Shown: in pieces, positions 1-64,000 of the stretch
Position numbering within the stretch: the first letter of the stretch is position 1
Layout of the letters: every line of letters starts with the position of its first letter
NCBI RefSeq assembly: GCF_900142415.1
Contig: NZ_FRAU01000005.1
Span: 37,854-101,853 of the forward strand
From: Rhodothermus profundi
Lineage (GTDB): Bacteria > Bacteroidota > Rhodothermia > Rhodothermales > Rhodothermaceae
Length of the DNA: 64,000 nucleotides
Direction: 5' to 3'
Position numbers and translations under genes: made by a program
Notes under the pieces: generated by a model
What the model saw: only the letters and a program-made list of their open reading frames with translations
The model's database searches: none
Told to the model about the DNA's origin: nothing

Positions 1-334
1 GGGACTATCCCCGCGGGTGCGGGGACACCTCCAACATGTCGATGCACGCCTCGCTTAGATAGGGACTATCCCCGCGGGTGCGGGGACACCACGTTTCCCG
101 CAACGTACAGATCGCTGGTGATGGGACTATCCCCGCGGGTGCGGGGACACCGTGAGCCCGTGGATAGCCCCTTGCACCGTCAGGGGACTATCCCCGCGGG
201 TGCGGGGACACCTTGTCCAGAACGGTGAAAGCCGAGCCGTATATGGGACTATCCCCGCGGGTGCGGGGACACCACGTCTACCCAAATCATCACGTCACCA
301 TGTTTGGGACTATCCCCGCGGGTGCGGGGACACC
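1..334 (-). CRISPR. Type I-E CRISPR array, leader-proximal end, truncated by window start
   Basis: Six identical 29-nt repeats lie at 1-29, 62-90, 123-151, 184-212, 245-273 and 306-334, separated by five different 32-nt spacers. The array probably continues to the left of position 1. Each repeat has a stem CCCCGC/GCGGGG with a 4-nt loop. Read on the minus strand the repeat starts GGTGTCCCCGC and ends GCGGGGATAGTCCC, which matches the E. coli and Thermus I-E repeat layout; the 8-nt crRNA 5' handle after Cas6e cleavage would be ATAGTCCC. The crRNA strand is therefore the minus strand, the same direction as the cas operon, and the newest spacer should be 274-305. The repeats show no point variation, as expected near a leader. 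Confidence 0.97.
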
Positions 335-368
335 TCTATGCCATTATGGCACTATCAAAAGATAAAGC
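335..368 (-). promoter_or_regulatory. Very short CRISPR leader with palindrome
   Basis: Only 34 bp separate the cas2 stop codon from the first repeat, so this must be, or must include, the leader that directs spacer integration. It contains a palindrome TGCCATTATGGCA at 339-351, 4 bp from the first repeat. No separate promoter is evident, so the array may be read through from the cas operon. That the leader extends into the cas2 3' end is an inference. Confidence 0.55.
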
Positions 369-800
369 TTATGAAGCGGGCCCTTCTGCTTCATCCAGGT
401 TTAGTCCTTCCATCAGACGCAGAACCGGATCGCCTGCTTCCAGAGGTGGCTCCTCAGCCTGGACCAACCTTGCCAGTTCTTCCACGTCGTGCGCAGTCGT
501 CAGCCCACGCCACGCCAGCCACAATCCCTCGTACTCCACCAATTCCTTTTTCGGCCAGCCCAACAGCCGCATGTCGAGCCCAGAAGGCGCCTTTCGGTTG
601 CGCCAGAGCAGCACTACGCCACCATCCGGCGGAATCAGCTCGGCCCAGGATAGCAGAACCTGCCAGACGCGCTCGCGCACATCTCGGGGCATTCGAGGTG
701 CTACATATACGCCCGGCGCTATTTCCAGCATGCAGGAAGCCAGGAAGCCTCGGAAACGCCCAGGTGTGTTACGGGTCACGGCGATTGTCATGTTCGTCAA
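369..800 (-). CDS. cas2: CRISPR-associated endonuclease Cas2, type I-E (CT1978 family), with C-terminal extension
   Basis: Cas2e pairs with Cas1 to form the spacer-integration complex. The N-terminal 95 residues have the I-E Cas2 pattern: strand MTIAVTRNTP, then RGFLASCMLEIAPGVYVAP, then a tryptophan-containing strand VVLLWRNRK. At 143 residues it is longer than the usual 95-100; the extra C-terminal part is acidic and I do not recognise it. The first ATG overlaps cas1 by 32 bp; an alternative start three codons later (MTIAV) would fit the family better. It is the last gene of the I-E operon and sits directly before the array. Confidence 0.93.
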   Translation of the reverse strand: MTNMTIAVTRNTPGRFRGFLASCMLEIAPGVYVAPRMPRDVRERVWQVLLSWAELIPPDGGVVLLWRNRKAPSGLDMRLLGWPKKELVEYEGLWLAWRGLTTAHDVEELARLVQAEEPPLEAGDPVLRLMEGLNLDEAEGPAS

Positions 801-1662
801 TCAGCGCTTTAATATGATCGATCATGCGCGGAATTACCTCTTCTTGCTGCAGCGTGCGGCCCGCCAGCGTGCGGGTTACCGACTCAATATCGTGTCCCCC
901 TTCTGTCGTGAATTGTCGCACCGCTCGAAAAGCAACCGGTATCGTAATGGTAGTTCGAAATAGATCGGCAATATCAAGCGCAAAAGCATGCCCTGAGGCC
1001 TCATGGATAAATCCAAGCTGGGGAATCGTACCCGTTACCGCTACAGCAATTCGGGCAGCCGCATAAACCGCAACCGCAGCATGATTGATCGCGTTGTTCA
1101 TTAGGTCATTTAGCTCTGGACGTTGCCGGTCGTACCGACGGCCTTGCCAGTCAATCCTGAACTGACGGGCTAGCTGCCGGTAGCTTTCCTTCACACGCGC
1201 CCCTTCGATTCCGCGTAGTGTGTTTAAATCCTGGATATACGGTGGCAATTGACCACCGAGACGAATGGCGTACATGGCTCGCGCGACCTCCAGTCGCGCT
1301 GCTTCGTCAGCCCACAGACGTGCATGCCGACGCGCTCGCTCTGAACGGTCTGGGCCAAACGGCATGCTGACAGCGTAAAGACGCACGCCGTCAGCTCCGA
1401 CAGCCAGCAATCCGGTCTGCTGCCGGGCCAGCAACCGCAGTGCATCGTGGCTGACCACTGTGCCTGGCCCCAACAAGATATTAGAGACCTGCTGTAATGG
1501 TATATTGTACGTACCGGCTGCCAGCCGATCAGTCCCCGCCGTAGTAAACACGAGCGTCCCATCTTCAGCGCTCAGACGTCCTCGTTCCAGCCACAGGAGT
1601 CCATGCCGATCGGCCTGAGGCACTCGCGCCGTCTCAAGGCCAAGACGTCCTTTGAAGACCAT
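769..1662 (-). CDS. cas1: CRISPR-associated endonuclease/integrase Cas1, type I-E
   Basis: Cas1 is the catalytic subunit of the spacer integrase. The 297-residue protein has the N-terminal beta domain (RLGLETARVPQADRHGLL) and the alpha-helical catalytic domain. The expected metal ligands are visible: Glu in IEGARVKESY, His in GFIHEASGHAFALDIADLFR, and the Asp residues of the same segment. Length matches I-E Cas1 (about 300). It starts 11 bp after the cas6e stop and overlaps cas2, so all three are probably co-translated. It looks intact and active. Confidence 0.97.
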   Translation of the reverse strand: MVFKGRLGLETARVPQADRHGLLWLERGRLSAEDGTLVFTTAGTDRLAAGTYNIPLQQVSNILLGPGTVVSHDALRLLARQQTGLLAVGADGVRLYAVSMPFGPDRSERARRHARLWADEAARLEVARAMYAIRLGGQLPPYIQDLNTLRGIEGARVKESYRQLARQFRIDWQGRRYDRQRPELNDLMNNAINHAAVAVYAAARIAVAVTGTIPQLGFIHEASGHAFALDIADLFRTTITIPVAFRAVRQFTTEGGHDIESVTRTLAGRTLQQEEVIPRMIDHIKALIDEHDNRRDP

Positions 1663-1673
1663 TGGCTTTTCTG

Positions 1674-2474
1674 TCAGGCTCGTCGCAGCTTAAGCATGCC
1701 ATAACCAAAGCTTGTGTGCCGCCCAATTCCTCGACGTAGCATCCGCAAGAATGCTTCGCTGCTGGTAACGGTCAGCACTCCTTCGAAGGTGACGTCCGGA
1801 CGCTGAATCACCGTTACCGAACGCTGCGCTCCCTGCATCCGTCGGATCATCCGCTCAATGGAAAAACGGGTTATACGGACACTTTCAAGCCGAGCCCCCC
1901 CTTTCTCAGACCGGGCCATTTGACGTCGAAGCCATGCTACATAGACCGACTCGCGATCCAGCCTAGCATCGGGCTGGTTCCATGCGGCATCGAGAAACAC
2001 ATCCAGTTCCTGGCCTTTTTTCCAGGTCCGTCCGCGAGATGATCGCCCGGCCGAAGCCTTTCGCACCACCGGACAGACCCGCACTGCAAAGGCTAACCGG
2101 GTCCCTGGAGGAAACAAGGTAGGCATCGGCTTTGAAGCACCGCGCTCCCAGCTACAGATGGCATAAACAGCCGGACTGGCAAAACCTTTAGCAAGCTCCT
2201 GGAGCACTTCCCACGGCACATCCGCATAGCCGAGCACCCGAATCCAGCGACCGCTCTGATTTTCATTTTCCACAGAAAATGGTCGGGGAGCCTGTTGCTG
2301 AAAAAGTTCACCCAGCGCACAGTGTACCAGATAGGGCAAATTTACCGGTCGGCGCATCCGTAAAAGACCGAGCATGCGGCCCAGTTCATACAGGCGCCGG
2401 ACGTCGAGCCAGAGCTGCACCATGTAAAACGGCATGGTTCCGGCCCGGGTCTGAGGCAAAGCGCTATCCTTCAT
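1674..2474 (-). CDS. cas6e: Type I-E pre-crRNA endoribonuclease Cas6e (CasE/Cse3)
   Basis: Cas6e cuts the repeat hairpin and stays in Cascade bound to the crRNA 3' end. The C-terminal glycine-rich loop (GIGRHTSFGYGML) is the RAMP signature seen at the end of CasE. His in NLPYLVHCALGEL lines up with the catalytic His26 region of Thermus Cse3 (PYEMHRTLSKA). The chosen ATG at 2474 has an AAGGA element 4 bp upstream and overlaps the cas5 end by 11 bp; the frame stays open to 2516, and a later ATG at 2435 is also possible. With 266 residues it is longer than E. coli CasE (199), with an insertion of basic sequence in the middle. Confidence 0.9.
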   Translation of the reverse strand: MKDSALPQTRAGTMPFYMVQLWLDVRRLYELGRMLGLLRMRRPVNLPYLVHCALGELFQQQAPRPFSVENENQSGRWIRVLGYADVPWEVLQELAKGFASPAVYAICSWERGASKPMPTLFPPGTRLAFAVRVCPVVRKASAGRSSRGRTWKKGQELDVFLDAAWNQPDARLDRESVYVAWLRRQMARSEKGGARLESVRITRFSIERMIRRMQGAQRSVTVIQRPDVTFEGVLTVTSSEAFLRMLRRGIGRHTSFGYGMLKLRRA

Positions 2475-3225
2475 GGCGTCCTTCGGCGGTATGGATGGAC
2501 AGTTCTCCCATGGCAATCCAACGGCTACCTACGTGGATCTGGTTGGCCCAGTCGCGTCGATCGGTAACCGGCCATCGCCGGTTCTCCCGAACATCCCCGC
2601 CTGGAGGCGGATCGTCGGGGTGAACCTGCCACCAGACGCGGTACATTGGCCCCGAGTCAGCCCGCCTATCCAGCGGGGCACGTTGCAAAGCCTCCAGTAA
2701 GCTGGCGGCCTCCATACGCTGCAGAAAAAGCGGCGCAGCCGGCAAACAGGGCTTGCGACCGATAAACAGCGGCCGGGCCGGGAAGCGCAGGGCCTGTTCA
2801 AGATCCACCAGCGTAGGCGACGCATCCGCTGGTTCGAGCGTGAGGGCAACGGTATACACCGCGTCGGCCCAGTAATCGCGCAAGCGAATATGCGTACCCG
2901 TGCGGGCAGCACCTCCCATTCGCTTCTCCAGCACTCCCCGCGTGGTCCAGGCCCGATTATCTTGCATAAACGGCTGCGACAGATCTACCGTCTGGTAGTC
3001 CCGCAACGGTTGGCCGCGCCGGTCTTCGCGCACGGCGTAGCGGAGGCGCTCCTGCAGACGCTCCAGACGGGCCGTTTCGGCATGCTCATAGCCCAGCGCA
3101 TTGGCCAACAGACCGGCCATCATGGAAAGCGCCGGATAGGGCTGGATAAATCCATACTGATCCACAATGGGCGCCCCAAAACTCATCAGCGGCGCATCAA
3201 AGCGCAACAGAATGACCTCCATCAT
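2464..3225 (-). CDS. cas5e: Cascade subunit Cas5e (CasD)
   Basis: Cas5e binds the crRNA 5' handle in Cascade. The N-terminus (VILLRFDAPLMSFGAPIVDQYGF) is the standard Cas5e opening, followed by the S/MMAGLLANALGYEHAE helix and the mid-region QTVDLSQPFM and GTHIRLRDYWADAVYTVAL strands. 253 residues against about 225 in E. coli. Its ATG overlaps the cas7 stop as ATGA, so translation is coupled. No anomaly seen. Confidence 0.95.
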   Translation of the reverse strand: MMEVILLRFDAPLMSFGAPIVDQYGFIQPYPALSMMAGLLANALGYEHAETARLERLQERLRYAVREDRRGQPLRDYQTVDLSQPFMQDNRAWTTRGVLEKRMGGAARTGTHIRLRDYWADAVYTVALTLEPADASPTLVDLEQALRFPARPLFIGRKPCLPAAPLFLQRMEAASLLEALQRAPLDRRADSGPMYRVWWQVHPDDPPPGGDVRENRRWPVTDRRDWANQIHVGSRWIAMGELSIHTAEGRHEG

Positions 3226-4493
3226 GCACCTTCCCGGATCTTTTCGGCGACCCAGTTGGCAATTTCCGGTATGGAGTGCAGCGCATCCACCTGGAGCTGG
3301 CAGCGCACCTCTTCAGGTAGGTCGATAGCTGCCAGGCGACGTTCCGTCAGCTTACCATACATTCGATCCATCTGCTCGACGTATCTTCCCAGGGCGCGGT
3401 AGCTGTTGATCAGCACGCCTTCGCCATTCAGTGGTACGGGCCTGTGGAAAGCATTGGCCAGCGTGCGCGGCTGAGACCGCCCCCATTCCACCAGCATAAA
3501 CTGGGCGTAGGCATGCGGCGCGGTCGAACCCAGCTTGGCTCCCGGCGAAACGGTAGCGATCAGATGCAGCAACCGCTGCACAACTTCGGCGGCCAGCGTG
3601 CGATCGGCCTGCTGCCAGTCCGTGCGCGGCACTCCTTCCAGGTTTGAAACCAGCAACGGCACGTCCACCACTACGTAGCTGTAAAACAGACCACTGGTCA
3701 GCTCCTGATTGTTGAGATGCCCGCTGCCTAGCTCGCCTTCACCGTCCTGGACTACCAGCTCATCTACCGCCGTAAAGTAGTCGCTTTCGCTTTCTTCCGC
3801 GTGCGTCGTGAACGCGTGCGCTACGTGAATGGCAGCGTCGCCCCGAGCCAGCACGTCGCTCGTAGCCATACGCCCGAACAGCGCCGCATCCAGTCCGGCT
3901 GCCAGCCTCAACCCTCTGAGATTCTGCCGTAGATCGCCCTTGCCGATGGCCTGCAGCTCCTGATATACCTGCTCCAACTGCTCCCCGGAAAGCGGCGTTG
4001 ACGCGTTTTCCCACACCTCGCGCAGGGCATCCAGCCGCTCCCGGATGATCCGGCGCAGATAATCGACTTCCGGCCGGCCCAGGACAATGAGCTGGTTCGA
4101 TTTGAGCCGGTCCAGCAGCGCTTCGTCGTCCGCTTCGTCGCGCATCAGCCTGTTGAAGTCGGCTCTGCTCAGCGCTTCGTCTGAAACGATCAACTGCTGC
4201 AGATGCAATGCGAAGGCAACGACCAGCCGCAACGGATATCCTTCCTCAACAAGGGGTCTGGCAATCAGTCGTTTAAACGTCTCGCGTGATCGCACGGAGC
4301 GAGGCACGTCGATCCCATAGAGGGCATGTTCCCCGGCGAAATTGCGCCAGTGGTACTTCAGACACTGCGAGGAAATCCGGGTGCGTGTAACCCCCCCGAA
4401 GGGCAGGCGCTTGGCAAATCCAGCGTCGTCCCGGTTGAGCAGCGCGGCGGGATACGCCGTCAGGGTGTGGATCTGAACGAATGCGGGTACCAT
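3222..4493 (-). CDS. cas7e: Cascade backbone subunit Cas7e (CasC/Cse4)
   Basis: Cas7e forms the six-subunit backbone of the I-E complex along the crRNA spacer. The N-terminus (VQIHTLTAYPAALLNRDDAGFAKRLPFGG) followed by RTRISSQCLKYHWR is the highly conserved CasC opening, and the later segments DAALFGRMATSD, HAFTTHAEESESDYFTAVD and GSGHLNNQELTSGLFYSY are family landmarks. It has 423 residues, longer than E. coli CasC (363), with a longer helical region around residues 60-160. It lies 50 bp after cse2 and is coupled to cas5e. Confidence 0.96.
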   Translation of the reverse strand: MVPAFVQIHTLTAYPAALLNRDDAGFAKRLPFGGVTRTRISSQCLKYHWRNFAGEHALYGIDVPRSVRSRETFKRLIARPLVEEGYPLRLVVAFALHLQQLIVSDEALSRADFNRLMRDEADDEALLDRLKSNQLIVLGRPEVDYLRRIIRERLDALREVWENASTPLSGEQLEQVYQELQAIGKGDLRQNLRGLRLAAGLDAALFGRMATSDVLARGDAAIHVAHAFTTHAEESESDYFTAVDELVVQDGEGELGSGHLNNQELTSGLFYSYVVVDVPLLVSNLEGVPRTDWQQADRTLAAEVVQRLLHLIATVSPGAKLGSTAPHAYAQFMLVEWGRSQPRTLANAFHRPVPLNGEGVLINSYRALGRYVEQMDRMYGKLTERRLAAIDLPEEVRCQLQVDALHSIPEIANWVAEKIREGA

Positions 4494-4543
4494 GGCCTTT
4501 ACGAGCTTGGTTGCAGGGAAACAGCCTGTATCGACACGAGGCC

Positions 4544-5095
4544 TCAGGGAACCTCGCCTTCTTGCTGATAGCGCCGGGCGTAGTAAGCCCGAGCAATACG
4601 CAGCCGGACAGCATCGGCGCGTTCGCCTGTTTGCTCAAAGAGCAGCTCCGCTACGTCTGCCCAGTTCGCTGGCTGCTCTCTGGCCGAAAGGTATTGGGCC
4701 ATTCTCCGGAGAAAGATGGCAAGCTGCAGCCCTCGGGCCCGGAGGAGCTGAGTGAACCGCAGTTCGGACCATCCGGCGTCGGCCAGGGCGCGTCCGAGTG
4801 GAACCTGATAATCGTGCAGATTCCGGCGTGGATCGACGCAATGGGCCATGCTTATGAGCAGCGTGGCCCAGCGGCGCTCGTCTGCTTCGTCACCAATACG
4901 TACGGGCGCCCCTTCATCCTGCAGGTAGAACAGCACCCTCCACAGGGCGGGCGTGAACGGTGCTTCAAGAGCTGCCCGTCGTAGTTCGGCACGCTCTCCA
5001 GCCGAAAGCGCCTCCGAGGCCAGTAATCCGGCTACCTTGCCGACGGCCTGGCCACGCGTAATCGACGGTGCTTCGGTTCGAATCGGCGTAGTCAT
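4544..5095 (-). CDS. cse2: Cascade small subunit Cse2 (CasB)
   Basis: Cse2 forms the dimer on the belly of Cascade that holds the displaced DNA strand. The 183-residue, mostly helical protein carries the family pattern AALEAPFTPALWRVLFYL, then FTQLLRARGLQLAIFLRRMAQYL and a C-terminal RLRIARAYYARRYQ. Length is close to E. coli CasB (160). It starts 23 bp after cse1, in the normal I-E order. Confidence 0.93.
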   Translation of the reverse strand: MTTPIRTEAPSITRGQAVGKVAGLLASEALSAGERAELRRAALEAPFTPALWRVLFYLQDEGAPVRIGDEADERRWATLLISMAHCVDPRRNLHDYQVPLGRALADAGWSELRFTQLLRARGLQLAIFLRRMAQYLSAREQPANWADVAELLFEQTGERADAVRLRIARAYYARRYQQEGEVP

Positions 5096-5118
5096 GAGCA
5101 GACCCTCCTGTTCGGGTA

Positions 5119-6639
5119 TTAGACCGAAAAGGCGTAGGGCAACACCTCACGGGCGTTGCCCTCGAAGATCGCATGGGCCCGGCTGCGCGCCCGCCAGCGA
5201 TGCGCAGAGGCGATGGGCGTGCTGCGCTCAGCCGCGGCAAACTGCCGCTGCGCTTCTTTCAGCAGGAAGTTTTCCCAATCGCGCCGAGCTGTTTCCTCAT
5301 CCTGCTCCACCGAAGCCCAGAGATTGTCAAAAAAACAGCTATCCACCGCCCGGTCGAAGGCTTCGATCCACGGTGCCACCTGCGCCTGCTCCACCCGGGC
5401 ATCTCGCCCGCCGCTCAGCAAAGCAGCAAGGGCTGGATAGAGCACCTTGCGCTGCACCTCAGCAGCCAGGCGAACGCGCTGTTCAGCTCGGCGGGCCAGC
5501 GTCGCGCGCTGCTCCCTGGATCCGGAGAGCCATCGCGCTGCCGGCCGCGACACCGGAACGATCCGGCAGTGCAAGCCACCGGTTTTTCCCTCACCGCGCA
5601 CAAGGGTACGCGCTACCAGGTATACACCAGCCCTTTCATCCGCTCGAAAGGAAAGCGCTACAGGCGGCTCATAATCGCCCGAGAGAAAGACCTGTTGGAG
5701 CAGCCGGTACGTGAAGCCGCTATCGCTAACGGTCAGCGCCCGGGGCTTTTTTCTTTCCACAGGCGTCCAGGGGTCACCCGTGATGCCCTTCAGTTCCTTC
5801 GGTGCTGCAATGCGTGGCCCTCTGGTGTTGGCACGCCAGCACACGATGCGCCCAGCTTTCTCCAGAAATCGGATTCGGCGACACACTTCAATGAAATACG
5901 GATCGCAGCTTTCGAGCGGAATACCGCTATGCTTCTTTCCATCCCAGGGCAACAGCCAGAGCAACGCATGACCGTCCAAGTTGTAGCGATCGGCAAACGA
6001 CGGACGCGCCTCAAGCAGCACCTCTACGTCACGGCGAAAATGGGCCCCAGGCGTAAGCGCTCTGGTGAGCCCTACCAGAGGACGGTTCCCATACCCTCCA
6101 TTCATGCGTACGATGCCGTAGTTACCCTGGCCATGATAGCCCTCCATCGTCTGCAGCGTCACCAGCGCAAACAGCCAGTGCTCAGGCCGGGGGTGCACGA
6201 TGCGCCGGGCCTTTACATCGTGATTTTTCGAGGTGATCAGCACATCGAGTTGATCCGGCGTTTGCACGTCGTCCCGGTAGCTGGCTGCTTCCAGGGAGCC
6301 TTCCGGAACAGGCGGTTGCAGAAAGGCTGGACGGCGGAGATCGGACACCACCAGATACCAGGCCGCCTCTTCGCCACCGGCCAGCTCAAGCAACGCACGC
6401 CGCCAACGGTTGGCCTCCTCGGGAAAGGTACCCGGCATAATGCGCGCTACAGCCATTGCGACAAGTTGCACCAGAAAGCTGTGCCAGGCCTGTTGCTGGT
6501 GCGGCTGCAGCACTTCAAAGCCAAGCACCGTATCGGCCAGCAGCGCGACAATCACCTCCGGCAACGTACAGGCTCGCACCGTCTCATCGCGGAAGCGCAC
6601 GTGAATTAAGGGATCGCTTAACAGTGAATGCCGCAGCAT
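5119..6639 (-). CDS. cse1: Cascade large subunit Cse1 (CasA), PAM recognition
   Basis: Cse1 recognises the PAM and recruits Cas3. The 506-residue protein begins LLSDPLIHVRFRDETVRACTLPEV, as CasA does, and contains the conserved stretches WYLVVSDLRRPAFLQPPVPEG, QTMEGYHGQGNYGIVRMNGG and GNRPLVGLTRAL; the C-terminal four-helix bundle follows. The length is the family norm. It is separated from cas3 by 97 bp (6640-6736), the largest gap in the operon, so a secondary promoter could sit there, though I see no clear one. Confidence 0.95.
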   Translation of the reverse strand: MLRHSLLSDPLIHVRFRDETVRACTLPEVIVALLADTVLGFEVLQPHQQQAWHSFLVQLVAMAVARIMPGTFPEEANRWRRALLELAGGEEAAWYLVVSDLRRPAFLQPPVPEGSLEAASYRDDVQTPDQLDVLITSKNHDVKARRIVHPRPEHWLFALVTLQTMEGYHGQGNYGIVRMNGGYGNRPLVGLTRALTPGAHFRRDVEVLLEARPSFADRYNLDGHALLWLLPWDGKKHSGIPLESCDPYFIEVCRRIRFLEKAGRIVCWRANTRGPRIAAPKELKGITGDPWTPVERKKPRALTVSDSGFTYRLLQQVFLSGDYEPPVALSFRADERAGVYLVARTLVRGEGKTGGLHCRIVPVSRPAARWLSGSREQRATLARRAEQRVRLAAEVQRKVLYPALAALLSGGRDARVEQAQVAPWIEAFDRAVDSCFFDNLWASVEQDEETARRDWENFLLKEAQRQFAAAERSTPIASAHRWRARSRAHAIFEGNAREVLPYAFSV

Positions 6640-6736
6640 TGCTACCGCTCAGAGATGAATGCCCGGTTTAAAAGCGCTTTTTCAAGGTAAAAAAGGGTGG
6701 TGACAACGGTATGTCACTCGAAGCAAGAAAAAGTAT

Positions 6737-9340
6737 CTACGCATCTCGTCGAAGTCCGAGCCGGTCGTACCGGAACCAGACGCCGGCAACCTCGAAACGC
6801 AATCCGCCCTTGAAGGGCATCACGTTCGAGACTTGTGGACTTGGGGGCAGCTCGCCGCCAATCATCCAGGAAGGAACTGGTAAGACCTCGACCGGCTGGC
6901 CAAATGGTCCTTTTGTAGGTCTGGATAGTTCGACGCGATAATCATCATCGCCCAGACGCGTGCGCGGCGCAATATCCTGCCCGAAGGGATGCGTGCCAAA
7001 GGGCCGGTCAAAGTGAAGCCCGGTTATTTCGGGCACATAGCGGTCGGCTGCTTCCTGGCCCAGAATTTTGCGCTGATGGGCCTCCCAGCGCTCGCCTTTT
7101 TCCTGAACGATCTGCTGCAAAACAGCCGGATGGGTTGCCTGCTCGACCAGGCGGCGGTTATCCCGGGGGAGCTGCCATACAGGACGCTGCTCTAGCACGC
7201 GCCAGGTTGCCTCAATTACACGGAGATCCGGGTAGACAGTCCCCAGCCCCTGCGGACCATACGCTTCCCCATTATTGCAAATGCTGTCGCTCAGATCGCG
7301 TTGCGCTGGCGTCAGCACCAGACACCGCGCATCCTCGTAGCCCTGAGGACGGGAACGCTCATGTCGATGCAGCCGTCCGATTCGCTGCAGCAACACGTCG
7401 ATCGGACACAGGTCCGTGATCAGCAGATCGGCATCAATGTCCAGGCTCTGCTCCACTGTTTGCGTGCAAACAGCCACGATGCCCCGCCTGGAGCTTTCTT
7501 TGCCAAAGGCTGCCTCAATCGCGGCGTCCAGCGCTCGGCGATCCTCCGGGGCGTAGCGGCTGTGATGTGGCACAGGCTGGCCATTGCAGGTCAGCAGCAA
7601 CGAACGGTCGTCGCCAGCCGCTGCTTCGAGGGCCTGCTGCGCAGCCAGACAGTCTTCCACCCGGTTGCGGATGATCAGTACCCGTGCCCCGGCACGGGCG
7701 TGTTGCAGGGCCAGTCTGGCGATTTTTTCTGGCTTATCGGCGATCGGTGCCAGACGCATCGTTACCCGCTTCTCCCGTCCGGACGATGCAGCAGACACCA
7801 TAGTAGGAGGCTGGCGGCGGGTGGCATCCACATGCGTCAGCAAAGGATAGGGGAGGTTTTGGGCTGCTTCAAGAGATGGCAGTGTCCCATGCCCTCCTGT
7901 CACGTAATGCATGCGAGCCGTTGCCCCCAGCGTAGCCGACATGAGCAGCGCATGCCCACCGGCTGCCAGATGATACCTCAGCACCCGCTCCAGCAGCGCC
8001 GTCATGTAAGCGTCCGAGGCATGCACTTCGTCGATTACCAGAAAATGGCGCAGCAGCGCTGCGGCCCGCATGTGCGCGTGGCTGACCTGAAGCCCAGCCA
8101 GCAGCACCTGATCAATAGTTCCTACCACAACAGGACCGGCCAGATACCGCTTGGGGTGTTCGGCCGCCCATCCGCGATAATGCATCGCTTCGTCGTCCCA
8201 GAGCACGCCAAAGTCTGGCAGGCGCACCGACTCCTGATCGTCAACGCGTAGATAGCCCGGCACGGCTAAAATTACAGGAGGCCGCCCTTCTTCTGGAAAA
8301 ATGCGTCGGATGATTGCGGTAATGCGCCGATGGATCTGCGAAGCCGCGCTGCGGGTGGGCAAGGCGAAATACATCCCGTCGACCAGGCCTTCCTGGTACA
8401 GACGGAGAAAACGCGCCACGGCTGCCTCGGTCTTTCCCGAACCCGTGTCCGATTCCAGAATGGTCAGGCTCCCCTGGCGGTACACCGGAAGGTCATAGCA
8501 GGCCTGCTGGATAGGATAAGGTGTACCCGCCTCAATCACTCCGCGAAATCCCACGGGCTCTGCGCCCAGCGCTTCCCGTCCGAGCGTGGATTCCAGAAAG
8601 AGTACCTGTACCGCCTGCCGAGCTCCCTTCCGCGCTCGCTCAATCGGAAGCATCGGATCTGCTGTCTCCTCGGCATAAGGAAAAAAGCGCGTATCCGAGC
8701 CGATCCAGTCTGCCAGCGTCAGAAGGCCGTTGAATGCGTGTTGCAGGCGCGGATTTTCCGGAAAGGGTCTGCCCTCCGATTGGAAAGCGTCTGGAAACCA
8801 CTGGTGCACAAGTTCGGCCAGACGGCGCCAGGCCTCCTGGGGATTGCGACGCGCGTTGGGCCGCCAGAGGTACGCCCGAAAATCCCCTTCCGGCACCACT
8901 GGCCGTCCGTGATGTCCCCACGTTGCCAGCAAGAAATGGTAGAAGACCTCTTCCGAAGCAAACCAGGAAGCCATTGCTCGTATCCCGAGCGGTTCCAGCC
9001 ACTGGATAGGTTCATCAGCACAGAGCATTTCAACAACCGGGCGAACGTGCCCTGGACTCTTTGAATGCGGGACAAAAGCCTGATCCTGAAAGCCGTGATT
9101 GGCCTTGCCGGCATCGTGCAATGCAGCCAACACGGCCAGCCGTGCCACGTGCACTTCCGTCAGATCATCCCATCCAATCAATGTGGCCAGCCGTCGCCGG
9201 AGCAGTGTCTGCTGCAGCAACGCCTCAACAACGGCGGCCACGTCGGCCGCGTGAGCAACCAGGGGATGCCAGGCCACAATATGCCCCTGTTCGTACTTAA
9301 GCTTCGCCCAGAACTGCGAAGGGGCCGGTGCTCCCTGCAT
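6737..9340 (-). CDS. cas3: Type I-E CRISPR helicase-nuclease Cas3
   Basis: Cas3 degrades target DNA after recruitment by Cascade. The N-terminal HD nuclease shows His25 and His30 (WHPLVAHAADV) and the His75-Asp76 pair in LAALHDAGKANHGFQ. The superfamily 2 helicase has the P-loop ESDTGSGKTEAA, the Walker B box VIDEVHASDAY, motif III LMSATLG and the C-terminal motif VCTQTVEQSLDIDADLLITD with QRIGRLHRH. A C-terminal domain of about 120 residues follows. All catalytic motifs look intact at 867 residues. It starts 19 bp after the upstream exonuclease gene. Confidence 0.97.
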   Translation of the reverse strand: MQGAPAPSQFWAKLKYEQGHIVAWHPLVAHAADVAAVVEALLQQTLLRRRLATLIGWDDLTEVHVARLAVLAALHDAGKANHGFQDQAFVPHSKSPGHVRPVVEMLCADEPIQWLEPLGIRAMASWFASEEVFYHFLLATWGHHGRPVVPEGDFRAYLWRPNARRNPQEAWRRLAELVHQWFPDAFQSEGRPFPENPRLQHAFNGLLTLADWIGSDTRFFPYAEETADPMLPIERARKGARQAVQVLFLESTLGREALGAEPVGFRGVIEAGTPYPIQQACYDLPVYRQGSLTILESDTGSGKTEAAVARFLRLYQEGLVDGMYFALPTRSAASQIHRRITAIIRRIFPEEGRPPVILAVPGYLRVDDQESVRLPDFGVLWDDEAMHYRGWAAEHPKRYLAGPVVVGTIDQVLLAGLQVSHAHMRAAALLRHFLVIDEVHASDAYMTALLERVLRYHLAAGGHALLMSATLGATARMHYVTGGHGTLPSLEAAQNLPYPLLTHVDATRRQPPTMVSAASSGREKRVTMRLAPIADKPEKIARLALQHARAGARVLIIRNRVEDCLAAQQALEAAAGDDRSLLLTCNGQPVPHHSRYAPEDRRALDAAIEAAFGKESSRRGIVAVCTQTVEQSLDIDADLLITDLCPIDVLLQRIGRLHRHERSRPQGYEDARCLVLTPAQRDLSDSICNNGEAYGPQGLGTVYPDLRVIEATWRVLEQRPVWQLPRDNRRLVEQATHPAVLQQIVQEKGERWEAHQRKILGQEAADRYVPEITGLHFDRPFGTHPFGQDIAPRTRLGDDDYRVELSRPTKGPFGQPVEVLPVPSWMIGGELPPSPQVSNVMPFKGGLRFEVAGVWFRYDRLGLRRDA

Positions 9341-9359
9341 AAACGGCGTAACGATTGCG

Positions 9360-9878
9360 TTAGTGATAAGTCCAGGTTAATTGCTGCATGCCAGCATCGG
9401 ATAAGGTCCGGAGTTTCCCTCTGGCTACCAGCTTCCAGAAAAGCGCCCGGGTTGCGCGAGCATCAGCCGCAGCCGTATGCAACGTTTCTGTTGACTCGAC
9501 GCCAAGAATCTGAAGCAACGCCCCCAGTCGGTAATCCGTCTGTTCAGGAAGAAGTCGCCGGGCCAACCCGAGCGTATCAATAAAACGGACTGGCGGCATG
9601 GCAAGGCCCAGCTTTCCAGCCTCGTGCGTAACGAACCAGAAATCAAAACGCAGATTATGTCCCACCACCACGCCCTTGCGAAAGTGCGCAAAGAGCGCCA
9701 TGAACTGAGCACGCGCCATACGTTGCGTTCTCGTGCCCTGCCAGAGTAAAAGGGGTTTTTGCACATCAATCAGCGCGAGTTCCACAATGGTCGCGCCACG
9801 GTCAGGCCGGAGTCCACTGGTTTCCACATCAAAGAAAAGCAGCGGGGCCACTTCAAGCGGCAGTTCTTTCCAGCGCAT
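9360..9878 (-). CDS. DEDDh 3'-5' exonuclease (DnaQ-like), first gene of the I-E operon
   Basis: A single-domain proofreading-type exonuclease of 172 residues. The acidic motifs are complete: ExoI FFDVETSGL, ExoII VGHNLRFDFWFV and ExoIII LHTAAADARATRALF, which gives the DEDDh set. In other bacteria DnaQ-type exonucleases are fused to Cas2 or used as stand-alone enzymes that trim prespacers and remove the PAM end before integration. Here the gene precedes cas3 by 19 bp on the same strand, so it is most likely the promoter-proximal gene of the operon and probably serves spacer acquisition. A general DNA-repair role cannot be excluded from sequence alone. Confidence 0.88.
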   Translation of the reverse strand: MRWKELPLEVAPLLFFDVETSGLRPDRGATIVELALIDVQKPLLLWQGTRTQRMARAQFMALFAHFRKGVVVGHNLRFDFWFVTHEAGKLGLAMPPVRFIDTLGLARRLLPEQTDYRLGALLQILGVESTETLHTAAADARATRALFWKLVARGKLRTLSDAGMQQLTWTYH

Positions 9879-10632
9879 GTCTGCCCGGGAGTTGGGTCCC
9901 TTACAGCCAGGCCAACGGGTTCTTGAAACTTAGCAGATCTGGAGCGCTTGTTTCAAACGTTAAGCGCACGCCTCGTCCGCGCTGATTTTTTCCATCCCAG
10001 CGGCTTCCATCATACCGCCCAGAACATGCACCTGGTCGTTTCGGTCAATCCCCCTCCGCTTCTTCGACCGCACGTCCCGATGCCATCACCACAGCCCCTT
10101 CCTCCGGCTGCGTCCACAGGAACCGCTTCCCACTCTGCTACCGGAACCAATCCAGAATACGCCGCTTCAGCGTATCTACAGGACTGATCCACTGATGGCG
10201 ATTCTCAGGATTCAAGCGATAGAAAAGCAGGTGGGGCGCAAATTCCTCGCTCCCATGAGGCCACAACTCCACAAAACGCCCTTCACCCAGGATACACTCG
10301 CCTCACAAATGGATAATCAGAAAAATCATCTTCATTTTGATAGATTATGCGTAACAAATTTTTCTCCATATGAACCATATGGGTCAGGGAAAACAGGGCG
10401 AAATGATCACAGATACATCTCTGAGCAGACATTCATTGTCTTCTATCCAGCACGCTTTTATGGTCATATTCCGCCATTTCTCATAGGCGCGCGGAATGCG
10501 TAATGAAAGGGACAAGCTGAATCCTCTCTATTCTTTCCCAGTCTGGTCCAATGTAATGACGGATCCGAACACTGCCAGATTTCCTGGATACACCGATGCA
10601 TTCCCCTGAAAAAAACAGGCCACGGCAGGAAA
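9879..10632. other. Intergenic region without an intact gene
   Basis: These 754 bp lie between the start of the exonuclease gene and the end of the M20 amidohydrolase gene. The right half is AT-rich. The only structure I see is the minus-strand open frame described at 10138-10302 and its in-frame continuation. The promoter of the I-E operon should lie at the left end, but I find no convincing -35/-10 pair. Confidence 0.5.
10138..10302 (-). pseudogene. Possible gene remnant (about 54 codons, no start, in-frame stop)
   Basis: A stop-to-stop minus-strand frame encodes a natural-looking peptide containing FVELWPHGSEEFAPHLLFY and DTLKRRILDWFR before a TAG. The same frame continues after the TAG for 32 more codons with QSGKRFLWTQPEEGAVVMAS before the next stop. 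There is no ATG at the head. This looks like the decayed end of a larger gene, but I cannot name the family and a chance open frame is possible. Confidence 0.3.
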
Positions 10633-12000
10633 TCAGCGCACCCATGGGGCTTCGTCGAGGCGAAGCAGTGCATGAAGCAGAACGTTGGCGCCGTTTGCGA
10701 CGTCTTCGGGTCGGGAATACTCTTTCGGGGAATGGCTGATGCCGTCCACGCTGGGAATGAAGATCATGCCGGTCGGTCCCAGCCGGGCCATGTCCTGCGC
10801 ATCGTGCCCGGCTCCACTGGGCATGCGCTTCGCCGACAGACCCAGCGCCCGCGCAGACGCCTCAATGACGTCCCGCACCCGTGGGTCGGTAGGGGCCGGT
10901 TTGTTGACGTTAATCGGCTCGAACCGGACGCTTACTCCGCTGTCCCGGGCAATGGCTCGGGCTTCCGCTTCAATGGCCGCGTACAGCCGCTGAATTCTGG
11001 CATCATCCAGGTCCCGCAACTCCAGACTACAGACCACGCGCCCCGGAATGACATTGGGCGCTCCGGGATGGGCTTCAATCTGACCCACGGTGCCGACCTG
11101 GCGTCCCGGCTCCGAGGTAACCACGCGGTTGACGGCCTGGATAAACCGGGCAGCCGCCAGCAACGCATCCCGGCGTCGATTCATCGGCGTGGTCCCTGCA
11201 TGGTTCGCCATCCCTTCCCACGTAACCCGCCACCATCGAATGCCCACGATCCCCTCGACCACTCCGATATCCACCTGCTCCTCATACAGCACGGGCCCCT
11301 GCTCGATGTGCAATTCAAGGTACGCGGCAATGTCGCCCGGCCTGCGCACCACTTCGTCCAGGCGATCCGGATCGCCGCCCAGAAAGCGAATGCCTTCGCG
11401 GATCGTTTTGCCGCTGTGACTGACGTGGTTCAGCTCTTCCGGCGGCAGCTCCCCGATCCAGGCACGGCTGCCGATCAGGCCCCCTTCTTCATTCTGAAAG
11501 ATGACCACCTCCAGGGGATGGCGGAGCGTGACGCCCTGCTCGCGCAGCGTCTGGGCCACTTCAATCGCGCTCAGCGATCCCACTGTACCATCGTAGTTGC
11601 CGCCATTGGGCACCGTGTCGATATGAGACCCCATCACCAGCGGCGGTCGGTCTGGCTCGCGTCCCGGACGGCGCCCTATGATGTTGGCAGCCGCGTCGAT
11701 CTCGACCTCCAGGCCTGCGGCGCGCATCCATGCGATCACCTGGGCCCGCCCCTGACGATCTGCTTCGCTGTAGGCAACCCGGCTGGTTCCCCCGGGTCCG
11801 CGTCCAAACATGGCCAGTTGCTCCAGATGGGCCCACAGACGCTCGGCGTTTACGCGCAGCGTAGCCTGCCCCTCGTCCTCTGCTACCCGTGCCCACGCAG
11901 CAGGTCCCCAGATTCCCAGGGCCCCGGTGGCCGCAAGCGTTGTGCGCAGAAAGGTGCGGCGCGATTGCTTTGTCTGGTTAGCCAACCGCTGGACTTTCAT
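10633..12000 (-). CDS. Tat-exported M20-family N-carbamoyl-amino-acid hydrolase / allantoate amidohydrolase
   Basis: A metal-dependent amidohydrolase of the HyuC/AllC group, which cleaves N-carbamoyl L-amino acids or ureido compounds. The N-terminus has a twin-arginine signal (SRRTFLR at residues 13-19) followed by a hydrophobic stretch ending in AWA, so the enzyme acts in the periplasm or outside. M20 zinc ligands are visible in GSHIDTVPNGGNYDGTVG, FQNEEGG and LELHIEQGP; the C-terminal GAGHDAQDMA carries the last histidine. At 455 residues it is a typical length plus the signal. It is divergent from the M28 peptidase gene; both are probably used for extracellular peptide or amide breakdown. 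Substrate is not readable from sequence. Confidence 0.88.
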   Translation of the reverse strand: MKVQRLANQTKQSRRTFLRTTLAATGALGIWGPAAWARVAEDEGQATLRVNAERLWAHLEQLAMFGRGPGGTSRVAYSEADRQGRAQVIAWMRAAGLEVEIDAAANIIGRRPGREPDRPPLVMGSHIDTVPNGGNYDGTVGSLSAIEVAQTLREQGVTLRHPLEVVIFQNEEGGLIGSRAWIGELPPEELNHVSHSGKTIREGIRFLGGDPDRLDEVVRRPGDIAAYLELHIEQGPVLYEEQVDIGVVEGIVGIRWWRVTWEGMANHAGTTPMNRRRDALLAAARFIQAVNRVVTSEPGRQVGTVGQIEAHPGAPNVIPGRVVCSLELRDLDDARIQRLYAAIEAEARAIARDSGVSVRFEPINVNKPAPTDPRVRDVIEASARALGLSAKRMPSGAGHDAQDMARLGPTGMIFIPSVDGISHSPKEYSRPEDVANGANVLLHALLRLDEAPWVR

Positions 12001-12118
12001 CGCCCTGGTGACAGATCAAACGCTATCCTACACCTGGTGATTAATGTCAGAAATTTTTAAAATTCCATCCATATAATCAATTATTCTCAGAATCAAAACT
12101 GGATAGCAGCCTGCCGCC

Positions 12119-14305
12119 ATGTATCGAAGCGTTGGTACCTTCCTGCTCTCCTGGTTGCTCTGGACGGCCGGCTTGGCTTTGCCTGCCCCGGCGATAACGC
12201 TGGCTCAAGAGGTTTCGCCCGATTCGCAGCTTCTCGGGTTTACCCGGGAGCATGCCCGTCTGCAATGGTCCCTCGAGGCACGCCTTCCCGCTCTGATTTC
12301 AGCAGAACGCATGCGCACCTATCACCGGGCGCTGACAGCCGAGCCGCATCATGCCGGAACTGAAGCCAACGAGCGCACAGCCGAATACCTGGCAGCCCGT
12401 CTGCGTGCATTTGGCTTCGATAGCGTGGCGTTTTATCGCTACGAGGTGCTTTTGCCCCGACCTGTTGAACGATCGGTCGAGCTCATTGCCCCGGAGTCCT
12501 ATCGGCTCCGGCTGAGCGAGCCCCCCTTAGCCCCCGATCCTGATACCCGGAAGGACGGCGTGCTGCCGCCCTTTAATGCCTATTCAGCCGATGGGACGGT
12601 CGAGGCCGAAGTAGTGTACGTAAACTATGGCATTCCCGAGGATTACCGGGTGCTCGACTCACTGGGCATCAGCGTCGAAGGGAAGATTGTGCTGGCCCGT
12701 TACGGCCGGAGCTGGCGCGGGATCAAACCCAAGGTGGCTGCCGAACGCGGCGCGCTGGCCGTCTTGCTCTACTCCGATCCCGCCGACGATGGGTACGTCC
12801 GGGGCGACGTGATGCCAGACGGAAAGTGGCGGCCTGAATGGGGCGTGCAGCGCGGATCGGTCCTAGACATGCCGCTTTACCCGGGCGATCCGCAGACGCC
12901 CGGCTATCCGTCTAAGCCGGAAGCCGAACGCCTGCCGCTTGCTGAAATCCCCAACCTTCCGAGCATCCCTGTCTTACCCATTTCCTACGGCGATGCGCTG
13001 CCGATCCTGCGCAACCTGAAGGGTCCGGTTGCTCCTGAAGCGTGGCGGGGCGGCTTGCCGGTCACCTATCACATCGGTCCTGGCCCAGCCCGCGTGCGCA
13101 TGACCGTGCGCCAGGACTGGTCGGTGCGTCCCATCGTCAACGTGATCGGATACCTGTGGGGGCGCGAAGAACCAGACAAGATCATCATGGCCGGTGGCCA
13201 CCGAGACGCCTGGACGTTTGGCGGACGCGATCCTATTAGCGGAGCCGCTTCCCTGCTTGAGACAGCCCGCGCCCTTGCGCACCTGGCCCGGGAGGGGCAC
13301 CGGCCGCGTCGCACCATTGCAATCGCCTCCTGGGATGCCGAAGAATACGGGTTGATTGGCTCCACCGAATATGCAGAAGAGTTTGCAGATCAGCTTCAGC
13401 AACAACTGATTGTCTATCTGAATCGCGAAAGTTATACAGCCGGTCCCTTTCAGGCCGGCGGTTCCCATGCCCTGGAACCTTTCATCAATGAAGTCGCACA
13501 GGCTGTTCCGGCTCCGGAAGGTCCGGGCACGGTGTGGCATTTCTGGAAAGCCCGCACCAGTGCCCAGCGCCTTGTGCGCACTTCTCGAGGAGAGCGTATT
13601 CGCATCGCTGCGCTGGGCTCCGGTAGCGACTACACGGCCTTCCTGGACCACCTGGGCATTCCTTCGGTCAATCTGGGGTTCGATTCCGGAAACGGTATCT
13701 ACCACTCGCGCTACGACACCCACTGGTTTTTCACTACGTACGGCGACCCTGGCTTCCGCTATGGTGTCCGGTTGGCGGACCTGGTTGCCCGGTTTCTGCT
13801 GCGCCTGGCCAATGCTGACATCCTTCCCTTTGACTACGCCATCACGGCCGAAACCATTCAGCAGTATCTCGACGAGCTGGAAGCGCTCCAGTCCCAGTAT
13901 CTGAAAGAGCCGGTTGACCTGCAGGCCGTGCGCCAGGCAGCACAGGTGCTGGAAGCGACGGCGATTGCGTTCCGGGCCGAGCGCGACCGGATTCTTCAGC
14001 TCCCTGCCGCTACGCTGGGGGCCCATCGCGCAACGCTGGCGGCGATCAACGAACACCTGCACCGAGCCGAGCAAGGCTTTCTGCATCCGGAAGGCCTGCC
14101 TGGCCGTCCCTGGTTTCGGCATATGCTTTACGCTCCTGGTTTCTACACGGGCTATGGGGTGAAGACGTTGCCAGGCATTCGCGAAGCCATAGAAGCGGGC
14201 CGTGCTGCCGAAGCCCGGGCAATGGCCGAAGCGACGGCCGCGGCCCTGGAGCGCGTGCGGCAGCATCTGGTGGCAGCGCTGGCACTTGCTCACACGATTC
14301 GCTAA
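12119..14305 (+). CDS. Secreted M28 zinc peptidase, glutamate carboxypeptidase II-like
   Basis: A 728-residue exported peptidase with the three-part GCPII layout: a signal peptide (residues 1-30), a PA domain (about 150-300), the M28 catalytic domain (about 335-570) and a transferrin-receptor-like dimerisation domain at the C-terminus. By alignment with human GCPII the zinc and catalytic residues are His361, Asp371, Glu408 (base), Glu409 and His529. The remaining zinc ligand, Asp453 in GCPII, is replaced here by Glu437 (YLNRESY). It probably removes C-terminal acidic or other residues from peptides. It forms a two-gene unit with the amidohydrolase 22 bp downstream. Confidence 0.9.
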   Translation: MYRSVGTFLLSWLLWTAGLALPAPAITLAQEVSPDSQLLGFTREHARLQWSLEARLPALISAERMRTYHRALTAEPHHAGTEANERTAEYLAARLRAFGFDSVAFYRYEVLLPRPVERSVELIAPESYRLRLSEPPLAPDPDTRKDGVLPPFNAYSADGTVEAEVVYVNYGIPEDYRVLDSLGISVEGKIVLARYGRSWRGIKPKVAAERGALAVLLYSDPADDGYVRGDVMPDGKWRPEWGVQRGSVLDMPLYPGDPQTPGYPSKPEAERLPLAEIPNLPSIPVLPISYGDALPILRNLKGPVAPEAWRGGLPVTYHIGPGPARVRMTVRQDWSVRPIVNVIGYLWGREEPDKIIMAGGHRDAWTFGGRDPISGAASLLETARALAHLAREGHRPRRTIAIASWDAEEYGLIGSTEYAEEFADQLQQQLIVYLNRESYTAGPFQAGGSHALEPFINEVAQAVPAPEGPGTVWHFWKARTSAQRLVRTSRGERIRIAALGSGSDYTAFLDHLGIPSVNLGFDSGNGIYHSRYDTHWFFTTYGDPGFRYGVRLADLVARFLLRLANADILPFDYAITAETIQQYLDELEALQSQYLKEPVDLQAVRQAAQVLEATAIAFRAERDRILQLPAATLGAHRATLAAINEHLHRAEQGFLHPEGLPGRPWFRHMLYAPGFYTGYGVKTLPGIREAIEAGRAAEARAMAEATAAALERVRQHLVAALALAHTIR

Positions 14306-14327
14306 ACGTTAAAACCTGTAATCCAAT

Positions 14328-16037
14328 ATGCGCTGGCTTTGGAGCTTTGTTTGCCTGGTCCTGGCAGGTTCACTTTATGCCCAGGAGCGCCCTGTGGCGC
14401 TGATCGGTGCCCATGTGGTCAACCCAGCGGGCTTTCCGTCTTACCCGGAGGCAACTGTACTGCTTGAGGGATCCCGGATTGTGGCAGTTGGTCCTGCGGA
14501 TCAGATCACGGTGCCTCCTGAAGCCGAACGCATCGATCTCCGCGGGAAATGGATCATTCCGGGCCTGATCGATGCCCACGTACACTTTTTTCAATCAGGG
14601 GGTCTCTACACCCGGCCAGATGTCATCGACCGCCGACATGTCGTGCCCTATGAAGAAGAGCTGGCGCAAATTCGGCAGCGGTTGCCCGATACGTTTGCCC
14701 GCTACCTGCGCTGCGGGATCACGGGTGTTGTCGATGTTGGGGGCCCTTTCTGGAACTTTGACGTGCGCCGACAGGCGCAGCAGACGCTGCGTGCGCCGCG
14801 CGTGGCGGTGGCTGGCCCCCTGATTTCTACCTACCAGCCTGCTGCGCTTACTACCGACGATCCGCCGATTATCAAGGTAACTACGCCTGAAGAAGCCCGG
14901 GCGCTGGTGCAGCGAGAACTGGCCCATCAGCCCGACCTGATCAAAATCTGGTACATTGTGCGTCCGGGGGAAACGCCCGCGCAGCACCTGCCTGTGGTCC
15001 AGGCTGCTATTGAGGAGGCCCATGCGCATGGCGTGCGCGTGGCGGTCCATGCCACCCAGTTGGAAACCGCCCGGTTAGCTGTGCAGGCAGGCGCCGACAT
15101 TCTGGTGCACAGCGTCACGGATCAAGAGGTGGATGATGCCTTTATTCGTCTGCTTCGGGAGCATCAGGTACTGTATACGCCCACGCTGGTAGTCTGGGAA
15201 GGATATCTGGAGGTGCTCAGCCGTCAGGTGCAGCTTTCGCTGCCCGAGCTTACGTGGGCCAATCCGTACGTGGTCGCCACGTTGTTTGACCTGTATGCCG
15301 ATACCACGTACCGTCCTCCTTCCGCGCGCTGGGTCGAAGCGCGTCGGCGACGTCTTCGGATAGCCCAGCGCAACCTGAAGCGGCTGCAGGAAGGGGGCGT
15401 GCGTATCGCAGCCGGCACCGATGCCGGCAACATTGGCACCCTGCATGGACCGGCCATTTTTCGAGAATTTGAGCTTATGGCCGAAGCTGGCCTGACCCCT
15501 CACCAGATTCTCACCAGCGCCACGCTGCACGGGGCGATGGTGCTGGGCATGGCGGATAAGCTGGGGGTTATCGAACCAGGACGCCTGGCCGATCTGGTCG
15601 TGCTGGATGCCGATCCCCGGCTTGACGTTCAGCACTTTCGCGCGATCCATCTGATCATCAAAGACGGACAGGCTTTCCGTCCGGCCTCGTTGATACAGGA
15701 GACGGCCGTTGATCTGGTGCAGCGTCAACTGAACGCCTACAATGCCCGGCATCTGGAAGCGTTTCTGGCCACCTATGCACCGGATGTAGCCGTGTACGAC
15801 TTCCCGGGGACGCTGCGCATGCAAGGGTTGGAAGCGCTCCGCGCCCGCTATGGCCGCCTTTTTGAAGAAAACCCGCGGTTACATGCCCGTCTGCTAGGGC
15901 GCCTCACCGTCGGCGCTTTTGTGATTGATCGAGAACAGGTAGTGGGGCGCGCTGATGGGCGAATCTTACATGCCATTGCCATCTATGAAGTGCGCGACGG
16001 CCGCATCCAGCGGGTGTGGTTTATTCGGGGCAACTGA
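14328..16037 (+). CDS. Exported metal-dependent amidohydrolase with C-terminal SnoaL/NTF2-like domain
   Basis: The first 450 residues are an imidazolonepropionase/prolidase-type amidohydrolase (TIM barrel). It has the HxH pair His84/His86 in DAHVHF, the lysine in LIKIWYI, histidines in VAVHATQ and LVHSVTD, and the catalytic Asp in AAGTDAGN. A short signal peptide ends at LYAQE. From about residue 462 to the end there is a second domain (VQRQLNAYNARHLEAFLATY to the C-terminus) of the SnoaL-like NTF2 fold. The fusion is contiguous, with no stop between the parts. Together with the preceding M28 peptidase it suggests processing of external dipeptides or cyclic amides. Exact substrate unknown. 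Confidence 0.87.
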   Translation: MRWLWSFVCLVLAGSLYAQERPVALIGAHVVNPAGFPSYPEATVLLEGSRIVAVGPADQITVPPEAERIDLRGKWIIPGLIDAHVHFFQSGGLYTRPDVIDRRHVVPYEEELAQIRQRLPDTFARYLRCGITGVVDVGGPFWNFDVRRQAQQTLRAPRVAVAGPLISTYQPAALTTDDPPIIKVTTPEEARALVQRELAHQPDLIKIWYIVRPGETPAQHLPVVQAAIEEAHAHGVRVAVHATQLETARLAVQAGADILVHSVTDQEVDDAFIRLLREHQVLYTPTLVVWEGYLEVLSRQVQLSLPELTWANPYVVATLFDLYADTTYRPPSARWVEARRRRLRIAQRNLKRLQEGGVRIAAGTDAGNIGTLHGPAIFREFELMAEAGLTPHQILTSATLHGAMVLGMADKLGVIEPGRLADLVVLDADPRLDVQHFRAIHLIIKDGQAFRPASLIQETAVDLVQRQLNAYNARHLEAFLATYAPDVAVYDFPGTLRMQGLEALRARYGRLFEENPRLHARLLGRLTVGAFVIDREQVVGRADGRILHAIAIYEVRDGRIQRVWFIRGN

Positions 16038-16208
16038 GTAAAACGAACAGACCTGCGTTCCTGATGAAAGGAGCATCGCAGCCCTGGCCTGACGCCTTGT
16101 TCTTTGGATCGTTTCGGTAGGGCTCCCAGGCTTGTCCCTCTCCAGGCGACACCTTCGCATTTTTTGCGAAACCGAAGGCCAGGCAGCGGGGTTTAGTCAG
16201 GCGAGTTT

Positions 16209-16296
16209 GCCCGGGTGGCGGAACTGGTAGACGCACGTGACTCAAAATCACGTGGCCCTCGCGGCCGTGTGGGTTCGAGTCCCACCCCGGGTACCA
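16209..16296 (+). tRNA. tRNA-Leu(CAA)
   Basis: The 88-nt sequence folds as a class II tRNA. The acceptor stem is GCCCGGG/CCCGGGT with a terminal G-T pair, the D-loop contains TGGTAGAC, and the anticodon stem-loop GTGA-CTCAAAA-TCAC gives anticodon CAA. There is a long variable arm and the T-loop TTCGAGT. The CCA end is encoded (16294-16296). It reads TTG leucine codons. The 22-kb minus-strand defence block begins about 400 bp beyond its 3' end, the usual side for integration next to tRNA genes. Confidence 0.97.
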
Positions 16297-16698
16297 GTTG
16301 GGATTCTGTGTACTCAAGAAGTTCAGGATCCACTGCGCCCTTTACTCAGGATGTCCATGTGCCTGTAGTCAATGCTCTTTCTCTTTTCCCTCACAGAATT
16401 CTTTGGTAAGGCTGGTCTCTTTAGTGTTCCTTTCCCTACGTTCATATGCCGCAGTGGTAGTCAGTTTTTTTGCAAATCCTGTGGACAGCGGTTGCCAGGA
16501 TCTGAAGGATCACAAACTTTACCGCTTACCTCCACACCAGTACTTCAAACCACCAGCGGAGCAACCCTACAATGTTGGTAAGGATCAGTCTATTTGAATT
16601 TCCTTCCACATTGCCGATCCAGATAATCCGTGAGCGCATGTAATTCCGTTGATCTCACATCCGCCATCTCCATTCCTTCTGATGCGCCTGTGATTTTC
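16297..16698. other. Region between tRNA-Leu and the defence block
   Basis: 402 bp without a supported gene. A short plus-strand frame encodes a CxxC-containing stretch (QFFCKSCGQRL) that recalls the zinc ribbon at the head of some transposases, but there is no catalytic part and the frame is short. The composition is lower in GC than the flanking genes. I see no copy of the tRNA 3' end here or at the other side of the block. Confidence 0.4.
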
Positions 16699-19600
16699 TC
16701 AGCCCTCCTCCCTTCCTCCTCTTAAAATCTCCTCCATCCCCACCCAATACCGCACCTCCACCACTTCCTCGGGCTTCAGGTTCACGGCCGGGTTCTGGAT
16801 GATGTACAGCTCTGGCTTGGTGGCCGCGTTCAGCACGACATACAGGTAGTACTCGTCCCCAAACCGTTGAGCTTTGAACCATTCATTTTTCGTCAGCGCT
16901 ACCGGTCCCACGCCGGCGCGGGCTTTGACCTCAATGTAGCGCTTGCGGCCCGTGCGCGGATCGCGGGAGCGGATGTCGAAGCCCAGATTCTGCGCTGAGA
17001 CGTCCTCCGGCTCACGGCTGTAACGACGTTCGTAGTCCATGGCAACGGCCATGCCCACTTGTTCCACGTCCGGGTCTTCACTCATCTTGTCTGCGGCCAC
17101 CTTGGCAGGCACCACCCGTGCCGCAGCTACAAACCGCGGTGTGCTCAACGTCAGCACGCGCTCGCGCCGGATCTCCTCCTCCAGCTCGCGCAGAGCCTGT
17201 TCGTAGCGGCGCTTTTGCTCCTTCTTGTTGTGAATAACCAGGTCTACCTTCTCTCCTTGTTCCTGCCGCGCGTACAGGTTTATCAGGTCGCCATCCAGCT
17301 CCAGGATGAAGTGCTCCAGCGAACGGAGGCCATACTTCTCCTTAATGTGCGCCTGGCGTTCCCGCTCCCTGGCTATTTCGGTCCTGTAACGTTCCAGTTC
17401 CTCCAACACAACCGGCAATGTCAGCTCTTTCAACGCCTCCAGGGACACGTCGTCCCTGCCACACGTATCCCCGCCCTCAAGCAGGTCCCAAAGTAAGGCC
17501 GGATTGACAGGCCGGACATCGCCACCTTTCCTGTCGGCAAAAAAGGCGAGCAACCGACGTCCGGCCACCCGGCCGGTGCCGTCGGTGATTTCCCCTTCGT
17601 AGAAGAGGAGGACCCCATCCAACCGACCATCCGGGTCTGTGAACACCGCCCCTCGGTGTAAGGCATCGTTCAGGGACATCTCGACCCAGCGCAGCAACGC
17701 TTCGAACAAGGGATGCCCGAAGGAGACGAATTCCGCATCCGGATGCCGGAAGGCCACCTCACGGTCGAAGGCCACCTTGGGATAGCGGTTGAGAAGGGAG
17801 CCAAACCGCTTGCGGAAGGCGTCCTCTTCGGCCACGCGGCGAATGGCGGGCGGAATGCTCTCCACAGCCAAGAAGCCATCCCGGCGTTTGCGGTAGCGCC
17901 CCCCTGCAGCTTCCCAACCCTTCTTGAAGAAGGCTTCCGTGTACTCGGGAATGAGACGATGCTCGCGGGCCTGATCTGCCATTTCCCGGATGCGAGTGTA
18001 GTCGATGTAACGGGTGGCCAGGCTTTCGCCCAGGTTCTCCCGCACCCGGCGGATGTACTCCTCGTCCACCTGAATGTCGATCTCGCGCAGAATCTCGTCC
18101 AAACTGCGCGCACTGGCCGCGGCTTCCAGCATCAGCTGGGCCAGGTTCTTGCCGTAATAGACTTCGCCTAGAACATCAAAGACCTTGTCGCTTCCCAGCG
18201 CCTGCCGAATTTCTTCCAGCTTCTCAAACAGACGTTGCAGGACCATCCCCTCCCGGGTGTCTGTGGCTACCAAGTTGAAGATGTCCACCTCCTTGGTCTG
18301 GCCGTAGCGATGAATACGGCCCATGCGCTGCTCCAGACGATTAGGGTTCCAGGGCAGGTCGTAGTTGACCATCAGGTGGCAGAACTGGAGGTTGATGCCC
18401 TCGCCCGCGGCTTCCGTGGCCACCATGACCTGGGCCTCGTTTCGGAACACGGCTTCAGCCTGGATGCGGTCTTCTAGTTTCATCCCACCATGGATCGTGC
18501 ACACGCTGTACCCCCACTGGCGGAGACGCTGCTCCAGATATACCAAGGTGTCCCGAGACTCGGTGAAGACGAGGATTTTTTCGCCGGGAAAGCGGCGTTC
18601 CAGATCATTCAGAGCCTGGCGGAAGTGGCGCAGTTTGACCTCTTCGCCGCTGTGGATGATGGCCTCAGCCTGATGCAACAAGTGTTTGACCGTCTCGATC
18701 TCCCGCTCCAGTTCGCGACGGTTCTCAGCGACCGTAAGCGTCTCCCAGATTTCCTCTTGCTGCCAGCGCTCAGCCTCACTGGCATCTTCGGCTTCTTCTG
18801 GGTCAAAGAGGATGGGACGTTCCAGCTGTTTGCGCCTTTCAGGGTCACTCATGCGCAGGAGGTCTTCCAACCGCTTCTTGCGCCGCTGGAGAGTGCGGTA
18901 AAGCGCGTAGGTGCTGGACGCGAAGCGGCGCTGGAGGATGACCAGAGCGAAGGCGACGTTGCGGCGTTTGTCTTTGGTGAGTGCCTTGTTGTACTGAGTC
19001 TGCACGTAACGAGAGAGCGCGTTGTAGAGCTCCTTCTCCTTGGGCGATTCCTGACCCAGGTCGAAGGAGATGGTGCGCACGTGGCGGGGAAGAAACAAGG
19101 GCTTACCCTCGAAATCCTTCAGGTCCTCTTTCATGCGCCGGATAAAGAGCGGATTGTCCCGGTTGCGAATCGATTCCTGAAGCAAGTCCTCTGTCGCGAA
19201 GAAGCCGGGAACCAAGAGGTCCAGGAAGAGACGGAAGTTTTCAGGATCGCCCTTATGGGGGGTGGCAGTGAGGAAGAGCAAATGCGTGGCGATTTGGGAC
19301 AGCGTTTCACCCAGGCGGTAGCGGGCCGTACGCGTCAGTCTGTTGCCGTAGCGGTAAGCGCTCATTTTGTGGGCTTCGTCCACGATCACCAGGTCAAAGT
19401 GAGCGGCGGCAAGCGAGGGCAACACATCGTCCTGCTTGGCAAAGTCCATGGAGGTGATGATCTGATTTTCCCGCAACCAGACGTTCTCGCCGAACAGGGC
19501 TTCCATCGTGCGGCGGTCCACGACTACAAAGTGCTCCTCGAAGCGCTCCTTCATTTCCCGCCGCCACTGGTCTTTAAGATGGCCGGGCACAACGATGAGA

Positions 19601-20049
19601 ATACGCTGAGCGAGACGGCGCAATTTCAGTTCCTTGATGATTAGCCCTGCCATGATCGTTTTCCCCGCACCCGGGTCATCGGCGATGAGAAAACGAATCC
19701 GGGGCAGGTTGAGTACGTAGCCGTAGACAGCTTCTATCTGGTGAGGGAGCGGATCGACTTTCGAGATGTTCATGGCCAAGAGTGGGTCATAGAGAGAGGC
19801 GTAGCGGTAGCGGAGCGCCTCCAGGCGAAGGAAAATATCCCGCGCGGCACCAGCGAAATCTGTAGCCACAGGCACGATCTGGAGATTCTGGATATCCGCC
19901 CGGGGTAGCATCTGGTCAACATGATACCCCGATGTTGTTGTACGACCAACGATGCGCACATAGGAGCCTAAATCCTGAACAAGGTTGACCTCAACAGATT
20001 CAGGCCAGTGAGGTCCCTGAATGATGTCTCCCGGTTTAATGTGTCCCAT
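16699..20049 (-). CDS. SNF2/SF2 DNA helicase with C-terminal DUF3883 (PD-(D/E)xK-like) domain
   Basis: A 1116-residue protein. The N-terminal SNF2-type motor has motif I ADDPGAGKT (Lys130), motif II VDEAH (residues 223-227), LTATPHKGD, and the C-terminal motor with ATEAAGEGINLQFC and EQRMGRIHRYGQ. A coiled middle region follows. The last 100 residues form a DUF3883 domain with NLGFDI and, about 15 residues later, YIEVKAR, a pattern compatible with a PD-(D/E)xK nuclease core. Such helicases occur in DISARM (DrmD) and in helicase-methylase-ATPase defence modules. It is the last gene of the block, 279 bp after the DUF499 gene. It probably tracks or unwinds invading DNA; its own nuclease activity is unproven. 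Confidence 0.88.
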   Translation of the reverse strand: MGHIKPGDIIQGPHWPESVEVNLVQDLGSYVRIVGRTTTSGYHVDQMLPRADIQNLQIVPVATDFAGAARDIFLRLEALRYRYASLYDPLLAMNISKVDPLPHQIEAVYGYVLNLPRIRFLIADDPGAGKTIMAGLIIKELKLRRLAQRILIVVPGHLKDQWRREMKERFEEHFVVVDRRTMEALFGENVWLRENQIITSMDFAKQDDVLPSLAAAHFDLVIVDEAHKMSAYRYGNRLTRTARYRLGETLSQIATHLLFLTATPHKGDPENFRLFLDLLVPGFFATEDLLQESIRNRDNPLFIRRMKEDLKDFEGKPLFLPRHVRTISFDLGQESPKEKELYNALSRYVQTQYNKALTKDKRRNVAFALVILQRRFASSTYALYRTLQRRKKRLEDLLRMSDPERRKQLERPILFDPEEAEDASEAERWQQEEIWETLTVAENRRELEREIETVKHLLHQAEAIIHSGEEVKLRHFRQALNDLERRFPGEKILVFTESRDTLVYLEQRLRQWGYSVCTIHGGMKLEDRIQAEAVFRNEAQVMVATEAAGEGINLQFCHLMVNYDLPWNPNRLEQRMGRIHRYGQTKEVDIFNLVATDTREGMVLQRLFEKLEEIRQALGSDKVFDVLGEVYYGKNLAQLMLEAAASARSLDEILREIDIQVDEEYIRRVRENLGESLATRYIDYTRIREMADQAREHRLIPEYTEAFFKKGWEAAGGRYRKRRDGFLAVESIPPAIRRVAEEDAFRKRFGSLLNRYPKVAFDREVAFRHPDAEFVSFGHPLFEALLRWVEMSLNDALHRGAVFTDPDGRLDGVLLFYEGEITDGTGRVAGRRLLAFFADRKGGDVRPVNPALLWDLLEGGDTCGRDDVSLEALKELTLPVVLEELERYRTEIARERERQAHIKEKYGLRSLEHFILELDGDLINLYARQEQGEKVDLVIHNKKEQKRRYEQALRELEEEIRRERVLTLSTPRFVAAARVVPAKVAADKMSEDPDVEQVGMAVAMDYERRYSREPEDVSAQNLGFDIRSRDPRTGRKRYIEVKARAGVGPVALTKNEWFKAQRFGDEYYLYVVLNAATKPELYIIQNPAVNLKPEEVVEVRYWVGMEEILRGGREEG

Positions 20050-20328
20050 GGTTGTTTCTTTCTATCTACAGGTTGCTACTTAGTTGCTGGTTGCGCAGGG
20101 AATGCTGAGAGCGTGGTGGCAACTCACCGGGAGTGAGAAGTTTCTTTGAGACTTAACATAATCTCTGACACCAAATATTATATGCCTGAGATGAGATAAA
20201 GCCAATCTGCGAGCTGACCCAGCTGGAGGCTCCACAAAAGCAGGAGACCCATTTTTATCAGAGATGCCAGGTGATTCGAGAAATAATGAAATTTTACTTT
20301 CGACAGATGAGCTCGGCTTCAAGTATTT

Positions 20329-23300
20329 CTACGCCTCCTCCACCTCCATGCCCATCTGTCGGAAGGCTTCCAGGACCTTGTGTTCGTACTCTTGCTCAGT
20401 CATCTCGCCCTCACTGGCGTTCACAGTCACTTCCAGCCTGTTGAACCGATGCTGAAGCAGATTGAACACGCCCAACAACGAGGATACCTGTCCCCGGGAC
20501 ACGACGAAACGCAAGGTCAGAGTGCGGCGCACAGGCTCAGTGACAGGTACACTTTCGGTGGTGGCTGTGGCCCCGGGAGTGGACGCGGTACAATCTCGCA
20601 CCTGACTGGCAGGGATCGTTTCTGAGTACATGTGGGTAGCTTCTGATTCTACCCCGTCAGGGGGAGAGGCGGCCTGTGCCTGCTGAGTCTGTTGGGCCTC
20701 GCAGATGTCCGCGCGGATGATGATTTCGTTCCCGGCCAGCGCTACAGTGGGCGATTCCTTGTAGGCCACGCAGCGGATTTCCCCCTCTTCCAGCACGCCC
20801 AGGCCAAAGAGCCCCTGTTGGACACCGGCCACGATGCAGCGGCGCCAGGCGTCCTCACTGACGACGCGCAACGCGCCCGGGGTGCGCGACCAACTCTGCG
20901 CTAGTTGGGCGGTGGACACGTACTCCTGGTCGCGCAGGTAGCGCTCCTTCAACACCAGAGGCTCCAGCCGCTCCAGAATTTCACCTTCGTTGCGTAATTT
21001 GTCGTATACCTCCTCGTCAAGGGGGACATCCACGCCATACGTGCCTGTGCCCATGTCCAGCTCCAGTAAGTCGCCGTTCGGGCCCGGGATGTAGATGAGG
21101 CGGTAGGCATTGCGCACCTGGTCGGTAAGGTCTTTCTCCAGTTTGGCGATCCGCTGCTTCACCTCTTTACGCTGTTCCTCGGTCAGGCGCAATGTGTCGT
21201 CCCTCTCGATGGAGCGCAGGGCCGCATACTGGCGCAGAAGCCGCTGCAGTGCGAGGTGTTCGTGCTCCATGGGCGCGAGGAAGAACAGGGTGTTGCGGTG
21301 GACGCGCGGGGTCTGCCCCTTTTTCTCCAGGAACGCGCGCATGCGTTCCTCGTCCCGCTGGCGGAAGATCAGCAGTTTGAGTTCGGGGGTGTCTGGGATG
21401 TCGTTTTCGCTCTCCGGCCAGATGTAGACTTTGACCCTGTGGCCGCGCATTCGACGCCCGAGCCGTTCCCGTTCCAGGTTGGTGATGTCCTCGGGGCGGA
21501 TGTTCTCCTCCCGCACCAGGAGGATGCGGTTCAGGTTGGGCTGGTTGGAGAAGTAGACCTTGCCGTCGGACTGCTGGAGATAGAAGAGGCGGGTCTTGAG
21601 GTGTTCCAGGGCTTCGGCCACGACGCTGGCGGGATTCTGCAAGGTGGTGGCGTGGCGCTTGACTTCGCCCAGGGTAGCGCCACGCTCGGTGCCCCCAGAG
21701 AAGGAGTGCAGGAAGACGGTGGTGGCCGCGCGCGTGCCCAGGCGCAGCCATCGGTACGCGTCACCCAGTTCCTGGTCCACCTTGCGCGCGCCCGCGGCCG
21801 CGTCGGTGATGTCCGCGGCAATAACGCTGTCGAACTCGGGGCCGATGTGCTTGAGCAACTCGCGGCGAATCTCGGAGTCAGCCAGGTCGAAGTCGGCCAA
21901 GGTAATGTAGGGCAGGTTGCGTTCCCGCAGGTTGTAGACCACCAGGGAGAGCAAGCGCAACACGCCCCGGGTGCGCTGGAAGGAGGAGAAACTGCCCCAG
22001 CGGTGGTAGAGCACGTCAATGGCGTCGGGCAGGAAGGGGTAGGAAACCAGGAACCGCTCCCGATATTCACTGGGCTCCATGCCCGGTGGCAGCAGGTTCT
22101 CCCGCTCCGCGTAGTGGAGAAAGCCTTCTACCACCTGTCGGGCTGCGGCCTCATCCACGCGGCTGAACAGGCGACGGCGGATGACCGGGCTGATCTCGTG
22201 TTCCTGCACCGGGGTGTAGATTTTCTCCATGCGGCCGAGCACTTTCTGCATCTGCTGGAAGAGGCCCTCTGCGTTTTCGTCGTAGCGTTCCAGGAGGCTG
22301 GAGGGCAGAGTGACCACCAGGCAGGCGCGCTCCAGGGTGCCGACGGTCTCGGTGAGTTCCTGGAGGAAGGCTTGCGTCTGCGCGGCCAGGTTGCTTTGGC
22401 CCACGGTCACACCGGCAGCCTTGATGGCGTATTCGAGCACCTCGTCCATGAGGATGAGGACGGGCTGGTGCGTGGCCAGCAGCGTGCGCAGGGCTTCCCG
22501 GCCGGGCGCGGTCCTCCCCTCGAAACCGACACGCGTGCCGGTCAATTGCTCGGCCATCACGCCCCACAGGGTGTCCTTGTTGGCGTCCAGCACGGTGCCC
22601 ACGAGTACGACGGCGCGCGCGTTCCACTCGCGAGCCTTGTGGTACATGGCGATGAGCGCGTGGGTCTTGCCGCCGCCAAAGGGGGTTTGCACCTGGATGA
22701 TCGGATCGCCGCCCCGACCGCTCAGGCGCTTTTCGACCACGGCGAGCAGGTTGGTCAGGCCCTCAGTGGGATAGGTCTTCTGGAAGAAGCGGCCCGGGTC
22801 CTGATATTCGTCCGGCGCGCGGCCCTGGAACACCTCCCACAGGTCCGCGGCGAACACGTCCATGGTCAGGCGGCCGGCCAAAATGTCGTCGTGAGGGATG
22901 GCGATGGTGTGGAAGGCTCGCACCACCTCGCCGGTCTGTTCCTGCTTCTCCGTGATGATTTTGCGAGCGTCCTTCAAGGCTGGCCAGCGGTGTTTCAGGT
23001 ATTCTACAGTTTCCTTGGGATTCAAAGAGCGAGTGGTAGTGCCAACGCGGACGTAGAACTCTTCTCCTCTGGTCCCTTTGAGAAAGATGGGTTCCGAGGC
23101 GGGCTGCACCTCGAGGACATAGATGAGTTTACCCTCTACTTCCTCAAAGCGCCCCTGGATAAGGGGGGCGTACTGGGCGCCCAGGTGGCTACTGAGGATG
23201 TTGGCCAGGTGCTGTTCGAAGCGGTCACGGGAGTGCCTGAGCAGGCGGAGGTCATTCTCAAGCCCCAGGATGTGGCCGTCGTCTTCGATGCCGATGACCA

Positions 23301-23457
23301 GGGTGCCGCCGTCAGTATTGAGAAAGGCGACGATGGTCTTCAGTACCTGGTGTTGGAGCGCGGGGTTCCGTTTGCCCTGGCGCACATCCCATTGCAGGCT
23401 GCTCTTGAATTCAACGGTCTGGCTTTCGCCGCCGGCTATGATCTGTCTGATGTTCAT
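20329..23457 (-). CDS. DUF499 ATPase with N-terminal AlbA_2 (Schlafen-type) domain
   Basis: A 1043-residue protein. Residues 1-130 form an AlbA_2 domain (TVEFKSSLQWD, FLNTDGGTLVIGIEDDG, FYVRVGTTTRSLN), a nucleic-acid-binding module of the Schlafen family. From about residue 200 on it is a DUF499 ATPase with Walker A FGGGKTHA (Lys264) and Walker B VLILMDEVLEYA (about 331-341). The ATG at 23457 was chosen because CAGGAGG lies 5 bp upstream; the frame is open a little further. It begins 1 bp after the stop of the sacsin-like gene, so translation is likely coupled. DUF499 proteins accompany DUF1156 methyltransferases in putative antiviral modules, where they may act as the motor or switch. The role is inferred from context. 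Confidence 0.87.
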   Translation of the reverse strand: MNIRQIIAGGESQTVEFKSSLQWDVRQGKRNPALQHQVLKTIVAFLNTDGGTLVIGIEDDGHILGLENDLRLLRHSRDRFEQHLANILSSHLGAQYAPLIQGRFEEVEGKLIYVLEVQPASEPIFLKGTRGEEFYVRVGTTTRSLNPKETVEYLKHRWPALKDARKIITEKQEQTGEVVRAFHTIAIPHDDILAGRLTMDVFAADLWEVFQGRAPDEYQDPGRFFQKTYPTEGLTNLLAVVEKRLSGRGGDPIIQVQTPFGGGKTHALIAMYHKAREWNARAVVLVGTVLDANKDTLWGVMAEQLTGTRVGFEGRTAPGREALRTLLATHQPVLILMDEVLEYAIKAAGVTVGQSNLAAQTQAFLQELTETVGTLERACLVVTLPSSLLERYDENAEGLFQQMQKVLGRMEKIYTPVQEHEISPVIRRRLFSRVDEAAARQVVEGFLHYAERENLLPPGMEPSEYRERFLVSYPFLPDAIDVLYHRWGSFSSFQRTRGVLRLLSLVVYNLRERNLPYITLADFDLADSEIRRELLKHIGPEFDSVIAADITDAAAGARKVDQELGDAYRWLRLGTRAATTVFLHSFSGGTERGATLGEVKRHATTLQNPASVVAEALEHLKTRLFYLQQSDGKVYFSNQPNLNRILLVREENIRPEDITNLERERLGRRMRGHRVKVYIWPESENDIPDTPELKLLIFRQRDEERMRAFLEKKGQTPRVHRNTLFFLAPMEHEHLALQRLLRQYAALRSIERDDTLRLTEEQRKEVKQRIAKLEKDLTDQVRNAYRLIYIPGPNGDLLELDMGTGTYGVDVPLDEEVYDKLRNEGEILERLEPLVLKERYLRDQEYVSTAQLAQSWSRTPGALRVVSEDAWRRCIVAGVQQGLFGLGVLEEGEIRCVAYKESPTVALAGNEIIIRADICEAQQTQQAQAASPPDGVESEATHMYSETIPASQVRDCTASTPGATATTESVPVTEPVRRTLTLRFVVSRGQVSSLLGVFNLLQHRFNRLEVTVNASEGEMTEQEYEHKVLEAFRQMGMEVEEA

Positions 23458-23458
23458 G

Positions 23459-26400
23459 CTAGCCTCCTGCATTCGGGCCAAAACGACTATCGGACCGGGT
23501 TTGAAATTTGTGCCTTTGGAGGATATGGTCTTTCCTTACTCTGTATAATACCTGGACACGTTCGAATCGTTCTGCTTCAAGTATTTCGGCTGGGTTTTGC
23601 AGGGGAAGGATTTCATCGGTGTTCAAGACAATCACCATAAGCCAGTATCGCGTGCCATACTCTTCCGCTTTCTTCCATTCATTCTCTGTCATCACAACGT
23701 CTTGCAAAGAGCTTAAGCCCTTCACCTCTACAACAAAATATTCTTCTCCATTCTCTACCACCAAGTCATAACCGCGATTTTGTTTCGACACGTCCTGCAC
23801 TCGATATCCTTGTTGTCGCCACCATTCTTCAGCCTTCTTCATGGCATATTTTTCCACATCGGCATCACCCTTCTGACCCCGATATCTGGAGACTGGTTTG
23901 ACATGTGACTCAGCCACGCCGATTTGATGCTTTACGGGAGTTTCTTGTTTAAATCGAGTCGATTCCTCTCGGGCAGATTCATTTGGACGAGGTCCACTTT
24001 TCGTGGTGAGAGACTGGAGTTCTTCTAAAGTGAGAGGGACGTAATCTTCGTCTCGTTCCTCGGCCCTTATCTGGTTAAGTTGTTTGTCTTCTGGATGTGC
24101 CGCATGGGAAGATGAAAGTTGAGGCTGTGCCGGCGTAACCTGGCGGTCATCTTCCACAAGCGTGTGGAGGTTGGACAGACTGACCTGTATCCTGCGCTCC
24201 CAGCGTTGTAGGATTTTCTGTAGCCGCAATTTGCTCCCCAATGCTTCCCATACGTCCTTTGTGAACTCTCGTAGACCGGGTACTTCCAGCGCTCGCTCTA
24301 AGGCATCACCTACAGGATCGGCCAGCGATTCCAGGGCATCAGGGGTGAGATACAAGTGCCAATTATCCCGGTCAAAGTAGGCTTCGTCCGTATCAGGGGC
24401 ACTGCGAATTCCCTTGATCTCGTAGTAGACGTATATCTGCTCGACACGCTTAACTGCAGGAAACTTTGTGGGCAGGTTCTGATTACCTGCCCGGTTTGCA
24501 AACTCTATAAGCAAGGGCCATATTCGGTGTAGCGTTGAGATGTCCCTGGCCAAAACAGAAATTTCTTGTCCTTCATGCTTAATGTGCGTGGTCGCTGTTG
24601 AGACACCTGGAATCTCCAAGCGACCCGCTAATTCTTCTAGCCCGGTTAAGGCCCACCAGCCCAGTGACCACGAACCAAACTTGCCCTGGAAGAGGTTGAC
24701 CAAACGTTCTTTGTCGGGTATCACCAAGTCCTGGGCCTTGTACCACCAGACTGTACCCCCTGAGTCGCGGCCCGGCCAACAGCGTTCTGTGCTGAGCAAA
24801 TGCCGGTCCTCTTCCTCCAGTTGATCCCAGTACTTCATCAAAAGGTCGGCAATGCGCCTTACCTGTTCAATATCGGGATGTTCTTTCTGTTTGGCCAGTT
24901 GAAGGAGACGTTTGGCAAGATGACCCGGCTGCGGGTCCTCAGAAACACCCAGAACTTGGACAAAGAACGACTTAAGGTCGTGTTTTCCCCATGCCGGACT
25001 GAGGTGGGGAACACTTTCTGACGGGTCGTACCAGCACACCTCGTCTGTACGGAACCAGCCATACTGGGGATGCAGGATAAGGGGCGAACTGTTGAAGTGT
25101 CTTGCTACATCCTCTATTTCGTTATTATCTTGCTTTGCAAGCCATTGGTAAATGGGTAGAACTTTGTTCACATCCCTCTCATTCTGATCGGCAAGGTCAT
25201 GCAAGTATTGGAGTACATCTTTTATGTCTACAGAGAGCCGGATGCCCAATATTTCTGCGAGTTTTCTATATTTTTGCACCCTGAGGGGAATATCGGGGTG
25301 CAGGTATCGCATCTCTGGACCAAGGACTTCCTGGAGAGAAGGATCCCATAATTCCCTTGGAGGCGCAGACATGCCTTGTGCATCCACCAGCCAGGCAGCC
25401 TCTCTGAGGCGAGCTATCCAGAGTGACAAAATTGTCTCAGACCGATTGGTGTAATAGAAGTACTTGACTTCTGCATTTTGCACTTTGGGGTGTTGCTCAA
25501 GTACTTCTGCCATTACGACCCAAAGACATCGAGAATTTTCTACTGTGGGATTACTGGACACTGCCCCATACACTGCTTCAAAACCATCAATGTCCCAGTC
25601 TACCCCCTCATATCCTTGAGTAGAGTACAGAAATAAATTTTCTGATGGATTCCTTCTCGAAATCCATTCTCTCACCTCCCAGTCGGATAGGTTTTCTTTC
25701 ACTGGTTTAACAACAGGAAGATCTTGTACCCCAAGAGCACGAAGAAATTCTCCCCAATCATCCTTGGACTCTTGTTGCTCCCTGTAATCCTCAGACACGA
25801 AAGAGCGTCCCCCAGCGATACGGAAGTATTGCTCCACTGCCCTAATCCCTCCCAATGCTGTAGGCAAGTACATGTTACTTGCGCTCATGTATTTTCCTTC
25901 TTGCGATCGTAAAAAGGGGAGCTCCCCTATCTTCCTCAGATCATCTCTTGCGATTTTCCCATCATTCCAGAGGTGATAGAGCATTCGAATGTGCAGCCTG
26001 TTATCATCGGCTGGCGGCACGGTTTCGTGACCATAAATCTCCTGTAACAGGCGTTCAACAACGTTGAATGGGGTAAACTCTCTCACTCCGAGTCCACGCA
26101 AGGATTCCCGAACGGCCTCATCGGTTGCCAAATCTTGCGCTATCAGAGGAAGGTATCTTTCAAACGGCTTGAGCACCTCAGGCAGGTCTGATGGTGGAAA
26201 CACGGCAACGCAAGGCTGAATATGAGCCCCAGTATGCACTCTCACAATGGGGATCTGCTGTATGTCTTCGAGTAAATCTCTTTGAGAGGCAAGATACCTG
26301 TAGAGTTTCTTGAGCCATTCGGTGGATTGCTGTTCGAACCATTGAGGTTCTTTGTTCGCAAGCCATTGCACTACATTCTTGCTGTGAATCGTTTCCACAC

Positions 26401-27760
26401 CGAACTCTTGGAGTAGCTCACGCGGGTAACCTTGCCTTAATTCCGGAGATACCCACATTGCCTTGGAATTACCGGTCAACTCACGCAAGTCTTGAACATC
26501 GATCAGACTATAGACATCACTATTATGTGCAAGATATACATCTTCCTTGCTGTAGAGACCTCCGTCTTCTCCGTGAATGAAGGCACCGCTCTCCAGTGCT
26601 TCATATAAATCCCCAACAGGAGCCACGAAGGGGCCCTTACCGTCATCTTTGCGTGGGAAGATATGCCAGACACTCGGAGGAAGTCTGTTTGCGTCTCGCA
26701 ATTTCTCCGGCAACTGCCGGAGGGTCTCTCCGAGTTCCTGTAAAGCCCAACGCGTGAGAGGATCGTTTTCTTGAATGCCTCTGCGGTCCAAGGTAGCCGC
26801 GAAGCGGGCACTGATGTGAAACCGCAATCCGGTATGCTGGTAAAGAGGGAGCCGCACAAATGCCATTCCTTCTTGTGGGAGATAGGCTATAGGAGGCTGA
26901 TATCGTAAGGCTATTGCGGACTTGGGCGTGATATTTTCTTTCACTTTTCTCCATCGTTTCGCTCCATGAGCGTCTCCGTTCTCCTCGAGGTAATTTACAA
27001 TTTCGGCGATAACATCTTGGGGGATTGCCTGCGATCTTTCCAAGCGTAGCCAATATTCCTCTCGTAAAGTTCCATCTACCTCGTACAAGAACTCCACTTT
27101 ATAGGCCTGCCATGCAGGATCTGGTACTTTTATAGATGTCCGTTCACAGACATATTCCGATGTGCGGTGCTTCACCTCATTTTTCCAAATAATGTTTTTC
27201 AGGGAGTCCATGAACAGGAGAAAGAGAAAGGCCTTCTCGTCAAAGATTTCCGCAAGTTTTTCAGTAGGTGTTCTTTTCACCTTTCTGAAAGGTAACCAGA
27301 AAACAGTTTTGCCTTTGCTGTACAGTTCGTTGACCAGGGACGGTAAGGCTGAGTTATCTACGGGGAATGGGTCAAGCGCGCTCTTGAGTCGAAAACGAAA
27401 TGCACCTGACAGAACGTGAGGCTCATCGGTTACCAGAAGCACAGCCTTAAACCCAATGCCAAAGTGTCCTATCGAGCGTGCATCCTTGTCGGAAACCAGA
27501 AGTCCTGAAATGGCTCTCACATCATTTTCGGAAAACGCTCTCCCGTCGTTCCATATGAGAAGTCCGCTTTCGTACAAATGAAATCCGAGATTTTTCGCGC
27601 CTGCGTCTTCTGCGTTCTGAATAATCTCTAAGGCTAACTCTTCAATAGAGGGACGCAATTTGACGCCAAGCGCTTGGGCAACCTCGTACCGTTTCTCACC
27701 CCATAGCCGTTCATTCCGACGACGAATTTCTTCGAAAAACACTGTTTTGTCAGCCACCAT
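23459..27760 (-). CDS. Sacsin-like GHKL ATPase with C-terminal DUF3883 domain
   Basis: A 1433-residue protein. The N-terminal GHKL (HSP90-type) ATP site is complete: the N-box IIQNAEDAGA with Asn49, the DxG motif WNDGRAF (Asp72, Gly74 region), and IGHFGIGFKAV (about 97-107). A long middle region resembles the sacsin/No-vein type but has no motif I can name. The last 150 residues are a DUF3883 domain: RGYDLVVENGEEYFVVEVKG, TENEWKKAEEYG. The start at 27760 has GGAGG 7 bp upstream and lies 16 bp after the methyltransferase stop. The gene is visibly more AT-rich than the methyltransferase and DUF499 genes on each side, which suggests a different origin. Proteins of this layout are frequent in defence islands; mechanism unknown. 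Confidence 0.85.
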   Translation of the reverse strand: MVADKTVFFEEIRRRNERLWGEKRYEVAQALGVKLRPSIEELALEIIQNAEDAGAKNLGFHLYESGLLIWNDGRAFSENDVRAISGLLVSDKDARSIGHFGIGFKAVLLVTDEPHVLSGAFRFRLKSALDPFPVDNSALPSLVNELYSKGKTVFWLPFRKVKRTPTEKLAEIFDEKAFLFLLFMDSLKNIIWKNEVKHRTSEYVCERTSIKVPDPAWQAYKVEFLYEVDGTLREEYWLRLERSQAIPQDVIAEIVNYLEENGDAHGAKRWRKVKENITPKSAIALRYQPPIAYLPQEGMAFVRLPLYQHTGLRFHISARFAATLDRRGIQENDPLTRWALQELGETLRQLPEKLRDANRLPPSVWHIFPRKDDGKGPFVAPVGDLYEALESGAFIHGEDGGLYSKEDVYLAHNSDVYSLIDVQDLRELTGNSKAMWVSPELRQGYPRELLQEFGVETIHSKNVVQWLANKEPQWFEQQSTEWLKKLYRYLASQRDLLEDIQQIPIVRVHTGAHIQPCVAVFPPSDLPEVLKPFERYLPLIAQDLATDEAVRESLRGLGVREFTPFNVVERLLQEIYGHETVPPADDNRLHIRMLYHLWNDGKIARDDLRKIGELPFLRSQEGKYMSASNMYLPTALGGIRAVEQYFRIAGGRSFVSEDYREQQESKDDWGEFLRALGVQDLPVVKPVKENLSDWEVREWISRRNPSENLFLYSTQGYEGVDWDIDGFEAVYGAVSSNPTVENSRCLWVVMAEVLEQHPKVQNAEVKYFYYTNRSETILSLWIARLREAAWLVDAQGMSAPPRELWDPSLQEVLGPEMRYLHPDIPLRVQKYRKLAEILGIRLSVDIKDVLQYLHDLADQNERDVNKVLPIYQWLAKQDNNEIEDVARHFNSSPLILHPQYGWFRTDEVCWYDPSESVPHLSPAWGKHDLKSFFVQVLGVSEDPQPGHLAKRLLQLAKQKEHPDIEQVRRIADLLMKYWDQLEEEDRHLLSTERCWPGRDSGGTVWWYKAQDLVIPDKERLVNLFQGKFGSWSLGWWALTGLEELAGRLEIPGVSTATTHIKHEGQEISVLARDISTLHRIWPLLIEFANRAGNQNLPTKFPAVKRVEQIYVYYEIKGIRSAPDTDEAYFDRDNWHLYLTPDALESLADPVGDALERALEVPGLREFTKDVWEALGSKLRLQKILQRWERRIQVSLSNLHTLVEDDRQVTPAQPQLSSSHAAHPEDKQLNQIRAEERDEDYVPLTLEELQSLTTKSGPRPNESAREESTRFKQETPVKHQIGVAESHVKPVSRYRGQKGDADVEKYAMKKAEEWWRQQGYRVQDVSKQNRGYDLVVENGEEYFVVEVKGLSSLQDVVMTENEWKKAEEYGTRYWLMVIVLNTDEILPLQNPAEILEAERFERVQVLYRVRKDHILQRHKFQTRSDSRFGPNAGG

Positions 27761-27776
27761 CGTAGGTCCTCCCAGG

Positions 27777-30719
27777 TCAGATTTCGTCAAACAACCGGCC
27801 CTGCCGTCCACTCTCTCGCACGGCCTGGCGCACGCGCTCGCGGCCAGCCAGGAAGCCGTCCAGCAGTTTCTTCTCCTTGCTGGCGATGGGTAGGGTCTCG
27901 GAGATGGCCTGGGCCACGCGGTAGAAGACCTCGCTGGCGCCGTAGCCTGTGGACGCGAGCAACTGCACCATTTCCTGCTGTTCTCCGGCCTCCCAGTGGC
28001 GCAGCGCGCGGTGTAAGGTGTCGATCAGGGGCGACGCATGCGTCGCCTCTACACGCAGGTCCTCGATGTGACGCTGGTGGGGACCCAGAACGCGCACGAA
28101 TTCCTGTTCCTTCTTGATGAAGGTGCCGCGTCGGTTCCACTCTTGCGCCAAGTCGATGCCACAGGATTGGGCCAACTTGCGGGCCTCATCGAAGGGGGCG
28201 CGGGCTTCGCCGAAGTTCCAGCGCCAGAGAACATAGAAGCGGGTCATGGAATCAATCTCACCCGCGAAACCATTGTGCAGAATCTGGCGCACCGCGAAGT
28301 CGGTGGCCAGGGTGCGTACCTCTTCCAACAGGCGGTCAGCGCGGATGATGTTGCCCTCGTAGTCCATGATCTTTTCGTATTTGCCGAAGACCTCGATGGC
28401 CGAGCCGATGGCGGCGATGAAGAAGTCCGCACCGCCGATGCCCTCCTCCCAGAGGCGCTGCAGTTTGCGGTCCAGGTGGCGGCGCAGTTCCTCGCGCACC
28501 TCATTGTAAAAGCCGGTCGCTTTACGCGCCACCTTGCGAGCGACAATGTAGATGGAGGAGGCCAGAGAAGCTGTTTCCTGCGCATTCATTCGAGCCTGCA
28601 TCTCGGTGCTGAGAGGCCAGGCACCGCTGACCACCAGGCCGCTGTCCAGCAAGGCGTTGATGACTGTCTCCCAGCCGACTGTCGTCTTGTAGGCGTAGAC
28701 GATGACCGCAATGCCATCGGGCTTGAGCACGCGGTGGATTTCGCGGAAGGCCTGGCTCAGCATGGTTTCAAAGCGCTGCTTGCCTTCCTCCAGGCCGCCC
28801 TTGCCGTGGGAGTAAGCCACGATTTCTTCGCCCTTGGGTGTGAGGGGTGTGGCGAAGAGGTCGGGATAGAGGTGCCCCACGGTGCGCTTGAGCCAGACAT
28901 AGAAGAAGTCGGAGAGGTAAGAGTAAGGCACGTTGTCGTAGTAGGGCGGGTCGGTGAGCACCGCATCGAAGTGATTGTCAGGGTAGGGCAGGCGGGTGGC
29001 GGAGGCGTGGGAGGTGTGAGGGGTGAGGGTTGGGGGGTGAGGGGTGAGGGAGAGATGTTGGATGACCTCCAAAATGCCTTCCATATCCCATTGGCCGCGT
29101 GAACCACTGAAAGGATTAACTTCGCCGAAATCCCAAACCATTGGTAAAGCTTGTCTATCAAACGCTCTTTCAAAGCTTAATGCATCTGCACGCCATCGCG
29201 TAAGACTGCACAAATGGGTGGATAATTTGTTCAGGACAAAAGCCAAATACGTCGCCACGGCTCGGGCGAAGTCCTCCCTCACCCCTCGTTCCTCACTCCT
29301 CACCCCTAATCCCTCACCCCTCACCCCTTCATACGCCTGGCGCACTTTCTCGGCGAAGGTGATGAGGGCCAGTTTCTGGCGGGCATTGAACAGGTCGCTC
29401 CAATTCTTCATCTTGTAATTAAGAACGCGGTTTGTACCTCCCATCGTGTTGGATGGTGTAGGCATTATCGGCTCGGTTGGCACAGGATCCATCCCCCACT
29501 CTAACATCAATCGCTCGCGCTTTTCGGCCAGAGCCCGTTCGGTTGCGGCATAGGCAGCCAGGTCGGCCTCGGTGGGCAAACGGTATTGTTTTCCCCCACC
29601 CCTCCTTCCTCGCCCCTCACCCCTCGTTACGACCACAGCCACCATGCGCTGGCCTGATTGGCCTTCTTGGAACAGGCGGCGAGTGGTCTTGGCGTCCATG
29701 ACCGCGCCACAGACGGGGCAGGTGACCACGGCCTGGGAAACGGTGCCCCGTTTGGGGTCGAAGCCCTCGGGCCAGGGGGCGTAGGGGCGACCCGCCGGGT
29801 TGCCCCTACGTTTGCCACGGGCGACGATCTCGAATTCCACCCGGCCGTCGCGCACTACGGGGCGCAAGGCGATTTCGCGGTCCTTCTTCTTGGCCAGCCA
29901 GAACTGGCGCATGAGGGGAATCTCTGCGCCGCAGGAGGGATTCTGGCAGGGCAGCGTGCGGGCCCAGATGTAGCCGACGATGGTCTCGTCGGGGTCGGGC
30001 GAGCGGTAGAAGGCGGCTAGTTCCTTGCGGGCCTCTTCGAGAACCCAGGTCCCCCATTTCTTCACGGCAGCCAACAAGGGGTTGAAGTCAGGCGGGACCG
30101 AGGTGGGAGACGGCTCAGGCTCCAGGCCCAGGCCCATCTGGGGGCCGTCATCGTTAGGCGCGGCCTCGTCCTGAGCGAGCAAGTCGGCAGGCATGCCCTC
30201 GAAGAGACGGCCGTACTTCTGGGGATACTCCAGGGTGGCCTTGAGGATGAGCACGGCCACAGGGTTGTAATCGTTGGCGTAGGTCTCACAGCCCAGGCGC
30301 AGCGCTTCCAGGGGAATGGCACCGCCGCCCGCGAAGGGATCGAGCACGCGCGGGGGCGGCACGCGGCCTGCCTCGATGTCGTCCATGGTGACCGGGCGGC
30401 CCAGTTCGGCGGAGAGGTGCTCCGCGTGGGCCTGGTAGATGTCGCGGCGGGCCTTTTCCAAGATATGCGGGTTGAGGGAGTTCTCCCACTTGCTCAGGTC
30501 GATGATGAACTGGCGCTGCTTCTGCCACTCCTCGGGCGTCTCCGGTGGGGGCACCAGCGCGGCGTAGGCCGTGGCCCGCGAGGAGGCCAGGGGCCGCCGC
30601 GCCCACCAGATGTGCAGCGTACTGATGTGCCCGTGGCGGATGTTCTTCTCGCGCGCGGATTCCGCGCTGACTTCCCTGACGGGAAAGGTTTCTTCAATGA
30701 GACGGCGGTCGTGGGTCAT
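27777..30719 (-). CDS. DUF1156-family DNA adenine methyltransferase with in-frame repeat insertions
   Basis: A 980-residue DNA methyltransferase of the DUF1156 type. Motifs: N-terminal SAREKNIRHGHISTLHIWWARR, the SAM-binding motif DPFAGGGAIPLEA (residues 127-139), a zinc-ribbon-like middle (CQNPSCGAEIPL and VVTCPVCGAVM), and the catalytic motif DPPYYDNVPYSYLSDFFY near residue 590. It probably marks host DNA for the helicase-ATPase partners encoded downstream. The reading frame passes intact through five palindromic or low-complexity insertions (separate entries), which lengthen the protein with repeats such as EGLGVRSEERGVRE. It starts 61 bp after the small 63-residue gene. Whether the enzyme remains active with these insertions cannot be told from sequence. 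Confidence 0.9.
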   Translation of the reverse strand: MTHDRRLIEETFPVREVSAESAREKNIRHGHISTLHIWWARRPLASSRATAYAALVPPPETPEEWQKQRQFIIDLSKWENSLNPHILEKARRDIYQAHAEHLSAELGRPVTMDDIEAGRVPPPRVLDPFAGGGAIPLEALRLGCETYANDYNPVAVLILKATLEYPQKYGRLFEGMPADLLAQDEAAPNDDGPQMGLGLEPEPSPTSVPPDFNPLLAAVKKWGTWVLEEARKELAAFYRSPDPDETIVGYIWARTLPCQNPSCGAEIPLMRQFWLAKKKDREIALRPVVRDGRVEFEIVARGKRRGNPAGRPYAPWPEGFDPKRGTVSQAVVTCPVCGAVMDAKTTRRLFQEGQSGQRMVAVVVTRGEGRGRRGGGKQYRLPTEADLAAYAATERALAEKRERLMLEWGMDPVPTEPIMPTPSNTMGGTNRVLNYKMKNWSDLFNARQKLALITFAEKVRQAYEGVRGEGLGVRSEERGVREDFARAVATYLAFVLNKLSTHLCSLTRWRADALSFERAFDRQALPMVWDFGEVNPFSGSRGQWDMEGILEVIQHLSLTPHPPTLTPHTSHASATRLPYPDNHFDAVLTDPPYYDNVPYSYLSDFFYVWLKRTVGHLYPDLFATPLTPKGEEIVAYSHGKGGLEEGKQRFETMLSQAFREIHRVLKPDGIAVIVYAYKTTVGWETVINALLDSGLVVSGAWPLSTEMQARMNAQETASLASSIYIVARKVARKATGFYNEVREELRRHLDRKLQRLWEEGIGGADFFIAAIGSAIEVFGKYEKIMDYEGNIIRADRLLEEVRTLATDFAVRQILHNGFAGEIDSMTRFYVLWRWNFGEARAPFDEARKLAQSCGIDLAQEWNRRGTFIKKEQEFVRVLGPHQRHIEDLRVEATHASPLIDTLHRALRHWEAGEQQEMVQLLASTGYGASEVFYRVAQAISETLPIASKEKKLLDGFLAGRERVRQAVRESGRQGRLFDEI
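28027..28050. repeat. Palindromic element inside the DUF1156 gene
   Basis: 24 bp form an inverted repeat with an uninterrupted 18-bp palindromic core GGCGACGCATGCGTCGCC and one mismatched pair outside it. It is translated in frame as part of EATHASPL. Similar sequences of the form GGGGCGACGCATGCGTCGCCC are familiar to me as dispersed palindromes in some thermophile genomes (Chloroflexota), but I cannot check this here. Confidence 0.75.
29010..29053. repeat. GTGAGGGG low-complexity insertion inside the DUF1156 gene
   Basis: The plus strand repeats GTGAGGGGTGAGGG several times. The minus-strand frame reads it as the proline/threonine-rich stretch SLTPHPPTLTPHTSH just before the catalytic DPPYY motif. 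It is out of character with the rest of the enzyme and is probably an inserted repeat. Confidence 0.75.
29273..29331. repeat. CCTCACCCCT low-complexity insertion inside the DUF1156 gene
   Basis: The same repeat unit as at 29010-29053 but in the opposite orientation (CCCTCACCCCTC). It is translated as EGVRGEGLGVRSEERGVRE. The pair of inverted copies lies on both sides of about 220 bp of coding sequence. Confidence 0.75.
29588..29630. repeat. C-rich low-complexity insertion inside the DUF1156 gene
   Basis: A third, more degenerate copy of the CCTCACCCCT type (CCTCGCCCCTCACCCCTCG). It is translated as TRGEGRGRRGGG within the region between the zinc-ribbon segment and residue 400. Confidence 0.65.
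29780..29810. repeat. Palindromic element inside the DUF1156 gene
   Basis: 31 bp, CGTAGGGGCGACCCG followed by CCGGGTTGCCCCTACG, give a near-perfect inverted repeat with one G-T mismatch. It is translated in frame as GKRRGNPAGRPYAP. This GTAGGGGC-GCCCCTAC form is a well-known type of dispersed bacterial palindrome; its presence inside a coding sequence without breaking the frame is notable. Confidence 0.8.
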
Positions 30720-30780
30720 GGACGTTCCCTATCCTCACTTCCACAGATCGCAGTACATGCAGCTCAGTAGGTTCTTCGAC

Positions 30781-30972
30781 CTAAGTATTCACCACCTTGG
30801 CCAAGCAAGTATCGTGATCAATGCCCTCCAGGGGGTGGGGAGGCCAGACACCCAACGCACGCGCGTGTTCGAGCAGAACCTCAAAGACGCGTAGGTTCGC
30901 CTCCAGGTCGGGCTCCTGGCTGCACTGCCACTCGGCTTCGAATTGTTGCCATGCCTTTCTATCCCGGATCAT
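30781..30972 (-). CDS. Small protein of unknown function, coupled to the type III-C operon
   Basis: 63 residues beginning MIRDRKAWQQFEAEWQ and ending PLEGIDHDTCLAKVVNT. Its ATG overlaps the stop of the RAMP gene as ATGA, so it is clearly translated as part of the CRISPR operon, and it is followed 61 bp later by the methyltransferase gene. The amphipathic helical pattern and the PHPLEGID segment look conserved; I recall small proteins of this form in other bacteria, but cannot name the family. It could be an anti-toxin-like or adaptor protein; no function can be assigned. Confidence 0.75.
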   Translation of the reverse strand: MIRDRKAWQQFEAEWQCSQEPDLEANLRVFEVLLEHARALGVWPPHPLEGIDHDTCLAKVVNT

Positions 30973-31880
30973 GTTTTCCTCTTACGTCTTCCTGTCCAAA
31001 AGCCGTCGCGTTCAATGAAAAACACAAACTCTAACTCTTCCTCTTTCGGTTCTAAAATCTGCGTGCCCGGCTGCCAGTAGAGTTGACAGATTGGTCGTGG
31101 CGTCTGCCAATCCCATTGGACAAGGGCCTCTCGGTCGCCTTTTGCAGACGGAAATACCCCATGGGCTACAAGGTATGAAGGCTGTTTTACGACGGGCGTA
31201 TCGCCGTTTAATTCAACTTCATCGCCAAAACACTTCTCTGCCTCTTCCCACGGCTTTCGCTTTGAAAAAGGTAGCAATACCAGGTGTCCAAAGCCATATC
31301 GCGTCTCGCCGCCGATGAAGACTTCCCGAACATCTTTCAGTGCACTTTGTAGGTGCTGGGGTAAAGTATCGTTCAGAAACACGTATCCCACAAAAGCCAC
31401 CGGAGAAGGCTGGTCGTGGGCTTGTCCTTGTGCCGGTTTCCAGTGCGTGGCGATGCACTCGACCTCCCGCAGGGTACCCTCTTCGGCGGCGCCGGAACCG
31501 GGCGCGATGGCCGTGCTCGGTCGGGTGTGAAGGAACCGCCGGCGGAAGCGGCGGTCGGGCTCATTCTTACCGTCTTCTCGATGCCAAAGTAGACCTTTAT
31601 CCTCTTCGTAGCGTGGGAGCCAGGCGTACCAGTGGCCATTCACCTGCTCTGCCGGGAAGAGATAGGTGAAGCGAGCGTGTTCCTGAAGTTTCCGGCCGAT
31701 ATCTTCATAGTTTGGAAATGAACTACTGGCCCGCTGCCGTGCGACTTCGGCGGTCAACGCGGCCCACATGTTGCGAGCCGGGATGTAAAGCCGCGTGCGA
31801 TTCAGGGCTCCGGCAGGGGTGTGACCGATGTAAAGCGGGGAGTGCAACTGCCAGACCCAGCGGTAAAGCGTCCAGCTCAT
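30969..31880 (-). CDS. RAMP-superfamily CRISPR protein, Cmr3/Cas5 position of type III-C
   Basis: A 303-residue RAMP protein. The N-terminus LHSPLYIGHTPAGALNRTRLYIPARNMWAALT is a RAMP beta-alpha opening, and VFIGGETRYGFGHLVLL is the glycine-rich loop. In type III complexes the remaining RAMP besides Cmr1, Cmr4 and Cmr6 is the Cas5-like Cmr3, which holds the crRNA 5' handle next to Cas10; I assign it by elimination and position. The ATG overlaps the Cmr5 stop (ATGA), with GGGAGG upstream. The C-terminus is coupled to the 63-residue gene. Sequence similarity to classical Cmr3 is weak. Confidence 0.75.
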   Translation of the reverse strand: MSWTLYRWVWQLHSPLYIGHTPAGALNRTRLYIPARNMWAALTAEVARQRASSSFPNYEDIGRKLQEHARFTYLFPAEQVNGHWYAWLPRYEEDKGLLWHREDGKNEPDRRFRRRFLHTRPSTAIAPGSGAAEEGTLREVECIATHWKPAQGQAHDQPSPVAFVGYVFLNDTLPQHLQSALKDVREVFIGGETRYGFGHLVLLPFSKRKPWEEAEKCFGDEVELNGDTPVVKQPSYLVAHGVFPSAKGDREALVQWDWQTPRPICQLYWQPGTQILEPKEEELEFVFFIERDGFWTGRRKRKT

Positions 31881-32233
31881 GATGTACCGCCTCCCTTGGC
31901 TTTCAGGTGATAGCGCGCGTAGGAAAGGGCCGTGCGCAACAGGTCGCGAGCGAAGAGCAGGTCGTCCAGGTCTTCCGATAGCTTCTTTATGGCCTCCAGG
32001 ATGTCGTTTGCTCCAGCCAGCCGGTTGTGGAAGATGCCTTGAAGGAAATTTAAGGTTTTCGAACTCATGTCACCAGCCACGTTGCTATGCCGGGCCTGGA
32101 GGTAAAGGAACATGGCATACGGCCCCTGCTCCTCCAGCACGGCCAGAGCTGCATTGACGCTCTTTTCTTCTATGCCAGAAATCTGGGTTATTTCACGACC
32201 CAGTTCGGCGCACCGGATGTCCAGGTTGGTCAT
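31877..32233 (-). CDS. cmr5: Type III small subunit Cmr5 (Cas11-like)
   Basis: A 118-residue helical protein. The segment LAVLEEQGPYAMFLYLQARHS is the Cmr5 signature, followed by KTLNFLQGIF. Cmr5 lines the inner filament of the complex along the target RNA. I chose the ATG at 32233, which has GAGG 5 bp upstream and lies just after the cmr4 stop; an in-frame ATG at 32248 overlaps cmr4 by 8 bp and is also possible. Confidence 0.88.
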   Translation of the reverse strand: MTNLDIRCAELGREITQISGIEEKSVNAALAVLEEQGPYAMFLYLQARHSNVAGDMSSKTLNFLQGIFHNRLAGANDILEAIKKLSEDLDDLLFARDLLRTALSYARYHLKAKGGGTS

Positions 32234-32240
32234 CTGAGCC

Positions 32241-33323
32241 TCACGCATCGCTGGCCTCCTCTTGCTGGTTCTCTGTTTCCGCCTGCATTTCGGAAGGTTG
32301 ATGCCCTTGGCAATTTATCTCTTCTCCCTCTGCCCATCTGCACTCACAAATCACTTCCACCCGCCCCATGCCACGCGTACCCATGCCACCGATGCCCAGA
32401 TGCTTGAGATAATTGTGGGCTTCCCTGACCGTTTCATACACCTTATTCGGGCTATCCACAGCTTGGATGTCTTGTCCGTTTATGCGGAAATGCTTGGGAT
32501 TCTTGGCGATAATTTCCCAGATTAACACGGTGCTGCGAGGAAGCGCTTCATAAGAAAACAGAGCCTTGTCTTCAGCCGCGCCGGTTTCCGGGTTAATGGA
32601 GACCGACGTACGCACTTCCAGGTTGCTGTTCACGATGTGGGCGAACAGGCGGTCAGGCACCAGGGCCAGGCGGTCGCGAATGTAGTCGGGAACGCCAAGC
32701 GAGTCCAGGTGCCTCGTTATTTGCCCCATTTCACTGCATTGCCGGGTCTCCAACAACAGCCAGCCCAAGTTGAGGGGATTCCCCGGTTCTTCGGCCAGGT
32801 ATACGGCATCACCGTCCACACCGCTTACCTTCAGGCCCACCCATTCCAGCGCCATGAGTGAGGTGACCCACATGGGACCTCGGCGGGTAGGCACGGGAAA
32901 GAGCAGCACGTGGGCATCGCTGAAGGCGGCCAGACCGGCGAAGCCTCCTTCCTGGCCGGCTCCCCGGGCAAACCCGAAGACGGTGCAGACCGGGCAGTCG
33001 GGCTGGCGGCAGTGGCCGTGGTCTTTATCAAGCCCCAATCCGGCACAATCGGGGTAAAAGGGTTTTTGCCGGACCTGCTGACCGCTCTGGCTTTGTTGCT
33101 GGCGCTGTTCTTCGTAGTGCATCGCCACATAGGTCCGGTACACTCCGGCCAGGCTGGAGCCGGGGATTTTGGGAACTTGTGTGACCGGATCGCGGACGAT
33201 GGTCAGATCCACCCGACCGATACGAGCACCGCCGGTCCCCACATGGATGGGATCCAGGGCAATGCCAGTGTGCAGAAATTTTTCGTAGCTTGCCATACCT
33301 TTTTCTGCTTTTATGAGACTCAT
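32241..33323 (-). CDS. cmr4: Type III backbone RAMP Cmr4 (Cas7), target-RNA cleaving
   Basis: Cmr4 forms the backbone and cuts target RNA every six nucleotides. The opening DPIHVGTGGARIGRVDLTIVR followed by KIPGSSLAGVYR is the family signature; Asp39 in RVDLTI corresponds to the catalytic Asp of Pyrococcus Cmr4, so RNase activity is probably kept. A Cys/His cluster (HCRQPDCPVC near residues 100-110) could bind zinc. The ATG at 33323 overlaps the cas10 stop (ATGA); a second ATG nine codons later is the alternative. 360 residues, with a C-terminal tail rich in Glu and Gln. Confidence 0.92.
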   Translation of the reverse strand: MSLIKAEKGMASYEKFLHTGIALDPIHVGTGGARIGRVDLTIVRDPVTQVPKIPGSSLAGVYRTYVAMHYEEQRQQQSQSGQQVRQKPFYPDCAGLGLDKDHGHCRQPDCPVCTVFGFARGAGQEGGFAGLAAFSDAHVLLFPVPTRRGPMWVTSLMALEWVGLKVSGVDGDAVYLAEEPGNPLNLGWLLLETRQCSEMGQITRHLDSLGVPDYIRDRLALVPDRLFAHIVNSNLEVRTSVSINPETGAAEDKALFSYEALPRSTVLIWEIIAKNPKHFRINGQDIQAVDSPNKVYETVREAHNYLKHLGIGGMGTRGMGRVEVICECRWAEGEEINCQGHQPSEMQAETENQQEEASDA

Positions 33324-36300
33324 TCTTTCAGCACTGATAGATGCCAGTCCAGCGACCACGTAAGCTCGTCCTGCACTGCGGCCGCCGTCAGAGCATCCAG
33401 CGCTGTTCCCCGACATTCCAGATGATGCACCAGAAGGGCTCGGTAGGTATCCTGACGCAGTTGTTCAGAAGCTGCTGGAGCACCTTCCGGTGTGCGCCAT
33501 GCTTCCTCTACGTGGCCCAGCTCGCTCCGCAAATGCTGAAGGGCCGTCTGACTGGGCGCTACTCTCCTGAGCAATCCCCAGGTCTCACGCATTTGCTTCC
33601 ACTCCTCCAGGTAACGCACATCCCAATCAGCGAAGCGGGCTGCGGTGCTTTCCATAAAGAGAGCGGCTATACGCGCAGGGAATACTCGGATTCCATCCCC
33701 CGGGCGCAGGTCAGCCACGTGCCGGAAGACGCGGCCATAGGGATGGCGGAAATCCCGGGGAAAGCGCAACTCGGTGTCCTCCACCTCCACGTAGGGATAG
33801 AAGACGTCCTCCCGGCCATCGGGCATGATGGTGGGCACCACCCGCAGGGTGCTCCGGCCATCCTTTCGCTTCAGGCGAAGCGCCGTCACACCGGCCCGGC
33901 ATTCCACTTCTTCTACCTGCCAAATTTCTACTTTTTTTTCTTCTTTCTCATTGGCCACAAGCGCATCTTCCAAGTTGCGTGTGGCCTCGATCACGGCCTG
34001 ATAGGGCAACGTGCGGGGGAAGGCGACCACACCCACCCGCAGGGGCAGACGGTCCCACACCCGTGCAAAGCGTTCCTTCCACCACGAAGCGGCCAGGTCC
34101 ACGCATTCTGAAGCTGCTTCCAGCGGCACCAGCACCCGGAAGCGCAGGGGCGAGATTTCTACAGGGATGACCGGCGCGTAAACCCCCAGATGGGAATGCG
34201 GTTTGCCAAGGTCACGCACGGTCTCCACTTGCATATCCCGTATGCGTCCAAATCGGTCCTCTTCTTCCAGTGGGATAACTTCATCCTGCAAGACCGCTTT
34301 GGCTTCCTCGGGTTGCAGCAGACGAGCCAGGTTGGAAGCTGTTACAAAGCCTCCCAGACTTTGTATATAGACCAGACTGATTTGCTGGCCTCGCCAGCGA
34401 CCATCGTAAAGGGTCAAGTCTCGCCAGCCGTTCTTATTCTGGGGGACGAGCACCAGCCGCCGCACCCGCCAGGGATTGGCACTGCGGGCAGCAATTTGCC
34501 GAAATTCCCGGAGTAGATCGCAGAAGAACTCCTCTGCCTCGCGCCAGAAACGATACACCCGGCCCGGGGAGGGGAGTTTGCGGAATGATTGGAAGACAAA
34601 CCATTTGGCATTTTGTATCGTATCGCTGGAATTCCACGAAGGTGCTACGGATCGATCTTCGACAAGACGATTGTAGATGCGTTCCCAAGAAGATGATGCC
34701 ACACTAGGATCTGAAAACTCTTCTTCTAAATTCGGAATAATACTTCGCAGAATCCCGTCCGTAGAAATCTGTTTCGGGGGACGATCTATTCGTTTTTTGA
34801 AATACTGTGTTAGCCTTTCGTGGAGGGGCAAAGTTCGCCAACGCTTGGTTTGATTCTCTATAGCTCTCGCAACTTTCTTGTTGTATTTAAACCACTCCGA
34901 AATGGCCTGCGCCCTTAGGCTGTCCACTCGCTCACCAGAAAGCCAGGATTCTACGTCCAAGGAGAAAGTGACCAGGGCCAGGCGGCCGTTGCGGTCGGCC
35001 ACTTCCTCGAACCAGATAGTGTCGTATCCCAGATGCCCCTGAACCCAAGCGTCCCGGCGGTGGTGGCGTCGCTCGCGGCACATCCGGCAGGGACGGGTCT
35101 TGCTGGTAGGGTCGCCATTCAAGCGCACGCGGCATACGGGGCAGACATGGCCACGGGCTTCAGAGGGTGTCGTCCAGCGCACATCCCAGCGTTTGTGAAC
35201 AGGAATGGCCACGACCTTCAAAGCCTCCTCGCGCTCCTGCACAAGAGGCACCAGAGAACGGGTGGGTGCGCTCAGGCGCACATGGGGCGGAGTCTCCAGG
35301 TCAAGGTCGCAAGCAATCCGTTCCACCTCGTCTTGGAGCCATTTCTTCCAGTTCTGAAGCCAAAGTGCAAAATTGTCTTCATCATACTGAAAATTTGGAT
35401 CGTTTCGGCGCTGGCGCTCCTGTTCCTCCTCGTCAAACCGCTCGCCAGGGAAGGAAAAGACGACCACGCTGTCGTCCCGATATAGCAGCGAGCCCACGGC
35501 CAGGTCCACCTCCACGAGCTCAGCCACCCGGCGGAAGAACTCTTCAATCGTCCCCTGGGCGCCGGTCCAATCGCCGATCTTCACTGAGCGGGCTTCATAG
35601 TGGTCAGCCCCGATGGCGACGGTAAGCAGACGCCAGCGCACTTTTCCTTTGATATTTTTATCCGTCCACGGGTGGTTATGGTTCAACAGCGCCCCTGCCA
35701 CCGCACTTTTGAACAGAGCTGCGGCCACATAGGATTGGTCCCACAGGGTCACATCGTTGTTAGGCAGGCGCGTTTCGGCCAGGGTGGAGAGAAAGGCACG
35801 GCGGATGAAAGAATCCTCACCGATGGCTTGTTCCCGCCAGCGCCTCCAGGCGGGCACATCGGCCGGTGGATGGCTGGCCCCCAATCGGCAGGCCTCCTCC
35901 AGGATCCGGCGGATTTCCTTCACCAATTGCTGCCAGCCCTGGGGTGTGAGAATCTCGGGCGGGTCGGCCAGCAGGTTGCGCTTGGGGTGGCCCCAGGGGG
36001 AGGAGAGCCACATATGAAGCACCGTTTGATTAAGGTAGTGTGAGGTGCTTCCAGGAAGATTTTTCTCCACACCGGAGACGACGCCATGAGCGGCCTGAAG
36101 AAGCCCAAGCATTCCGGTATTTCGGCCTGCATGCTTTTCTGTAAAGTCAGCAAAACTTCCAGGCCAGGCGTTGTTAGGAATGCCAGCGCCGTACAGCCGC
36201 CGCACCCACTCCAACAGATTGTCCCAGGGAAAAGGCGGCGTTTCCTGTTGATGCCATTGGCGTTCGTTATAGCCGTTGTTCTCGCTCCCGTGCCGGCGCA

Positions 36301-36409
36301 GAAACTCAGCTCGCGCCTTCCCGGCCATATGGAACCAACCGATGGCTTCCATGGCCAGGAGCAAAGGGCGGTGTTGGCGCAGGGTTTCCGCAGGGGTGAA
36401 GGTGCTCAT
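33320..36409 (-). CDS. Csx11-type Cas10 (type III-C large subunit), probably catalytically inactive
   Basis: A 1029-residue Cas10. It matches Csx11, the III-C large subunit: an N-terminal HD-like region, palm strands (RLLTVAIGADHYEARSVKIGDW), a zinc ribbon CPVC...CRMC at about 421-450, and the C-terminal segment RPGDGIRVFPARIAALFMESTAARF. The HD motif, usually LHDxGK, reads FHMAGK (His27-Met28), so the metal-binding Asp is lost. No GGDD or GGDE occurs anywhere; the palm position carries LLYRDDSVVVFSF (about 303-315). Neither DNA cutting nor cyclic oligoadenylate synthesis is therefore expected. The ATG at 36409 has AGGAGG 6 bp upstream and overlaps the stop of the preceding gene (ATGA). Confidence 0.88.
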   Translation of the reverse strand: MSTFTPAETLRQHRPLLLAMEAIGWFHMAGKARAEFLRRHGSENNGYNERQWHQQETPPFPWDNLLEWVRRLYGAGIPNNAWPGSFADFTEKHAGRNTGMLGLLQAAHGVVSGVEKNLPGSTSHYLNQTVLHMWLSSPWGHPKRNLLADPPEILTPQGWQQLVKEIRRILEEACRLGASHPPADVPAWRRWREQAIGEDSFIRRAFLSTLAETRLPNNDVTLWDQSYVAAALFKSAVAGALLNHNHPWTDKNIKGKVRWRLLTVAIGADHYEARSVKIGDWTGAQGTIEEFFRRVAELVEVDLAVGSLLYRDDSVVVFSFPGERFDEEEQERQRRNDPNFQYDEDNFALWLQNWKKWLQDEVERIACDLDLETPPHVRLSAPTRSLVPLVQEREEALKVVAIPVHKRWDVRWTTPSEARGHVCPVCRVRLNGDPTSKTRPCRMCRERRHHRRDAWVQGHLGYDTIWFEEVADRNGRLALVTFSLDVESWLSGERVDSLRAQAISEWFKYNKKVARAIENQTKRWRTLPLHERLTQYFKKRIDRPPKQISTDGILRSIIPNLEEEFSDPSVASSSWERIYNRLVEDRSVAPSWNSSDTIQNAKWFVFQSFRKLPSPGRVYRFWREAEEFFCDLLREFRQIAARSANPWRVRRLVLVPQNKNGWRDLTLYDGRWRGQQISLVYIQSLGGFVTASNLARLLQPEEAKAVLQDEVIPLEEEDRFGRIRDMQVETVRDLGKPHSHLGVYAPVIPVEISPLRFRVLVPLEAASECVDLAASWWKERFARVWDRLPLRVGVVAFPRTLPYQAVIEATRNLEDALVANEKEEKKVEIWQVEEVECRAGVTALRLKRKDGRSTLRVVPTIMPDGREDVFYPYVEVEDTELRFPRDFRHPYGRVFRHVADLRPGDGIRVFPARIAALFMESTAARFADWDVRYLEEWKQMRETWGLLRRVAPSQTALQHLRSELGHVEEAWRTPEGAPAASEQLRQDTYRALLVHHLECRGTALDALTAAAVQDELTWSLDWHLSVLKE

Positions 36410-37311
36410 GGGTCGCCTCCTGCTGGAAGCCAGTTTTGGATTGCCTCCCACAGCTCCTCGCGTTGAGTTTCCTCTATGGAGCCATGCGTTTTGTGGAATG
36501 CCTGCCATCGTTCAATGCGAGCTGTGCCCCAGCCCACGGTACGTTTGGCAGAAATGCCGTAGGTAGTGAGCAGAACCTCGATGGCTTCGAGCAGTTTGGG
36601 GAGCACATCCTCCGGTTTAGCCTCCGGCTTCATCCCCGGCCAGGGGGCGTAGAGAAGGGAAAGAGTTCCCTTAGCGCCGGGGGGAACGACCTCATAATAA
36701 ATGGGCTGAGTACCAGCGCGACGCTCCCGGCTGTGGGGATTGATAACCTCAAAGCCGATACGATCAAACCAAGTAGGGTAGAAGACCAGCGCCCCACGGT
36801 GAAAATCTTCCTTCTCGCCTTTTTCGTTGCCAAAAAGATGTAGAATCCAATCAGGGTCCTGCCAATCCCTCTCGAAGGATTTCCCCGATTCAAGAAATTC
36901 CCGCAATCCTGCCCGCATCCGACACGCCCAGCGTAGCATGCCCTTCCAGGACGAAGCCGCCATAAAGGGCACACCGAAGACCCGGTCCTTGCGCACGGGA
37001 TTGTCCATCACGTGGAAGAGCCGATCGTCCTTGGAGTACCAGGGGGTGAGGAGTTCGAATTCCACCTGGAAGGCGAGCCAATCTGAGGAAAGCAGGTTGG
37101 AAAAATCTGGAACGGTCTGCGAGATGAGGTCGGGGATGTTGATGTTACCCCTCGCATGTCGCATGTACCTATTACGAGCGTTTTCCTTATCGCCTTGAAA
37201 GAAGCGCATGGACACTTCATCCACAAAGCCACCCGCAAGGCTCTTAGGGCGCGCCAGTGTTTCTTGCAGGCTCGTGTTATCGGCTAGCAAAACAAAGTAA
37301 TTCCATGTCAT
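36406..37311 (-). CDS. Type III RAMP protein, Cmr6-like (Cas7 group)
   Basis: A 301-residue RAMP. The segments VFGVPFMAASSWKGMLRWACRMR (substrate-binding RAMP helix region), HRGALVFYPTWFDRIGFEVINPHSRERR and the glycine-rich end YGISAKRTVGWGTARIERW fit Cmr6, the subunit at the crRNA 3' side of the complex. Position between Cmr1 and Cas10 agrees with type III-C order. I chose the ATG at 37311 (MTWNYFVLLAD) because the frame before it overlaps cmr1 and has no family-like sequence. Coupled to cas10 by ATGA. Confidence 0.82.
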   Translation of the reverse strand: MTWNYFVLLADNTSLQETLARPKSLAGGFVDEVSMRFFQGDKENARNRYMRHARGNINIPDLISQTVPDFSNLLSSDWLAFQVEFELLTPWYSKDDRLFHVMDNPVRKDRVFGVPFMAASSWKGMLRWACRMRAGLREFLESGKSFERDWQDPDWILHLFGNEKGEKEDFHRGALVFYPTWFDRIGFEVINPHSRERRAGTQPIYYEVVPPGAKGTLSLLYAPWPGMKPEAKPEDVLPKLLEAIEVLLTTYGISAKRTVGWGTARIERWQAFHKTHGSIEETQREELWEAIQNWLPAGGDP

Positions 37312-37321
37312 GATTTTTCCC

Positions 37322-38560
37322 CTACGAGAACAATCGCTCAAGAATTTGCTCGCCTTTGATAAACTCTTTCTCAGGATCAAAATCCTTCCACCCCGGATCT
37401 GGCTTTCTTCCGTTTCCATTACCGTCCCTTAGAACTTTCAGTCTTTCCATTATTTCTTGAAACCCGTCTTGATTCTGGACAAAACCGAAAGTCCGGCGCG
37501 CATTCTCTGGCTCCTTGAAACTGAAAACCTTTTTGCTCTCGGGATCAATATTTCGTTGCCGATTAGGTCGTCTTCCGGCAAGCCACGAGTCACCTTGGGA
37601 AGACTGATTTTTGGGCTCTGGTCTGCCGATTACGAAATTGAATGAACTTGTATCTGCATCCTGCCGTGCCAGATACCTTCTTTTCACGCACCAGAAGTGC
37701 TGGAGAGAGGCCCACGAAAAAGCGCTATTGTCAAATCCTTTACACCATCGATCGTCTTTCACATAGGCTTCTATCTGCTCACGAGTGCACTCTACCCCCT
37801 GGGGCCTTGCTTCAACTGCAATAAGACCAAAATCCTGATGGTGCCTTTTACCTACCCATGCATCAATTTGTGTTTGACTGCCCCTGCGCTGAACCATGAT
37901 CGTCAGAGGGTCACCGTGGCGTCTTCCACGGAGCAATGTCTCAACCTCAGTAAGGCTGGCGACCTGAGTTCCTTCAATTTCCAAGATTACATCGTTCCCT
38001 TGCAATGGAAGACCACGACGAGCATGGTGCACAATTACTTGGCCACTGGAATCATCCAAGTCCTCAGCCCCTAGATCCGCTATACCCCATTCTTCGGAGG
38101 GCTTGAATACTGTCTTCCCACCAATGGCTCCACATTTGTCAATCAGGCGTAGAGTTAAATCTAGAAGGCACCATTCTTCAGGCCGAATCTGACGCAAAGG
38201 GATGAATTTCAGGGCGAATATTTGGCCAGCCCGGATCTGATCCTGAATGACGCCTCCGTTTTCATCCACCACCATCAGCCGGAACTTCCGCGCCCAGCCG
38301 GTACAGCCGAAGAGTTCGCACACCACGCAGTGGTGGCCAGGATCGGTGGGCTTTTTTGACGAATCCTGCGGGCAGCGCACCTCTTTGGCCGTAGGATCAC
38401 ACGCCTTCCCACCCAAACCCCGCACCAACACCTCGTACCACCAGCGCAGGGAACCCATGATCCCGGTCTCATAGACACGGTCTGTTCGGCCGTTTACACC
38501 ACCCGTCTGAAGTGGAGTTAATGAGCTAATTTTCCAGATCTTTTCCATCAGCTTTACCAT
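37322..38560 (-). CDS. cmr1: Cmr1-type RAMP protein with an inserted PDZ-like domain
   Basis: First gene of the type III-C operon, 412 residues. The Cmr1 part is clear: SSLTPLQTGGVNGRTDRVYETGIMGSLRWWYE, then CVVCELFGCTGWARKFRL, then IDKCGAIGGKTVFKPSEEWG. Between this and KRHHQDFGLIAVEAR, where Cmr1 normally has a short loop, lies a segment (about residues 157-237) with the full pattern of a PDZ domain: GQVIVHHARRGLP, LQGNDVILEIEGTQVASL, LLRGRRHGDPLTIMVQRRG. Cmr1 caps the 3' end of the complex, so the PDZ domain would be exposed to solvent. An alternative start four codons downstream (MEKIW) is possible. Confidence 0.88.
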   Translation of the reverse strand: MVKLMEKIWKISSLTPLQTGGVNGRTDRVYETGIMGSLRWWYEVLVRGLGGKACDPTAKEVRCPQDSSKKPTDPGHHCVVCELFGCTGWARKFRLMVVDENGGVIQDQIRAGQIFALKFIPLRQIRPEEWCLLDLTLRLIDKCGAIGGKTVFKPSEEWGIADLGAEDLDDSSGQVIVHHARRGLPLQGNDVILEIEGTQVASLTEVETLLRGRRHGDPLTIMVQRRGSQTQIDAWVGKRHHQDFGLIAVEARPQGVECTREQIEAYVKDDRWCKGFDNSAFSWASLQHFWCVKRRYLARQDADTSSFNFVIGRPEPKNQSSQGDSWLAGRRPNRQRNIDPESKKVFSFKEPENARRTFGFVQNQDGFQEIMERLKVLRDGNGNGRKPDPGWKDFDPEKEFIKGEQILERLFS

Positions 38561-38748
38561 TAATTGCTCTTGCTAACTCTCCTCCATCGGAACATTTGCC
38601 TTTTCTTAGAGGATTTCCTAAAGGAGAAGACACATTTTCAGCGGTTTTGCAACCTATGATTGGCTATCAAAAAACCGTCACAAACGTCCCAAAGATGTTC
38701 TGGCCCGCCAGGTATTGAGCAGAAATGGTATGCGCTTGCACGCGAGGC

Positions 38749-40770
38749 CTACCGCTCCCATCCTACGCGGAGTTGGAGGAAGAAGGTGCGGCCGTAGAGG
38801 AAGAGGTTGCGTTGATGGGCGCGACGCACGTCCCAGACGGTTCGTCCTAGATTCGTCACATCAAACAGGTTCTTGACGCCGACGCTGATCCAGAGCCGCT
38901 GCTGCCAGAAGGCCCGCTGCAGCGTCAGGTCCACGAGATGGTAGTCAGGCACCCGGGCCTGCCGCAACGCCGTCTGCCCCGTAGCCCGATCTCGTACGGT
39001 ATAGTAGATGGTCTGACGGCCGCCATAGCGATACAGGACCAACACCTGGAGCGAACCGGGCAGCATGGCTTCCCCGCCGCCCAGCACGTCGATCACAGAC
39101 GCATAAGACGGGGCGTCCGGGTAGGTCTCCGAAAGCTCCACATAGCGCCAGAGCGGCGTCACCGTCGCCCAGAGGCCCATCCCTGCCGCCTGCAGCCGCA
39201 CGGTCAACTCAACCCCGCGCGTGCGATACCGCCGGATATTCTCATAATGGCGCGTCCAGATGCCCTGTGCATCGCGCACCAGTGGACTGAGCGCAATCAG
39301 ATCGCGCACGTTGTTCAGAAAAGCGGCTACTTCCAGCACGCCCTGTCCCGTTCCCAACCGCCGGCGATGCTCGTAGCGGAGACTGGCATGCCAGGAGACT
39401 TCGGGCCGAAGCTGCGGCGTGCCCGTAATGTGATAGGTGTTAGGGCCCAGCGTCATCCAGTACTTCAGGTAACGCTCCTTCAGGGAGGGCGCCCGGAACC
39501 CCTGCGCCAGCGTGACGCGCCAGGTGTGGGTAGCGCCCCGGTCAAGCCGCACGTTCAGCGCTGGCGTTAGCAGCGCCTGCCCTTCGTCGTTGAACGAGTA
39601 GCGGAAGGCCGGCCGCAGGTGCAAGGGACCCAGGCGATACAGCAGGCCTCCGAACAACGCATAGGTGCCCAGCCGGCGGCTGCCTGAGGCGATCCGGGCT
39701 CCTTCAATCTGCTCTACCCATACTTCTCCGCCTGCAAACAGTTGCAGGCCGGTGGTCCCCAGATGGTGCAGGTAGTGCCCCCGCAGAAAGCCCTGACGGT
39801 ACACGGTAGTGTCGATGGCCGCCGTCTGGCGGATTCGACTACCGCGTTGGGTCTGCACCAGGAAAGGAATGATCTTCCGATCGTACCGGCTCCAGTTGGC
39901 TGTCAGCTGCAGGTAGCGTCCTGCCCAGCGGCGGGTATAGGCCAGCGTATGCCGGGTGCGCCGGCTCCGGTATTCGGTATCTCGGGCCACGCCCTCGGCA
40001 TCCGGCTCACCGCGCTCGGTGAGGACTTCATCAAAAAGGTGCGCCGTGTAGGTTAGCCGTCCCCAGCGCCCGGTCCAGCCCAGCATAGGCAGCAAAAAGC
40101 GCTGGCGGCGTTCGGGCCAGTCAGCCGCCCGGGCGCCCCCGGCCCCTCCGGCGACCTCGTCAAACGCATGGCGTCCGAGTTGCAGTCCAGCCCAGAACGC
40201 ACCGCGCCGGTAACGTAGATCCAGACTGTTGTCCCAGCTTCCTGCGCTTTCGAGATAACTCCGAAAGCGCAGCGAAGGCCCTTCGGGGAGCTGCCCACCG
40301 CCTCGCGTAATCAGGTTGATGACACCTCCCAGTGCATGGGAGCCGTAGAAGACCGACGAGGGTCCCTCGACGATTTCCACGCGGGCCACGTTGGTCAGGG
40401 GCAACTGCGCCAGATCGAGCCGGCCGTCGATGCGGCCCAGCACAGGCACGCCATCGACCAGGATGGCCACATGCTGCGGCCCCAGTCCCTGCAATTCAGG
40501 CGCGCCACCCAGCACCCGGTGTTGCCGCAGGGCCAGCCAGGGAACCTGGTAGAGGAGCGCTTGCAGATGCGAGGCGGCCTGCAACCCGATGCGTCCTGCC
40601 GAAAGTACCCGCACCGGTTGCACGGCCTTCGAAAGCGGCGTCGGCTCAAAATGCGCCGTGATGACCACCGAGTCGAGCTGTGCTTCAACCATCAGCGGCT
40701 CCTGCTGGGCCCGGACCCCCTGGCCCAGTCCCAGCAGGAGCAGGGTACCTGCAAGGATCCAGATGCGCAT
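38749..40770 (-). CDS. TonB-dependent outer-membrane receptor
   Basis: A 673-residue receptor with a signal peptide (to VRAQQ), a plug domain (ILVDGVPVLGRIDGRLDLAQLPL, VEIVEGPSSVFYGSHALGGVINLITR) and a 22-strand barrel ending in an aromatic-rich strand (FFLQLRVGWER). No carboxypeptidase-like or regulatory N-terminal domain precedes the plug. It starts 1 bp after the nirS stop and must be co-transcribed with it, so it may import a cofactor or metal needed by nitrite reductase, such as copper, iron or a haem compound. The substrate cannot be read from sequence. Confidence 0.93.
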   Translation of the reverse strand: MRIWILAGTLLLLGLGQGVRAQQEPLMVEAQLDSVVITAHFEPTPLSKAVQPVRVLSAGRIGLQAASHLQALLYQVPWLALRQHRVLGGAPELQGLGPQHVAILVDGVPVLGRIDGRLDLAQLPLTNVARVEIVEGPSSVFYGSHALGGVINLITRGGGQLPEGPSLRFRSYLESAGSWDNSLDLRYRRGAFWAGLQLGRHAFDEVAGGAGGARAADWPERRQRFLLPMLGWTGRWGRLTYTAHLFDEVLTERGEPDAEGVARDTEYRSRRTRHTLAYTRRWAGRYLQLTANWSRYDRKIIPFLVQTQRGSRIRQTAAIDTTVYRQGFLRGHYLHHLGTTGLQLFAGGEVWVEQIEGARIASGSRRLGTYALFGGLLYRLGPLHLRPAFRYSFNDEGQALLTPALNVRLDRGATHTWRVTLAQGFRAPSLKERYLKYWMTLGPNTYHITGTPQLRPEVSWHASLRYEHRRRLGTGQGVLEVAAFLNNVRDLIALSPLVRDAQGIWTRHYENIRRYRTRGVELTVRLQAAGMGLWATVTPLWRYVELSETYPDAPSYASVIDVLGGGEAMLPGSLQVLVLYRYGGRQTIYYTVRDRATGQTALRQARVPDYHLVDLTLQRAFWQQRLWISVGVKNLFDVTNLGRTVWDVRRAHQRNLFLYGRTFFLQLRVGWER

Positions 40771-40771
40771 C

Positions 40772-42466
40772 TCAGTAGATGTCGTTGGCCGTGTTGTACA
40801 CGTTGAATTTCCCTGTGGGCGTGATCAGCCAGTCGCCCTGAATGATCTGCTTGAGCTCCAGCGTCCGGTCGTCGTAGATCAGAATCGCGTTGGTGGACGG
40901 ATCATCCTTCCGTCCCCAGGCCGACACCCAGACCTCGTCGCCGTTCTGGTTGAATTCCAGATGGACCGCCCGGGCCTGCGGGATCGACTCGGGAATCTTC
41001 AGCTCTTTGACCAGCTCCAGCGTTTCGGTATCGAACACATAGATCGTGCGTTGCAGCTCCGGATCGTTGTTCAGCGTCCGGTCCACCCACAGATGGCGCG
41101 ATTTCGGATGCGTTTTGATGAAAAGCGTCCCGCCTCCTACGCCCGGTAGCTCCAGTTTTTTGACCACCTTCCACTGGTTCGGGCCGGGATCCGTGGCAAT
41201 GAGCGCAATGGTATTGTCGCCCAGGTGGCCGGTTGCCCAGAGATTACCGTAGGTAGGGTTGTAGAAGTTGGCGCCTCGTCCGGGATGGGGTCGGATGCCG
41301 GTTTCCACAATGGCCTCCACCTCCTTTTCCTGCACATCCACCACCACGATTTTGTTTTTGTTGTTGGCCGCGACCAGGAAGTAGCGCTTCGTGTGATCCC
41401 AGCCGCCATCATGCAGGAACTGCTCGGCGTTCAGCACATCGATTTTGACTTTGCCCGCTGCCACGCCCGCATAATCTACCAGCCACACCTCGCCGGTCTC
41501 TTTCACATTGACCACCCAGAGCGGGTCGTGGTGCGAGGCCACGATGGAAGCGACCCGCGCTTCATCATAAAAGAGGCCTTCGTTGACGTCGTACCCACTG
41601 GTCCGGATGATTTTCAGTGGCTCGAGCGTCAGGCCGTCCAGAATCACGAAGTGCGGCGGGTTGTAGGCACCTAGAATCGCATATCGGTCGATGAAATTCC
41701 CCCGACGCCCCCGGTACTTGCTGACGTCCACCGAACGCGCATCGTACGCCCCTTTGATTTCAGCCACCAGCGCAGGAGGATCCATCCAGAGATCGATCAG
41801 CGTAACCTTGCCGTCGCGGCCAATCGAGTAGAAGTACCGACCGGAGGCGGAGCTCCGCAGGATGTGCACGGCAAAGCCTGTGTTAATTACGCTGAGGAGC
41901 TCCTTTGTGTCGCCGTCGATGATGGCCACCTTGCCCGCATCGCGCAACACGACCCCGAAGAAGTTGCGCCAGTTGCGGTTATGCTGAGGACGCGTGGGCC
42001 GCTCCTCGACGGGCACGTGCACCTTCCAGGAACTGCGCATGTCCGCCAGGTTCATCGGCGGAATGGGCGGTGGCGGCAACTGCAGAAAGCGCGCCAGCAG
42101 GTCGATTTCTTCCTCCGACAGGATGCCCTGCCGGCCCCAGTCTGGCATGCCGCCCGGCGTGCCACTCGTAATAAACGCCTTGATCGCGGCGGTCCCCAAC
42201 TGCCGCGTACCTGGATACGGGCTGCCCTCGGGGGCTTCCGGTAGCAGATGGGGCCCCGTGGCCCCTCGCCGCGTGGTGCCGTGGCAGCCCGCGCAGTAGT
42301 TGAAAAAGAGCTGCTTGGCCCGGGCAAACTCTTCGTCTGTCAGCGAAATGGGCTCTGCCGAAACGCCTTCCTCCGAGGCGGTCTCCGGCTGGCGACAACC
42401 AATCACCAGTCCCCACACGCCCAGCAGCAGGCCCAGGGCCAGCCCGACCAGTCGATAGCCGTTCAT
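40772..42466 (-). CDS. nirS: Cytochrome cd1 nitrite reductase
   Basis: Reduces nitrite to nitric oxide in the periplasm. A lipobox-like VIGC (Cys24) follows the signal region, so it may be lipid-anchored. The cytochrome c domain has the haem motif CAGCH (58-62) and a likely Met ligand in GGMPDWG. The eight-bladed d1 domain shows the active-site histidines in VASHHDPLWVVNVKETG and FLHDGGWDHTKRYF, plus HPGRGANFYNPTYGNLWATGHLGDN and the C-terminal LITPTGKFNVYNTANDIY, all strongly NirS. 564 residues is the family norm. No d1-haem biosynthesis genes are in the window. Confidence 0.95.
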   Translation of the reverse strand: MNGYRLVGLALGLLLGVWGLVIGCRQPETASEEGVSAEPISLTDEEFARAKQLFFNYCAGCHGTTRRGATGPHLLPEAPEGSPYPGTRQLGTAAIKAFITSGTPGGMPDWGRQGILSEEEIDLLARFLQLPPPPIPPMNLADMRSSWKVHVPVEERPTRPQHNRNWRNFFGVVLRDAGKVAIIDGDTKELLSVINTGFAVHILRSSASGRYFYSIGRDGKVTLIDLWMDPPALVAEIKGAYDARSVDVSKYRGRRGNFIDRYAILGAYNPPHFVILDGLTLEPLKIIRTSGYDVNEGLFYDEARVASIVASHHDPLWVVNVKETGEVWLVDYAGVAAGKVKIDVLNAEQFLHDGGWDHTKRYFLVAANNKNKIVVVDVQEKEVEAIVETGIRPHPGRGANFYNPTYGNLWATGHLGDNTIALIATDPGPNQWKVVKKLELPGVGGGTLFIKTHPKSRHLWVDRTLNNDPELQRTIYVFDTETLELVKELKIPESIPQARAVHLEFNQNGDEVWVSAWGRKDDPSTNAILIYDDRTLELKQIIQGDWLITPTGKFNVYNTANDIY

Positions 42467-42507
42467 AACCCTTTTGAGCCAGTTTAATTAAGACTGAGTA
42501 CTATCTT

Positions 42508-42536
42508 TTATTAAATTGAAAATGTCCCCCTGTCAA
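42508..42536 (-). promoter_or_regulatory. Sigma70-like promoter of nirS
   Basis: On the minus strand TTGACA (42531-42536) and TAATAA (42508-42513) are separated by exactly 17 bp and lie about 40-70 bp before the nirS start. The -35 box is part of the inverted repeat at 42527-42571. Confidence 0.5.
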
Positions 42537-42571
42537 CCCATCTCAAAAGCGCTTCTCTAAATTGACAGGGG
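42527..42571. promoter_or_regulatory. Inverted repeat over the nirS -35 box (putative operator)
   Basis: CCCCTGTCAA at 42527-42536 and its exact reverse complement TTGACAGGGG at 42562-42571 are separated by 25 bp that contain the palindrome AAGCGCTT (42547-42554). The position suggests two half-sites for a regulator. It does not match the FNR/DNR consensus, so the regulator is unknown. Confidence 0.5.
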
Positions 42572-42620
42572 ATTACGCATTTCTCCTTACTTCCTTAACA
42601 GAAGGTGGTCTGGCTTTTTG

Positions 42621-43664
42621 CTATGGACACCGGGGCGGCATCCATCGGCCATACAGATTGGCCAGTGCAATCGCTACCCATTGACATGTTACCGGATTGG
42701 AGAGGTAGCGCAAAAGCAGTCGGGGAATCTGCGTCTGAAAGACGGCCTGGCGCAGCCCTGGATCGTTTCCCAGTTCGTACAGCCTTCCCAGGTCTACCAA
42801 CACCTGCAGCCGCGAATCTTGGTCACCGGGCGGCAAAGCAGCCAGTCGTGCTTCCAGCCAGGGTAGATCCGTCCGTTGAGGCATGGGAAGTATGCGTGCA
42901 GCTTCAGGTTGCGTCAGCAGCCGCCACGCCCGCTTCAGCGCGTCCGGCGCGTGCCACAGGCTGTCGATGAGCGCCCGAATTCCCGAGAAACCCAGCCGAT
43001 CAAGCAACGCATAGAGCTCGGGGACTTCGACAGCCTGGATTGCTTCGATCCAGAGTCTTTGCACGGCTTGTTGCAGGGCTGGCGGTATGGAGTTGGCCTG
43101 TACGATTACGTAGAGCCGCATGGGCAGCGGAGCGGTTGTGCGGTGAAGTGCCTGTTGGATCAACCAGGGAGCCAGCAGATCTCCGGGCACCAGGGCACGC
43201 AGGAGCACGAGTGGGGATGGGTCTTCGCTCCCCGACTGCTGCCCGTTTTCTACCTTTTGAGAAGCGCGGTGGGGCGGGCGTGCCCAGGTCTCCCATGGCA
43301 CCCGTTCCAGATGCGTCAGAAGCGCACGGGCGACAACTGGGTCGACCGGAGGTCCTTCCCGAAGGGCCTGACGCCAGCGCACAGGCCCTTCCCGACGCAA
43401 CACAATGGCCAGCAACCGATCCGCGGCATGCGGCTCCCGGCGCAGCACCTGGAGATAAGCCTGTTCTAACTTCCGGGCAACGTTTTCATCGGGATCTCCT
43501 TGCTGCTGACGCTCCTCCAGACGAGCCACAAGCGAGCGGGTCCAGCTACGTGCCCGGGCCAGAGCCATTGCTGCAAGGTCCCGCACGTAACGGCTGGCGT
43601 CGCGTGTAGCCGTCAGCAGCGCAGCCACTGTGGCGGTATCCTGGGCAGGCACCTGCCCAAACAA
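42621..43664 (-). CDS. Unrecognised protein with HEAT-like helical repeats; start uncertain
   Basis: 347 residues, helical, rich in Leu, Ala and Arg, with repeat-like segments (VRDLAAMALARARSW, VVARALLTHLERV, LDRLGFSGIRALIDSLW). I do not recognise the family. The annotated start is a TTG at 43664 without a clear ribosome-binding site. Upstream, the frame runs back without an ATG to the stop codon of the HAF-repeat gene, which lies in the same frame only seven codons earlier. The sequence LSAASLFGQVPAQD resembles the end of a signal peptide, so the true N-terminus may be missing or the TGA may be read through. Confidence 0.6.
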   Translation of the reverse strand: MFGQVPAQDTATVAALLTATRDASRYVRDLAAMALARARSWTRSLVARLEERQQQGDPDENVARKLEQAYLQVLRREPHAADRLLAIVLRREGPVRWRQALREGPPVDPVVARALLTHLERVPWETWARPPHRASQKVENGQQSGSEDPSPLVLLRALVPGDLLAPWLIQQALHRTTAPLPMRLYVIVQANSIPPALQQAVQRLWIEAIQAVEVPELYALLDRLGFSGIRALIDSLWHAPDALKRAWRLLTQPEAARILPMPQRTDLPWLEARLAALPPGDQDSRLQVLVDLGRLYELGNDPGLRQAVFQTQIPRLLLRYLSNPVTCQWVAIALANLYGRWMPPRCP

Positions 43665-43685
43665 AGAGGCTGCGGAGAGCTCGGC

Positions 43686-45146
43686 TCAACGCAGCAGCAT
43701 CAGCGTTCGGCTCTGCGTCTGATTGTGCTGGCGCAGGCGGTAGAGGTACACACCAGCAGGCAGCAGTCGGCCCCGCGCGTCCCGTCCATCCCAGACAATG
43801 CGATGCGGCCCCGGCGGCAGGTATCCGTCCAGGAGCACGCGCACCGACCGGCCCAGCAGGTCGAACACTTCCAGCCGGATGGGCCCCTCCTGCTGCAGCA
43901 CAAATTGAATCGTTGTGGTCGTGCGGAACGGATTGGGACTGTTGCCCAGCAACAGGAAGGATCCTGGCGCAAGCACCGGAGCGGTTGCCGTTGCTACCCC
44001 GGTATCCAGCAAAAAGGCTTCCTGACGGCCCGTGGCCGCCCGATAGCCGTAGCCCACAATGTAACGGCCGTCCGCCGAGACGGCCGTCGCCTCCAGCAAC
44101 ACCGAACCGTCAGACAGCAAGCCTGCATAGGCCACGTTAAGATCTTCCGGCCCCTGCGCAGCCGTCCAGCGGTACGCCCGGGGTGACGTCCCCCCTGCAT
44201 CGATGGCTACGCCGACCACTACCGTCCCTGCCTGCGACACATCGTTGGCCTGCGCCATCGTAAAGGACACGTCGTCTGACGCCGGCAATCCCAGCCACCG
44301 GATTGTGGGCTGCCGGGTATCGATCCAGAAGGGGACTCCAGCCCGCATGGTCTGGGCATCAAAGCCGACCCCGACGATAAAGCGTCCATCAGGAGAGACA
44401 GCGTGGGCTTCCACAAGCACGGAAGGTACCGGTGCGCCGGCCGGTTGCAGCAACGCGGCATAGGTGGTATTCAGGTCTTCCAGTCCACTGCTTTCGGTCC
44501 ACCGAAAGGCCAGCGTTGTGTGTCCATCGGGGGTCATCCAGCCGACGACGGTAGCGCCATCGGCCGTTACGTCCAGGGCCCGGCTGACGACCTGATCGGC
44601 CAGATCCAGGGTGTGCATGCCGGCAGCGGCAGTCCACCGAAAGGCATGTTGATTGACCTGTCCGTTTTCAGCATAGCCGACCACCACCGCGCCCGTTGCC
44701 GAAACAGCCGTTGCCCAACCTGTGGCCCCTCCTAGCGTCCCCAGGTCCTGAAAGCCCGTCGTGTCGGTCCACCGAAACGCACGGTCCGTTCCCTGCGCAT
44801 TGTCGGCCCATCCCACGACAGTGCGTCCATTCGCAGAAATACCCCAGGCTTCGCCTGACAGGGCCGCGTCTGTCCCGCCCAGGGTTCCCAGATCCTGAAG
44901 GCCATGGGCAGGCGTCCACCGGAAAGGACGAGGAGCTTCGGTGGCATTGCGAGCGCGGCCAACCACGATGATCGTATCACCAACGACCGTAAGATCAAAG
45001 GCGGCGCTGGCGCTGCCGCCCAGCGTGCCGAGCCAGACAAGCTGCTGAGCCTGCACCGAAAGACTGAGGCTCCCCAGCAGAATCAGCAGCAGGCTACCCC
45101 CTGCGTGCTGCATACGCATGGACATGCGGCGATATATCCGTTTCAT
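43686..45146 (-). CDS. Secreted HAF-repeat protein with C-terminal sorting-type tail
   Basis: 486 residues. A signal peptide (MKRIYRRMS to LSVQAQ) leads into about seven HAF-type repeats of the form DLGTLGG...AWGISANGRTVVGWA...AFRWT, which probably fold as a beta-propeller-like surface domain. The last 80 residues resemble a FlgD-type Ig fold with the tail GVYLYRLRQHNQTQSRTLMLLR, the usual C-terminal signal for outer-membrane secretion in Bacteroidota relatives. I chose the ATG at 45146; the frame is open further into the upstream gene but only with non-signal sequence. It follows the OmpA-like gene by 1 bp, so they are probably co-transcribed. Confidence 0.8.
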   Translation of the reverse strand: MKRIYRRMSMRMQHAGGSLLLILLGSLSLSVQAQQLVWLGTLGGSASAAFDLTVVGDTIIVVGRARNATEAPRPFRWTPAHGLQDLGTLGGTDAALSGEAWGISANGRTVVGWADNAQGTDRAFRWTDTTGFQDLGTLGGATGWATAVSATGAVVVGYAENGQVNQHAFRWTAAAGMHTLDLADQVVSRALDVTADGATVVGWMTPDGHTTLAFRWTESSGLEDLNTTYAALLQPAGAPVPSVLVEAHAVSPDGRFIVGVGFDAQTMRAGVPFWIDTRQPTIRWLGLPASDDVSFTMAQANDVSQAGTVVVGVAIDAGGTSPRAYRWTAAQGPEDLNVAYAGLLSDGSVLLEATAVSADGRYIVGYGYRAATGRQEAFLLDTGVATATAPVLAPGSFLLLGNSPNPFRTTTTIQFVLQQEGPIRLEVFDLLGRSVRVLLDGYLPPGPHRIVWDGRDARGRLLPAGVYLYRLRQHNQTQSRTLMLLR

Positions 45147-45147
45147 C

Positions 45148-46401
45148 TTAATAAATGATGCCCTCATATCCTCCATTGTCAGCCACCAGGTAAAGCGCTT
45201 CATACGCGTCCCCGCCGGCCACCAGCCGAAGCAGATCCTGCTGATTACCGATACCCTGCTGAGCCAGCCAGGCCGCAAAGGCAAGTGCCCGCGTGCGAGC
45301 CAGAAGCTTCCGCTCCCGCTCGGTGCGGCTGTCCCTTCCATCGCCTACAATGACCAGCCCGCCCCCCACTCGGCGTGCCTCTTCCAGCTCCTCCCGGAGC
45401 TTCTGCACAAAGGCCTCCGCCTCCTGAAGCTGGACCTGCACCGCATCCGAACCAAACGGATTGCCGGGAAGCGGCACCACAACCAGGGTGACCTCCTTCC
45501 ATCCATAACGCTGACGCAGGGCATCCAGCGCTAAGCTCCCGTTAAGAGTCTGGCTCTGGGCAAACAGTCGCGGCAGCCGTTCCTCCGGAACCGGTAACGC
45601 CCAGTAGAGGAAAACGCCACCAGCCGCTCGCCCCACCGGCTGACTATAGCCAGCAACCCGTAGCGCTCCCAGCAACGCTGGCCGATCCTTGTAAGGCAGC
45701 GCGTGCCCGCTGCGCGACAGAAACCGAAAACTGATCGCTTCAATCGGCGCCGGAGGGTGGAAAGGCGTTATGGCTACCCGCTCGCCGTCGAAAAAAAGCG
45801 CCAGTTGCCCCCCGCGAACCTGCAGCGCAATCCGATGCGGCCGATCGGCTGGAAATCCCCCTTGCCCCTCGTAGGCGTCGTACCCACGCGCCGCCACATC
45901 CTCATAGATGACTCCTGAAGGACGCACCCGCTTCCGGAGCTTGAAGCCGTCCAACTTATCCACCCGTCCTACGATCAGGTACACCTGCGCCGGTCCATCA
46001 GGACCGAGCCGCTGGGTTTCTTTGGCTGTGTGGAGGAAAACCCGTAGCTCCGCGTTGCCTGGCTCAAAGAAGTACGCCGTAAACTCCACGCTAAACTCCT
46101 GCGGCAAACGGATGCGACGGAGAATATGCGTGTCGTAGGTGAGCGGCCGAAACCAGCGCCTGTCCTGAAATTCCGCCACCTCGTAGCTGCCCTGGATGAT
46201 CTCCCAACCGGCTACCTGCGCCCCAATGGGCATGCCAGACAGGTCCTCCTGATAGAGCACCAGGTCGCCCGGCTCAAATTTTGCCATCTCAGCCCCACCT
46301 CGAATCTGCGCATGCCCATAGCCGGTGAGCCCACAGGCTAGCAGCAGTCCCAAAGCTATCCCTAACTGCTTCCTGAGGGTTACGTAAGGTAGCCACACCA
46401 T
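45148..46401 (-). CDS. Exported protein with LamG-like N-terminus and degenerate OmpA-like C-terminus
   Basis: 417 residues with a signal peptide (VTLRKQLGIALGLLLACGLTGYGHAQ). Residues about 40-240 resemble a concanavalin/LamG-type domain (FEPGDLVLYQEDLSG, GWEIIQGSYEVAEFQDRRWFRP, VEFTAYFFEP). The last 100 residues have an OmpA-like pattern (VIVGDGRDSRTERERKLLARTRALAFAAWLAQQGI), which in related proteins binds peptidoglycan. The chosen ATG at 46401 is the first before the signal peptide. Likely an outer-membrane or periplasmic structural protein; exact role unknown. Confidence 0.7.
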   Translation of the reverse strand: MVWLPYVTLRKQLGIALGLLLACGLTGYGHAQIRGGAEMAKFEPGDLVLYQEDLSGMPIGAQVAGWEIIQGSYEVAEFQDRRWFRPLTYDTHILRRIRLPQEFSVEFTAYFFEPGNAELRVFLHTAKETQRLGPDGPAQVYLIVGRVDKLDGFKLRKRVRPSGVIYEDVAARGYDAYEGQGGFPADRPHRIALQVRGGQLALFFDGERVAITPFHPPAPIEAISFRFLSRSGHALPYKDRPALLGALRVAGYSQPVGRAAGGVFLYWALPVPEERLPRLFAQSQTLNGSLALDALRQRYGWKEVTLVVVPLPGNPFGSDAVQVQLQEAEAFVQKLREELEEARRVGGGLVIVGDGRDSRTERERKLLARTRALAFAAWLAQQGIGNQQDLLRLVAGGDAYEALYLVADNGGYEGIIY

Positions 46402-46576
46402 AGACTGCACCGCGAAATTGGTTTGGGGTCCGCAATCATATTGCCAGACAATCTGATCCTGCCCCTCATCCCCGGTGCGTACGCAGAAAGGTATGTCGCA
46501 ACAGCACACACAGCTTTTCTGCTCCGCCCTGTTGCACCTCTTGGGTGCCGCAAGACGGCACCTGACGTTCAGCAGC

Positions 46577-46601
46577 AAAAATGCGTGTTAACGATACGCA
46601 G
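46577..46601 (-). terminator. Possible terminator after mscL
   Basis: On the minus strand TGCGT, a 9-nt loop and ACGCA are followed directly by TTTTT. The stem is short, so the call is weak. Confidence 0.35.
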
Positions 46602-46619
46602 CCATGCGCTTTTTTGCAA

Positions 46620-47048
46620 CTACGCGCGCTGCGCTTTCAGCAAATCGCGAATTTCCATCAGCAACTGTTCCTGTCGAGTAAGCCCTGGCGTCGACCTGTC
46701 AACCTGCTCAGGAGCAGCCTGTCGGATTCCCTTCACCACCAGAATCACACTGAATCCCACGATCAGAAAGTTGACCACGCTGTTCAGGAACAGGCCGACA
46801 TTCAGCGTTACGGCTCCCACTTCGCGGGCGGCCTCCAGCGTCGGATATGGACCAGGAATCGTTCCTTCCCGCAATACCCAGAATAGATTCGAAAAATCGA
46901 CGCCTCCCAGTAACAAACCAATCGGAGGCATCAGGATATCTTGAACCAACGACTGCACCACGGCCCCAAAAGCAAAGCCGATAATAATTCCAAGTGCCAT
47001 ATCCAAAACATTGCCCCGGAGGGCAACTGTTTTAAACGCCTTCCACAT
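46620..47048 (-). CDS. mscL: Large-conductance mechanosensitive channel MscL
   Basis: 142 residues, the normal MscL size. The N-terminal helix and TM1 (RGNVLDMALGIIIGFAFGAVVQSLVQDILMPPIG), the periplasmic loop, TM2 (NSVVNFLIVGFSVILVVKGI) and the C-terminal helix bundle (RQEQLLMEIRDLLKAQ) are all present. It forms a homopentameric pore that opens on hypo-osmotic shock. The start at 47048 (MWKAFK) fits the family; the open frame before it does not. Confidence 0.97.
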   Translation of the reverse strand: MWKAFKTVALRGNVLDMALGIIIGFAFGAVVQSLVQDILMPPIGLLLGGVDFSNLFWVLREGTIPGPYPTLEAAREVGAVTLNVGLFLNSVVNFLIVGFSVILVVKGIRQAAPEQVDRSTPGLTRQEQLLMEIRDLLKAQRA

Positions 47049-47116
47049 GACTGGTCTTAAAAATCTGATGGTTTCGGGGGAGGTGTCCGCAACAAACCTG
47101 CACGATCTGTGGAGCC

Positions 47117-47161
47117 GGTGCATGGGCTGTGTGGCCCATGCACCATGCGCCTTGGGCGCAT
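47117..47161. terminator. Two tandem hairpins between mscL and the RND operon
   Basis: GGTGCATGGGC (47117-47127) and GCCCATGCACC (47134-47144) form an 11-bp perfect stem with a 6-nt loop. Directly after it ATGCGCC and GGCGCAT (47145-47161) form a 7-bp stem. They lie just past the stop of the RND permease gene on the minus strand. No T-run follows, so this is either a factor-dependent stop or an RNA stability element. Confidence 0.45.
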
Positions 47162-47182
47162 AAACCGCAATGTTCAGGGATC

Positions 47183-50100
47183 TCAGGATTTACGCCGGCT
47201 GATCAGGGCTACCGTAGCCAGCGGAGCCAGCAGGGTAGAAGCCAGCAGGCCTCCAATGACCGTGACAGCTAATCCCAGCCAGAATCCTTCTTCGTCGGGA
47301 AAGATCAACAGGGGCAGCAGAGCAACGATAGACGACAGCGTGGTGGTCCACATGGGACGCAGCCGCTCGCGCACGGCCAGCCGGACGAGTTGGTCGGGAC
47401 GTCCGTGCGGCCGCTGATGCCGGAGTTGCCGAAAGCGGTCCAGCAACAATAGACTGTCGTTGACGGCAATACCGGCCAGCAACACCAGCCCAATGAACGC
47501 CCCTTCAGCGAAGTTAGCCTCGCTCCAGAGGAATCCCACGGCTACGCCCACGGCGGCCATGGGCAAGCTCAGCAGCATCACCAGCGGCAGACGCCACGAC
47601 TCGAATACCATGGCCGCAATCAAGAAAACCAGCGCAATGGTGAGCGGCAGCATCCATCGGACTGTACGCTTGAGCTCTTGCTCTCCAAAGAAGTAATACG
47701 TGGGATATTGCAGGCGATAGCCAGGCGGCAGGGGCATGGATTCGACCACCTGGCGGATAATCCGATCTCCCAGGCGCCAGGGCCCCCGAAAATCCACGCT
47801 GATATAGCGCCGGTACTGCTGATCGAAGCGTTCGATCGCCGACGGGGTAGGAACAATCGTAGGAGGCGCCAGCGCAGCAAGTTGCACCTGCACGCTATCG
47901 GTAACAGGCAGCGGCTGCGTGATGAGCCGGGCCACGTCAATCTGATGGGCTCCGGCCACTTCGATGCGAATGGGCAGGTAGGGTGCATCGGCCACCGGGG
48001 CCCGGAAAAACGGAAAGCGCGTGTTGAAAACGGGTCGAAGGGCAGCCGCCAGATCGCCGGCGGTCAGTCCTGTGCGCAATTGCGCTTCAGGGGTCCAGCG
48101 AAACTGAAGCACTTCGCGCGCATCGGGCCGGCCGTACCGATCCACGTTGTAGTTGACCGCTGCCACGCGCGGGGTAGCGGCCTTCAGGCGCTGAGCCAGT
48201 TGCGCGCATACCGCTTCCAGATCTTCGTAGCTGGGGCCATAGGCCGCGATGCGAAATTCAGCAATCCCGATCCCGCTTCCACTATAATACCCCTGCTCCA
48301 GCAATCCGGTCACCGACAGGTATCGCAGGCCGGCCAGTTGAACGGCCTGTTGAATGAGCCGCTCGCGCACCAAGTAGGGCTCGACCGTGCGCAGCGACGC
48401 CTTTGTAAAGCGGACGCGCAGGTAGGCCGATTGCTCGGTTATCTGGGTGACCGTCCGCGCTACCGACGGCGAGGCCAGCGCTACCGCTTCAAAGCGTCGC
48501 ATCAGCGTGTCGGCTCGCCCGATCGGAGTGCCCGGAGGGAACGCCATATAGACGTACACTTCCGGACGAATTTCAAAATGCCAGCGGCGGCCGAACGTAG
48601 TTTTCTGGAAGAACGGCAACAGCACCCCGCCCAGCAGGGGTTCGAGCTGTTGCCGAATGGCTATCACCTGGTCGTGCCCCAGCGTGGCATTGTAGAGCCG
48701 GGCCAGCCGCTCCTGCGCCAGGCGCCAGGTCTGGTTGTCGGTGGGTTCCTGCTCATCTTCGCCGGGCAGCTTCCACCGATCGGGAAGGATCCATAGGGGA
48801 ATGCCCACTACCAGAAACAGCACCAGTAGCGTCAGGCGCGGCCACCGAGCGGCGAGGCGGTAGGGCAGGGCAATGAGCTGACGGAAGCGACGTTGTCGTG
48901 CCGGCACGGGTGGGGGCGTCGGCAGAAAGCGTCCCAGCACGGGCACTACGAGCACGGCACTGGCCAGCGAAGCTCCCAGCGTGAGCGCTACCAGCACGCC
49001 AAAAGGCAGGAACAACGTGCGAAGCTCTCCACTGAGGTATACAAGGGGCAGCGCTACGATCATGGTGGTCAGCGTCCCCCCCAGCAGGGGAAGCCAGACG
49101 GTCTGCAATGCCCGGCGCGTTGCTTCAGCGTCCAGCGCCAGTCCCCGAAGGCCACGTGCTCGCAGCCGCTTCCGCTGCACCAGGAGCTGTTCGACCACCA
49201 CCACACTGTTGTCCACCAGCAGACCGGCCACCAGGGCCATGCCCGCCAGCGTGATCAAGTTCAGCGTCAGCCCGAGCGGCCGGAACAGGAGCAGGGCCAC
49301 GGCCACGGCTACCCCAACGCTGAAGAGCACCGCCACGCAGGCCCGCACGCTCTGGAGGAGTGCCAGCAATACCAGCACCAGCAGCGCAAACCCCAGTCCA
49401 CCACGCACGAGCAGCTCCCGCAGCTGGCGACGCACATCTTCGCTGCGGTCCAGCACCACTAGCAGCCGCACGTCGTCCGGCAGTTCCATCCGGATCTGCT
49501 CGACCGTAGCGTGAACGGCATCCGCTACCGTGAGCAGATGGCTCCCCGGCTTTCGATCAAGCACCAGCGTCACAACCGGCTGGCCATCCACACGGCTGAT
49601 CGACCGAGGAGGCGCCGGCCCCAGCTCGACGCGCGCGACGTCCCGCAATCGAACAGGCGCTGCGCGGGGAGCGGCTTGATGCAGCACCAGGTTGCGAATT
49701 GCCTCCAGGTTGGTCTCCGGAGGCGTGAATAGCAGCCAGGCGTTCTGGCCGGTTTGCCACCGGCCGTAGCTTCGGTCGCGCAGCGCGTCGGCCAGTTGTT
49801 GTTGCACGCGCGCCGGTGCCAGGCCATAGGCCTCCAGCCGGTCCGGATCCAGCGTAATCAGCAGCTCCCGTTCCCGCCCACCTGCTACGCGCACAAAAGC
49901 CACGCCCGGTACGCTTCGAAGGCGGGGGGCCACGAATTCATCGGCCATCCGGCGCAGCGCCTCCGGTTCCAGAGGACCGACGAGTTGAAGGGTCAGGAAC
50001 CCCTGCTGGTCGCGAAGCTGCTCGGGCACGGCCCGCGTCAGCTCAGACACCACGCGATCAGGCAACACGCCCCGCAGCCGCGCCAGTTCTTCTCGCACCT

Positions 50101-50437
50101 GGGCGACATAGGGTCCCAGCGGGACGTTCGGGGCTACCTGCAGGATGATCGTTGCCCGTCCCTCTTCCGAGAGGCTTTCGACATGTGCTGTGCCGGGGAC
50201 GCGCTGCACGGCCCGCTCAATGGGCGCCGTAACATATTGCTCAACCTGTCGAGGGGCAGCGCCTGGCCAGGACGCTGCAATATGCACCTCCGGCAATTCG
50301 ACGCGCGGCACCCACTCAATAGGAATCTGCCGGCCTACCCAGAGGCCGGCCATCAGCAGCGCCGTGGCCCATGAGAGGATAGCCACCGGCCGCCGCAGCC
50401 ACCCCATCCACCCATTATGCCGATTGGCCTCGTTCAT
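47183..50437 (-). CDS. RND-family efflux permease (second permease of the pair)
   Basis: A 1084-residue inner-membrane transporter of the AcrB/HAE1 superfamily: TM1 at the N-terminus, a large porter loop, TM2-6 (GLTLNLITLAGMALVAGLLVDNSVVVVEQ), a second loop, and TM8-12 at the end (FAEGAFIGLVLLAGIAVNDSLLLLDRF). The proton-relay pair has Asp then Asn (VDNS) in TM4. The frame starts at 50437, overlapping the first permease by 23 bp; an ATG at 50407 (MGWLRRPV) after GGGTGG is also plausible. Two different permeases after one fusion protein recall MdtABC, where they form a heterotrimer. Confidence 0.92.
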   Translation of the reverse strand: MNEANRHNGWMGWLRRPVAILSWATALLMAGLWVGRQIPIEWVPRVELPEVHIAASWPGAAPRQVEQYVTAPIERAVQRVPGTAHVESLSEEGRATIILQVAPNVPLGPYVAQVREELARLRGVLPDRVVSELTRAVPEQLRDQQGFLTLQLVGPLEPEALRRMADEFVAPRLRSVPGVAFVRVAGGRERELLITLDPDRLEAYGLAPARVQQQLADALRDRSYGRWQTGQNAWLLFTPPETNLEAIRNLVLHQAAPRAAPVRLRDVARVELGPAPPRSISRVDGQPVVTLVLDRKPGSHLLTVADAVHATVEQIRMELPDDVRLLVVLDRSEDVRRQLRELLVRGGLGFALLVLVLLALLQSVRACVAVLFSVGVAVAVALLLFRPLGLTLNLITLAGMALVAGLLVDNSVVVVEQLLVQRKRLRARGLRGLALDAEATRRALQTVWLPLLGGTLTTMIVALPLVYLSGELRTLFLPFGVLVALTLGASLASAVLVVPVLGRFLPTPPPVPARQRRFRQLIALPYRLAARWPRLTLLVLFLVVGIPLWILPDRWKLPGEDEQEPTDNQTWRLAQERLARLYNATLGHDQVIAIRQQLEPLLGGVLLPFFQKTTFGRRWHFEIRPEVYVYMAFPPGTPIGRADTLMRRFEAVALASPSVARTVTQITEQSAYLRVRFTKASLRTVEPYLVRERLIQQAVQLAGLRYLSVTGLLEQGYYSGSGIGIAEFRIAAYGPSYEDLEAVCAQLAQRLKAATPRVAAVNYNVDRYGRPDAREVLQFRWTPEAQLRTGLTAGDLAAALRPVFNTRFPFFRAPVADAPYLPIRIEVAGAHQIDVARLITQPLPVTDSVQVQLAALAPPTIVPTPSAIERFDQQYRRYISVDFRGPWRLGDRIIRQVVESMPLPPGYRLQYPTYYFFGEQELKRTVRWMLPLTIALVFLIAAMVFESWRLPLVMLLSLPMAAVGVAVGFLWSEANFAEGAFIGLVLLAGIAVNDSLLLLDRFRQLRHQRPHGRPDQLVRLAVRERLRPMWTTTLSSIVALLPLLIFPDEEGFWLGLAVTVIGGLLASTLLAPLATVALISRRKS

Positions 50438-53400
50438 AAGGTCGGCGTTCGCCTCCAGCTACCAGCACATACAGCACAGGTACTACGATCAACGTCAGGA
50501 GAGTCGCGCTGAGCAGTCCTCCAATAATAGTTATCGCCAGGGGCTGCTGCAGCGCAGCACCGGCCCCCATGCCCAGCGCCAGAGGCAGCAGCCCTAAAAC
50601 CGTGGTGACAGTGGTCATCAAAATGGGGCGCAGCCGATCGCGACCGGCTGCTTCAATAGCCTGAAACAGCGGCAACCCCTCAGCGCGGCGTCGGTTGATA
50701 AAGTCCACCTTGATGATCGCATCGTTCACGACGATTCCGACGAGCACGACCAGTCCGGTCAGGCTCATCAGATTGACCGATTGTCCGGTCAGGGCCAGCG
50801 TTAACGTTACCCCGATAGTAGCCAGCGGAACGGTGAAGAGAATGATGAGCGGCTGGCGCAAACTTTCAAACTGAGCAGCTAGAATCAAAAAAACGAGTAA
50901 CAGGCTTAGCAGCAGGCTCCAGGCCGCTCCACGCAGTCCTTCCTGGAACGCATCGGTAGCCCCTCCGATTGTGCCGCGCACCCCGGGCGGCAGCGTAGCC
51001 AGAGCGCGCCGCATCGCGTCGCGTGCCGCTGCCAGGTCAGCATCCGGTGCCACGTCGGCCAACAGGCGCACGACCGGAGCCTGCCCGGCCCGCAACAAAG
51101 AAGCCGGTAGCGACACCGGACGGGCTTCTACGAACAGCCCGATGGGCTTAAGCCCCTGCGCTGTTGGAATCTCCGTCCCCAGCAATCGTTGCAAGGCCTC
51201 GGCACGGGGCAGTCGCAGGCGAATGGGAATGGCCTCGTTAACGGTTTGCAGGGCCGTTGCTTCCAGCCCGCGTGCAGCCGCGGCCAGCCAGTCGGCAAGC
51301 TGACGGGCATCAACCCCGAAACGCGCCATCACGTCGCGCCGAAAATGAAGGGCATAGCCGGGGACTTCCTCGGCAAACGCTCGGCGCACGTTGACCAATG
51401 CCGGCGCTCGGCGAAGCTGCGCCAGCAGCCGATCGGCAACCGCTTCGGCCTCGCTGCGCAGGTCTGCTTGCAGATCCAGCCATAGATCTGCTTCCCCCCG
51501 CGCCAGCAGGAGCTCTAGCTGGGTGCGTTCCGGCGTAACCTCGACGGTCACCACCGAAGGCAGAGGCAGATCGCGGAGCTGCCGGGCAACCTCTTCGGAA
51601 CGGGCCTGTTCGTCCAGCAAGAGCGTCAGCGTCCCCTCGTACGGCGGGCGCGGGTCCAGATCAAGCCGTGCTTCATCCCGCTCTCCCAGATCTGCCAGCA
51701 CATGTCGTACGCTGGAGAGCCGCAGGGCGTAGGTTTCGATCTGCTCGGACCAGCGGCTGAGCTGAAGCAGATCAGTACCGGGCGGCGCGCTCACGTGCAG
51801 CGTCAGGCGCTTCAGGTCGGCGTGCGGCATGACCTGGCGGGGCAATTTCCAGGCCAGCACAGCAGCTCCGGCCAACGCAACAAGGGTAAGTAGCACCACC
51901 ACACCGCGTTGCGCCAGCGCTCGGCGCAGCAGCACCTCGTAGCGAACAAGCAGCCAGCGTATTCCGAGGGGTTCCAGGCGTCCGGGTTTGCGGTCGCGAG
52001 ATGCCAGCACCGGCACCACCGTGAGCGCCACCATGAGCGAGGCCAGCAGCGAAAAGACGACGGCCAGCGCCTGGTCGCGAAAGAGCCGACCGGCCAGTCC
52101 TTCCACAAACGCCAGCGGTCCGAAGACCGCAATCGTGGTCAGGGTACTGGCCGTGATGGCCGCAGCGACTTCTGCGGTTCCTTCGCGAGCCGCTTCCAGA
52201 GGTGCCAGTCCCTGTTCCCGCAGGCGGGCGATGTTCTCGGTGACGACAATGGCATTGTCCACCAGCATGCCCACGCCCAGGGCCAGCCCACTGAGCGAGA
52301 GCAGATTCAACGTAATGTCAGCCACCTCAAAGGCCACCAGCGTCAGTGCCAGCGACAACGGCACGGCGACTGCAACGGCCAGGAGCACGCGAGGCCGGCG
52401 TAAGAATACCAGCAACACGATCAGCGCCAGCACGCCGCCCAGCAACACAGCCTGCTGCACCCCCGCAATGGCCTGGCGAATGAACAGGCTTTCATCCACG
52501 ACCACATCAAGCCGAATGCCCGGCACTTCGGCTTCCAGTTCGCGCAGCGTGCGGCGCACCTGACGCGCCGCCATTACCGTGTTGGCGTCGGCGGCGCGTT
52601 CTACCAGCAGCAGAAGCGCTTCGTCCCCATCGAAGCGAACCAGCCCGCGCCGTTCTGCCACCCCGGGTCGCACATCAGCCACATCCGCCAGCCGCAAAGG
52701 CGTGCGTCCGGCATAGCCCACAATCGTTTCCGCCACGTCCGCAGGATCTGTGAAGGCCCCACTGACCTCCACCGCATAGCGGAAGGGGCCGCGTCGAATC
52801 AGTCCACCGGGTAGGGTAACATTGGCTGCCCGAAGCTGCTGCTCGATTTGCGCAACCGTCAACCCATATCGAATCAGCCGCTCTGGATCAAGCCGCACCT
52901 CTACTTCCGGTTCGTACCCGCCGGTTACGCGCACGCGGGCCACCCCTTCCAGTTGCTCCAGGCGGCGTGCTACGACGTCACGCGCCAACCGCTTCAGGGC
53001 AACCAGATCCTGCCGCTCTGCTACGGCTACGCGACGGACGGTATCGCGCGGCATAGCCTGCCGGAGCGCCAGCATCATGATAGGACGATCACTTGGATCA
53101 AGCCGGAGCACTACCGGTCGCTCCGCCTCATCAGGCAGCGCATTGCCTAACTGGTCAAGCTGTTCGCGAACGTTCAACAGCGCCAGGTTCAGATCGGTAT
53201 TCCATCCGAAGCGGAGCACGACCAGACTGCCCCCCAGGAGGCTGCGGCCTGTTACTTCTACGACCCCTTCTACCCCGGCCACAGCGGCCTCCACCCGTTC
53301 CGTTACGGCTCGTTCCACCCGCTCTGGGGGAACGTCCGGATAGGCCGTCCACACCGCCAGCGCTGGATAGCGTAAATCCGGCAACAGGGCCACGGGCAAC

Positions 53401-53495
53401 CGTACATAGGCAATGACGGCAAACCCCACAACCAACAGGCTCCAGGCCGTCACAGCCACCGGACGCCGCAGGCACCAGCCAACCAGCGCGCGCAT
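50415..53495 (-). CDS. RND-family efflux permease (first permease of the pair)
   Basis: A 1026-residue AcrB/HAE1-type transporter. The N-terminus (LRRPVAVTAWSLLVVGFAVIAYVRLPVALLPDL), the TM4 region (SLSGLALGVGMLVDNAIVVTENI) and the C-terminal helices (LMSLTGLVVLVGIVVNDAIIKVDFIN) are typical. The relay position again reads Asp-Asn. It lies 15 bp after the membrane-fusion gene and overlaps the second permease. Substrate class (drug, lipid or metal) cannot be told; it lacks the methionine pattern of CusA. Confidence 0.93.
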   Translation of the reverse strand: MRALVGWCLRRPVAVTAWSLLVVGFAVIAYVRLPVALLPDLRYPALAVWTAYPDVPPERVERAVTERVEAAVAGVEGVVEVTGRSLLGGSLVVLRFGWNTDLNLALLNVREQLDQLGNALPDEAERPVVLRLDPSDRPIMMLALRQAMPRDTVRRVAVAERQDLVALKRLARDVVARRLEQLEGVARVRVTGGYEPEVEVRLDPERLIRYGLTVAQIEQQLRAANVTLPGGLIRRGPFRYAVEVSGAFTDPADVAETIVGYAGRTPLRLADVADVRPGVAERRGLVRFDGDEALLLLVERAADANTVMAARQVRRTLRELEAEVPGIRLDVVVDESLFIRQAIAGVQQAVLLGGVLALIVLLVFLRRPRVLLAVAVAVPLSLALTLVAFEVADITLNLLSLSGLALGVGMLVDNAIVVTENIARLREQGLAPLEAAREGTAEVAAAITASTLTTIAVFGPLAFVEGLAGRLFRDQALAVVFSLLASLMVALTVVPVLASRDRKPGRLEPLGIRWLLVRYEVLLRRALAQRGVVVLLTLVALAGAAVLAWKLPRQVMPHADLKRLTLHVSAPPGTDLLQLSRWSEQIETYALRLSSVRHVLADLGERDEARLDLDPRPPYEGTLTLLLDEQARSEEVARQLRDLPLPSVVTVEVTPERTQLELLLARGEADLWLDLQADLRSEAEAVADRLLAQLRRAPALVNVRRAFAEEVPGYALHFRRDVMARFGVDARQLADWLAAAARGLEATALQTVNEAIPIRLRLPRAEALQRLLGTEIPTAQGLKPIGLFVEARPVSLPASLLRAGQAPVVRLLADVAPDADLAAARDAMRRALATLPPGVRGTIGGATDAFQEGLRGAAWSLLLSLLLVFLILAAQFESLRQPLIILFTVPLATIGVTLTLALTGQSVNLMSLTGLVVLVGIVVNDAIIKVDFINRRRAEGLPLFQAIEAAGRDRLRPILMTTVTTVLGLLPLALGMGAGAALQQPLAITIIGGLLSATLLTLIVVPVLYVLVAGGERRPYERGQSA

Positions 53496-53510
53496 GGTAG
53501 ATCTTCTGAA

Positions 53511-54788
53511 TCAGTCTGTGGTCAGAAAAGCAGGATGGACCGCCGTTACCTGCACAGGCGCGTCGTGCGCCAGTGCATGATGGCCTCGAACGGCGACCGT
53601 ATCGCCGGGCGCCACCCCCTCAAGCAATACCACGTGGTCCCCCGAACGTGGCCCCGTTCTTACATAGGTCCACTGCGCCCGTCCGCCGCGAATCACAAAG
53701 ACCAGGTCGCGTCCCTGCCGCACCAGCACAGCCTCAGCCGGCACAACCAGACGGTTCGGTAAACGGCGCGTCTCCAACGCCACGTAGGCAAACATACCGG
53801 CCAGCAGCCGTCCCTGCGGATTGGGGACGGCCACCGTGGCCCGTCCGGCTCCTGTCTTCGGATCCACCCGTGGATTGACCGTGTGCACCACTCCGGACAC
53901 GACCGTGTCGCCCAGCGCAGGCAGTCGAACCCACGCTGATGCCCCCGGTCGGATGTGCACCAGATCGGCCTCTAACACATCGACCTCGACCTTCATCCGC
54001 CGATCGTCCAGCAGCGTTAGCAGCACCTGTCCCGGACTGACGTGCTGTCCCACCTCTACCTTCAGATCGGCCACGCGTCCGGCAAACGGAGCTCGAATGC
54101 GCGTGCGGTTGAGTTGCAGGCGGGCCCGCGCTACCCGCTGCTCGGCCTCTGCTAATCCCGTAACCACCCGACGCACCGCCTCGCGCTGAGCGCCCGACAG
54201 TAATAGCAACGCTTCGTAACGGTGCCGCGCCTCATCCAGCGTAGCTTCGTCAATCTCCCCACGGGCATAGGCTTCCTGCGCCATTTGCCAGGCCCTGCGT
54301 GCTTCTGCCAGCCGCGTCGAGTCAATCCCGGCCGCCCCGGCCTGGCTGAGCTGCACCGCATACTCGCTCCGTGCCTTGAGTAACGCGGCTTCGGCTTCGG
54401 CCAGCGCCAATCGCGCTTCCGTGTCATCCAGCACCACGAGCACCTGTCCCGCCGCTACCCGCTCGCCTTCTTCAACCCGACGGGCTACCACACGGCCGCT
54501 AATTTCGGCGCTGAGCTCTGTCTGGCGCCACGGCGCCAGCGTACCGGTTGCTTCTGCCCGCAACGGGAAGTCCACCCGCTGCACGACAACCGCTTCCACG
54601 ACAACCGGTGGCGCCGAAGCCTGGACATTTTCGGGACGCTGCGCTTCTTCCTGGCCGGTCAGCACCGGCCAGAAAGCATAGAGCAGCAACCCACCGACGG
54701 CCAGCACAAGCACCAGCGCTGCCACGTGCCAACTCCGAATGCGACGGCGCGCTACCATCTGCATTGTTTCAGAAGGGCCTGGGTTCAT
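53511..54788 (-). CDS. RND periplasmic membrane-fusion protein (HlyD/AcrA family)
   Basis: 425 residues. An N-terminal membrane anchor (VAALVLVLAVGGLLLYAFWPVL), a barrel-sandwich/lipoyl-like half (EISGRVVARRVEEGERVAAGQVLVVLDD), a coiled-coil hairpin rich in Ala, Glu and Arg (about 130-230), the second lipoyl half (IRAPFAGRVADLKVEVGQHVSPGQVLLTLLD) and C-terminal beta domains. It connects the RND permeases to an outer-membrane channel, which is not encoded nearby. The ATG overlaps the stop of the propeller gene (ATGA). Confidence 0.93.
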   Translation of the reverse strand: MNPGPSETMQMVARRRIRSWHVAALVLVLAVGGLLLYAFWPVLTGQEEAQRPENVQASAPPVVVEAVVVQRVDFPLRAEATGTLAPWRQTELSAEISGRVVARRVEEGERVAAGQVLVVLDDTEARLALAEAEAALLKARSEYAVQLSQAGAAGIDSTRLAEARRAWQMAQEAYARGEIDEATLDEARHRYEALLLLSGAQREAVRRVVTGLAEAEQRVARARLQLNRTRIRAPFAGRVADLKVEVGQHVSPGQVLLTLLDDRRMKVEVDVLEADLVHIRPGASAWVRLPALGDTVVSGVVHTVNPRVDPKTGAGRATVAVPNPQGRLLAGMFAYVALETRRLPNRLVVPAEAVLVRQGRDLVFVIRGGRAQWTYVRTGPRSGDHVVLLEGVAPGDTVAVRGHHALAHDAPVQVTAVHPAFLTTD

Positions 54789-55903
54789 GTTGCGCGAAGC
54801 GGTTCAGGAAGTTCGTAAAGGATCACAATCTGACGGTCCTCATCCAGCGCCGCCAGTCGCGTATCCGAAACGGCTAGCACCGTCAGGTGCCTAGCCAGCG
54901 GCACCACGCCCAGCGGTCGCCCTGTTTCATCAAAAACCACCCACGACACAGTTGGTCTCCGGTAAGGCCGGCTCAATGCCACCCAGATCCGCGTGCCTGC
55001 CTCGTTCACTACAAAATTCGTAAACGCCGGTTTATGCTCAGGGAACGTATACTGCGCCTCGCGAAGCATCGGAGCACTTTCCAGAAGCGAATCCCGTTCG
55101 GCGCGAACCACCGGCACGGGCGTCACCGCATACTGCAGCACCCTTCGGGTCTCACCACGCCGCCAATCGTAGCGAAATAGCTCCAGCCGATCCGTCTGGC
55201 CGTACCAGATATGCCCGGCTGAATCCACACGAATAATCGGCCGCCGCCCAAACGGCGCCACCCGTACGCTCACAAAAGTGGCGCCCCGTAAGATGACATA
55301 TGCCGCATCGGGCAGGCTCAGAACGGTATCGATCCGTACCGATCCATCAAAGTTCAGCAGTTGCACGATCCGACGTCGGCCCTGATCATCTGCGTCCTCT
55401 CCTGCCCGGAAAGGAGCTGAATACATAACCAGAATCCCCTCAGGCAATCCACGCAGCGGCCAGGTACCGAACGTTGCTGAAAACGCATGCACAAAGGCAC
55501 CTGTGGGGGTGAAAACGCTCAGCCGCTGAAGCCGCCAGTCCCAGACGTAAACCGAATCGTTAACCCCCCGAACCATGCCCCCGATTGCCTGGAACTCGCC
55601 CGGGCCTTCGCCTTGCTGCCCAATCTGTTGCAACAGCGCGCCATCCGGTCCGAATACATACAGCGCCGCGGCCTGTCCATCGGCCACCCAGAGCCGTCCC
55701 TGCCGGTCAAAAAATGCGGCCCGGACAACGCCAAATAGCAACGCAGGCGTATCGCCTAAGCGAAAGAGCGGTTTCAGCGTCACCGTATCGGAAACGACCA
55801 GCCGCGGCGCCTCTCCCGAATTTACTGGTTCAGACCGACACCCTCCTGAGACGACCCACAGGAATACAAGTCCCAGTAGCAATATATGTCCTCTTCGTCC
55901 CAT
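54785..55903 (-). CDS. Six-bladed beta-propeller lipoprotein coupled to the RND pump
   Basis: 372 residues starting MGRRGHILLLG with lipobox SGGC. Blade-like repeats such as ALLFGVVRAAFFDRQGRLWVADGQAAALYVFGPDG and DSVYVWDWRLQRLSVFTPTGAFVHAF mark an NHL/six-bladed propeller of the type abundant in Bacteroidota relatives. It is the first gene of the efflux operon and overlaps the fusion-protein gene as ATGA. It could sense or present the pump substrate at the membrane, but that is inference. Confidence 0.8.
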   Translation of the reverse strand: MGRRGHILLLGLVFLWVVSGGCRSEPVNSGEAPRLVVSDTVTLKPLFRLGDTPALLFGVVRAAFFDRQGRLWVADGQAAALYVFGPDGALLQQIGQQGEGPGEFQAIGGMVRGVNDSVYVWDWRLQRLSVFTPTGAFVHAFSATFGTWPLRGLPEGILVMYSAPFRAGEDADDQGRRRIVQLLNFDGSVRIDTVLSLPDAAYVILRGATFVSVRVAPFGRRPIIRVDSAGHIWYGQTDRLELFRYDWRRGETRRVLQYAVTPVPVVRAERDSLLESAPMLREAQYTFPEHKPAFTNFVVNEAGTRIWVALSRPYRRPTVSWVVFDETGRPLGVVPLARHLTVLAVSDTRLAALDEDRQIVILYELPEPLRAT

Positions 55904-56621
55904 CCCATTGGAAAAGTGCTGTTTCTGAATCGCAATCGACTCGATCGTTCGGTAAGGGAATAACGCGAACCGATCGGCTTTTCGTATCAGCAGGAAGATA
56001 CTATTCTTTTCGTACTGGTGCAACCGTACGCGCTGTGGGTGGGAATACCCAGAGCGTTTCGAGGCTGAATGCTTCTCCCAAATTCGGGTGGCAGAAGACA
56101 GCTTTCCCTGGCTTTAATCTGGCTTCATGGGGCCTTCTGCTCAAGGGCGGGACCTGGCTGAGCGGCAGGCCGGCCCTTTTGAACAGATGCTGCTGCCGCG
56201 TCCCCGACAGGCGACCGGCAACTACCATGCAGCCTTTTCCTTCCATCTGCCCAACAGGCTCGGTCGGTTGCACTGTCATCTGGCCAGGTTCGGGCCGCTT
56301 TTTCGTAGTAGGTTGGAAAGCACGGGGCTTCAGCGAACCTTCGAAAGGCAGGAAGGAGAGAGACTGGCTGGCAGCCAGATCACCCAGAGGTGTTCCTCGG
56401 CTTGACCATGCTTCCTGGCGAAAAGTCAGCATGCAACTGTCTTGGCACCCTGCCCGCAGGTTCATAGAAGGTGTGCCTGAACGCCACACGTTACCGTCGG
56501 AGCAACGGACACCTTTCGGCACGCTCCATCCCGACGCCTCAGCAAAAAGTCAGACCTGGCCCGATTGTTCAATTCAACATCAATTTATAACGAGCCATTT
56601 CAATTTTATATTGATTATCAT
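55904..56621. other. Intergenic region, no supported gene
   Basis: About 720 bp between two propeller genes. Both strands contain open frames of up to 170 codons in its GC-rich left part, but none has a recognisable motif, a ribosome-binding site or a neighbour it would fit with. The right end becomes strongly AT-rich at about 56570. The promoter of the efflux operon should lie at its left end. Confidence 0.45.
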
Positions 56622-57674
56622 TTACAGACTCATATATATATCTACAAAATAGCCATTACCTATATATTTTCTCATCAAGATATCAATCAGGGGAACTATA
56701 AATACATTTCCAATACTTTTCTTTTTATGATAAACACCTAGAATTATTTTTCTTTCACCATTTCCATATCTATAAACAAAAATCATATTTCCATTATACC
56801 TGTTTACATCTACAAGGATACAAGGTGCCTCAAGATGTGTATAGATAGAGAGCGATTTTAGCAATTGAGCATATGATTCGGCATCCTGCGCAATGCCTTT
56901 GTGCTTTTTCCATTGCCATAACTGACACGTTCTGGGCATCTGCATTTCTTCTGCATACAGACTATCCAGATCATAAGAAAAATAAAATGCTTTTTTGTAC
57001 AGAGCATGCGTAAAATAAATTTTATCTCCCAGATCTAATAATCTGGCAAAGAAAAGGCCTGTTCTAAAGTATCCGCGATACTTTTCTTCCATACGAAAAG
57101 CCACTTTAACTATCTTTCCACTGGTATCTACTTTAAAAAGATGATAGGGAAAGTCCGGCGTATATCCTCGGACGGCTGCATACAGAAAGGGGCCGCGACA
57201 AAAAGGCTCCTCAAACAAATTACCACTTACAACCAGAGGAAAATCAAGCACAAATTCAAAATTCTTAAATAGAAGCACTTTCTTAAGTACAGCATCATAG
57301 ACGCCAATCAGTTCCTTACATTTAAAGATCTGAAGAGGATCTTGATACTCCCCTGGCCCTGTTCCCCTATCTCCAAGAATACGAATAAATTTGCCAGAAC
57401 GATCAAATACCTTCACCCATTTTGTGTCTGTTATGTATACATAAATAGAATCTATCACATAATCAAATACTCCACTAATTAAACTTTTCTCTTCTTCCTG
57501 CTCTATCTCTATCAGTTCAAAATCGTAAATCATAGAAGAATCAACAAAAATAACTCTATCCCCTATATTTAGATCCAGCTTTATACTATGATCTTTAATT
57601 GATTTTTTGCACCCCCACAAAGATATCATAAAAGCAACTATCCAACATACTTTTCCGGATAATTGCTTATCCAT
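56622..57674 (-). CDS. AT-rich six-bladed beta-propeller lipoprotein
   Basis: 350 residues starting MDKQLSGKVCWIVAFMISLWGCKKS, a lipoprotein signal. Blade repeats include VKVFDRSGKFIRILGDRGTG and PGEYQDPLQIFKCKELIGVYD, typical of the six-bladed propeller family. Base composition and codon use are very AT-rich compared with every neighbour, and lysine and isoleucine are overused, which points to recent transfer. It starts 22 bp after the small secreted-protein gene and likely forms a pair with it. Function unknown. Confidence 0.78.
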   Translation of the reverse strand: MDKQLSGKVCWIVAFMISLWGCKKSIKDHSIKLDLNIGDRVIFVDSSMIYDFELIEIEQEEEKSLISGVFDYVIDSIYVYITDTKWVKVFDRSGKFIRILGDRGTGPGEYQDPLQIFKCKELIGVYDAVLKKVLLFKNFEFVLDFPLVVSGNLFEEPFCRGPFLYAAVRGYTPDFPYHLFKVDTSGKIVKVAFRMEEKYRGYFRTGLFFARLLDLGDKIYFTHALYKKAFYFSYDLDSLYAEEMQMPRTCQLWQWKKHKGIAQDAESYAQLLKSLSIYTHLEAPCILVDVNRYNGNMIFVYRYGNGERKIILGVYHKKKSIGNVFIVPLIDILMRKYIGNGYFVDIYMSL

Positions 57675-57696
57675 ATCACACCAATAAATGATCCGA

Positions 57697-58068
57697 CTAC
57701 ATACATCCACCTACTGGCTCAAGTCGTGTTGTTCCCAGCAGACAGGCCTTTCCCATTCCCACACATCGATATACGTTAATCAGTTGTTTTCCTCGAGGCC
57801 CCCAGGGAAGCGGGACATGCGCGGCGAATTCAATGCCCCATTGTGGAAGACCAATGCTAATATCAATGACTACCAGATCCTTAACACAGGACTCATACGT
57901 AAATCCTGCATAAGCCTCTTCGCCTAGGAGAGGGCATGCGCTCCCCCCTTCCACCGATCCACTTTCCCCCTCTGGCCTTGAAAAGGCTACAGAAGCGCCC
58001 AGACTTATCCCCAGACATACCAGGACTGCTGAAAAGAAAGGACCGAGCCAAAGCCGATCTGTCTTCAT
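57697..58068 (-). CDS. Small secreted Cys-containing protein, partner of the propeller gene
   Basis: 123 residues: a signal peptide (MKTDRLWLGPFFSAVLVCLG to about AFS) and a short mature part with five cysteines, ending YRCVGMGKACLLGTTRLEP and GGCM. The pairing of a small secreted Cys peptide with a downstream six-bladed propeller lipoprotein recalls the NVEALA-type genes of Bacteroidota, but the sequence match is weak. The chosen ATG has AAGGG just upstream. It is divergent from smc. Confidence 0.6.
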   Translation of the reverse strand: MKTDRLWLGPFFSAVLVCLGISLGASVAFSRPEGESGSVEGGSACPLLGEEAYAGFTYESCVKDLVVIDISIGLPQWGIEFAAHVPLPWGPRGKQLINVYRCVGMGKACLLGTTRLEPVGGCM

Positions 58069-58236
58069 GCCCTTTTTGATCTGTCCAGAAAGATCTGATA
58101 AAACAACCTGTGATAGCATTAATAATCAGCAGAGATGTCGCAAGCAATCCCTTCTGGCTTCCCCTCATTAAAACTTTATGCTTGCTCGGGCTCCCTGCTC
58201 GGCCTTATTTTGGGCGGCCTGCATGAGGGGACGGCC

Positions 58237-61200
58237 ATGTACCTGAGCAAGCTCGAACTGCAAGGATTCAAGAGTTTCGCCGACCGGACGGTCCTGCACT
58301 TCGACGAGGGCATCACGGCCATCGTAGGCCCTAACGGCTGCGGTAAGTCGAACCTGGTCGATGCCGTCCGCTGGGTCATCGGCGAGCAGCGCGCCCGCGT
58401 GCTGCGCTCCGAACGCATGGAGCACGTGATCTTCAACGGCACGGCCCGCCGCCGGCCCGTCGGTATGGCCGAAGTGCTGCTGACCATCGAAAATACGCGC
58501 GGTATCCTGCCCCTCCATTACAGCGAAGTGACCATCGGTCGCCGCCTCTACCGCTCCGGCGAGTCCGAATACCTGCTGAACGGCACGCCCTGCCGCCTGC
58601 GCGACATCCAAGAGCTGTTCATGGACACGGGCATGGGGGCCGGCGCCTACTCGGTCATCGAACTGAAAATGATCGAGGAGATCCTCTCCGACAATGCCCA
58701 GGACCGCCGCCATCTCTTTGAAGAAGCCGCTGGCATTACCCGCTATAAGCTGCGCCGCACCCAGACGCTCCGCAAACTCGACGCCACGCGCAACGACCTG
58801 ACCCGCCTGCGCGACCTGATCGAAGAAGTCCAGCGCCAGGTTCAGACCCTCAAACGACAGGCCGATCGGGCCGAACGCTACCGCCGCTACCGCGACGAAC
58901 TCCGCTCGCTCGAACAGGCCCTCCTGCGCCACGACTACGACCAACTCCACGAGCAGACAAAGGCGCTCGCCGAGCTGCTCCGCGAAGTGCAGACGCGCCT
59001 GCGCGAAGCCCGCACCCGCTACGAATCGCTCGAAGCTGAACACACCACCCTCCAGCAACAGATCCTGCAGACCGAAACCGCTCTGGAAACGGCGCAGGAA
59101 CGCCTTCACCAGCTTCAGCACCAGCTCCAGTCGCTCGAAAGTGAAACTCGCCTGCTGGAAGAACGCCTGCAGACCACGCAAAATGAACAGCAACGCCTCC
59201 AGCGGGAAGCCGAGGAGGCGAAGCGTCAGCAGCAGCGGTTGCAACAGGGGCTGCGCGCCACCGAGCAGGCCCTTCAGGAAGTCGCCCCGGCTTATGAAGC
59301 CGCCGAGGCGGCGCTACACCAGGCCCGTGAAGCTCGCACAGCCGCTCAACACGCCCTCGCGCAGCAACGCCAGCGCGTCCAGGAAGCCCGCCAGCACCTG
59401 CAACAGGCCGAGCAGGCCCTCCACGAAACACGTCGGCAACTCGACCGCCAGAGCAACCGCCGCGAACTCCTGGCCCAGGAACGCCAGCGCCTCGAAGCTG
59501 AACAACAAACCCTGCAGGCACAACTCCAGCAATTGGAAGCCTCCCGCACCGAAACGCTGGGCCAATGCGAGGCTACCCGGCAAACCATAGCAACGCTGCG
59601 CCAGGAGCTGGAGGCCCTGGAGGCCCGTCGGCATGAACTGCGTCAGGCCATCGCGGCCTGTGATGCGGAACGACATCAACTGGAGCGACGCCTGGAGGCT
59701 GTCCAGGCCGAAGCGCGCCTGCTGGAACAGGTACTCGCAGCCTACGAAGACTTTCCAGAAGCAGTCCCCTTTCTGGCACATACAGCAGGCTGGACGGACG
59801 CACCCCTCCAGACCGTAGCCGACCTGATCGGCATCTCGCCTGAACTGCAACCGGCGCTGGATGCTGCCCTCGGGGAACGGGCCACCTGGATCGTCGTGGC
59901 TACCCGGGACGAAGCCCGACAGGCGCTCCAGTTACTCCGCGAGGCCAGAAAAGGCCGCGCTACCTTCATCGTGCTGGAAGGCCTGCCCGATCCTCCTCCG
60001 CTGCCTGAACTGGTCGGCGCTCGCCCTCTGCTCGATCTGGTGCGCCTGGCACACCCCGATCTCCAACCGCTGGCCGCATGGCTACTGCACGGCGCCTACC
60101 TCGTCGAAAACCTGGAAACAGCCCATCGGCTGGCCCGCACTACCCCGGAACCCGCTCGCTTTTTCACTCCCCGCGGTGAATGGATCGACACGCGAAGCTG
60201 GTGGCACGGCGGCAGTCCCCAGGCCCCACGCTCCCCCCTCAGCGGCCGGCTCGACCGTCGCGAACGCCTCACCGCCCTGGAAAGCGAAGCGCGACGGCTC
60301 CACGCAGCCATTGCGCGCCTTCGTGACCAACAGGCTTCTCTGAACCGGCAACTGCAGGCCCTGCCCCTGGATCAACCCCGGCAGGCGCTGCGCGAGGCCG
60401 AACAGACCCTGCGCTCTCTGGAACAGCAGGCTACCCGGCAAGAAGTTACCCGTGAAACGCTGCGCCAGCGTCTGCAAACCCTGGAAGCGCGCCAACAGCA
60501 CCTGCACCAGGAACAGGCAGCGCTCGCAGCCGAAATGCAGGAGCTGGAGAAAACCCTGGCCCGGGCCGAACAGACAGTAGTCCACCGGCAGACCACGCTG
60601 CAGGAAGCCGAAACGGCACTGCAACAGGCGGAAGCGGCCTACCGAACCACCATGGAACAACTGAATCAGGCACAGCTCCAGGCCGCTGAGATGCGCAACC
60701 GGCTGAACAATCTACAACGGGAACGCCAGCAACTCCAGCAACGGCTGGAAGGACTTCAACGCCGCCAGCAAGAGCGCTCCCGGCAACTCCAGCAACTGAA
60801 AACGCGCCTCCAGGCAGATCGTCAACGTCTGCAGACCCTCCTGGAAGAACGCACCCGACTGGCTACAGAGCAGCCGCCCCGGGAGGCCGAAGTGCAGCAG
60901 CTGCGCCAGCAACTCCTCACGCTACGCGCCACCTACGAACGCCAGGACCGCCAGCTTCGAGAACTGCGGCGTGCCTACGAGCAAGCGCAGCAGCAGGAGC
61001 GTCAATATCAGGTGCAGCTGGCAGAAACGCGCACGCGTCTGACTGGTCTGGCCGAACATGCCCGCGAACACCTGGGCATTGCCGATCCAGCCCAGCTACC
61101 CGCTCCTCCTGCCGACTTCGACGTGCCGGCGGCCCGCGCCCAGATCGAAACGCTCCGCCGCCGCATTGCCCACCTCGGCACCGTCAATGAACTGGCGCTC

Positions 61201-61794
61201 GAACAGTATCAGCAGGAAAAAGAACGGCTCGACTTTCTGCTGGCCCAGCAGCAGGATCTGGAATCAGCCGAAGCCACCCTGGAAACCACCATCCAGGAAA
61301 TCAATCAGACCGCCGCGGCCCGCTTTCTGGAAACCTTCGAAACCATCCGGCGCAACTTTCAGGAACTGTTCCGGGAGTTGTTTGGCGGTGATGCCCACGC
61401 CGACCTGCAACTGACCGACCCGAACGATCCATTAGAATCGCCCATTGAAATCCTGGCCCGTCCTCGTGGTAAGCGCCCCAGCACCCTCGCCCAGCTCTCA
61501 GGCGGCGAAAAAGCCCTGACAGCTATCGCCCTGCTCTTTGCCCTTTACCTGACCAAACCCAGTCCCTTCTGCATCCTCGACGAAGTAGATGCGCCGCTGG
61601 ATGAGGCGAACGTCGAACGATTTATGCGCCTGCTACGCAGCTTCTCCGACAACACGCAGTTCATTTTGATCACCCATAACCTGCGCACCATGGAGCTGGC
61701 CGACCGACTCTATGGGGTCACCATGCAGGAGCCAGGCGTTTCGACCCTGGTCAGCGTACGACTGGAAGAAGCCGCCGAACTGGCCGGACGTTGA
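58237..61794 (+). CDS. smc: Chromosome segregation ATPase SMC
   Basis: 1185 residues, normal SMC length. N-terminal ATPase half: YLSKLELQGFKSFADRT and Walker A GPNGCGKSNL; two long coiled coils rich in Gln, Leu and Glu on either side of a hinge (about residues 500-680, VADLIGISPELQPALDAALG); C-terminal half with signature LSGGEKALTAIALLFAL and Walker B FCILDEVDAPLDEANV. The ATG at 58237 follows GAGGGG; the earlier open frame is not SMC-like. It compacts and segregates chromosomes with ScpAB, which are not in the window. The coiled coils are unusually rich in glutamine. Confidence 0.97.
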   Translation: MYLSKLELQGFKSFADRTVLHFDEGITAIVGPNGCGKSNLVDAVRWVIGEQRARVLRSERMEHVIFNGTARRRPVGMAEVLLTIENTRGILPLHYSEVTIGRRLYRSGESEYLLNGTPCRLRDIQELFMDTGMGAGAYSVIELKMIEEILSDNAQDRRHLFEEAAGITRYKLRRTQTLRKLDATRNDLTRLRDLIEEVQRQVQTLKRQADRAERYRRYRDELRSLEQALLRHDYDQLHEQTKALAELLREVQTRLREARTRYESLEAEHTTLQQQILQTETALETAQERLHQLQHQLQSLESETRLLEERLQTTQNEQQRLQREAEEAKRQQQRLQQGLRATEQALQEVAPAYEAAEAALHQAREARTAAQHALAQQRQRVQEARQHLQQAEQALHETRRQLDRQSNRRELLAQERQRLEAEQQTLQAQLQQLEASRTETLGQCEATRQTIATLRQELEALEARRHELRQAIAACDAERHQLERRLEAVQAEARLLEQVLAAYEDFPEAVPFLAHTAGWTDAPLQTVADLIGISPELQPALDAALGERATWIVVATRDEARQALQLLREARKGRATFIVLEGLPDPPPLPELVGARPLLDLVRLAHPDLQPLAAWLLHGAYLVENLETAHRLARTTPEPARFFTPRGEWIDTRSWWHGGSPQAPRSPLSGRLDRRERLTALESEARRLHAAIARLRDQQASLNRQLQALPLDQPRQALREAEQTLRSLEQQATRQEVTRETLRQRLQTLEARQQHLHQEQAALAAEMQELEKTLARAEQTVVHRQTTLQEAETALQQAEAAYRTTMEQLNQAQLQAAEMRNRLNNLQRERQQLQQRLEGLQRRQQERSRQLQQLKTRLQADRQRLQTLLEERTRLATEQPPREAEVQQLRQQLLTLRATYERQDRQLRELRRAYEQAQQQERQYQVQLAETRTRLTGLAEHAREHLGIADPAQLPAPPADFDVPAARAQIETLRRRIAHLGTVNELALEQYQQEKERLDFLLAQQQDLESAEATLETTIQEINQTAAARFLETFETIRRNFQELFRELFGGDAHADLQLTDPNDPLESPIEILARPRGKRPSTLAQLSGGEKALTAIALLFALYLTKPSPFCILDEVDAPLDEANVERFMRLLRSFSDNTQFILITHNLRTMELADRLYGVTMQEPGVSTLVSVRLEEAAELAGR

Positions 61795-62088
61795 TCAGAG
61801 GGGCACCACGTCTGAACGAGCTTCTGTTACCTCCCACACCCCTTCCAGAATCAACCGCGCCAGCTCACGCTTGGGCATCCACCGATAGCGCAGCTCCGGT
61901 CCATAAGGCACCGGCTCGCCGTCCTCCGTCAGCCACTCGTAATACACATGCAACGTGTCCTCGAAGAGGACCCCCAACCGGCAGCCTTTGCCTTCCAAGA
62001 AATACTTGTACTGCCCACGTCCCGGCAGCAGATGAAAGGAAAAACCCTCCGGCGCCGCTTTCCAGAATGCCTTCAGCTTCTCGTACAT
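61795..62088 (-). CDS. Small hypothetical protein
   Basis: 97 residues, MYEKLKAFWKAAPEGFSFHLL to the C-terminus, with an alternating hydrophobic pattern (YKYFLEGKGCRLGVLFEDTLHVYYEWLTEDG) that suggests a small beta-sheet protein. I do not recognise it. It converges with smc; the two stop codons are directly adjacent. The composition matches the neighbours and the start has a GGTAAG element upstream, so I take it as real. Confidence 0.65.
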   Translation of the reverse strand: MYEKLKAFWKAAPEGFSFHLLPGRGQYKYFLEGKGCRLGVLFEDTLHVYYEWLTEDGEPVPYGPELRYRWMPKRELARLILEGVWEVTEARSDVVPL

Positions 62089-62205
62089 CTTACCACCGGC
62101 CTTCTTTAGACGTTGTCTAAATTAACAAATTTCTCTGACAGAAAGTGCCGGCAGGATGTGAAGTTTGTATGGGTTCTGAGGAAGGAGGCCGGTGCGCGTT
62201 CTATC

Positions 62206-62240
62206 AACAAAAAAACCGCTCTCCGAGGAGAGCGGTTTGC
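62206..62240 (-). terminator. Intrinsic terminator of the FKBP gene
   Basis: AAACCGCTCTC (62214-62224), a 4-nt loop and GAGAGCGGTTT (62229-62239) form an 11-bp perfect stem; on the minus strand it is followed by a run of T (GGTTTTTTTG). It lies 23 bp past the stop of the FKBP gene. Confidence 0.9.
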
Positions 62241-62262
62241 TGGCAAACAGCACAGAGACCTA

Positions 62263-62691
62263 TCAGTCGATAGCGATTAGTTCGATTTCGAAGGTCAGAT
62301 CTTCGCCAGCCAGCGGATGGTTCGCATCAATGGTTACGGTTTCGTCCGTCAGAGCGGCTACCGTAACCGGAATGACGCGGCCGTCCTGCAGCCGAAGCTG
62401 TAGTTGTTGCCCGACAGCCAGTTCCAGATCCGGCGCTACCTGATCGCGTCCGACCTCAATGAGCAGATCTTCGCGCCGAGGGCCATAGGCGTCTTCGGCC
62501 GCAATGGTGACCGTCTTGGTCTCGCCGGGCTCCATGCCGATAACCGCCTGTTCGAAGCCGGGGATGACCTCGCCTTCGCCCAGGGTGAATTCGAGCGGCT
62601 CACGGTCCCGAGACGAGTCGAAGATGGTGCCGTCCTGAAGGCGACCGGTGTAGTGAACCTTGACGTGGTCGCCTGCTTTTGCCTGTGCCAC
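62263..62691 (-). CDS. FKBP-type peptidyl-prolyl isomerase, SlyD-like
   Basis: 142 residues. FKBP part at both ends: GDHVKVHYTGRLQDGTIFDSSRDREPLEFTLG and VIPGFEQAVIGMEPGETKTVTI, with the IF (insert-in-flap) chaperone domain between (AYGPRREDLLIEVGRDQVAPDLELAVGQQLQL). The end lacks the His/Cys-rich metal tail of E. coli SlyD. It acts as a proline isomerase and folding helper in the cytoplasm. I chose a GTG start at 62691 because CAGGAG lies 8 bp upstream and no ATG fits. Confidence 0.93.
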   Translation of the reverse strand: MAQAKAGDHVKVHYTGRLQDGTIFDSSRDREPLEFTLGEGEVIPGFEQAVIGMEPGETKTVTIAAEDAYGPRREDLLIEVGRDQVAPDLELAVGQQLQLRLQDGRVIPVTVAALTDETVTIDANHPLAGEDLTFEIELIAID

Positions 62692-62794
62692 GATGTACGC
62701 TCCTGATTTGCGTGTGAGGGTTGGATACTTTTGAGTCCAAACGGGTTGTGCCTTAAAAAGTTCACTGCCCGCTGCATTTTCCTGGCAAGCGTCG

Positions 62795-63412
62795 ATGGAA
62801 GAACGCCTCAATACCCTGACCCATGGTATCGGATTGCTACTAAGTCTCCTGGGAACAGGCTGGCTCTGGCAATCAAACGGCAGCGGTACCCTTCCGCAAC
62901 GGATCGCCAGTATGGTCTTCGGTTTTAGCCTGATCCTGCTGTATCTGGCCTCTACGCTTTACCACGGCGTGCGCCAGCCGGCCTGTAAGCAGCGGCTGCG
63001 CGTTGTTGACCATGTGGCGATTTATCTGCTTATTGCCGGCACCTACACGCCCTTTCTGGTGGCTTACGTGCCCATGCCCTGGCGCCTGGTGCTGCTTAGC
63101 GTGGTCTGGACGCTGGCTCTGAGCGGGATGATTTTCGAGGGGCTGTTCACCGGACGTTTTCCCCGTCTTTCTACTGCGTTCTACGTGGCCCTGGGCTGGC
63201 TGGCCGTACTGATGCTCCCGTTGCTGTGGCGCCATTTACCGCCAGGAGCCCTGGAGCTGATCATAGCTGGTGGTCTGGTTTACACGGGCGGTGTATTGTT
63301 CTATCGCTGGCACCGCCTGCCTTTTCATCACACTATCTGGCACCTGTTCGTACTGGCGGGCAGTGCCTTGCATTACGTAGCCGTGCTGCGCTACGGAGCT
63401 CCGGGTTCCTGA
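62795..63412 (+). CDS. Hemolysin III / YqfA family membrane protein
   Basis: 205 residues, seven predicted membrane helices. Family motifs are present: STLYHG after TM2, VDHVAIYLLIAGTYTPF in TM3, and the C-terminal HHTIWHLFVLAGSALHY with the histidines that bind zinc in the PAQR superfamily. It belongs to the HlyIII/TIGR01065 group; its bacterial role is uncertain and may involve membrane lipid homeostasis. Divergent from the FKBP gene and overlapping the next convergent gene by 22 bp. Confidence 0.93.
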   Translation: MEERLNTLTHGIGLLLSLLGTGWLWQSNGSGTLPQRIASMVFGFSLILLYLASTLYHGVRQPACKQRLRVVDHVAIYLLIAGTYTPFLVAYVPMPWRLVLLSVVWTLALSGMIFEGLFTGRFPRLSTAFYVALGWLAVLMLPLLWRHLPPGALELIIAGGLVYTGGVLFYRWHRLPFHHTIWHLFVLAGSALHYVAVLRYGAPGS

Positions 63413-64000
63413 AGCACCGTGTCCGGTGGTAAAGGGCGCAACAGCGTATCCGCGGGCAGCAGACCGTTGGGTCCGCTGCCCCGTAACACGATATCGCCGT
63501 GCTCTGTCTGGAGCATCACGCGCGCGCGTCCCTGTCCGAGCCGCCCATCGAAGCGCGCGCCGGCAACACCGCGGGGGTGCAGTTGTCGTTCGGTAAAACG
63601 CAACCCTTCGACGCGCACGGCACCGGCTTCCGTTTCGGCGCGCACCTGCACGTCGGCGTTCGGCGGAAGCGTCAGCCACAGGTCTCCGTTTGCGGTCTGG
63701 ACCGTTACGATCGCATCAACTGGCACCCGCCGGAAATGCACCGAAACCGATCCATTTTGGAGGTGGACGTCCAGACTGTCAGCCGCTCCGCGCACATGCA
63801 CCTCGCCTGCCGCCAGCCTTATCTGCAGAGGACCTTCGAGGCCTACCAGCTGCACGTTGCCCCCGGAGCGTCTGACGACGACCCGAGCGTTGCGCGGCAC
63901 ACGGCCCGTCACATGCACCTGTGCCAGCGCAGGTTGCCGGGCTTCCATTCGATACCGGAAAACGCGCGCTGTGCCTTCCTCATGCAGCTTTATCTCGCGC
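63391..64000 (-). CDS. DUF4097-like beta-helical protein, 5' end beyond the window
   Basis: At least 203 residues; the frame stays open to the window edge, so the start is outside. The sequence repeats short strands of the form VHVRGAADSLDVHLQNGSVSVHF and TVQTANGDLWLTLPPNADVQVRAE, and EHGDIVLRG near the end, typical of DUF4097 parallel-beta proteins at the cell envelope. Function unknown. Confidence 0.75.
   Translation of the reverse strand, partial: REIKLHEEGTARVFRYRMEARQPALAQVHVTGRVPRNARVVVRRSGGNVQLVGLEGPLQIRLAAGEVHVRGAADSLDVHLQNGSVSVHFRRVPVDAIVTVQTANGDLWLTLPPNADVQVRAETEAGAVRVEGLRFTERQLHPRGVAGARFDGRLGQGRARVMLQTEHGDIVLRGSGPNGLLPADTLLRPLPPDTVLQEPGAP

Follow-up and report, generated by a model that had tools for sequence, protein, structure and literature searches.

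A PDZ domain inserted in the glycine-rich loop of Cmr1 from a type III-C CRISPR operon, a possible protein-docking site

Introduction

The type III-E Craspase, in which Cas7-11 is combined with TPR-CHAT, acts through a docked protein and without a Cas10 cyclase. In DegS, it is the binding of C-termini by PDZ domains that gates the protease. Type III-C CRISPR complexes are rare. This subtype is listed as one of those whose polymerase domain is inactivated (PMC12669027). In TtCmr, Cmr1 and Cmr6 cap the 3' end of the crRNA and position the seed, and pairing with the target starts there (PMC8376896). In RAMP proteins, the glycine-rich loop has a helix on one side and a strand on the other (PMC3150331).

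Here we analyze a 64,000-nucleotide stretch of Rhodothermus profundi DNA (the window), which contains a type III-C operon whose cmr1 gene encodes an additional PDZ domain. No description of a PDZ domain in Cmr1, type III systems or RAMP proteins was found in the open-licence papers searched.

The type III-C operon

The operon ends at 30969 and consists of six tightly packed genes in the order cmr1-cmr6-csx11-cmr4-cmr5-cmr3:

37322 to 38560, minus strand: cmr1, type III-C, 412 amino acids, first gene of the operon, bearing the PDZ insert (PF03787, 9.6e-19; TIGR01894, 4.9e-17)
36406 to 37419, minus strand: cmr6 (PADLOC Cmr6, 5.7e-72)
33320 to 36508, minus strand: csx11, the Cas10 of type III-C (TIGR02682, 2.2e-73), lacking GGDD and with HM at the HD position
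32241 to 33416, minus strand: cmr4, the Cas7 backbone (TIGR02580, 4.8e-32), with the candidate RNase aspartate retained (GRVDLTIVRD)
31877 to 32248, minus strand: cmr5, the small subunit (PADLOC Cmr5, CAS-III-C effector_SS, 1.1e-30)
30969 to 31880, minus strand: cmr3, Cas5-like (PADLOC Cmr3, 2.4e-80)

The presence of Csx11 (TIGR02682) identifies the operon as type III-C; the window protein scores 248.0 bits, marginally below the cut-off of 248.95, and its relatives at loci L001 and L002 exceed that cut-off. Profile searches recovered a complete Cmr1/3/4/5/6 set, in which the window Cmr1 scores 62.6 bits against TIGR01894 (cut-off 28.65); its RAMP-family match spans residues 10-150 and its Cmr1-model match residues 12-101.

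A GGDD-like motif is absent from all eight Csx11 proteins examined, which come from both PDZ-bearing and PDZ-less loci, and the HD motif is missing in 8 of 8 as well, the HD position reading HM. Cmr4 retains the aspartate of its GRVD motif as a candidate RNase residue, which we take to correspond to Cmr4 D26 of Pyrococcus furiosus and which would, by analogy, cleave target RNA. From these motifs, the complex would be unable to make cyclic oligoadenylate and seems to be left with target-RNA cleavage by Cmr4 alone.

The surroundings of the operon contain other defence genes. Directly downstream lies an Hma-type defence system (window 16699-30719, minus strand) that encodes HmaA, HmaC (with an AlbA_2 domain), a TmtA/NOV-like protein and HmaB; homologs of HmaA, HmaB and HmaC also adjoin two type III-C loci without the PDZ (L050 and L051). 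Just after HmaA there is a degenerate Cmr1 relic (window 16500-16730, minus strand), recognizable by LHALTDYLDRQ, GLLRWWFEVLVW and VCDPSDPGNRCPQ in two frames with stops, which suggests the remnant of a lost second III-C copy beside the Hma system. Window positions 1-9340 hold a probable type I-E CRISPR array with a 29-nt repeat and 61-nt spacing, together with genes for cas1, a Cas_CT1975-family (Cas7e-type) protein and cas3.

The insert in Cmr1 is a PDZ domain

An earlier note on this DNA, made from the letters alone, had proposed that a PDZ-like domain interrupts Cmr1. The cmr1 reading frame is uninterrupted, residues 157-237 agree with that reading, and the insert is an in-frame segment of ~82 residues between IGGKTVFKPSEE and HHQDFGLI:

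37844 to 38089, minus strand: PDZ insert in the glycine-rich loop of Cmr1, residues W158-R239 (PF13180, alignments, AF2, Foldseek)
37862 to 38041, minus strand: PDZ_2 profile match, residues 174-233 (PF13180)
38081 to 38092, minus strand: E157-W158-G159-I160, candidate carboxylate-binding loop (alignment, analogy with HtrA PDZ domains)

The window Cmr1 matches the PDZ_2 profile PF13180 with E = 2.4e-07 and 31.4 bits, where the curated gathering cut-off is 27; scored by itself, the insert reaches 35.3 bits. When solved structures were searched by sequence with the insert, HtrA-type PDZ domains ranked first. An AF2 model of the full protein, of moderate confidence (pLDDT 67.5, with only 3 aligned sequences), shows a RAMP fold and, apart from it, a PDZ fold. 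The insert makes up a discrete strand-strand-strand-helix-strand unit with block-mean pLDDT of ~62-85 over residues 161-220, flanked by low-confidence junctions on both sides. Modeled in isolation, the insert adopts a PDZ fold (pLDDT 76.9, pTM 0.69), and each of the 50 Foldseek matches listed for this model is a PDZ domain or a protein that contains one, predominantly of the bacterial HtrA/Deg, RseP and Ctp types; the model of the entire Cmr1 retrieves the AF1868 Cmr1 (4l6u) together with many PDZ chains. Profile search and structure prediction, the two checks that had been suggested, thus agree with the proposal, and the opposite outcome, a segment common to all III-C Cmr1 proteins and without a PDZ match, did not occur. 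The Cmr1 insert has a genuine PDZ fold, and its gene belongs to a type III-C operon.

The proposed internal map of the domain fared less uniformly. The loop that binds the carboxylate in PDZ domains of the HtrA type is located upstream of the strand equivalent to GQVIV, so by this analogy E157-W158-G159-I160 is the likely candidate for the loop, and the earlier assignment to LPLQGNDVILEIEG is doubtful. The alignment shows W-G-[IL]-A-D-L-G retained in all four PDZ-bearing Cmr1 proteins. The EWGI candidate lies outside the HMM match and is modeled with pLDDT <50 in the isolated domain and with low confidence in the full protein.

Insertion site and distribution

A homologous PDZ domain is found at the identical residue in three other Cmr1 proteins, giving a small sample of four with the window. 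L001 is a Geobacteraceae MAG, L009/L048 comes from a species of the window's own genus and L016/L049 from a member of the same phylum as L001. PDZ_2 scores exceed the cut-off of 27 in three of the four, the window being joined by L001 (30.0 bits) and L048 (39.1 bits), and the match at L049 is weak (18.0 bits).

Most relatives lack the insertion. At the insert site, a short linker such as KPTDEPRRANKLHHKDFGLV is present in no fewer than nine close relatives (L002, a Nitrospirae MAG; L017-L022; L041; and L047, a Thermus plasmid), and no PDZ match was found by profile search in any PDZ-lacking relative scanned. Together with the scores of the PDZ-bearing relatives, this puts the PDZ match of the window Cmr1 beyond chance. 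The flanking motifs IGGKTVFKP and HH.D.GL are retained in relatives without the insert, and more distant Cmr1 proteins have a classical short loop (GALGARTQMGFGLV). Because relatives have a linker or classical loop at this point, the insertion site is the apex of the RAMP-fold glycine-rich loop, which is bracketed in the model of the window protein by a helix (127-143) and a strand (247-251).

The Thermus thermophilus plasmid operon (L047 6455-16222) has a cmr1 gene interrupted by an IS3 element and a split csx11. At another site, the genome that contains the window encodes a second Cmr1, which is of the classical kind and lacks a PDZ (L004, G000:C6:11267-11698).

A possible protein-docking site

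We give roughly an even chance to the explanation that a PDZ domain captured into the Cmr1 loop serves as a peptide-binding, protein-docking site on the III-C complex. By this proposal, based on sequence comparison and predicted structure, one group of III-C complexes would have captured a bacterial PDZ domain of the HtrA/RseP type at the apex of the Cmr1 glycine-rich loop. The domain would then sit at that end of the crRNA filament which Cmr1 and Cmr6 form and where target RNA pairing begins. Its ligand there would be a short peptide, in all likelihood the C-terminal end of some other protein, and binding could hold an effector or regulator on the complex or signal that a protein has bound. 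Docking is the simplest reading because the PDZ sits at the cap end of a complex without messenger output. A more specific version, that the domain is a docking port through which a protein-based output or input replaces cyclic-oligoadenylate signaling in a complex whose Cas10 lacks HD and GGDD, is possible if doubtful.

The earlier note had suggested that a partner might be encoded in the same block of genes and called for a search for conserved C-terminal tails; such a partner has found no support so far. No PDZ-ligand C-terminus is conserved among the co-encoded subunits of the PDZ-bearing loci. The Cmr6 tail GG[DTSP]P, found in all four of these loci, was rejected as a ligand: its codons form the Shine-Dalgarno sequence and overlapping start of csx11 (GGAGG or GGAGGG...CCATGA), so the ending is a by-product of translation signals and not evidence for a ligand. 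A dedicated neighboring gene was also rejected, since the flanks differ: the window has Hma genes, L048 has an Eco57I-like methylase and a metallo-beta-lactamase-fold protein, and L049 has no recognized gene in common with the other PDZ-bearing flanks. A partner gene seems to have no set position next to the operon. Two further points weigh against docking: the candidate carboxylate-binding loop has low pLDDT, and III-C complexes in general, the close Thermus relative included, do without a PDZ.

The PDZ could instead act within the complex, packing on Cmr6 or binding a subunit tail, and stabilize the Cmr1/Cmr6 cap or set crRNA length with no outside protein. The insertion loop does belong to a crRNA-capping subunit next to Cmr6 (PMC8376896), the tails of Cmr4, Cmr5 and Csx11 are variable, and Csx11 ends in VLKE[ST]L in two of the three PDZ-bearing loci with csx11 sequence. 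However, the window Csx11 stops at VLKE and lacks the final hydrophobic residue, no tail is conserved in all PDZ-bearing loci, and that of Cmr6 is explained by the overlapping ribosome-binding site, leaving an internal role somewhat improbable.

Evolution of the insert

A single clade of PDZ-bearing loci was ruled out by AU tests on the Cmr1 core with the PDZ columns removed (p = 0.0005) and on Cmr6 (p = 0.002). What breaks up the group is the Thermus plasmid copy without a PDZ, which lies among the PDZ-bearing loci and clusters with the window and L016 in the Cmr1 core. Repeated gain, gain with later loss, or exchange of segments between loci likely accounts for this distribution, as judged from the trees. 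Recent capture of a host protein was rejected, since PDZ-like matches in the window's own genome are weak (best E = 0.003, 24%), and a scan of viral contigs yielded no relative.

The same data bear on whether the domain has no specific role and is a near-neutral insertion that a variable surface loop tolerates. Loop length varies among PDZ-less relatives, the close Thermus relative lacks the domain, the PDZ-bearing proteins do not form one clade, and the window and L016 proteins are 68% identical outside the PDZ and 40% within it. Nevertheless, each of four divergent loci has kept the domain whole and in frame, with WG[IL]ADLG, GL.LQ..D[VI]I and HG motifs conserved. The window and L001 domains are 56% identical, and retention of a recognizable PDZ among copies that are 40-56% identical to one another argues against decay. 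We consider a neutral insertion unlikely. It is very improbable that the PDZ senses the C-terminus of a phage or host protein, for example the product of the targeted transcript, and gates target-RNA capture or cleavage, for which one can invoke the precedent of DegS, whose structures are among the Foldseek matches, and the seed-proximal position of the domain (PMC8376896).

The PDZ on the complex offers a concrete way into the question of how type III-C functions with an inactive Cas10. The insertion also shows that a whole folded domain fits into the RAMP glycine-rich loop, a natural place for fusions to Cmr complexes.

Comparison with known systems

The PDZ-bearing locus is a variant of the known type III-C (Csx11/MTH326-like) CRISPR system, and the PDZ is what is new. 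The window has the same cmr1-cmr6-csx11-cmr4-cmr5-cmr3 gene set, a Csx11-family Cas10 with its polymerase motif lost and, likewise, no CRISPR array immediately adjoining the operon; it differs by the extra domain encoded in cmr1. With the type III-B Cmr1 (AF1868, PDB 4l6u), the window protein shares the RAMP fold with its helix, glycine-rich loop and strand, whereas its own loop is longer (GGKTVFKP...HHxDFGL) and carries the PDZ.

The insert resembles the PDZ domains of HtrA/DegP/DegS, RseP and Ctp (PF13180, PF17820) in profile, predicted order of strands and helix, and Foldseek match, but it is ~4 residues shorter than HtrA-type domains at the usual 'AGLxxGD' turn (RRGLPLQGND). In addition, those domains are found in proteases or the cell envelope, whereas the window PDZ is part of a cytoplasmic RNA-guided complex. 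The proposed mode of action would resemble that of Craspase, in that a type III complex works by way of a docked protein and with no Cas10 cyclase; the III-C complex differs in that no protease partner was found, its docking module is unrelated and it is built from multiple subunits.
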